A stretch of 32,849 bases of DNA, taken from assembly GCA_020630525.1 (NCBI GenBank), contig JAHDBF010000010.1:1-32849 (forward strand), written 5' to 3'. Positions 1 to 32,849 of the stretch are shown in pieces (the stretch's first letter is position 1; each line of letters starts with the position of its first letter). The notes under the pieces are model-generated. The model ran no database searches. It was not told where the DNA came from and worked only from the letters and a program-made list of their open reading frames with translations. The position numbers and the translations under genes were made by a program. The DNA is from Saprospiraceae bacterium (GTDB taxonomy: Bacteria > Bacteroidota > Bacteroidia > Chitinophagales > Saprospiraceae).

Positions 1-528
1 TGGGGTGAAGAGGATATGGTCATACAATCATATACGCCTGGAGGTTATTACCAAGCTAAAAAATATACCCTAGAGTGGGCAAGCAAAAAATCTATTGAAA
101 AGTATTTGTTTTCTGTTTTCGATGAAGACCTAAATACGATCTATACAGAAGAGGTTGCAACGAATTCAATCAAATTTGATTTCGGCACCTTAGTCTCTGA
201 TAAAGTATATTATTGGCAAATATTTGCATATGAAGAAAGAGCCATAAGCCCACCTGTGACTTTCGAAATTTTATCGTCTGAGGCTATCGAAGAAATTCAT
301 GAACGCTACCAAAGATCCAATATTTATGCAGAAGCTGGTAGTACTGTTCAACGATTAATGCAAACTGTTGCTTACGAAGAAGCAAAATTATATATCGATT
401 GCTACGCTAATTATGAAGACATGCTAAAGCAGGAAAAGAGAAATGACTTTGTTAGAATTAATTATGCAGCATACTGTTTAAGAATGGGACAGAATCTTAA
501 TGCAAAAAAAATAATAGAAAAAATCTAG
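1..528 (+). CDS. C-terminal part of a secreted FecR-like/Fn3-like protein, truncated by the window edge; paralogue of the 7695-8636 product
   Basis: Frame 1 is open from base 1 (tgg ggt gaa gag gat atg = WGEEDM...), so the ATG at 16 is not necessarily the start. The segment 'YTLEWASKKSIEKYLFSVFDEDLNTIYTEEVATNSIKFDFGTLVSDKVYYWQIFAYE' resembles 'FAWTHSCDNCEYIFTINDLASKEIVFSSMTTEKEFSLENPRKYLSENRDYFWSVKLA' of the 313-aa protein, followed by a similar helical tail. Confidence 0.65.
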   Translation, partial: WGEEDMVIQSYTPGGYYQAKKYTLEWASKKSIEKYLFSVFDEDLNTIYTEEVATNSIKFDFGTLVSDKVYYWQIFAYEERAISPPVTFEILSSEAIEEIHERYQRSNIYAEAGSTVQRLMQTVAYEEAKLYIDCYANYEDMLKQEKRNDFVRINYAAYCLRMGQNLNAKKIIEKI

Positions 529-2736
529 TTATTCTTTAAAGTATCTTTGACTAAGCAATATGTATTCTTCTGAAAGGATTAGTTCTTTCATATTAGGATC
601 ATCATTTAATAATTCTAATTGATCGAAACCTGCTTTAAATGCTTCTTGCATATAAGTCAAGCTTCGGCTATTTTCGTTTTTTGACGCATAAATAGATGCC
701 AACAAATAGTAGGCAAATCCGTCTTTAGGAAAATTGTTAACATAGGATAATAATTCTATTTCTGCATTTTCTACATCTCCAGAATAGTAATAATATTCAA
801 TCATTCCTTGATATGCCTCTAGTGCATTAGGTCGATATTTTCGTATGTTTTCAAAATGAAATTTGGATTTTTCTAGCCTATTGGTTGTTAAATAAAGATG
901 CCCAAGATTATTATTTACTAGTACATCAGAAGAGTCAAGAGAGAAGCTCTTATTCCAATACTTTTCACTGGTTATATAATCTTCTTTTTGATACGCCAAA
1001 TAGGCAAATTTGTTTAATACTAATGTAAAGTTACTATCTGACTCATACGCCTTATTTAAATGAACAAGCTGTAAGCTATCGTCTCCGTTATTTTCATAGG
1101 CGTCACTTAAGTTGTAATGAGCAAGCGAATTATTTGCGTCTATTTCAATTGCTTTTTTTCCAATGGCTATTGCCTTTTCAAATTGATTTGTCGTATTGTA
1201 TAAGTCACATAAGTTAGACCAAGCGAGTGTCCATTTAGGCGTTATGGCTAGAGTGGAATTGTAATATTTCTCTGCATTATCATAGTCTTTACAAACGAAT
1301 GATGCATATGCTTTTTCATTAAACGCAAACGCTGCTAAGGAGTCGATCTGTAAACAACTGTCTTGATATGCCATTGATTTTATAATCATCAATGTATCAT
1401 AATTTTGCTCTCCTTTTAATCTTAACTTTAAGCCTTCATAGTAATATGCTCTAGCTTTTAATTCATTATAATAAAAATGATCTTCACCTAATAGCTGCAT
1501 CGCTTTCCTGAGGTATTCTGGATAGTCAGTATATCCATCATCAAACTGCCATCTTCTCATTAACTCTTGCGAGTTGGCTTCTAGATATTTGTTAATGGAT
1601 TGCTGAGCTTCATCTTGTAAAGCTGCGGCTAAATTTCTTTGGTACAACCCAATGTTACTGTCAAACTCTTCGTATTCTTTAAGTTGTTCTAATATGTGCC
1701 AAGCAGATTTATTAGTAGGGTATAATAGGATTTTTTGATTTATCGCTAGATTAAACGCATGTATTAATTTTTGTATAACGGTGTCCTGGTATGCTGAACT
1801 TTCATTGTTCCTTGTTGAAGCAATTATCATATTTGTATTATCATCTAAAGTAGATTTTGGTTCTACTTTTCTATCGGTTAATGCTACTGTCGTTAATCTA
1901 TCCCCAACTGTCATTGGGTTTTGATTGTGTGGTGCAGCAGCGGCAGACACATTATCCTCAAGATATCTTTGAATTTCTTTTAAGTTTATAGTTCCATCAT
2001 CATCTGCATCTGCAAGTCCTTTCAATCCTTTTACCAAATAGTAAGAAAATATGCCTCGACCATTTCCCCATTCTGCACTTTCTAATGCAAATTCATTTGG
2101 TTGACATGACATTATTTTAGCCTCATTAGCGAATTGTTGTGATAGGTATGAAGCGGTAGTTTGTGATCCTTCATTTTCTTCTCCGGCAAGTGCACCTGAT
2201 CTACATGCATCAGTGATGACAGTTACTTTTGTTTCTTTTAGTGCAGATAGAGTAGCAACAATTTCCTTTAAATAGGTAAGCCCAAAAGTGCCACCACTCA
2301 TATAAACTTTATGAGGTGAATCCCAGCATAATAAAAATCCTGGTTGAGAAAGTAGATTACTTTCTACATCTCCATGACCTGAAAAATATATGATCGCTTC
2401 ATCTCCAGGATTTGATTCTTCTATTAGCCAATATAGAGCGGCAATGAAATTTCCTGCTGTTGCATGCTCGTTAGTTAATAATTTTAAATGTTCAGGATTG
2501 GTTATTCCTGATTTACTGCTTAATAAATATTCTGCAAAAATTTCTGCATCTATATGTGCATATTGTAAATCAGGGATTTGATCATTTTGATAATCGCTCA
2601 CTCCTACAACTACTGCTCTCAAAGTTCCAGTTGCTATGCTATCCTTTGCAGATCGTTTTGGTTTTAGCCCTTTGATTTGCGCAGCACAAATGTTGCATAA
2701 CAGTAACAAACTAATTATATAAACAACCCTATTCAT
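529..2736 (-). CDS. Exported caspase-fold (peptidase C14) protein with EF-hand-like loop and C-terminal TPR array
   Basis: Signal peptide MNRVVYIISLLLLCNICAAQ; His motif IIYFSGHGD; Cys motif VTVITDACRSG; EF-hand-like DADDDGTINLKE; repeated TPR-like helices to the C-terminus. Confidence 0.9.
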   Translation of the reverse strand: MNRVVYIISLLLLCNICAAQIKGLKPKRSAKDSIATGTLRAVVVGVSDYQNDQIPDLQYAHIDAEIFAEYLLSSKSGITNPEHLKLLTNEHATAGNFIAALYWLIEESNPGDEAIIYFSGHGDVESNLLSQPGFLLCWDSPHKVYMSGGTFGLTYLKEIVATLSALKETKVTVITDACRSGALAGEENEGSQTTASYLSQQFANEAKIMSCQPNEFALESAEWGNGRGIFSYYLVKGLKGLADADDDGTINLKEIQRYLEDNVSAAAAPHNQNPMTVGDRLTTVALTDRKVEPKSTLDDNTNMIIASTRNNESSAYQDTVIQKLIHAFNLAINQKILLYPTNKSAWHILEQLKEYEEFDSNIGLYQRNLAAALQDEAQQSINKYLEANSQELMRRWQFDDGYTDYPEYLRKAMQLLGEDHFYYNELKARAYYYEGLKLRLKGEQNYDTLMIIKSMAYQDSCLQIDSLAAFAFNEKAYASFVCKDYDNAEKYYNSTLAITPKWTLAWSNLCDLYNTTNQFEKAIAIGKKAIEIDANNSLAHYNLSDAYENNGDDSLQLVHLNKAYESDSNFTLVLNKFAYLAYQKEDYITSEKYWNKSFSLDSSDVLVNNNLGHLYLTTNRLEKSKFHFENIRKYRPNALEAYQGMIEYYYYSGDVENAEIELLSYVNNFPKDGFAYYLLASIYASKNENSRSLTYMQEAFKAGFDQLELLNDDPNMKELILSEEYILLSQRYFKE

Positions 2737-2738
2737 CT

Positions 2739-5700
2739 TTAATCTAATTGTGGTAAAGGAAGTGAATTAAGTATCGACTGGAAAATATGTTCTTCAGAAT
2801 ATTTTTCTAATTGACTGTCGTTTCTGATCACATATGGAAAATTAAACCCGCCATCAATAGCTTTTTGTAAATAGTCCAATGCTTCGGAATTTTGGTTTGT
2901 TATAGCATGTAATCTTGCCAGTGTGTAGTTTAATTCATACTCAGGAATGATCCCTTTCTTTGCTAAATTTTTATACTGTTCTATTGCCAATATTTTTTCA
3001 TCTCCTAAGTAAGAATTTTTGCTTTCTAATAAATATAATTTTGGATCGTCTTCAAAGTTAATTTCTCTTAATGCCAAAATGTTTTCTGTACACTTTGAAT
3101 ACCTTCCAGATTTCATATTATATTCAGCATAAAGGTTTAAGTGATTATACTCCAATTGATTATTTTCTGCCTGTAAGTCTAGTATGGAATGGATAGATTC
3201 AAAATGATAAAATGGCATAGCACTGTTAATGTATTCATCAGCAAAAGAACTATTTTGGGGATTATATTTTAGTGCATTTTCAAAGCAAGAGTAAGCAAGT
3301 TCTGTCTTATTAGATTTATTATATAGTATCCCTTTTCTAAAATTTATTTCTGCAACATAACTACTATCATACTCTTCTATATTTTCTATTGAAACTAGAT
3401 AGCTCAATGCTCTTTCTGGAATGTCAATTATGGGGTATATATAAAAGCTTAATTCTCTTTCAGTGCCAGGAGTAATTGTACTGACATTATGATCTATTTT
3501 TTGATGATTTAAGAATTCTATATCTTTTTCTTTCGATAGATACAGGTTATTATAGTTGTCCCAATTATATAGCAACATTCCAGCAAAATACTTGTATGTA
3601 TTTGCATTTTCTTTGTTCAATATTCTATCATCATAGAATCTCAATAATCTGTTTTTCGACAATGCCAAATCAAAGTTGCTCATACTAATGATGACGTTTT
3701 CCGCTTCTTTATATCGTTTTTGTGATTCCAATATTTCTAATAGTAAAAAGTAGGCAGCTGGTTCATTTAGTTTAATTCGTTGGGTGTAAATATTGATGGA
3801 TTTTTCAAATTTTTTCATTTGGGTATATACATTTGCCAATAGGTATTGAAGGTCTTCCGAAGGAAAATATGCAGCTATATATTTATCATAAACATGACAA
3901 TCTTGATATACTTGTGTTGAAAATAGTGCTTTGGCATCTTGTTCAAATTCATCATAACCTCTATGGTATGTGACGGCTTTTTGGTAGTAATACTCTGATT
4001 CTAGCCATTGACTATTTTGGTAGTAACTGTCTGCAAGATATTTATATGCAATAGGGTTGTCCATATCGTTATTTATGGCTGTTTTAAAATTTCTAATTGC
4101 AGCATGATAATTTCTTTGCTCTAAGTATTTAATGCCTTGTATAAAATATGCGAACACATCTTTTTTGTCAAATAGACTAGAATCCAACTTACAATCATCC
4201 GGAATAGAAACTGTTTCTGAATCTAAAAGATTAATGATCCCATCAGCGTCCTCATCCATTAGGTCAGGTGCCATTAAATTAAATCCCCTCTTTTTTAATT
4301 CTGCTTCATGGAAATTAAAATCTGCTTCTTCATAATTTGTTAATATAGAATATAATTGGCCTAATTCAAAGTAAGGTCTAAAGTGTCTGGAATTTGTTTT
4401 AATTGCTTTTAATAAATTTTCTTCTGCAACTAAATAGTTTTTTTGCATTGCTGCATTTCTTGCAAGTTGTACATAGCCATTATAAAGTTGTGGTCCTAAT
4501 TCGATAGACTTTCTTGAGTATTTTTCTCCTAGTTCAAAATCTCTATTTCTGAAATGTAGCGAGGATAAATTAGAATAAGGTAATGACCAAGTTGGTGCAA
4601 TCTCAATAGCTTTTTCAAAATATTTTTGTGCGTGTGGTTCTTTTTTTATTTTAGAAATTATTCCCATTTCATTTTGAATATATGCAGCTAATGGCTCTAA
4701 TGCAATAGCTTTTGATTGTTCTTGATATGCTATTTTTATAAGCGAGTCTCTATTCTTAAAATGTAAAATTTTAAGCCTTGCATTTAAGCCTTTAAAATAA
4801 TGTAACTTCACTGTCAAAATATGATTCAAGCTACTATTGTCATCTATTAATTCTAGCGCAACCTCTAGCATACTTATATATTCATTATAAATTTCTTTAT
4901 CTTTTGAATAGTATTGTCTCAATTCTAACTCGTCTTCGCTTCCATTTAAATAGGCATTAATGGCGTTTTGTACTTCATCATGTAATTTTGCAGCTAGTGC
5001 ATTTCTAAATGTTTTATAGTTGTCTTTTTTATCTAAATTTGACTTGTCAATTTCCAATTGATTAATGGCATGCTTTACAAGTTTTTCTTTCGATAATTTT
5101 GTCCATTCATTAAAGTTGTATTTTTCTCTTAGATTTGTCTCTCTTATAGATGCTAAGATTTTTCTTTCTTGGGATATGTCGATAGATTTTGAACCTAGAC
5201 TTTCTGAGGATGTATTGGTATTTTTCTCTGGATTTAATTTTAATACTGCTAATTCTTCGCTATCTACTATACTTATTGTTGTGAATTTTTTTCCTTCTAT
5301 GACAGGTACTTGCTCCTCCCGTTTAACCTTAATTACTTCTGCAGGAACATTGTCTTCAAGATATTCTTCTAATTCTATTAATGAAATCAATCCATCTTGT
5401 GTCTCATCATCAGCTAATCCTTTTAATCCATTTATAAGAAACCAAGAAAATACTCCTCTACCTCCGCCCCAGACTTGATCTTCTTGTGACAGCTGATCAG
5501 ATTGACATGAAGCAATCCTTATTTCATTTTTTTGAACTTTAGACAGTTGCGCACCTACTAAAGATTTTCCTCTATTATCAGAGCCAGCCAACTTGCCAGA
5601 GTGGCAAGCATCAGTAATAAGGATAACTTCGACCTCTTTAATAACGGATAGGGTATTAGCCATAATATTTATGTCTTCTATTCTTACCGCATTATTAAGG

Positions 5701-6119
5701 TAATTACCAAAAGGGGTATCATGGGCAATTAGAAATCCAAGTTCGTAAAGACTATTTTCAACATCTCCATGACCTGAAAAATAAAAGTACAATCGATCTC
5801 CTTTTTTTACTTTTTGTTCGATTTTGTCTTTTGCTAAATAGATATTAGCTATTGTTGCATTCTCATTTAATAGTAGCTCAATGTTTTCTGTTGGGACTGA
5901 ACCACCTGATTTGGAGAAAAGATAATTGGCAAATTCCTCTGCATCTTTATGAGCATAATTTAAGTCTCTGATGCGATCATCTTTATATTCTGAAATTCCA
6001 ATGATAATCCCATAAGTTTGCCCTTTAGTTGTTGATTTGGGTTTAAGAGATATTTGGCATTTAGCAATATTGTTGCTAACAAGAAATAGTGCTACAAGTA
6101 ATATATTTACTACTTTCAT
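2739..6119 (-). CDS. Exported caspase-fold (peptidase C14) protein with two Ca-binding-like loops and very long TPR array
   Basis: Signal peptide MKVVNILLVALFLVSNNIAKCQ; LYFYFSGHGD and VILITDACHSG motifs; DETQDGLISLIE and DEDADGIINLLD loops; many TPR-like repeats. Full-length similarity to the downstream 735-aa protein. Confidence 0.9.
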   Translation of the reverse strand: MKVVNILLVALFLVSNNIAKCQISLKPKSTTKGQTYGIIIGISEYKDDRIRDLNYAHKDAEEFANYLFSKSGGSVPTENIELLLNENATIANIYLAKDKIEQKVKKGDRLYFYFSGHGDVENSLYELGFLIAHDTPFGNYLNNAVRIEDINIMANTLSVIKEVEVILITDACHSGKLAGSDNRGKSLVGAQLSKVQKNEIRIASCQSDQLSQEDQVWGGGRGVFSWFLINGLKGLADDETQDGLISLIELEEYLEDNVPAEVIKVKREEQVPVIEGKKFTTISIVDSEELAVLKLNPEKNTNTSSESLGSKSIDISQERKILASIRETNLREKYNFNEWTKLSKEKLVKHAINQLEIDKSNLDKKDNYKTFRNALAAKLHDEVQNAINAYLNGSEDELELRQYYSKDKEIYNEYISMLEVALELIDDNSSLNHILTVKLHYFKGLNARLKILHFKNRDSLIKIAYQEQSKAIALEPLAAYIQNEMGIISKIKKEPHAQKYFEKAIEIAPTWSLPYSNLSSLHFRNRDFELGEKYSRKSIELGPQLYNGYVQLARNAAMQKNYLVAEENLLKAIKTNSRHFRPYFELGQLYSILTNYEEADFNFHEAELKKRGFNLMAPDLMDEDADGIINLLDSETVSIPDDCKLDSSLFDKKDVFAYFIQGIKYLEQRNYHAAIRNFKTAINNDMDNPIAYKYLADSYYQNSQWLESEYYYQKAVTYHRGYDEFEQDAKALFSTQVYQDCHVYDKYIAAYFPSEDLQYLLANVYTQMKKFEKSINIYTQRIKLNEPAAYFLLLEILESQKRYKEAENVIISMSNFDLALSKNRLLRFYDDRILNKENANTYKYFAGMLLYNWDNYNNLYLSKEKDIEFLNHQKIDHNVSTITPGTERELSFYIYPIIDIPERALSYLVSIENIEEYDSSYVAEINFRKGILYNKSNKTELAYSCFENALKYNPQNSSFADEYINSAMPFYHFESIHSILDLQAENNQLEYNHLNLYAEYNMKSGRYSKCTENILALREINFEDDPKLYLLESKNSYLGDEKILAIEQYKNLAKKGIIPEYELNYTLARLHAITNQNSEALDYLQKAIDGGFNFPYVIRNDSQLEKYSEEHIFQSILNSLPLPQLD

Positions 6120-6182
6120 TTTGGAGTTGTTTTAGGAATTAATCTAAATCTCTAACTATAAATCACAAGATTTTACATTAAC

Positions 6183-6220
6183 GTTACCTAAGTTACAAAA
6201 AAAATGCAGAATATGGTAAC
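6183..6220. promoter_or_regulatory. Divergent pair of GGTAAC elements (gttacc 6183-6188, ggtaac 6215-6220), candidate ECF -35 boxes
   Basis: Inverted GGTAAC hexamers between the divergent caspase-TPR and CHASE2 operons; the same hexamer lies at 9844-9849 ahead of the secreted coiled-coil/caspase pair. Confidence 0.35.
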
Positions 6221-6434
6221 ATATTTATAGTTCTGCTTTATTATAGTATTGACTGACTTATTGAGTTGATAGAGTGCAATTGCATTTTTGTAAATTGCAA
6301 AAGAGGATTGTAAATTGTCAATTCTGGATCTATCTCATGGTGTGGCTAAAAGTTAGATTTAATATTTTTAATTACTTCGTTGTATAAGTTGTAAATTAGA
6401 GTATCGTTCATGAAAAAAATAAAAACTAAATCCA

Positions 6435-7682
6435 TTGAAAGGACAAGTTAAACATGCATTTATTTACGCAATATTATCCACCTTATTGCTATTTGTATTG
6501 CATCATCTTCCGATAAATCATATTTTCATTGACCCATTTAGTGAAGCCATTAAGAGTCAAGATGTTACAGATATTTCTATATCAAAGTTGCGTGATCACC
6601 GTAAAGTAAAATTTGATGATAGAATTTTTATCATTAATTCTGAAATAACAGATAGAGCTTTAGTTGCTAAATCTGTCAATCAATTGTTGAAACATGATGT
6701 ATCTGCTATAGGTGTCGATTTGTTATTTGACAGTTTAAATAACAATTACAATGATACCATATTGGCAAATTCGCTAAATAACGAAAAGATAGTTTTAGGT
6801 TACTCTTTTGTAGAGCATAATCATGGGCATGGGCATTCTGAAAATTCGCATATGGAAATTAAAGATAAGAGTGCGGAAATATTTACAAAAGAATGTAAGC
6901 AAGGTTATGTAAATCTTGGAACACAAGATGGATTTACAGTTAGGACTTTTCAACCGGAATATACAGATAAAGGAAAAGTGTATAATTCTTTTTCAAAGCA
7001 ACTTGCTCAGATGAGAGACAAGAAAATCTCTAATATAGTAAATGACCGAAAGAACAAGATAGAGTGGATTAATTTTAGAAGAATGCAACCAGGAGATGTA
7101 AATATGAAATCTCCAATAAACAAGAATGAATTTGTACATTATCAGATGACAACTATGCGCCAGTTTGTTCAAGATTCCAGTTTGTATGCACCAAGTTTTT
7201 TTAAGGACAAAATTGTTTTGATTGGGTTTTGTGGTGAAAACGAAAATGCACTTTCCATGAAAGATAGATATTATACTTCTCTCAATGAACACACTAGCGG
7301 TAGGAGTATTCCAGATATGCATGGTGTAATTGTTCACGCTAATATTATATCAATGTTGCTGGATCGTGATTTTATAGATGAGATTCCAGAAAAAGTATTG
7401 TACTTAATTTCTTTTCTATTACTGTTTGTAAACTATTTTGTTTTTAAAAAAATATTAGCTAAAAAGATTTTGCTAGAATTTTGGGCAGTGCGTTTGGTCC
7501 AAATAATAGAATTTATCTTATTACTCGGTTTATGTTTAGTATTGATGTCTGCATTTAGTATTAAATTGGGTTTTATTCTGATTATTACTGCAGTTATAAT
7601 GTCCTTTGAACTGTTTGAATTCTATGACCATAAATTGGTAAACTATTTAAAAAAGCTTTTTTATAAATCTCCTAATCAGTAA
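6435..7682 (+). CDS. CHASE2-domain membrane sensor protein without recognisable output domain
   Basis: N-terminal TM (FIYAILSTLLLFVLHHL), CHASE2-like core (AIGVDLLFDS..., DKIVLIGF..., RSIPDMHGVIVHANIISMLLDRDFI), then C-terminal TM helices and a short tail. Start is TTG; an in-frame stop (taa, 6420-6422) lies just upstream. Confidence 0.85.
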   Translation: MKGQVKHAFIYAILSTLLLFVLHHLPINHIFIDPFSEAIKSQDVTDISISKLRDHRKVKFDDRIFIINSEITDRALVAKSVNQLLKHDVSAIGVDLLFDSLNNNYNDTILANSLNNEKIVLGYSFVEHNHGHGHSENSHMEIKDKSAEIFTKECKQGYVNLGTQDGFTVRTFQPEYTDKGKVYNSFSKQLAQMRDKKISNIVNDRKNKIEWINFRRMQPGDVNMKSPINKNEFVHYQMTTMRQFVQDSSLYAPSFFKDKIVLIGFCGENENALSMKDRYYTSLNEHTSGRSIPDMHGVIVHANIISMLLDRDFIDEIPEKVLYLISFLLLFVNYFVFKKILAKKILLEFWAVRLVQIIEFILLLGLCLVLMSAFSIKLGFILIITAVIMSFELFEFYDHKLVNYLKKLFYKSPNQ

Positions 7683-7694
7683 AATATTAGACTT

Positions 7695-8636
7695 ATGTTA
7701 TTCAAATCATTTTCAACTTCTATAAAAATTTCTTTCTTGGCATTAGCTATGTTAATGGCTTCCATTGGTCATTCGCAATATTATGTAATTGCAATTAAAG
7801 GAAAAGTATTTTGTATTCAAAAAGAATTAAATGAAGATACTTATGTGCAATTGACATATGGTGCGTTACAAGCTAATGGAAAAATAATATTGAAAGCAGG
7901 TGCCGCTGTCACTCTGTTAAATGAGCAAGATGATATTTGCAAACTTACTGAAGGAGAATACCTCTTAGAGAAACTCACTTTTAATTCTCATGAAAGCAAA
8001 TCTTCTATTTCAAAAATTTACAATTATTTTAAGTCTTTCTTTCTTGAGCATAAAGCAACAGAATCCAAAAATCATTACATGAATAAGGTCTATGCTATTT
8101 CTCGGGGAGAGAAGCAAGCACCTATTCTTGACTTTCCGTTGGACGGAAATATTTCTATGGATTTTAATAAGATTCCATTTGCATGGACACATTCTTGTGA
8201 TAATTGTGAATATATTTTTACAATTAATGATTTAGCGTCAAAAGAAATAGTATTCAGTTCCATGACTACTGAAAAAGAATTTTCTCTAGAAAATCCAAGA
8301 AAATACCTCAGCGAAAATAGAGACTATTTTTGGTCAGTAAAATTGGCTGGATCGGAACATTCCATTGAGTATGATAATAGAATATTTCATACAAGTCCAT
8401 ACGGAGAATTAAAGAAAGTATTAAGTCTTATAGATGATAAAATAAAAGACGTCAAGCTTTTTGAGAATGATGGTTCAGCTTTTATCTATACCTTAAGCAG
8501 CTTGGAATCCCAAGGAATGATAAATGAGGCTATTTTATTTGGTAAGCATACAACTGTCGATAGTATGCGTATAGAAAATGCATTATTAGAGAATTTTATT
8601 TATGATGTCGTAGCAAAAAATAACCTTAGTTTCTAA
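7695..8636 (+). CDS. Secreted FecR-like / Fn3-like (DUF928-reminiscent) protein
   Basis: Signal peptide SFLALAMLMASIGHSQ; FecR-like N-terminal beta segment (GKVFCIQKEL..VQLTYGALQANGKIILKAGAAVTLL); Ig/Fn3-like middle ('PILDFPLDG...FAWTHSCDNCEYIFTI...YFWSVKL'). Follows the CHASE2 gene by 12 bp. Confidence 0.6.
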   Translation: MLFKSFSTSIKISFLALAMLMASIGHSQYYVIAIKGKVFCIQKELNEDTYVQLTYGALQANGKIILKAGAAVTLLNEQDDICKLTEGEYLLEKLTFNSHESKSSISKIYNYFKSFFLEHKATESKNHYMNKVYAISRGEKQAPILDFPLDGNISMDFNKIPFAWTHSCDNCEYIFTINDLASKEIVFSSMTTEKEFSLENPRKYLSENRDYFWSVKLAGSEHSIEYDNRIFHTSPYGELKKVLSLIDDKIKDVKLFENDGSAFIYTLSSLESQGMINEAILFGKHTTVDSMRIENALLENFIYDVVAKNNLSF

Positions 8637-9196
8637 TCAGCTATTTTATTGAGCAATTCTATTGATTTACTAAAGTAGGGTTCTGTCAATAATGTAGATT
8701 TTTGAACAAGCGCAGTTTTATTTTCTCCTTGCCTAAATGAGATTAAAAAGTAAATCCATTCAATTTGATTTTGGAATTGAATGTTGTCAAACTGAATTTC
8801 GTTACTTTTCGCTTGCAATATATTTAGCGAATCTTTTAGGTACAGAATATTATATTTTATAAATAAGTCTTTTGGATTTTTAGAATGATATATTTTTTCT
8901 AAAACTAGATCATATTCTTTGTGAGATAATTCTGCAATGTATTTTTCTACTTTTGCGTTGCTTCTTGATTTTAAAACCTGAGGAAATTCGTATGCCGAAG
9001 CTGCTAATTTTTTTCGTGATGGAGTAGCACTACCATTGCCTAAAATAAACATTCCAACGATAAGTAATATTGATGCTGCAACAGCAATAATCTTTATTAA
9101 AGTAAGTGTAGAATACTTTGGCTTTAGAAGTTTTTTACGCTTGAATTCTTCATTTATTAATATTTTTATTATTTCTTCTTTTCTCTCGTTATTCAT
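8633..9196 (-). CDS. Single-TM anti-sigma-like membrane protein
   Basis: Short basic N-terminus, one TM (IKIIAVAASILLIVGMFILG), helical extracytoplasmic part; start overlaps the sigma factor stop by 4 bp (9193-9196). Confidence 0.65.
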   Translation of the reverse strand: MNNERKEEIIKILINEEFKRKKLLKPKYSTLTLIKIIAVAASILLIVGMFILGNGSATPSRKKLAASAYEFPQVLKSRSNAKVEKYIAELSHKEYDLVLEKIYHSKNPKDLFIKYNILYLKDSLNILQAKSNEIQFDNIQFQNQIEWIYFLISFRQGENKTALVQKSTLLTEPYFSKSIELLNKIAD

Positions 9197-9777
9197 CTTT
9201 CATATGATTTCAATATTTCTTTTAAGTCTGTTTTTGACTCTATATTATGTAATAACTTCTTAAGGCAAATGTGTTTCCTTTTTCTAACTGCAGATTCACT
9301 TGCGATATTTAGTTTTTCTTTTATTTCGCGCATCGAGTATGCATTTGACCATAATTCAAGAATCTGTTTACATGTCTGTCCTAAAAGTGAAAGTTGCATA
9401 GATAGCATTGCTTTTAGTTCTGTATTGTAAATTTCATAATGATGAATTTTTTCTTCGACAAATTCATGATCCTCAATATCATTAAATACATGTTTGCCTT
9501 TTTGTCTAAGAAAGTTTAAAAGAATATAACGGCTTAAGTTAAATAGAAATCCGAGGAGATTATCTTGATGTGTATATTTTCCATTCCTTACTAATGTTGA
9601 AAAACGTATAACGATATCTGTCCATAGTGTATCGGTGTCGGTATTGGAGATGCCTTTAGATTTTAATAGATTTTTTATAGGTGTTTGATACGCTTTAGAC
9701 TCATACAGATGGCTTAAAGCACTATCGTGATCCATAGTGTTTGATTTAAGCTTTTGTATGATTTCTGTTTCGCTCAT
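9193..9777 (-). CDS. ECF-type RNA polymerase sigma factor
   Basis: Size and layout of sigma-70 ECF: region-2-like segment (TDTLWTDIVIRFSTLV...NLLGFLFNLSRYILLNFLRQK) and region-4-like HTH (SLLGQTCKQILELWSNAYSMREIKEKLNIASESAVRKRKHICLKKLL). Confidence 0.85.
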   Translation of the reverse strand: MSETEIIQKLKSNTMDHDSALSHLYESKAYQTPIKNLLKSKGISNTDTDTLWTDIVIRFSTLVRNGKYTHQDNLLGFLFNLSRYILLNFLRQKGKHVFNDIEDHEFVEEKIHHYEIYNTELKAMLSMQLSLLGQTCKQILELWSNAYSMREIKEKLNIASESAVRKRKHICLKKLLHNIESKTDLKEILKSYER

Positions 9778-9910
9778 GCTTGGTAAGCAAATTAAGAAGA
9801 ATCTCTCTGAAATTCATATTCTTTCAAAAAAATTAAAAATTCAGGTAACATTTTGATAAATTGAGGTTATCACTTATTGAATTTAATTGCACATTCCTAA
9901 ACTTCTGACT

Positions 9911-11437
9911 TTGAAAAATCTAATTATCAAATATTTTGCACTTTCTATTTTAGTATTAAATTCTTGGTCATTTTCTGCCCAAGAAATTAATGGCTTGCTT
10001 GTGGTTTATAATTTGTTTGACAACACTATAACATACCTTCAAAATGGTCATCAAATAGATAAACCCGAGGTGAATAGCGGCGATAATATCTACGTTCAGA
10101 TCGAAGAGTTCAACCCTTATATTAACAAGGCAAGATTGGAAGTCACACAATTGAATTATAGCCAATCGTCTATGCAACTAAATACCAATGACGATATAAC
10201 AAGCGGTGGATTTCAAGGTGTTTCACAGTTGTTAGGTGGTCTTTCAATGGGGTCAGATTTACAAGGTGGATTGTTCTCATTTGGTTCTGCTAGAGGAAAT
10301 CAATCTAAAGAAGCAATTACTATTAAGTCTAAATATTTTGATTTGACTGCAGAATTACAAGATGTTGAATCTCGAATAAATGATGCACAAGAAAAGGTGA
10401 ATCTAATACAAAAGCAATCACAGGCTCAAGCCTTAGCAATTGCAGATATTGAATCATTAAAAAGCAATAAACTTATAAGACCAACACGGATTAGAGATTT
10501 GATGGAAGAGGAAATAAGATTTGCATTTGCAAAATCTAAAGAAGAAAAAATTACTATAGATGATTTGATGAATGAGGAGTCTGGAACTGAAAGAGTGAAG
10601 TCTGCATTGGACGAATATTCAACAGCAGTAGGAGCGTATAAATTGTTGCAAAAACAATGGAAGAAGCTAAGCCTTAATCCGACACTTTTAGCCACAGAGG
10701 ATAGCCAATTAAAACGTATGCAAATGTCTGCGGACTCTGTAAGTAAAATTATGGCATTAAAAATTGAAAACCAAAATGAGAATGATGTTGATGATTATGA
10801 AAATAGTTATCAAGATATAAATAGTTTAAGGTTGTTAAGGCAGACTTATGAAGAAATTCAAAATGATATATTTACTTATAAATTTCCACCTTTACAAGCT
10901 AAAGAAGATCAAGTAGTCATAAATTTAATTGTAAGTCAATTGGATGAGGATGGAAGTTATACCACTTTTAAAACAGTAGAACAGATTATTCCAATAACTG
11001 GTGATTGGAAAATCTCTGGTGGAGTGGGATTAGCATTTAGTAAGATGATAGAGCAACCATATTCTTATGATGTCGTAGATGGATTAATTACAAGTGAGCC
11101 GCTTGATGATTTTATCCCAATGTTTAGCTCGTTTGTGCACGCATACCGTTTGACTTCAAAGACAGTTTCATATGGTCTTTCTTTTGGGGTAGGATTCCCC
11201 CTTCAGTCTTTAGATGACAGTTTTTCTCTTTCATATTTTTTAGGTCCTACATTGATAATTGGTAAAAGTGAAAAAGTATTGTTGACAGGAGGATTAATGG
11301 GCAGTAAAGTATCACGATTATCGGGTGGATATATGGTCGGTGATAGTTATCCAGTATTGGCATCAACACTTCCACAGCGTAACAGATACGAGTTGGGTTA
11401 TTTCCTTTCATTTTCATATGCGGTATTAAAAAATTAA
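9911..11437 (+). CDS. Secreted coiled-coil protein with possible outer-membrane/beta-strand C-terminus, unknown function
   Basis: The ORF track starts at TTG 9887. A TTG at 9911 gives a cleaner signal peptide, (M)KNLIIKYFALSILVLNSWSFSAQ. Central helical coiled coil (LTAELQDVESRINDAQEKVNLIQKQ); C-terminus of alternating hydrophobic/aromatic strands ending LGYFLSFSYAVLKN. Confidence 0.6.
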   Translation: MKNLIIKYFALSILVLNSWSFSAQEINGLLVVYNLFDNTITYLQNGHQIDKPEVNSGDNIYVQIEEFNPYINKARLEVTQLNYSQSSMQLNTNDDITSGGFQGVSQLLGGLSMGSDLQGGLFSFGSARGNQSKEAITIKSKYFDLTAELQDVESRINDAQEKVNLIQKQSQAQALAIADIESLKSNKLIRPTRIRDLMEEEIRFAFAKSKEEKITIDDLMNEESGTERVKSALDEYSTAVGAYKLLQKQWKKLSLNPTLLATEDSQLKRMQMSADSVSKIMALKIENQNENDVDDYENSYQDINSLRLLRQTYEEIQNDIFTYKFPPLQAKEDQVVINLIVSQLDEDGSYTTFKTVEQIIPITGDWKISGGVGLAFSKMIEQPYSYDVVDGLITSEPLDDFIPMFSSFVHAYRLTSKTVSYGLSFGVGFPLQSLDDSFSLSYFLGPTLIIGKSEKVLLTGGLMGSKVSRLSGGYMVGDSYPVLASTLPQRNRYELGYFLSFSYAVLKN

Positions 11438-11447
11438 AATTATTATT

Positions 11448-13400
11448 ATGAAATTTCCATATTTCTACGCCCTCATTTCATTAATAGTATCCCTTTTTTT
11501 TGCTTCAGAAATAAAGGCGGAAAAGTACGCTTTGATAATTGCAATAGGAGATTATCCTGACGCTGGAGGTTGGTCAGATATTTCCAGTGCAAATGATGTT
11601 CCACATGTTAAAAATGCACTGCTATGTCTTGGATTTGAAAATGAAAATATTGTTGTTGTTCGAGATGCAGCAGCAACAAAGGAACAAATTTTATTTCAAT
11701 TTAGTCAACTTAAAAATAGAGTATCTCAAGGTGATATTATTTACATTCATTATTCTGGACATGGACAGCAAGTAGTGGATGATAATAATGATGAGTTGGA
11801 CTTATTAGATGAAGCAATCGTACCATTTGATTCTCCCTTAAAGTATGAATCAGGAATTAATGAGGGACAATTCTTGATACGTGATGATGAGTTGGGTGCA
11901 TTGACATATGAGCTTAGAAAAGTAATTGGTCAGGAAGGACAACTAATATTGGTGTTGGATTCTTGTCATTCTGGGACTGGAACTAGAGGACTTGGAAAAG
12001 TTAGAGGTACCGATAAATTAATGGCTCCAAAGGATTTTGTTTCAATAGGTTCAACAGAAAAATCAATGCAGATTAGTATGGAGTCTGCTCAGAATTTAGC
12101 TTCAATAGCAAGTTTTTTTGGTTCTAGTGCTAAAGAATTAAACTATGAAACTATTGATGAACAAAAGAATACAGTTGGAAGTTTGAGTTATGCTATTTCT
12201 TCCGTACTTGCAAATATGAATGAGGCATTTACTTTTGAGGAACTATTTGATCTAGTTAAATTAAAAATGAAAAAGATTGCACCAATGCAACACCCTCAAT
12301 GGGAAGGACCAAAAAATACTTTAGTATTTGGACAAAAAGCATTTGAAAATAATGAGTTTTTCGCGATTGCAAATATCATTGATGAAATGAATGTAGAAAT
12401 GTCAGGTGGAACATTGAGTGGTGTATATGTTGGGTCAAAAATAGATGTTTTTAATAAGAAAGATAATACGATTTTAGTTTCTGGTGAAGTGATTTCTGCA
12501 AGGCTTACAAATGCAATGGTACAATTGGAAAATGAAGTTATATTTTCTGAAAATACACCTTATGGAATAAAGATTTCATCATACGCTTATCCAAATTTGA
12601 AAATTAACTTAGCTGTTTCCTTAAGTGAAATAGAAAAATGGAATCCTCTTTATGAGCAAATAATCTCTATTCCTAATATTGAAATTTGTGAGGAAAATGC
12701 TGACTTCTATATGTTGGATGCTGATGATAATGCAGTAATACTGAGTACAAAAAATGGTCAGATATTGTCAAAAATGTATAATGAGGATTTAGGATCAAAT
12801 GAAAAGTTGTTGAGTTTTAAAAAATCTCTATTGAGTTATATGCAAGCCAATTTTCTTAGATCATACAATAATTTAAACCCAAGAATTAATTGTGATATTG
12901 AGATTTTAAATATTGATCCAGATAGCGAAGAAGTGGTAAGTACTTTTGATCCTTTGAAAGATGTAATGAAACCTGGTGACTGTATAAAATTTAAAATCAC
13001 CAACAATGGAATTAATGGTGCGTATGTGTCTTTATTGGATATTCAACCAGATAATTATATCAACCTAATTATACCTCCTACAGAACTAGGATACACTGCC
13101 GAAGAATATTATGTAAAACCTGGAGAATCTATCACTTCTCATTTTATCATCGAAATTGCAGAACCATTTGGTGAGGAAACACTGTTACTCTTGGCATCAA
13201 GAGAACCTCAAGATTTATCAGGGATAATATCGACAGGTGGACAGACAAAACGTGGTTTTAGTGAGTTGGATTCTTTTCAACAGTTGCTCTTAAGTAGTTA
13301 TGGGAATGTTCAGCAAAGAGGTACTAAGATACGTCAGTCTAAAAGAGAAATTATATCCACCAAAACACTCTTTTTCGATATAGTCAATAAATCAAATTAG
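11448..13400 (+). CDS. Exported metacaspase-like peptidase C14 with DUF4384-like C-terminal domain
   Basis: Signal peptide; YALIIAIGDYPDAGGW; IIYIHYSGHGQQV; DELDLLDEAIVPFDS; LILVLDSCHSGTGTRG; C-terminal 'MKPGDCIKFKITNNGINGAYVSLLDIQPDNYINLIIP' is DUF4384-like. Confidence 0.88.
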   Translation: MKFPYFYALISLIVSLFFASEIKAEKYALIIAIGDYPDAGGWSDISSANDVPHVKNALLCLGFENENIVVVRDAAATKEQILFQFSQLKNRVSQGDIIYIHYSGHGQQVVDDNNDELDLLDEAIVPFDSPLKYESGINEGQFLIRDDELGALTYELRKVIGQEGQLILVLDSCHSGTGTRGLGKVRGTDKLMAPKDFVSIGSTEKSMQISMESAQNLASIASFFGSSAKELNYETIDEQKNTVGSLSYAISSVLANMNEAFTFEELFDLVKLKMKKIAPMQHPQWEGPKNTLVFGQKAFENNEFFAIANIIDEMNVEMSGGTLSGVYVGSKIDVFNKKDNTILVSGEVISARLTNAMVQLENEVIFSENTPYGIKISSYAYPNLKINLAVSLSEIEKWNPLYEQIISIPNIEICEENADFYMLDADDNAVILSTKNGQILSKMYNEDLGSNEKLLSFKKSLLSYMQANFLRSYNNLNPRINCDIEILNIDPDSEEVVSTFDPLKDVMKPGDCIKFKITNNGINGAYVSLLDIQPDNYINLIIPPTELGYTAEEYYVKPGESITSHFIIEIAEPFGEETLLLLASREPQDLSGIISTGGQTKRGFSELDSFQQLLLSSYGNVQQRGTKIRQSKREIISTKTLFFDIVNKSN

Positions 13401-13444
13401 AACACCTTTAGTATACAACTTCCATTGATAAAAAGGTACCTTTA

Positions 13445-13477
13445 GAAGAGATTGTCTTGCCCTAAGCCAATCTCTTC
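13445..13477 (+). terminator. Hairpin, likely terminator after the caspase gene
   Basis: gaagagattg (13445-13454) and caatctcttc (13468-13477) are perfect 10-bp inverted repeats; an inner ctt/aag pair extends the stem across one mismatch. Confidence 0.65.
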
Positions 13478-13769
13478 AATCTTCATTCTATGCTTAAATA
13501 TTGACTTATTTTACTCAGCGATTTTGTGCTATTCTTATTCATATTAATCAGCTCACATTTAGAAATTAAGGTGACAATTGATTTCTTAATTATAAATTTA
13601 GATGATGGATTGTAATCATAGTATCTACAGAAAGTATTATGTTCAACGATCTATTGAAGTTTAATTTTTAAATATTTAAAGTGTAAGTTAATTTAACTAA
13701 ATAACTATACCGAAGGTGTATATTTAGGCTCAAAATACAAAGCATACTAAATAGTAATTTATCCAATTT

Positions 13770-14987
13770 ATGAAAATTATTCATACTGCCGATTGGCACA
13801 TCGGGAAGATGCTTCACAAACATTCTTTAGCATCGGAGTTACAATATTTTTTTAACTGGCTAATCGAAATGATTATCTTAAAAGAGGTAAACTTATTATT
13901 GGTGTCGGGAGATATTTTTGATATAGCCAATCCTGGTGCTAAAGATAGGGAAATGTATTTTCAATTTTTGAAAGCGTTAATTGGTACCAATACTAAAGTA
14001 ATTATAACTGGAGGAAATCATGATTCAGTTGGATTTTTAAATGCTCCCAAGGATGTCCTAAATATGTTAGATATAGATATAATCGGTGGAGCCACAGAGC
14101 AAATTGAGGATGAATTAATTGTCATTAATAATCATAACAATTTACCTCAGCTAGTCGTCGCTGCTGTTCCTTTTCTTAGAGACAAAGATTTAAGGAATCT
14201 AGATTCTGATGAAAAATTTACTTCAAGGGAAGAAGCTATTCGGCAGGCAATAAAATCACACTATCAGAAATTGGTAAAAATTTGTAATGAAAAATATCCT
14301 CATATTCCGAAGATTGCAATGGGGCACTTATATACCATTGGTGCAGACCCAAGTGATAGCGAGCGAGAAATCCATGTCGGAAATGCTGGCGCCGTAAAGT
14401 CGGATGCTTTTGCAGGATTTGATTATGTTGCATTAGGACACATACATCGTCCTCAAGTTATTGGGAAAAATGAGATGGTAAGATATAGTGGTTCTCCGAT
14501 ATCATTAAGTTTTTCTGAAAAAAATGACCAAAAGTCAATCGTTTGTTTGGAGATAAAAGACCAAAAAATTGCTCCGCCAGAAGTAATTTTGATTCCTAAG
14601 CAAAGAGAACTCAAAAAATTTAAAGGCAGTTTGTCAGATGTAAAATCTAACTTAGTGAAGTATGCACCAAAATTTAATTTGCCTTCTTTTGTTGAATTAG
14701 AAGTTATTGAAAGTCATTTTAATTCATTGGTAGTATCTGAAGTTGATGCAATTGATGATGATTCTATTGATAATAAAAACTATGTGATTTTAAAACGTAG
14801 GATTCAGTTTTTAGATAGAGCTAAGGATACTTCACATCTGTTTACTTCTGGAGAAAATATAGAAGACTTAAGCCCTATGGATGTTTTTAGAGAAAAATTA
14901 AATGCAGAAAAAATTGAAGAATCTGTACAAAAGGAATTGATTCAAGCCTACCAAGAAATTTTAGAAACCGTAAGACATTCTGACTAA
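13770..14987 (+). CDS. sbcD: Exonuclease subunit SbcD
   Basis: MKIIHTADWHIGK, VSGDIFD, GGNHDS, MGHLYTIGA, ALGHIHRPQ metallophosphoesterase motifs; directly upstream of sbcC. Confidence 0.95.
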   Translation: MKIIHTADWHIGKMLHKHSLASELQYFFNWLIEMIILKEVNLLLVSGDIFDIANPGAKDREMYFQFLKALIGTNTKVIITGGNHDSVGFLNAPKDVLNMLDIDIIGGATEQIEDELIVINNHNNLPQLVVAAVPFLRDKDLRNLDSDEKFTSREEAIRQAIKSHYQKLVKICNEKYPHIPKIAMGHLYTIGADPSDSEREIHVGNAGAVKSDAFAGFDYVALGHIHRPQVIGKNEMVRYSGSPISLSFSEKNDQKSIVCLEIKDQKIAPPEVILIPKQRELKKFKGSLSDVKSNLVKYAPKFNLPSFVELEVIESHFNSLVVSEVDAIDDDSIDNKNYVILKRRIQFLDRAKDTSHLFTSGENIEDLSPMDVFREKLNAEKIEESVQKELIQAYQEILETVRHSD

Positions 14988-17900
14988 ATGAAAATCCTAA
15001 AATTACAATTTAAAAATATCAATAACCTAAAAGGGGAACACGAAATTGCATTTGATAAAATTCCTTTGGATGATGCAGGAATTTTTGCCATTACTGGACC
15101 GACTGGATCGGGAAAGTCCACCATTCTCGACGTTGTTACTTTAGCCTTGTTTAATGAAGTGCCAAGATATGGTAAAATTTCAACCAAAGGTATCTCGGAT
15201 TTAGGATCTATATTAACGCACCATACCAAAGATGCTTTTGCTATCATTAATTATGAAACAAAAGGGGTGAAATATACTTCTGAGTGGAGAATTAAGTTTG
15301 CTAAAACGGGAAAACTTCGGGACTATGAAATGCATTTATATGATGGTAACGGGAAACCAATATCTGATAAGAAAAGCGAAGTCCCAACGCTAAATGCGGA
15401 AATTATTGGGTTAGAATACAATCAATTTATTAAGTCAATTATTTTATCCCAAGGACAATTTGCAAAATTCCTAAAGGCGAACAAAAATGAAAGAGGTGCG
15501 CTTTTGGAAAATATAACGGGTACTAGTATATATCGTAAAATAGGAAAAGCAACTTATGAAAAAACCAAAACAATAAAGGAGCAATTAAAACAAGAAATTT
15601 CTAAAATCGAATTAATCCAAACGCTATCAGATCAAGAAAGAGATCAGATTGATGCAGAACTAAATACACTTAAAGAAAATGGATTAACACTAAATAAAGA
15701 AATCAAATTATTATCGGAAATAAAACATGCCAAACAAGAAATACACAATGCGACATCTACGCTTAATGATTTAAAAGATAGATATAATAACACTCTCGCT
15801 GAATTGGCTAACTTTGAATCTGAAAAGAAGAAACTCGAAATTAATGAAAAACTCGCTCCGATAAAGGGAGATTTTGCGCTTTATCAAAACCACTCAATTA
15901 AAGTTAAGGAAACCATTTCTGAGATAGAAAAAACAAAACAAAAACTAGTCATCGCAAAAAATGGTTTGACAGATGCTATCTCGAAGATGGCAATATTAAC
16001 CAATGAAAATGTAGATAAAAATAATTTTAAATCTGTCATGAGCACCTTTGAAAAAAAGGTTAATGACCTCACCAGTAAACTATCTCATGAAAAAGAAAAG
16101 GGTAGGGAAAAAAGGAATGCAATTAACGATAAAATTGTAAAGCATAAAATTGAGATTAGCGATAAAGCAAAACCAATTGATGCCATAAGTTTTTTATCAA
16201 GTCAGATGCCCGCATTAGACAAATTGATAAATGCTGTAAAAATAAATACCAATTCTGATCAATCGACACTAAGGAAAAAACTTAAAGAGCTATCAGAAGA
16301 ACTCTCTCTACTTACTGATTTAAATGTAGAATATGTTAAGTATACAGAATTAGAAAAATCTTATAAGCAAGTAGAAGAAAAAATTTCTGTTTCGCAAAAA
16401 GCTATCGCTGTAAATAATCCAATTTTAGAAAAATCTAAAAGGTTGGTAGAGGGTTTAGGAGAAAAATTAGAATTACTGAATCAGCAAAAAGTCGATGCAC
16501 AACTGATCTTGTCTCTGACAGAGCATAGACATAATTTAAAAAACGGTCAGCCGTGTCCGTTATGTGGGGCTTTAGCACATCCATATGCAAAAAAAAATGT
16601 AATTAAAACAGATGATGAAATAGAAATAAAAATAGGGAATGTAAAGACTCAGTATGAGCAAGAATCTGCTGAAGTAGTTAAATTAACAAATATTGTTGTT
16701 GCTGCTAAAGCATCTTTAAAAGTCCAAGAAGAACAATTAAAATCTGTAAGAGATGACTTGATGACAAAAGAGAAAGAAACTGATGTTAAACGGAATTCCT
16801 ACAATGGAAAATTAAATATTGAAAAATCAAAAATTAACCACTCCATTGATATTGCAAAATCTAATGTTCAACAATTTGAAAATGCAATGTCCGCATTTGA
16901 GAAAAAAATCGTATTCGATGATTTGTTGAAAGAGTTCACTCTATTGAAAAATATTTCTGAAAATTATAATTCAATTGCATCGCAGAAGAATGTAATGTAT
17001 GGAGGTGAGGATGTAACAAATGACTGCAATGTATTGCAAGATTTATTTGAAAGCAGTAAAACCAAAATAACCCAATATGAAGAAAGATTAAATGCTGACA
17101 AAAGAGGAGTAGAAACATTAAATCTAAAGCTGGCCAGCTTATCAAAATCGATTGAAGAAAAATTAATGGATATTGATGGAGTAACTTTAAATAATATTTC
17201 AGATGTTATATTGGAAGATTCGATACTGAATAATCTTAAAATTAGAGCTGAGAAATTATCCCTCGAACAAACAAGCCTCTTTGCAAAAATTGAATCCGAA
17301 CAAACAAGGTTAGCAAACTTACAGTCTAAAGATAAGTTTCCTAATAAGAAAATGAATGACGTTGTTTTGGAATTAAATAGCAAGGAAATTGCGCAAAAAG
17401 AATATGCAAATAGAGAAGGAGAATTAAGTAATAAATTAAGTCGTGACATACATGACAGAAAACGCATTAAGGTACAAGAAGAAGAAATAAAAAAAATTAA
17501 TATTGAACTAGAAAAGTGGTCTAGCTTAGATGCGCTAATTGGTGACGCAACTGGTAATAAATATGCCAATTTTGCTCAAGGCTTAACCTTGCAAAATTTA
17601 TTGGTATTTGCAAACAGGAGACTAGAAAAACTTACTGATAGATACTTACTTGACAAACCTACAGGTGAAGGTTCTTTAATGATTATAGATCAATATCAAG
17701 GAAATATTCAGCGTTCTGTAAATACACTTTCAGGTGGAGAATCATTTTTAGTAAGCCTTGCACTGGCGTTAAGTCTCTCTGATATGGCTTCTAAAAATGT
17801 ACCATTGGAAAGTCTTTTTATCGATGAAGGCTTTGGAACTTTGGATGGCGAAACATTAGATTTAGCAATGTCGACATTAGAAAAATTACAGTCAGAAAGT

Positions 17901-18011
17901 CAGAAGAAAGTTGGGGTGATTTCACATGTGGAAGCTTTGAAAGATAGAATCGCAGTGCAAATAAAATTAGAAAAAAATAGTCAAGGTTATAGCAAGATAG
18001 TTATTGATTAA
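14988..18011 (+). CDS. sbcC: Exonuclease subunit SbcC (SMC-like ATPase)
   Basis: Walker A GPTGSGKST; coiled coils; zinc hook CPLC; ABC signature LSGGESF; Walker B SLFIDEGFGTLD. ATG abuts the sbcD stop. Confidence 0.95.
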   Translation: MKILKLQFKNINNLKGEHEIAFDKIPLDDAGIFAITGPTGSGKSTILDVVTLALFNEVPRYGKISTKGISDLGSILTHHTKDAFAIINYETKGVKYTSEWRIKFAKTGKLRDYEMHLYDGNGKPISDKKSEVPTLNAEIIGLEYNQFIKSIILSQGQFAKFLKANKNERGALLENITGTSIYRKIGKATYEKTKTIKEQLKQEISKIELIQTLSDQERDQIDAELNTLKENGLTLNKEIKLLSEIKHAKQEIHNATSTLNDLKDRYNNTLAELANFESEKKKLEINEKLAPIKGDFALYQNHSIKVKETISEIEKTKQKLVIAKNGLTDAISKMAILTNENVDKNNFKSVMSTFEKKVNDLTSKLSHEKEKGREKRNAINDKIVKHKIEISDKAKPIDAISFLSSQMPALDKLINAVKINTNSDQSTLRKKLKELSEELSLLTDLNVEYVKYTELEKSYKQVEEKISVSQKAIAVNNPILEKSKRLVEGLGEKLELLNQQKVDAQLILSLTEHRHNLKNGQPCPLCGALAHPYAKKNVIKTDDEIEIKIGNVKTQYEQESAEVVKLTNIVVAAKASLKVQEEQLKSVRDDLMTKEKETDVKRNSYNGKLNIEKSKINHSIDIAKSNVQQFENAMSAFEKKIVFDDLLKEFTLLKNISENYNSIASQKNVMYGGEDVTNDCNVLQDLFESSKTKITQYEERLNADKRGVETLNLKLASLSKSIEEKLMDIDGVTLNNISDVILEDSILNNLKIRAEKLSLEQTSLFAKIESEQTRLANLQSKDKFPNKKMNDVVLELNSKEIAQKEYANREGELSNKLSRDIHDRKRIKVQEEEIKKINIELEKWSSLDALIGDATGNKYANFAQGLTLQNLLVFANRRLEKLTDRYLLDKPTGEGSLMIIDQYQGNIQRSVNTLSGGESFLVSLALALSLSDMASKNVPLESLFIDEGFGTLDGETLDLAMSTLEKLQSESQKKVGVISHVEALKDRIAVQIKLEKNSQGYSKIVID

Positions 18012-18025
18012 TACTAAATGAGATT

Positions 18026-19114
18026 ATGAAATATATATTGTTTTTTATTTGTTTTACCAATATTGCAATTTGCCAAAATTTAGATGTTGTAAGGGATGTG
18101 ATTTCGGATGCTGAATTTCCACGCGCAAAATTTAAGATAAAGTATAAAGACCGTATTAGTAAAATTAAATATTTAAAATTTAAAGGAGATAATTCTACTG
18201 TATTAAATGGAGATATTTCTATTCACTATGTTTCTAATTTAAAGCAACTAAATTTAAACGATAAAAGAATTGAAAAGATATTAGATTACTATGTATTTGA
18301 ATTTCAAAAATTAGGATTTGAAGTATTAGATAGAAATAAATCTACAGTTACATTTTTGCAAAAAGACCATTCAGGCATAAAGAAGTTTTTACAAATTTTT
18401 ATTGCAAAAAGCCGCGATGTTTATTCTAAATTTGTCTTTGCAGAAAACATTGTTTCAATAGAGCGCGACATTACATCTGTCTACTTTGATAACCCTTCTT
18501 TTGAAGGAAAAGAAAGTCCTGGATATTTTAGAAGTAACGCTAGTGGTAACTTTGAAAGTACTTGGAATCTAGACTCTTGGGTTGATTGTGGATCAATTTA
18601 TTTTGAGACTGATTCTCCACCAAATTTGCATAGTGCTAAAACTAATTATTTTAAAGTAAAATCTTATCCATCAGATGGAGAAACATTTCTAGATCTTGTT
18701 GTACGAGCAAACAATACTTATGAGTCAATAAGCCAAGAAATGAATTTTCCTTTTAAGAAAGATTCTTGCTATTCTTTTAAAATTGATTTAAAAACAAGTC
18801 CAGATATGGAAAGCCCAGTTAGAGAAACAAGTGGAACAAGGGTTTCTCCTTCTGTCAAAAAATTTGATTCACCTACAGTTTTAAATATCTACTTAGGTAA
18901 TAATAACTGTGATTTTGAGCAATTAGCATTTTCTACAGAACAAATATTTAATGAAGATTGGAAAACATATCAGATTGACTTTGTACCCGAGCAAGATTTT
19001 AGATTTATAGGTTTTCAAGCCTATTATGCAAATTCAAGTATGAAGTTAGGAAATGGAAACTTACTAATGGATAATATCCATGATCTAAGGATAGGAACTT
19101 GTCCTGAAAAATAA
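18026..19114 (+). CDS. Secreted protein with C-terminal carbohydrate-binding-like beta domain, unknown function
   Basis: Signal peptide MKYILFFICFTNIAICQ; 'NPSFEGKESPGYF...LDSWVDCGS...DGETFLDLVVRANNTYESISQEM...CYSFKIDL...LLMDNIHDLRI' resembles galactose-binding-like modules. Confidence 0.6.
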   Translation: MKYILFFICFTNIAICQNLDVVRDVISDAEFPRAKFKIKYKDRISKIKYLKFKGDNSTVLNGDISIHYVSNLKQLNLNDKRIEKILDYYVFEFQKLGFEVLDRNKSTVTFLQKDHSGIKKFLQIFIAKSRDVYSKFVFAENIVSIERDITSVYFDNPSFEGKESPGYFRSNASGNFESTWNLDSWVDCGSIYFETDSPPNLHSAKTNYFKVKSYPSDGETFLDLVVRANNTYESISQEMNFPFKKDSCYSFKIDLKTSPDMESPVRETSGTRVSPSVKKFDSPTVLNIYLGNNNCDFEQLAFSTEQIFNEDWKTYQIDFVPEQDFRFIGFQAYYANSSMKLGNGNLLMDNIHDLRIGTCPEK

Positions 19115-19184
19115 ATTTTTGATAATTATATTAGTAGAATAATTAAACCCTTTATTCGTTTATATATGACAACTCAAAACAAAA

Positions 19185-21683
19185 TTGGACAAAGCTTATT
19201 TGCATAAAATTACCACAATATTTTTTGCCATTGTTGGATTCATTTCTTCTGTTAGTGCTCAATCTATCAGTGGAACAATTTTTAATGAAGATGGTGAACA
19301 CATTCCATATGTAAATATTTACGTTACAGAATTAGGTAGTGGCACATCGACAGATGAAAATGGCGCATATTTTCTAAATCTCGATCCAGGGTTATACCAA
19401 TTTGTGTTTTCTGCAATTGGATATGAAACAAGAAAACTTCCAGTAGAAATCCAATTGAACCAGGAAAAAGATGTTGTGCTCAAGCTTTCAGAAACTGCAC
19501 TAGATGAAGTGGTCATAAAGGCATCAAAACGTGATCCTGCATATGAAATAATCCAAAATGTAATCAAAAATAAAGACAAACATCTCAAAAGCTTAAATAG
19601 CTTAAAAAGTGATGTGTACATAAAATCATTCGAAGTAATTGAGGATATAAATTCAAAGCAGAAAAAGAAAAAATCTAATGAGAGAGATGATGCTGCAAAA
19701 TTAGACGTTGATCCATTTGAACTTGCTGAAAAGGAAAAGCAGAAAGAAATGGCTAAGTACAATTTTTTAGAATTACAATTGGTGCTTAATTATCAATATC
19801 CGCAAAACTTCAAGGAAGAACGTACCGCTTTTAAAAAATATGGCGATGATTCTGGGTTGTTTTTACCAACATTCGCTGATTGTAATATTAACTTTTATAA
19901 AAATTTGGTTTCCCTCAGAAGTATAACGGATACACCTATCGTTTCTCCATTTAGTCGTACATCAATTTTGAGCTACAAATACAAATTAATATCAAGCAAA
20001 ACAGTAAATGGGATTCTAGTCCATGAAATAAAAGTTACTCCTCGTAAATCTGGAAACAACACAGTTTCTGGAATGGTCTATATAAATGACGAGCAGTGGA
20101 CAATCAATCGTGTAGATTTAAGCCTATACAAAGGCAGCTCAAAAATCTATGATCAATTTAACATTAACCAAGATTACAAACAATATGAAGGTGATATATG
20201 GTTGCCAGTTAATCAAGTATTTACCTATGAAACAAAACAAGGCAGGTCGACAAATTTTAAAGGAAGTACAACCATAAAATACGATAATTGTCAAATCAAT
20301 TTTCCTTTTCCTGAAAAGTATTTTGATGACGAAGTAGTTAGTATTACGCAGGAAGCTTATGATAGAGATTCTGTTTACTGGAATGCTTTACGACCTATTC
20401 CTTTGAATACAAATGAACGAAAACTGGTAGAATATAAGGATAGCCTACAGACCATTTATGATAGTCCCGCTTACAAAGACAGTATTCAGAAAGCATTCAA
20501 TAAAGTGGAAATATTGGAGCTACTTTGGTTTGGGCTTGGATTTAGAAACCATAAAAGAAAGGAACAAGTTTTTCTGCCGCCAATCCCAGGTTTTATGAAT
20601 TTTAGCGTTGTTGGAGGATTTAGAGCAGGTTTATATTCGTCTTATTTTCGTAAGTTTAAATCCAATCAATTTTATAATACTGATGGTTGGTTTAGTGTTG
20701 GTTTAAAAAATCGAGACCTCACCGGATCTATCAGACACAGATTCCGTTACGACCCATTTAAACAAGGGGATATATTCTTTAGGGTACGTAAAGAATACAA
20801 GCTTGTTAATGAGTACGATGCTTTTATTAATCAGTTAAATGTATCAAATTATTATCTCAATAAAGTGATAGAATTGGGGCATTCTATCGAACTATTCAAT
20901 GGTTTTAGGATCACTACGTTTGTAGAACAGAACTGGCGAGAATCTATAGAAGGAATTGATAGGAGCAGTTTTTTGACAGATATTATTGACGATGAAGGCA
21001 TCTTTGAATTTGATGGCTATAATGCTTTTATCTCTTACCTAACACTGAGTTATACGCCTAAACAGAAGTATATGCGCGAACCAGATCGGAAAGTGATACT
21101 CGGTAGTAAATGGCCTACTTTTGGAATTCGTCATAATAAAGGATGGCGACAAATATTCGATAGTGAAGTGGATTTTGATTACATAGAAGGGTATATAGAA
21201 CAAGATTTAATCTTAGGTGTGCTCGGTAATTCTAAGTATAACTTTAAAGCAGGAACCTTTTTAAATACCGAAGATTTAAGATTTTTAGACATTAAGCAAT
21301 TTAGACAATCCGATCCACTTTTATATTCTGATCCATTAAATTCTTTTCAAGTATTGGATACAAGCCTTGTCACTGATAAGCCATTTGTAGAAGCGCATTG
21401 GATCCATCATTTCAATGGTGCGTTGATTAACAATATTCCTTTGGTTAAGAAAACTAGAATTTCTGTTGTCGTGGGTGCAGGGTCTCTATGGATTCCAATA
21501 GAGAAATTTGCGCACCAAGAATTATTTGCAGGTATCGAACGAATTTTTAAAATCGGACCAAGACGTCGCTTGAGATTAGGCGTCTATGGAGTTTTAGGAA
21601 ATTCTAATAATGAACCGATTGAGGCAGAGTATAAATTCAGTATTGATATTATAGATACTTGGAAAAGAGATTGGAGTTTTTAA
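19185..21683 (+). CDS. CarboxypepD_reg-like / DUF5686-family outer membrane protein
   Basis: Signal peptide; 'ISGTIFNEDGEHIPYVNIYVTELGSGTSTDENGAYFLNLDPGLYQFVFSAIGYE' carboxypeptidase regulatory-like domain; long C-terminus with barrel-like strands. TTG start (19185, or TTG at 19200 giving MHKITTIFFAIVGF). Confidence 0.8.
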   Translation: MDKAYLHKITTIFFAIVGFISSVSAQSISGTIFNEDGEHIPYVNIYVTELGSGTSTDENGAYFLNLDPGLYQFVFSAIGYETRKLPVEIQLNQEKDVVLKLSETALDEVVIKASKRDPAYEIIQNVIKNKDKHLKSLNSLKSDVYIKSFEVIEDINSKQKKKKSNERDDAAKLDVDPFELAEKEKQKEMAKYNFLELQLVLNYQYPQNFKEERTAFKKYGDDSGLFLPTFADCNINFYKNLVSLRSITDTPIVSPFSRTSILSYKYKLISSKTVNGILVHEIKVTPRKSGNNTVSGMVYINDEQWTINRVDLSLYKGSSKIYDQFNINQDYKQYEGDIWLPVNQVFTYETKQGRSTNFKGSTTIKYDNCQINFPFPEKYFDDEVVSITQEAYDRDSVYWNALRPIPLNTNERKLVEYKDSLQTIYDSPAYKDSIQKAFNKVEILELLWFGLGFRNHKRKEQVFLPPIPGFMNFSVVGGFRAGLYSSYFRKFKSNQFYNTDGWFSVGLKNRDLTGSIRHRFRYDPFKQGDIFFRVRKEYKLVNEYDAFINQLNVSNYYLNKVIELGHSIELFNGFRITTFVEQNWRESIEGIDRSSFLTDIIDDEGIFEFDGYNAFISYLTLSYTPKQKYMREPDRKVILGSKWPTFGIRHNKGWRQIFDSEVDFDYIEGYIEQDLILGVLGNSKYNFKAGTFLNTEDLRFLDIKQFRQSDPLLYSDPLNSFQVLDTSLVTDKPFVEAHWIHHFNGALINNIPLVKKTRISVVVGAGSLWIPIEKFAHQELFAGIERIFKIGPRRRLRLGVYGVLGNSNNEPIEAEYKFSIDIIDTWKRDWSF

Positions 21684-21704
21684 TATAATCGTTGATGAAT
21701 AGCA

Positions 21705-21712
21705 TATATTTG
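21705..21712 (+). promoter_or_regulatory. Putative Bacteroidota -7 promoter element TATATTTG
   Basis: Exact match to the TAnnTTTG consensus; no convincing TTTG at the expected -33 distance. Confidence 0.35.
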
Positions 21713-21728
21713 TAATAAAATAATTACC

Positions 21729-22799
21729 ATCAAAAAGATATTACTTTTCATCGTTTTAGCTCCGATATTATATGTGATTTTTGTGCTTGTATCGGGTACA
21801 GTTTTCGATTTTCAACCTGAAGAAAAAATTGATTTAGAACTAAAAAATAACTTCGCTGAGCCTTTAGATTCTAGTTTTACTTTTATGACTTGGAATATAG
21901 GGTATTGCGGTCTTGGAAAAGAAGCAGCTTTCTTTTATGATAGTGGAGGGTTTTATACATCAGCTGGAAAAAACGTAAGAGAAAGTGAGCCTCATGTAAA
22001 GAAGAATATAGCTGGTGTTACCAATTTTCTAGATTCTTTAGATTATGATTTTCTTTTGTTACAAGAAGTTGATCGTGCCTCAAAACGTAGTTACTGGATT
22101 GATCAGTATAGTGCAATAGATCATGCTGTAGATGATTATAACGGAGTTTTTTCTGTTAATTTTAGAAGTGGACGTGTACCAGTTCCGTTGCTAGAGCCAT
22201 GGAATATTATTGGTGCTGTAGAAAGTGGTTTAGCAAGTTTTTCTAAAGCTAAGCCTATGACATCAATGCGTTATCAACTACCTGGAGAATACCCTTGGCC
22301 AGACAGAATTTTTCACTTAGATCGTTGTGCAGCTTTCCAGTGGTTCCCGCTCAAAAATGGTAAGTCATTGGTAGTAGTAAATACCCATAATTCTGCCTAT
22401 GATAAAGGTGGTAAGTTAAAAGCGATGCAGTTGGATTATCTCGAAAAAGAATTGCAAGCAGAATATAAAAAAGGAAATTACATAGTTATAGGCGGTGATT
22501 GGAATCAAGGACCACTAAATTATCGTGATGAAATTAATCCTAATATATATGGTAATGCTACCGAGGTAACGGCCATAACACAAGACTTTTTAAGTGATTG
22601 GACAATGGTATCAAACTACACCGTTCCAACCAATAGGAGTGTGGGCGAGCCACTAGATGTTGATAGTACCGAAGTGAAGGTGATAGACTTTTTCTATATT
22701 TCCCCTAATATGAAAATGGATACTGTTTTTGGCGTAGACCTCGGTTTTGATTATTCTGATCACCAGCCAGTAGTAATGCAGGCAAGTATATTGAAATAA
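21729..22799 (+). CDS. Endonuclease/exonuclease/phosphatase (EEP) family protein with N-terminal membrane anchor
   Basis: TWNIGYCG, LLQEVD, VVNTHNSAYD, VIGGDWNQGP, YSDHQPVVMQ. The track calls GTG at 21774, but the frame is open upstream and encodes IKKILLFIVLAPILYVIFVLVSG, implying an earlier non-ATG start (ATC 21729 or ATT 21723). Confidence 0.8.
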   Translation: MKKILLFIVLAPILYVIFVLVSGTVFDFQPEEKIDLELKNNFAEPLDSSFTFMTWNIGYCGLGKEAAFFYDSGGFYTSAGKNVRESEPHVKKNIAGVTNFLDSLDYDFLLLQEVDRASKRSYWIDQYSAIDHAVDDYNGVFSVNFRSGRVPVPLLEPWNIIGAVESGLASFSKAKPMTSMRYQLPGEYPWPDRIFHLDRCAAFQWFPLKNGKSLVVVNTHNSAYDKGGKLKAMQLDYLEKELQAEYKKGNYIVIGGDWNQGPLNYRDEINPNIYGNATEVTAITQDFLSDWTMVSNYTVPTNRSVGEPLDVDSTEVKVIDFFYISPNMKMDTVFGVDLGFDYSDHQPVVMQASILK

Positions 22800-22804
22800 G
22801 AAAA

Positions 22805-22830
22805 GGCAGTAAAGTTTAATCCTTACTGCC
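22805..22830. terminator. Bidirectional hairpin terminator between convergent genes
   Basis: ggcagtaa (22805-22812) / ttactgcc (22823-22830), perfect 8-bp inverted repeat between convergent genes. Confidence 0.7.
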
Positions 22831-22849
22831 TACATTAACTGTTTATGAT

Positions 22850-24319
22850 TTATTTGACTATAATCTTTTGCGTAGATACTTTTTTTCCCTGAGTTATCCT
22901 CAACATGTACATGCCTGAACTAAAATCAGCTTTACTAAGTCTATAGTTATTTCCAGTGATTTTATTGGTACTTAACAAGCTTCCATCTGGGGCATACAGT
23001 TTTATTTCTGTTTCTAAATTTGTTGGATTGTCAAATTTAATATTGGCGTATTCACCCATTGGGTTAGGGGAGACAACAACATTTTTTATTGTATAATCAT
23101 CTTTTGTACTTGAACTTAAGTCAAAAGGATCAGACCATATTTCATTTGTTAGAAATGATTCATCTGTTAGCGTTTTCATGAATTCGATTAAGGCATCTTT
23201 TTCTTCTTCAGAAAAGCCAAAACCTCCAGGAGGAATAAATCCAAAATCCCATTCTCCAGGTTCAGGATCAGTACTATAAAAATCAATTACCTCTTCTAGC
23301 GTTTCAAATCTGCCATCATGCATGTAAGGTCCAGTAAGTGCAATATTTCTAAGCGTAGGTACTTTAAACAAATGATTAAAATTGTCACTCCATTCTCCTG
23401 CTCCCAAATCATCATCAGTAGCTGGCAGCCCATTATTAAACATAAAAGGGAAGAATTCTAATATGTCCATATTTGCAAATTCTTCTATCATCACAGAATC
23501 TACCTCAACATCAGGGCCACCAATGAAAAACCCAAAAGGATCTGGTTTTCCCTCAACATGACAAGAGGCACAGTTAACTGAGAATAGCTCTAATCCTAAT
23601 AGTTCCTTCTCATTAAAATCAATAAATTCTGCATTCGCTTGTTCGTCAAAACGACTGTTGAATGTAACCATTGAGCCAATAAAATTTTCCAATGCAATGA
23701 TTATCCTTTCTTCATTTATATTACTGTCTCCAAAAGCATTCGTAAATAATTCTGGGTAATACTCTGTGTCATTTAGCTTAAAGACAACGTCATCCATGTT
23801 TGCACCTATTTCATTTTCATCAAGTAGCGGTAAACGTATCATTTTCTTGAGATCGGTTTCTCTAAGATCCCAAAGAAAGTGAGAATTATTGGTCCAACCC
23901 AAATCATTTAAATGCATGGAATTACGTTTAGTAAGTGCTTGTACACCTTCAGAAAGTGGTTTGTTTTCAGCGAATGATTCAGATTGATTATGACATGAGC
24001 CACAAGAAATATCTTCCATTGCAGACAGCTTTTTGTCGTAAAACAATACTCGGCCTAGCGTCGCAATATCATTGTCTATAAATTCAAAGGCATTGGTATT
24101 TATAAAACCACGTTCGTAGCCTACAGGATCGGGATCAGGTCTAGTAAGGTGATCGGGAAACGTTATTTCAGTATAGTCAAAGGGACTATCAGGCAAATTA
24201 GGGCTTTCATTAAGGATGGTAAAAATAAAATTACTTGTATTACTAACATCTTTAATAGTGAAGTTTGAAAGCAAAAATACTAATGTAATTAGGATTGTGG
24301 GAAGTATAAATTTTTTCAT
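22850..24319 (-). CDS. Di-haem cytochrome c peroxidase-like protein with T9SS type A sorting domain
   Basis: Two CxxCH motifs (CGSCH, CASCH), 'ATLGRVLFYDKKLSAMEDISCGSCH', 'KVPTLRNIALTGPYMHDGRFETLEEVIDFY'; C-terminal VVVSPNPMGEYANIKF...SGMYMLRITQGKKVSTQKIIVK. Confidence 0.92.
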   Translation of the reverse strand: MKKFILPTILITLVFLLSNFTIKDVSNTSNFIFTILNESPNLPDSPFDYTEITFPDHLTRPDPDPVGYERGFINTNAFEFIDNDIATLGRVLFYDKKLSAMEDISCGSCHNQSESFAENKPLSEGVQALTKRNSMHLNDLGWTNNSHFLWDLRETDLKKMIRLPLLDENEIGANMDDVVFKLNDTEYYPELFTNAFGDSNINEERIIIALENFIGSMVTFNSRFDEQANAEFIDFNEKELLGLELFSVNCASCHVEGKPDPFGFFIGGPDVEVDSVMIEEFANMDILEFFPFMFNNGLPATDDDLGAGEWSDNFNHLFKVPTLRNIALTGPYMHDGRFETLEEVIDFYSTDPEPGEWDFGFIPPGGFGFSEEEKDALIEFMKTLTDESFLTNEIWSDPFDLSSSTKDDYTIKNVVVSPNPMGEYANIKFDNPTNLETEIKLYAPDGSLLSTNKITGNNYRLSKADFSSGMYMLRITQGKKVSTQKIIVK

Positions 24320-24610
24320 TGGAAGTGTATTTTGTTATTAAATATACTGCGAAATATTAATTATGTAAAATAATGCATTGTAATTAACGCAAATATCACA
24401 ACAAATGACTTTTCTTGTCGTGCTTATTAATATAAATGTCTGAAATGCTATAAAACGCTGCTTTGCTTTTGCATTTTAACATTATTTGAGGGGAATATGA
24501 CAGAAACCTATGAAATAGTAGGTTGATTCAGTATTTTGTTTAGTACAAATTTTCAGTCCATTCAATTATAGCTTTTGGGTTGTAATAGATTTAGAATATG
24601 CGTGTATTTA

Positions 24611-25081
24611 TTACTTGGTAACATTTATTGGATTTGCTTTTGAATTATAAAGCGCTAATATTTCTTCAATCTCATTAGTTGTCAGGATATTTGTTTTAGT
24701 TTCTGCAATAGCTTCTTTTTCAGGAAGCATAGATCTATTTATCAACAGCTGAAATGCTTCTTGTCGTGCTTCTCGTTTTTCTATTCCTATATTTTTATTA
24801 GCAAAGCTTGTAAATGCATTCGCTAGATCCATCCATATATTTATTTCTTGTTCTGGATTTTCATTGCGTTCAAAATTTGCAATGGTCTGGTTTAATGATA
24901 CAGAATATACTTCTTTAAAAGTTTCTTGGATAAATTTTACTTTTTCTAATTGTTTTTCAGTCAATGGTTTTTCTTTGCTTACTCCTGGAATTGAGTGTAC
25001 AAAGTCAGATGTAGGATTTGTTTGTTGTTTACATGATGCGGCAATAATGCCTATTAGGATTATAAATATTTTAATTTTCAT
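24611..25081 (-). CDS. Small hypothetical lipoprotein
   Basis: Lipobox-like IIGIIAASC at the N-terminus. Confidence 0.6.
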   Translation of the reverse strand: MKIKIFIILIGIIAASCKQQTNPTSDFVHSIPGVSKEKPLTEKQLEKVKFIQETFKEVYSVSLNQTIANFERNENPEQEINIWMDLANAFTSFANKNIGIEKREARQEAFQLLINRSMLPEKEAIAETKTNILTTNEIEEILALYNSKANPINVTK

Positions 25082-25127
25082 TTCAATTTCTTTTTAATAC
25101 CACTTATATAACGCTAGAAGTATATTA

Positions 25128-26522
25128 TTAAAATTCTAAAATCTTAAGCACACTATTTGAGCTTAAGTAAGTATTAATGATCTGATTATATTGCTTATCA
25201 AATGCAACATAATCTATAGCTTCTTTCAGTTCCTCCACACCGAGAAAACTATCTTCATCAGAAATAAATCCAAAACCCTTATAGTTTCCTTCTTCTACTA
25301 AGACGACAGATTTTTCACCAGGCGAACGACCAGCATCAATTATGAAAAAATTAGATTTTACTACCTCTTCATCGAGAGATAACGCCTCTATGATACGCTC
25401 ATTATATGAGATGTGATCCTCTAATCCAATACACGCGCCTGCACACTTCTCCAATGTATGGTCAAAACATGGTCCAGAGCCATAACCTTTCTCAAGCTTA
25501 TTGATTTTTTTACATAAACCAAAATTAGATGTGATGGCATCGACACTAGATTTAGCATGGTGTAGGCTGCTTATCTGCTTTATTATTTGATAGTCTTTTT
25601 CTATTTTTTTAGAGATTTTTCCACTCAGTATAGAAAGATATCCATCTGGATTTTCTTTGACGTATACGCAGTAAGGGTAGTCTGTGTTTTTTAGTGCAAT
25701 GTTTATTTCTGGTTTGTTTTCTTTAATCTCTTTTGCTTCTTTTAGCAATGCAATTAATTCGCTACCGGTTAATTCATAATGTATCTTGCGGACACGTTGC
25801 ATCATCTTTCCAGATTTAGAATTCACCTTAGAAAAATGTTGCTTTATTCTTTTTTGGATGTTTATACTTTTTCCGATATATACGAGTTGTTTGTCTGCGT
25901 CAGACATGTAATACACACCACAAAGCGTTGGTAAGTTGTGTATTAATGCTTTATCGATTCCTTCTGGAAGTTTAGAATAATCTATGGCTATTCTTACAAA
26001 TTTATCAGTCGCATTTTCAGGACTTGTTTCTATTATTTTATGAAAGATGATTGTCGTTGCTAAAGTATCATCTAATGCTCTGTGTCTGTTGTTGACTTGT
26101 ATGTTAAAATGTTTTATCAAGTTACCTAAGGCATAAGATTTGAGTCCTGGAAAAGTCTTTCTACTCATTTTAACGGTACACAGTCTACGTTTGCTAAAGC
26201 TATATCCCAATGAGGCAAATGCATTTTGGATAAATCCATAATCAAAACTAACATTGTGTGCAACGAAGATTGTGTCTTCTGTCATTTCGACAATCTTTTT
26301 TGCTACTTCATGAAACCTTGGTGCATCAGCAACCATGTCATCTGTTATGCCAGTAATCCGAGTAATGTGATAAGGTATGCTTATGCCTGGATTAATTAAT
26401 GTGTCATATTGGTCCAAGATTTTTTTTCCATCAGAAATTACAATGGCTATTTCAGTGATCCGATCACGTTTAGCAACACCACCAGTAGTTTCTATGTCAA
26501 TAATGGCATATTTTTTTGCCAT
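25128..26522 (-). CDS. DEDDh exonuclease (DnaQ/PolC-type) fused to UvrC/Cho-like GIY-YIG nuclease
   Basis: YAIIDIETTGG, IFVAHNVSFDYGF, HRALDDTLAT (DEDDh); GVYYMSDADKQLVYIGKS (GIY-YIG); UvrC-like Cys cluster CFDHTLEKCAGAC. Confidence 0.92.
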   Translation of the reverse strand: MAKKYAIIDIETTGGVAKRDRITEIAIVISDGKKILDQYDTLINPGISIPYHITRITGITDDMVADAPRFHEVAKKIVEMTEDTIFVAHNVSFDYGFIQNAFASLGYSFSKRRLCTVKMSRKTFPGLKSYALGNLIKHFNIQVNNRHRALDDTLATTIIFHKIIETSPENATDKFVRIAIDYSKLPEGIDKALIHNLPTLCGVYYMSDADKQLVYIGKSINIQKRIKQHFSKVNSKSGKMMQRVRKIHYELTGSELIALLKEAKEIKENKPEINIALKNTDYPYCVYVKENPDGYLSILSGKISKKIEKDYQIIKQISSLHHAKSSVDAITSNFGLCKKINKLEKGYGSGPCFDHTLEKCAGACIGLEDHISYNERIIEALSLDEEVVKSNFFIIDAGRSPGEKSVVLVEEGNYKGFGFISDEDSFLGVEELKEAIDYVAFDKQYNQIINTYLSSNSVLKILEF

Positions 26523-26523
26523 T

Positions 26524-28260
26524 TTAAGACAAGTGTTTTTCGAGAGTTGTTTTTACTTCTTTTAGTTCTTTGTCAATACGCGCATATTCATTATCTAAGT
26601 ATTGGATAGTTTGATCTTCTTCTTTAAGTAGCTTATCAAAGTTGAAAAAATTGTCATCGATTCTGGCTTTAATCTTTGACGTATATCCAGTCAGTTTCTC
26701 TAGAACATCTCTCTCGATTTTCTTCCTACCTTTTGCGATTGCTTCTTTAAATCCACCAACAATTTTATTTCGTTTCAAGCCGATGGTGACACCTGCAAAG
26801 GTTAAACCTATAGTTGTTAAGATACCTCCCGTAATATCGAATACCATACCGTTAGTAACTGCTGCTAATATCACTCCGACAATGGCAATTCCTCCACCTG
26901 CAGCCATATTCGGTGCAAGGTTATTGCTTTCACTTAATAATCGCTCATCATAAAAATTTTCAGATTTAGACAAGAACCCCGAAAATGTTTTTTGTAAATC
27001 CCTCAGTACATTTGCGCGCCTTTCTGCAATGTCAGCAAAGATTTCATGATCGTCTCGCAAGATTGTTTGGCTGTTTTTAATTTTTGCATCAACGATTTTT
27101 CCCATATCTTGAATGCTCTCCGCGATGTCAATGACACCATTGTTTAGCTTCTCTCTTAGTGCGTTGTTTAAGTTAGATTCTAAGTCTTTTGATAATCCAT
27201 CTAGCCATTGTTTTGCATTTTGATTTCCACCTACCATTGAACTAAAAGACCGTTTAATTAAGGAGAAAAACCCTAAACCTTCTTTTATCTCCATTTCTTT
27301 TTCTGTAGTGATTTTATCATAAGTAGTTAATAGGCTTTCTACTAATGTATCTATCTGTCTCACTGTTCTTACTTCTTGTTCATTCAGTGTTTTTTTTATG
27401 TCTTCACGGAACATAACATCAGCTTCGTATTGCTTTTTTCTGACAATGACTCCACTGTAGATTTTTTCATTGATATTTAATGCGGTAGATGCATTGTTGT
27501 TTAGTTTGAGATAAGGTGCTTTTCCTCCTGTGATATTATTGAGGATGTATCCTCGCACATCTTTAAATCCACTTATTTCTTTTTTGTCCTCCAATTCTTG
27601 TTTAGCGGATACTGCAAATACGTTAGGATTGGAGATGCCTTTTTTGATGGCTTGTTCTTTTACTCCGTTAATGTTTACGATAAGATCATCAGGCTCCATC
27701 AAGTCTTTTTGTTGCAATACAAAAATGATTTTCTTATGCCATTCTTCATTTATAAAATTAAAAAATTCCCAAGACGATTGTCGATACGGATTCTTTGCTT
27801 CAAAAACAAAAACAATCAAATCTGATGAAGGGATAAATTTTTCAGTGATCTCTTGATGATGGTCTATTATGGTATTTGTTCCCGGCGTATCGACAATGGC
27901 AATTTCTTTTAAAATCTCTATCGGTTCTTCGATACGTTTTAAGTAGGGATTAATTTCTGTGATCTGATGTTTTTCTCCATATACAATCTGTTGTATAGTA
28001 TCTGTCATTGGAGAAGGCGCCACTTTGCAAATCTCTTCTTTGCTGTCTAATAAGGCATTAATAAAACTGCTTTTTCCAGCTTTTACTTCCCCGACGATTA
28101 CAAACATATACGGGTCACGTATCCTATCTTTAACATCACCAACAGTTATACTCAGTTCCTCATGTCCAATTTTTTTTGTAATCTGTAGTAATGAGTCAAC
28201 AGTGTCTTCTAATTTTAAATTATATGATTCTACTTCTTTGGATACAATGTATTCTGACAT
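26524..28260 (-). CDS. Dynamin-like large GTPase with hydrophobic C-terminal segment
   Basis: P-loop GEVKAGKSSF, DTPGTNT, LQQKDLM; Gly-rich hydrophobic segment MAAGGGIAIVGVILAAVTNG...GILTTIGLTFAGVTIGL. Start moved from 28275 to the internal ATG (28258-28260), leaving a 1-bp gap to the upstream gene. Confidence 0.85.
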   Translation of the reverse strand: MSEYIVSKEVESYNLKLEDTVDSLLQITKKIGHEELSITVGDVKDRIRDPYMFVIVGEVKAGKSSFINALLDSKEEICKVAPSPMTDTIQQIVYGEKHQITEINPYLKRIEEPIEILKEIAIVDTPGTNTIIDHHQEITEKFIPSSDLIVFVFEAKNPYRQSSWEFFNFINEEWHKKIIFVLQQKDLMEPDDLIVNINGVKEQAIKKGISNPNVFAVSAKQELEDKKEISGFKDVRGYILNNITGGKAPYLKLNNNASTALNINEKIYSGVIVRKKQYEADVMFREDIKKTLNEQEVRTVRQIDTLVESLLTTYDKITTEKEMEIKEGLGFFSLIKRSFSSMVGGNQNAKQWLDGLSKDLESNLNNALREKLNNGVIDIAESIQDMGKIVDAKIKNSQTILRDDHEIFADIAERRANVLRDLQKTFSGFLSKSENFYDERLLSESNNLAPNMAAGGGIAIVGVILAAVTNGMVFDITGGILTTIGLTFAGVTIGLKRNKIVGGFKEAIAKGRKKIERDVLEKLTGYTSKIKARIDDNFFNFDKLLKEEDQTIQYLDNEYARIDKELKEVKTTLEKHLS

Positions 28261-28261
28261 T

Positions 28262-28933
28262 TTATTCTTTTTCAATCATCAAATTATTACTTGCTAAAAT
28301 TTGAAGCATAATATGATTTATAGTTAATATTGCTTCGGGTCCAGCACAAAAAATTAAGTCTAATATACTTAAACCCTTTATAAATCCTATAGTTCCAAAT
28401 GGCACCTGATTATAAGTGTAATTGGTTTTATCCCAATCTTTCTGAAACCTTAAATCTATTACTTCTTTTGGATATTCCATTATCCATGATTCACTTACGT
28501 TGAATGTACATTCACATTTTAAGAATCCTAATATTTTTAAATGCAATTCTCTATTCAAATCCCATAAATGTACATGTCTTTTTTCTACAACAGCAAAAAT
28601 TTGATTTACATAAAACTCATAATAAGGGGCGGATTGATAGCAGGTCATTACAGTTTGCTTAAAGTTACTTACCCAATCCTCATCATAAGCGATTTTTACC
28701 GATCGAATGTTGAGCTTTTCATGTTTTCCTTTTTGCAACGGTATCGAAAAACCCAATATTCCATTTGAAGAACGAAAATTACACCGATTCCTAATTGATC
28801 TTTTTTGATAATTTTCATTTGCTTCCCAAACAACTTCACCTAGAAAGTAATAGGCGTACAATTCAATGCTACCCAAAAAGTGCGTAGCTGTAATAAATTG
28901 AATATTTTGTGCAGATAAAGCAGATTGTGTCAT
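28262..28933 (-). CDS. WbqC-like family protein
   Basis: 'THFLGSIELYAYYFLGEVVWEANENYQKRSIRNRCNFRSSNGILGFSIPLQKGKH' and 'YDEDWVSNFKQTVMTCYQSAPYYEFY' resemble WbqC-like proteins. Track start 28978 overlaps the divergent gene; ATG at 28931-28933 preferred. Confidence 0.75.
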   Translation of the reverse strand: MTQSALSAQNIQFITATHFLGSIELYAYYFLGEVVWEANENYQKRSIRNRCNFRSSNGILGFSIPLQKGKHEKLNIRSVKIAYDEDWVSNFKQTVMTCYQSAPYYEFYVNQIFAVVEKRHVHLWDLNRELHLKILGFLKCECTFNVSESWIMEYPKEVIDLRFQKDWDKTNYTYNQVPFGTIGFIKGLSILDLIFCAGPEAILTINHIMLQILASNNLMIEKE

Positions 28934-28940
28934 ACTAATT

Positions 28941-30221
28941 ATGGACAAAAATAAACTAAAACAAAAGAAAGTCATCAATCAATATTTAGAAAGAAGAACT
29001 TATTTTGATTCACCTCAAATATTCGATTCTCCAGATTCTGATTTGGCAATGATTATCGTTATTCCTGCTTTTAATGAGACGTTGGAAAGTGTGCAAGAGG
29101 TACTTTTTAGCTTAGTTGATCAGAGTGCCAATTATATCTTTGAAGTCATCATTGTCATTAATCATGGAATAAATGACGACGAAAAGATAAAATTCCAGAA
29201 CCAAAAGTTATTTGATTGTTTAGAACAGTTGAAAAGTGCATTAGATTTTCCACTGCTATTATTACGCGCATTTGATTTACCAAGAAAGAAAGCTGGCGTC
29301 GGTTTAGCAAGGAAAATAGGAATGGATGAAGCCTTGAGACGTTGGCATTCGATGGATAAAAATGGGCTTATCATTTGCTTAGATGCCGATTCGCCAGTCA
29401 AGCATAATTACATCGAAAAAATCATTGATTGGTTTGAAAAATACCAAAAATTGGATGCGGTTTCTATAGGTTTTGAACACAAGCATCCTTCTGATCAGAA
29501 TCAAAAATTGGCTATTATAAAGTATGAATTGCATTTAAGATATTTTATTCAGATCCAAGCATTTGTTGGATTACCTTTTGCGATTCAAACAGTCGGTAGT
29601 GCCATGGGAGTGCGTGCATATGCTTACGCACAAGAGGGTGGAATGCCTGTTTCTAAAGCTGGAGAAGACTTCTATTTTCTGCATAAATTTATTGCTAAAA
29701 ACAAATGTGGATCTATAGAAGAACCATTGGTTTTCCCTTCTTCTCGAGAAAGTGATCGCGTGCCTTTTGGAACTGGAAGAGCGATAGGAACAATGTTATC
29801 TAGTAATCAAATATTCAGTTCTTATGATCCTAAGAGTTTTATTCCTCTGTTGAATCTTTCTGATTTATTAGATAAATATTATCATCAAAACGTTAATCTA
29901 TTTCCTAATTTACTAGATAGTTACAATTGGAATAATCATGCTATAAATTATTTTATTAACGAATTTATGATTCAAGAAAAATTAAACGAATGTAGGGAGA
30001 ATGCTTCAAGTTTTGAGCTTTTCAAAAAGCGTTTTTATCAAAAATTTGATGCTTTTATCCTGATGAAGTATGTGCATTATATGAGAGACAATATTTATTT
30101 TGATAAACCAATTATTACTGTCGTTAATGAATTTGAATTATTAAGAGAAAGCGGTTTGACTTTCAAAAATGAAGCATCTGCACTAGAGCATTATAGGATG
30201 CTAGATGCACAAATCCAATAA
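28941..30221 (+). CDS. Family 2 glycosyltransferase
   Basis: MIIVIPAFNE near the N-terminus, VGLARKIGMDEAL, ICLDADSPV acidic motif. Confidence 0.85.
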   Translation: MDKNKLKQKKVINQYLERRTYFDSPQIFDSPDSDLAMIIVIPAFNETLESVQEVLFSLVDQSANYIFEVIIVINHGINDDEKIKFQNQKLFDCLEQLKSALDFPLLLLRAFDLPRKKAGVGLARKIGMDEALRRWHSMDKNGLIICLDADSPVKHNYIEKIIDWFEKYQKLDAVSIGFEHKHPSDQNQKLAIIKYELHLRYFIQIQAFVGLPFAIQTVGSAMGVRAYAYAQEGGMPVSKAGEDFYFLHKFIAKNKCGSIEEPLVFPSSRESDRVPFGTGRAIGTMLSSNQIFSSYDPKSFIPLLNLSDLLDKYYHQNVNLFPNLLDSYNWNNHAINYFINEFMIQEKLNECRENASSFELFKKRFYQKFDAFILMKYVHYMRDNIYFDKPIITVVNEFELLRESGLTFKNEASALEHYRMLDAQIQ

Positions 30222-30234
30222 AACATTTTCCCAA

Positions 30235-30819
30235 TTAATGCAAAGCTGGCCTGATATCTAAGCCATTTATTATCTCACCTTCTTGTGCTACCCACCAAGC
30301 CAATCGTTCGTAAACCGTTTCTTTTTCAAAATAATTTAATGCCATTTTTACGAATATATGCCCATGTTTTGCTTCAGAAACCCAAAGTGTTTTATAAAAT
30401 TTTGCTAATTCAGGATCGGTTTGCGCTTCAGCAACCAATTTGAACCTTTCAGCACCTCTAGTTTCTACGACTGACGCGATCAAAAGCCTGTCCATAAATC
30501 GTTCTTCACGTCCAGAATGACATTTTTTGATCAATTGCTTCATATAAATATCTTCTCCAATACTATGTTGCAATTGGATACCTCTGGAAGCCATCAAAGC
30601 ATAAACCTGCTGAAAATGTTCGAGTTCCTCCACGCCTGTTTCGATAAGCTCTGGAATTATTTCGATCCTATCCGGATATTTAGCCACAAAACTCATTGCC
30701 ATTGCACTGGCTTTACGTTCACAATCAGCATGATCCTGTAAAAAGGCATCAAAATCTGACATTACTGCATCGATCCATTCCTGCGAACTAGGAACAGAGA
30801 TATCTAAGTTTAATTTCAT
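30235..30819 (-). CDS. miaE: tRNA-(ms2io6A)-hydroxylase (MiaE)
   Basis: Diiron pattern: ADCERKASAMAMSFVAKYPD, ELIETGVEELEHFQQV, ASVVETRGAERFKLVAE, SEAKHGHIFVKMA. Confidence 0.92.
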   Translation of the reverse strand: MKLNLDISVPSSQEWIDAVMSDFDAFLQDHADCERKASAMAMSFVAKYPDRIEIIPELIETGVEELEHFQQVYALMASRGIQLQHSIGEDIYMKQLIKKCHSGREERFMDRLLIASVVETRGAERFKLVAEAQTDPELAKFYKTLWVSEAKHGHIFVKMALNYFEKETVYERLAWWVAQEGEIINGLDIRPALH

Positions 30820-30837
30820 GTAAAAGTATAGTTATAC

Positions 30838-30972
30838 TTAGCTATTGGATTGGAAATACCAAAACATAATTACCAATAAGATTGCAGTAATAATCAATGT
30901 AATCCTAAAAAACTGCTTTTCTTCCGCTCTGTTTTTAACTTCTTGTTTTTGTCTTTTCTTTGATTTTGCCAC
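30838..30972 (-). CDS. 44-aa single-TM small protein not in the ORF track
   Basis: Revcomp reads GTG GCA AAA TCA AAG ... TAA = MAKSKKRQKQEVKNRAEEKQFFRITLIITAILLVIMFWYFQSNS; basic N-terminus then one TM. Confidence 0.6.
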   Translation of the reverse strand: MAKSKKRQKQEVKNRAEEKQFFRITLIITAILLVIMFWYFQSNS

Positions 30973-31079
30973 TTTATTTCAGTTTTGATTTACTCACTAA
31001 TTTATCAAATATTTATGATAATTGTTAATTGATGTATATTTATCTTCTATTCAATCAGAATATCGCTAATAAACACAAT

Positions 31080-32219
31080 ATGAAGGTATTATTAATCATC
31101 GTAAATTTACTTTTCTTAACAATATTGGTAAATGCGCAAATAACTATAGGCAATAATACTTTACCAAATGTTGGAGATGTACTCCAATATACAAATTTTG
31201 TAAACTTTGGAGATACAAGTACCTACAAACTCAAAGGAGAGGACTTAACTTGGAATTACGATAATTTTGAATTTGGAGGTACATCAGAAACGGCTTTCGA
31301 AGAAATTGAAGGTACTACATTACAGGAAGAGTTTCCAGAAGCAAATATGATTGTAAGTCTTTTCGGGTTTAATGCAGCAGCTATTAGAACAGAAAATAAT
31401 GTAGAGATTTTGGGTGTTGATGTGAGCAATTTTGGTGGTTTTGAGGTTGAGATTGACAATGCACTAGAGGAGCCTTTTTTATATATAAAAACACCATTTA
31501 ATTACACCGAAAAATTTCAAGATGACTTTAGGATTAGAGGGCAAATCGGCGCTGATCAGATCCCACAATTGGATTCATTAGATTTTGAATTGCCGATTCC
31601 GGGAGCAACATTGGACTCTATAAGATTGACTTTTGAATATGATAAGTCTGAAGAAGCAGATGCTTGGGGAACACTTAATGTGTTAGGAAATAATTATGAA
31701 GTTTTGAAAGTCGAAGAAGTGGTTACCACAGAAATAAAAATTGAAGTAGGATTGTCTGTATTTGGTTTTTTGACTTGGATTGATGCCAGTCCTTTTTTAG
31801 GTGGTGATAGTGATTTTTTTGGTGAAAATCAGAATACTACTTATAAGTTTATTAGTGCTGAAGAAAAATATTCGATAATTGAGTTTAATGAAAATAGAAC
31901 AGTGGACTCTTTGGGGATTGAAACATTAATGGTGACGGGTAGAGTAGGTGCTGAATTGTTGAGCGAGATTTCTGAAGAAGTCACTGCTCAGGAAATTAGC
32001 ATTTCCCCAAATCCAACCAATAATTTAATTAACATAGAGACTTCATTTTTCGATATCGAAAAAGTACAATTGTTTAACAATAATGGAAGTTTAATTGAGA
32101 ATTTTAACCCTGAATTATTAGATCGTGGTATAGATTGTTCTAGATTAGAATCTGGCGTATATTATATCCGTCTAGTTGTTGATGGAGCTAATATAGTAAG
32201 GCGGTTTGTAAGGATGTAG
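31080..32219 (+). CDS. Secreted protein with T9SS type A C-terminal sorting domain
   Basis: ATG at 31080 gives signal peptide MKVLLIIVNLLFLTILVNAQ; C-terminus ISISPNPTNNLINIET...LESGVYYIRLVVDGANIVRRFVRM. Confidence 0.85.
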   Translation: MKVLLIIVNLLFLTILVNAQITIGNNTLPNVGDVLQYTNFVNFGDTSTYKLKGEDLTWNYDNFEFGGTSETAFEEIEGTTLQEEFPEANMIVSLFGFNAAAIRTENNVEILGVDVSNFGGFEVEIDNALEEPFLYIKTPFNYTEKFQDDFRIRGQIGADQIPQLDSLDFELPIPGATLDSIRLTFEYDKSEEADAWGTLNVLGNNYEVLKVEEVVTTEIKIEVGLSVFGFLTWIDASPFLGGDSDFFGENQNTTYKFISAEEKYSIIEFNENRTVDSLGIETLMVTGRVGAELLSEISEEVTAQEISISPNPTNNLINIETSFFDIEKVQLFNNNGSLIENFNPELLDRGIDCSRLESGVYYIRLVVDGANIVRRFVRM

Positions 32220-32252
32220 GGTTTATATTATTAGAAAAATAAAAAGTAAAAA

Positions 32253-32801
32253 ATGAATAAAAAAATAAAATCAATTTTAGAATTAAAGAAAAATACCCAA
32301 GAATACTTAAGGATAAAGAGAAAATACAATGCTGATTATTATTCAGAGATGGAAAATGGTTATATCCACAATTATTCCGATGAATTAGTCCAACTATTAT
32401 CTATAGAAGATTTTGCTTTTGTCGAAACTATAATTTTCCCTGCTAAGCATATCAAAAAAGTAAAATTTAATAAAAGTGATAAGTTCTATAATCACATCTT
32501 GGAACAAGAAAAAGCGATTAAATCTATTAAAAAAGTTTCTAGTCCAAATCTTAAAAATTGGAAGCAGGTATTTAAAAGTATAAATTCTGATTGTATCATT
32601 ATCGAAACAGAAATGTCGAAGAACAGAATTTTTCATATTGGGGGAGTTACGGAAGTTAAGAGTGATGGAATAGAATTTTTGTTTTTTAACGCAGAAGGTA
32701 AATTTGAAAAAGAACCGTACCAAATTAAATATGATGAAATAACTAAATTGACATTAGATTCTCATTACGCTAAGGTATTTAGCAAATATGTTTACCCATA
32801 A
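32253..32801 (+). CDS. Hypothetical protein
   Basis: Complete ATG-initiated ORF with coding-like composition, no family recognised. Confidence 0.6.
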   Translation: MNKKIKSILELKKNTQEYLRIKRKYNADYYSEMENGYIHNYSDELVQLLSIEDFAFVETIIFPAKHIKKVKFNKSDKFYNHILEQEKAIKSIKKVSSPNLKNWKQVFKSINSDCIIIETEMSKNRIFHIGGVTEVKSDGIEFLFFNAEGKFEKEPYQIKYDEITKLTLDSHYAKVFSKYVYP

Positions 32802-32849
32802 ATAAAAGTCATTTGTAAGAAGAATGAATGATAGTCAGGAATTGAAAAA

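Follow-up and report, generated by a model that had tools for sequence, protein, structure and literature searches.

A conserved gene cassette of Bacteroidota that places caspase-domain proteins with predicted export signals beside a CHASE2 membrane sensor

Caspase-domain (peptidase C14) proteins with export signals are encoded in Saprospiraceae and other lineages within a gene set that travels together and also includes a CHASE2 membrane protein, a secreted partner of it (FN), a coiled-coil protein with a predicted outer-membrane beta-barrel (CC) and, in the lineage studied here, an ECF-type sigma factor, suggesting that some bacteria may use caspases in the cell envelope rather than to kill themselves from within. 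The set was first seen in a contig of a Saprospiraceae bacterium (JAHDBF010000010.1, assembly GCA_020630525.1), the whole of which, 32,849 nucleotides, is referred to here as the window. A first-pass annotation of its first 13,400 positions described three exported caspases with intact His/Cys motifs, a CHASE2 protein, two secreted FecR-like/Fn3-like proteins, an ECF sigma/anti-sigma pair and a secreted coiled-coil protein. That observation is confirmed, apart from the FecR assignment and the truncation of one gene. Its interpretation, an envelope-sensed module in which CHASE2, the FecR-like proteins and the anti-sigma control caspase expression or activity outside the cytoplasm, is only partly supported.

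Gene content of the window

The window is one complete contig of a 220-contig, 3.46 Mb genome, so that the first gene (FN1) is cut by the contig start. A search of the genome recovered only this piece of FN1 and nothing of the remainder beyond the contig edge. Genome-wide CHASE2 and C14 searches hit only this contig, although the C14 search missed the middle caspase, which Pfam finds, and is therefore not exhaustive. From position 13,770 onwards SbcD/SbcC-like genes, named from their sequence, and then other genes follow.

Table 1. Features of the window, with positions, strand and description.
Positions	Strand	Feature	Description
1-528	+	FN1	3' part of a second FN-family (Fn3-like plus helical repeat) protein, cut by the contig start
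529-2736	-	C14a	Exported caspase-domain protein with TPR repeats; SGHG / DACRSG
2739-6119	-	C14b	Exported caspase-domain protein with long TPR array; SGHG / DACHSG; probable operon with C14a
6120-6434		Divergent promoter region	One GGTAAC facing each way (towards C14b and CHASE2)
6435-7682	+	CHASE2	Membrane protein, 4 predicted TM segments, no cytoplasmic output domain; TTG start
7695-8636	+	FN	Secreted protein; N-terminal beta domain, helices, Fn3-like domain, C-terminal TPR-like helices; no Pfam family
8633-9196	-	Anti-sigma-like protein	One TM segment (33-51); overlaps the sigma gene
9193-9777	-	Sigma factor	ECF-type; TIGR02985 E 1.5e-8
9778-9886		Divergent promoter region	TGATAAC-N17-TTACC towards sigma, GGTAAC towards the coiled-coil gene
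9887-11437	+	CC	Secreted beta domain, coiled coil and predicted C-terminal outer-membrane beta-barrel; TTG start
11448-13400	+	C14c	Exported caspase-domain protein with DUF4384; SGHG / DSCHSG
22850-24319		Di-haem cytochrome c peroxidase	Type IX secretion sorting tail
25128-28275		Dynamin-like GTPase gene and exonuclease-GIY-YIG gene	Directly beside each other on the same strand

The three caspase-domain proteins match PF00656 with E-values of 7e-14, 1.6e-14 and 1.2e-16 (52.5-61.6 bits against a cut-off of 21.4), with the SGHG motif near residues 103-121 and one N-terminal hydrophobic segment in each. No solved relative of the caspase domain was found by sequence. Exported C14 proteins are not without precedent, since a 2012 survey noted 46 with a single N-terminal helix that may be a signal peptide (PMC3501461). 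The CHASE2 protein matches PF05226 with an E-value of 6e-22 (78.9 bits against a cut-off of 26.3), with predicted TM segments at residues 9-27, 324-342, 354-372 and 373-391. The FecR assignment is not supported, as the window FN has no PF04773 match at E 0.1 and six relatives have none at E 1; DUF928 and other Pfam families were likewise rejected for FN, for which no convincing match beyond weak TPR hits was obtained.

The sigma factor is weak in Pfam (r4 E 0.099) but clear in NCBIfam, although its TIGR02985 match lies below the curated cut-off of that model; the homologue in L102 (locus numbers preceded by L denote loci used for comparison) passes the TIGR02937 cut-off. The anti-sigma-like gene overlaps the sigma gene by 4 bp and its product shows no family match in Pfam or NCBIfam.

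Conservation of the neighbourhood

The absence of a conserved neighbourhood in related genomes had been named beforehand as a refuting condition; the neighbourhood is conserved. Of 395 genomes drawn from the class, 41 carry CHASE2. In the 35 loci fetched from these plus the window, an FN-family gene is present in 28 of 36 and lies beside CHASE2 in most, whereas C14 is present in five of 36. The 40 other CHASE2 genomes contain 76 C14 hits in 127 Mb, so that 0.44 genomes with C14 within 10 kb of CHASE2 are expected, whereas four were observed (P about 8e-4). A second sample of named genomes, picked by likeness to CHASE2, gave 80 loci; together with the window, FN is present in 75, C14 in 33, CC in 23 and the sigma factor in 12 of 81 loci. 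This second sample is biased towards the lineage of the window, while the first is not, and near-identical loci (L100 and L103) inflate some counts. Named strains carrying the caspase-CHASE2-FN version are Neolewinella aquimaris, N. maritima and N. litorea. A search for plasmid-borne copies gave one distant Bernardetia hit.

A gene of about 545 residues, which could not be seen from the window alone, recurs in 31 of these loci. Its product has an export signal, TPR repeats and an HExxH motif in 38 of 40 full-length copies, followed in 26 by an ExxAD segment; since the Pfam M48 match is weak (E 0.004-0.02), it is described here as M48-like. No M48-like gene was found in the genome of the window. 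In L102, a Saprospiraceae contig, ten cassette genes lie on one strand with gaps of -8 to 93 bp, in the order C14, CC, sigma, a 267-residue anti-sigma-like protein, M48-like, CHASE2, FN, M48-like, FN1 and C14. Ignavibacteria have CHASE2, FN, a papain-like C1 peptidase (E 4e-13), a 165-residue protein and an exported C14 close together on one strand (L123:9971-17481, with an S9 peptidase inserted, L173:10001-15519 and L174), the C1 peptidase and a C14 with an Ig-like domain standing in place of the M48-like gene.

Lewinella-type loci (L125:5472-9119, L128 and L163) carry two caspases side by side with altered motifs. An apparent loss of catalytic motifs in these copies was considered and rejected, as they carry THGD instead of GHGD and SSC instead of DAC. 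In 13 mostly Cytophagales-type loci (L111, L113, L114, L126 and nine more) a divergent gene of about 331 residues, to which no identity could be given, precedes CHASE2. A contig labelled Bradyrhizobiaceae (L177) carries a CHASE2-FN pair whose CHASE2 groups with an Ignavibacteria sequence and is probably mis-binned.

On a quick CHASE2 tree of 109 rows the window groups with Saprospiraceae loci that all have C14, and most of the larger Saprospiria group has C14 too. C14 is also linked in Ignavibacteria, Kapaibacteria, a Bacteroidales pair and a Chitinophagaceae pair, and well supported branches force at least 12 changes, although the tree has long branches and open forks and exact counts are loose. 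These data bear on the possibility that CHASE2-FN is an independent housekeeping sensor pair beside which caspase genes merely settle. CHASE2-FN often stands alone amid housekeeping genes, most class-level CHASE2-FN loci have no C14, and caspases are thus not obligatory. However, linkage about nine times above chance in other genomes, its recurrence on separate branches and the same-strand runs in L102, L125 and L173 make this explanation unlikely.

Predicted anatomy of the proteins

CHASE2 proteins of this family have the sensor between N-terminal and C-terminal TM segments, with only 24 residues after the last segment in the window protein and a median of 30 in relatives, leaving no cytoplasmic kinase or cyclase. 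The FN model (mean pLDDT 88) has matches that include many Fn3 proteins and the C-terminal domain of MtxA. The CC model (mean pLDDT 75, pTM 0.55) ends in about ten strands of barrel type, and its PDB matches include small outer-membrane barrels, but none reaches E 0.001 and domain placement within the model is uncertain.

Export-like N-termini are present in 36 of 40 C14 proteins tested, and all three in the window carry export signals. These assignments rest on a lenient hydrophobicity rule that about half of the unlabelled neighbours also pass. The exported proteins could alternatively be digestive or predatory enzymes, a regulated secreted protease set for feeding on proteins or prey with CHASE2-FN as nutrient sensor. 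Several peptidase classes occur together (C14, M48-like, C1 papain and S9), and Saprospiraceae include predatory and particle-degrading bacteria. However, the TPR arrays and DUF4384 suggest binding partners rather than digestion, no type IX sorting tail was found on the window C14 proteins and only a few copies of each are present, so that this reading is considered improbable.

A relationship to EACC-type caspase conflict systems, in which caspases would act on the cell itself as an immune or programmed-death module, is similarly doubtful. Caspase, CHASE2, ECF sigma and TPR proteins recur in EACC2 neighbourhoods (PMC8195603), and the NCBIfam model caspase_w_EACC1 matches at E 1e-18, though far below its cut-off. 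In contrast, no EACC, TRADD-N, NACHT or STAND domain was found by Pfam in the window set, the proteins carry export signals and CHASE2 is a separate gene instead of a fusion. A PADLOC search for anti-phage defence systems gave a convincing match only to the generic caspase model.

Promoter-like sites

In seven other sigma-carrying loci the next gene encodes an anti-sigma-like protein of about 190-290 residues, six of which have one predicted TM segment. A count of all 6-mers upstream of cassette genes in sigma-carrying loci placed GATAAC and GGTAAC first. G[AG]TAAC occurs upstream of 22 of 90 cassette genes and seven of 105 others (Fisher p 5e-4), and it precedes all four operons of the window, whereas 3000 shuffles never exceeded three. 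The extended form TGATAAC-N16-18-TAC has nine intergenic hits, all in five sigma-carrying loci, two of which are near copies, and a different second box, GGTAAC-N16-AAATA, appears in other loci. The motif was found after looking and is not proof, but together with the one-strand arrangement in L102 it provides circumstantial support for shared control by the sigma factor.

Interpretation

The most likely reading, held with moderate confidence, is an envelope-located sensing-and-proteolysis cassette. In this view, CHASE2 sits in the inner membrane with its sensor domain in the periplasm and pairs with secreted FN to detect an unknown envelope signal. Because this CHASE2 has no kinase or cyclase in the cytoplasm, the signal would most likely be passed sideways in the periplasm to the exported proteins of the cassette: caspases, in most Saprospiraceae relatives an M48-like metallopeptidase, and a coiled-coil protein anchored in the outer membrane. 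In the lineage of the window, an ECF sigma factor held by a single-TM anti-sigma protein would transcribe the cassette from G[AG]TAAC promoters and amplify it. The sequences themselves establish the gene content, its conservation, the predicted topology and the promoter-like motif, whereas the signal flow, the activation and proteolytic activity of the proteases, any control of the caspases by CHASE2 or the anti-sigma, and the binding and release of sigma are inferred. Thus, of the first-pass interpretation, the conserved neighbourhood, the export signals and, circumstantially, sigma control are supported, while the FecR-like identity is not, the sigma pair is confined to a minority of loci and no regulatory step is shown; the metallopeptidase and the predicted barrel are additions to it.

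A more speculative and unlikely possibility is a periplasmic caspase cascade, in which exported caspases and a metallopeptidase activated by the CHASE2-FN sensor would cut the anti-sigma factor or envelope targets, so that caspase proteolysis itself would carry a signal from the envelope to transcription. Bacterial caspases are mostly discussed as cytoplasmic agents of cell death or phage defence, and a conserved cassette that exports them beside a membrane sensor, a metallopeptidase, an outer-membrane protein and sometimes its own sigma factor would point to a second use, regulated proteolysis in the envelope. It also gives CHASE2 proteins without output domains a testable partner in FN.

Comparison with known systems

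Literature searches for a caspase-CHASE2 envelope module found only the works cited here, and the combination of exported caspases, a metallopeptidase and a predicted outer-membrane barrel around a CHASE2 without output was not found in the papers searched, which exclude most subscription journals. CHASE2 beside a secreted partner is already known. The Burkholderia BiofilmReg operon (PMC5192318) pairs a LysM-FecR protein with a CHASE2 histidine kinase, but CHASE2 there carries a kinase and has a response regulator, and there is no caspase, metallopeptidase, barrel or ECF sigma. In Magnetospirillum, mtxA is followed by a CHASE2-adenylate cyclase gene (PMC4439547); the C-terminal structure of MtxA (4z29) is among the best folds for FN (E 3.9e-5), although the match is partial (TM 0.31/0.50), CHASE2 there has a cyclase and no peptidases are present.

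The EACC2-caspase systems with ECF sigma and DUF1822 (Kaur et al., 2021; PMC8195603) have a caspase domain, CHASE2, ECF sigma and a TPR protein as neighbours or fusions, but with a constant EACC2 domain and CHASE2 as a fusion partner, and no exported metallopeptidase or outer-membrane barrel was found in the parts of that account examined. The caspase-CHASE2 fusion of Trichodesmium (PMC3501461) likewise couples a caspase to CHASE2, but in one protein, with the caspase predicted in the cytoplasm.
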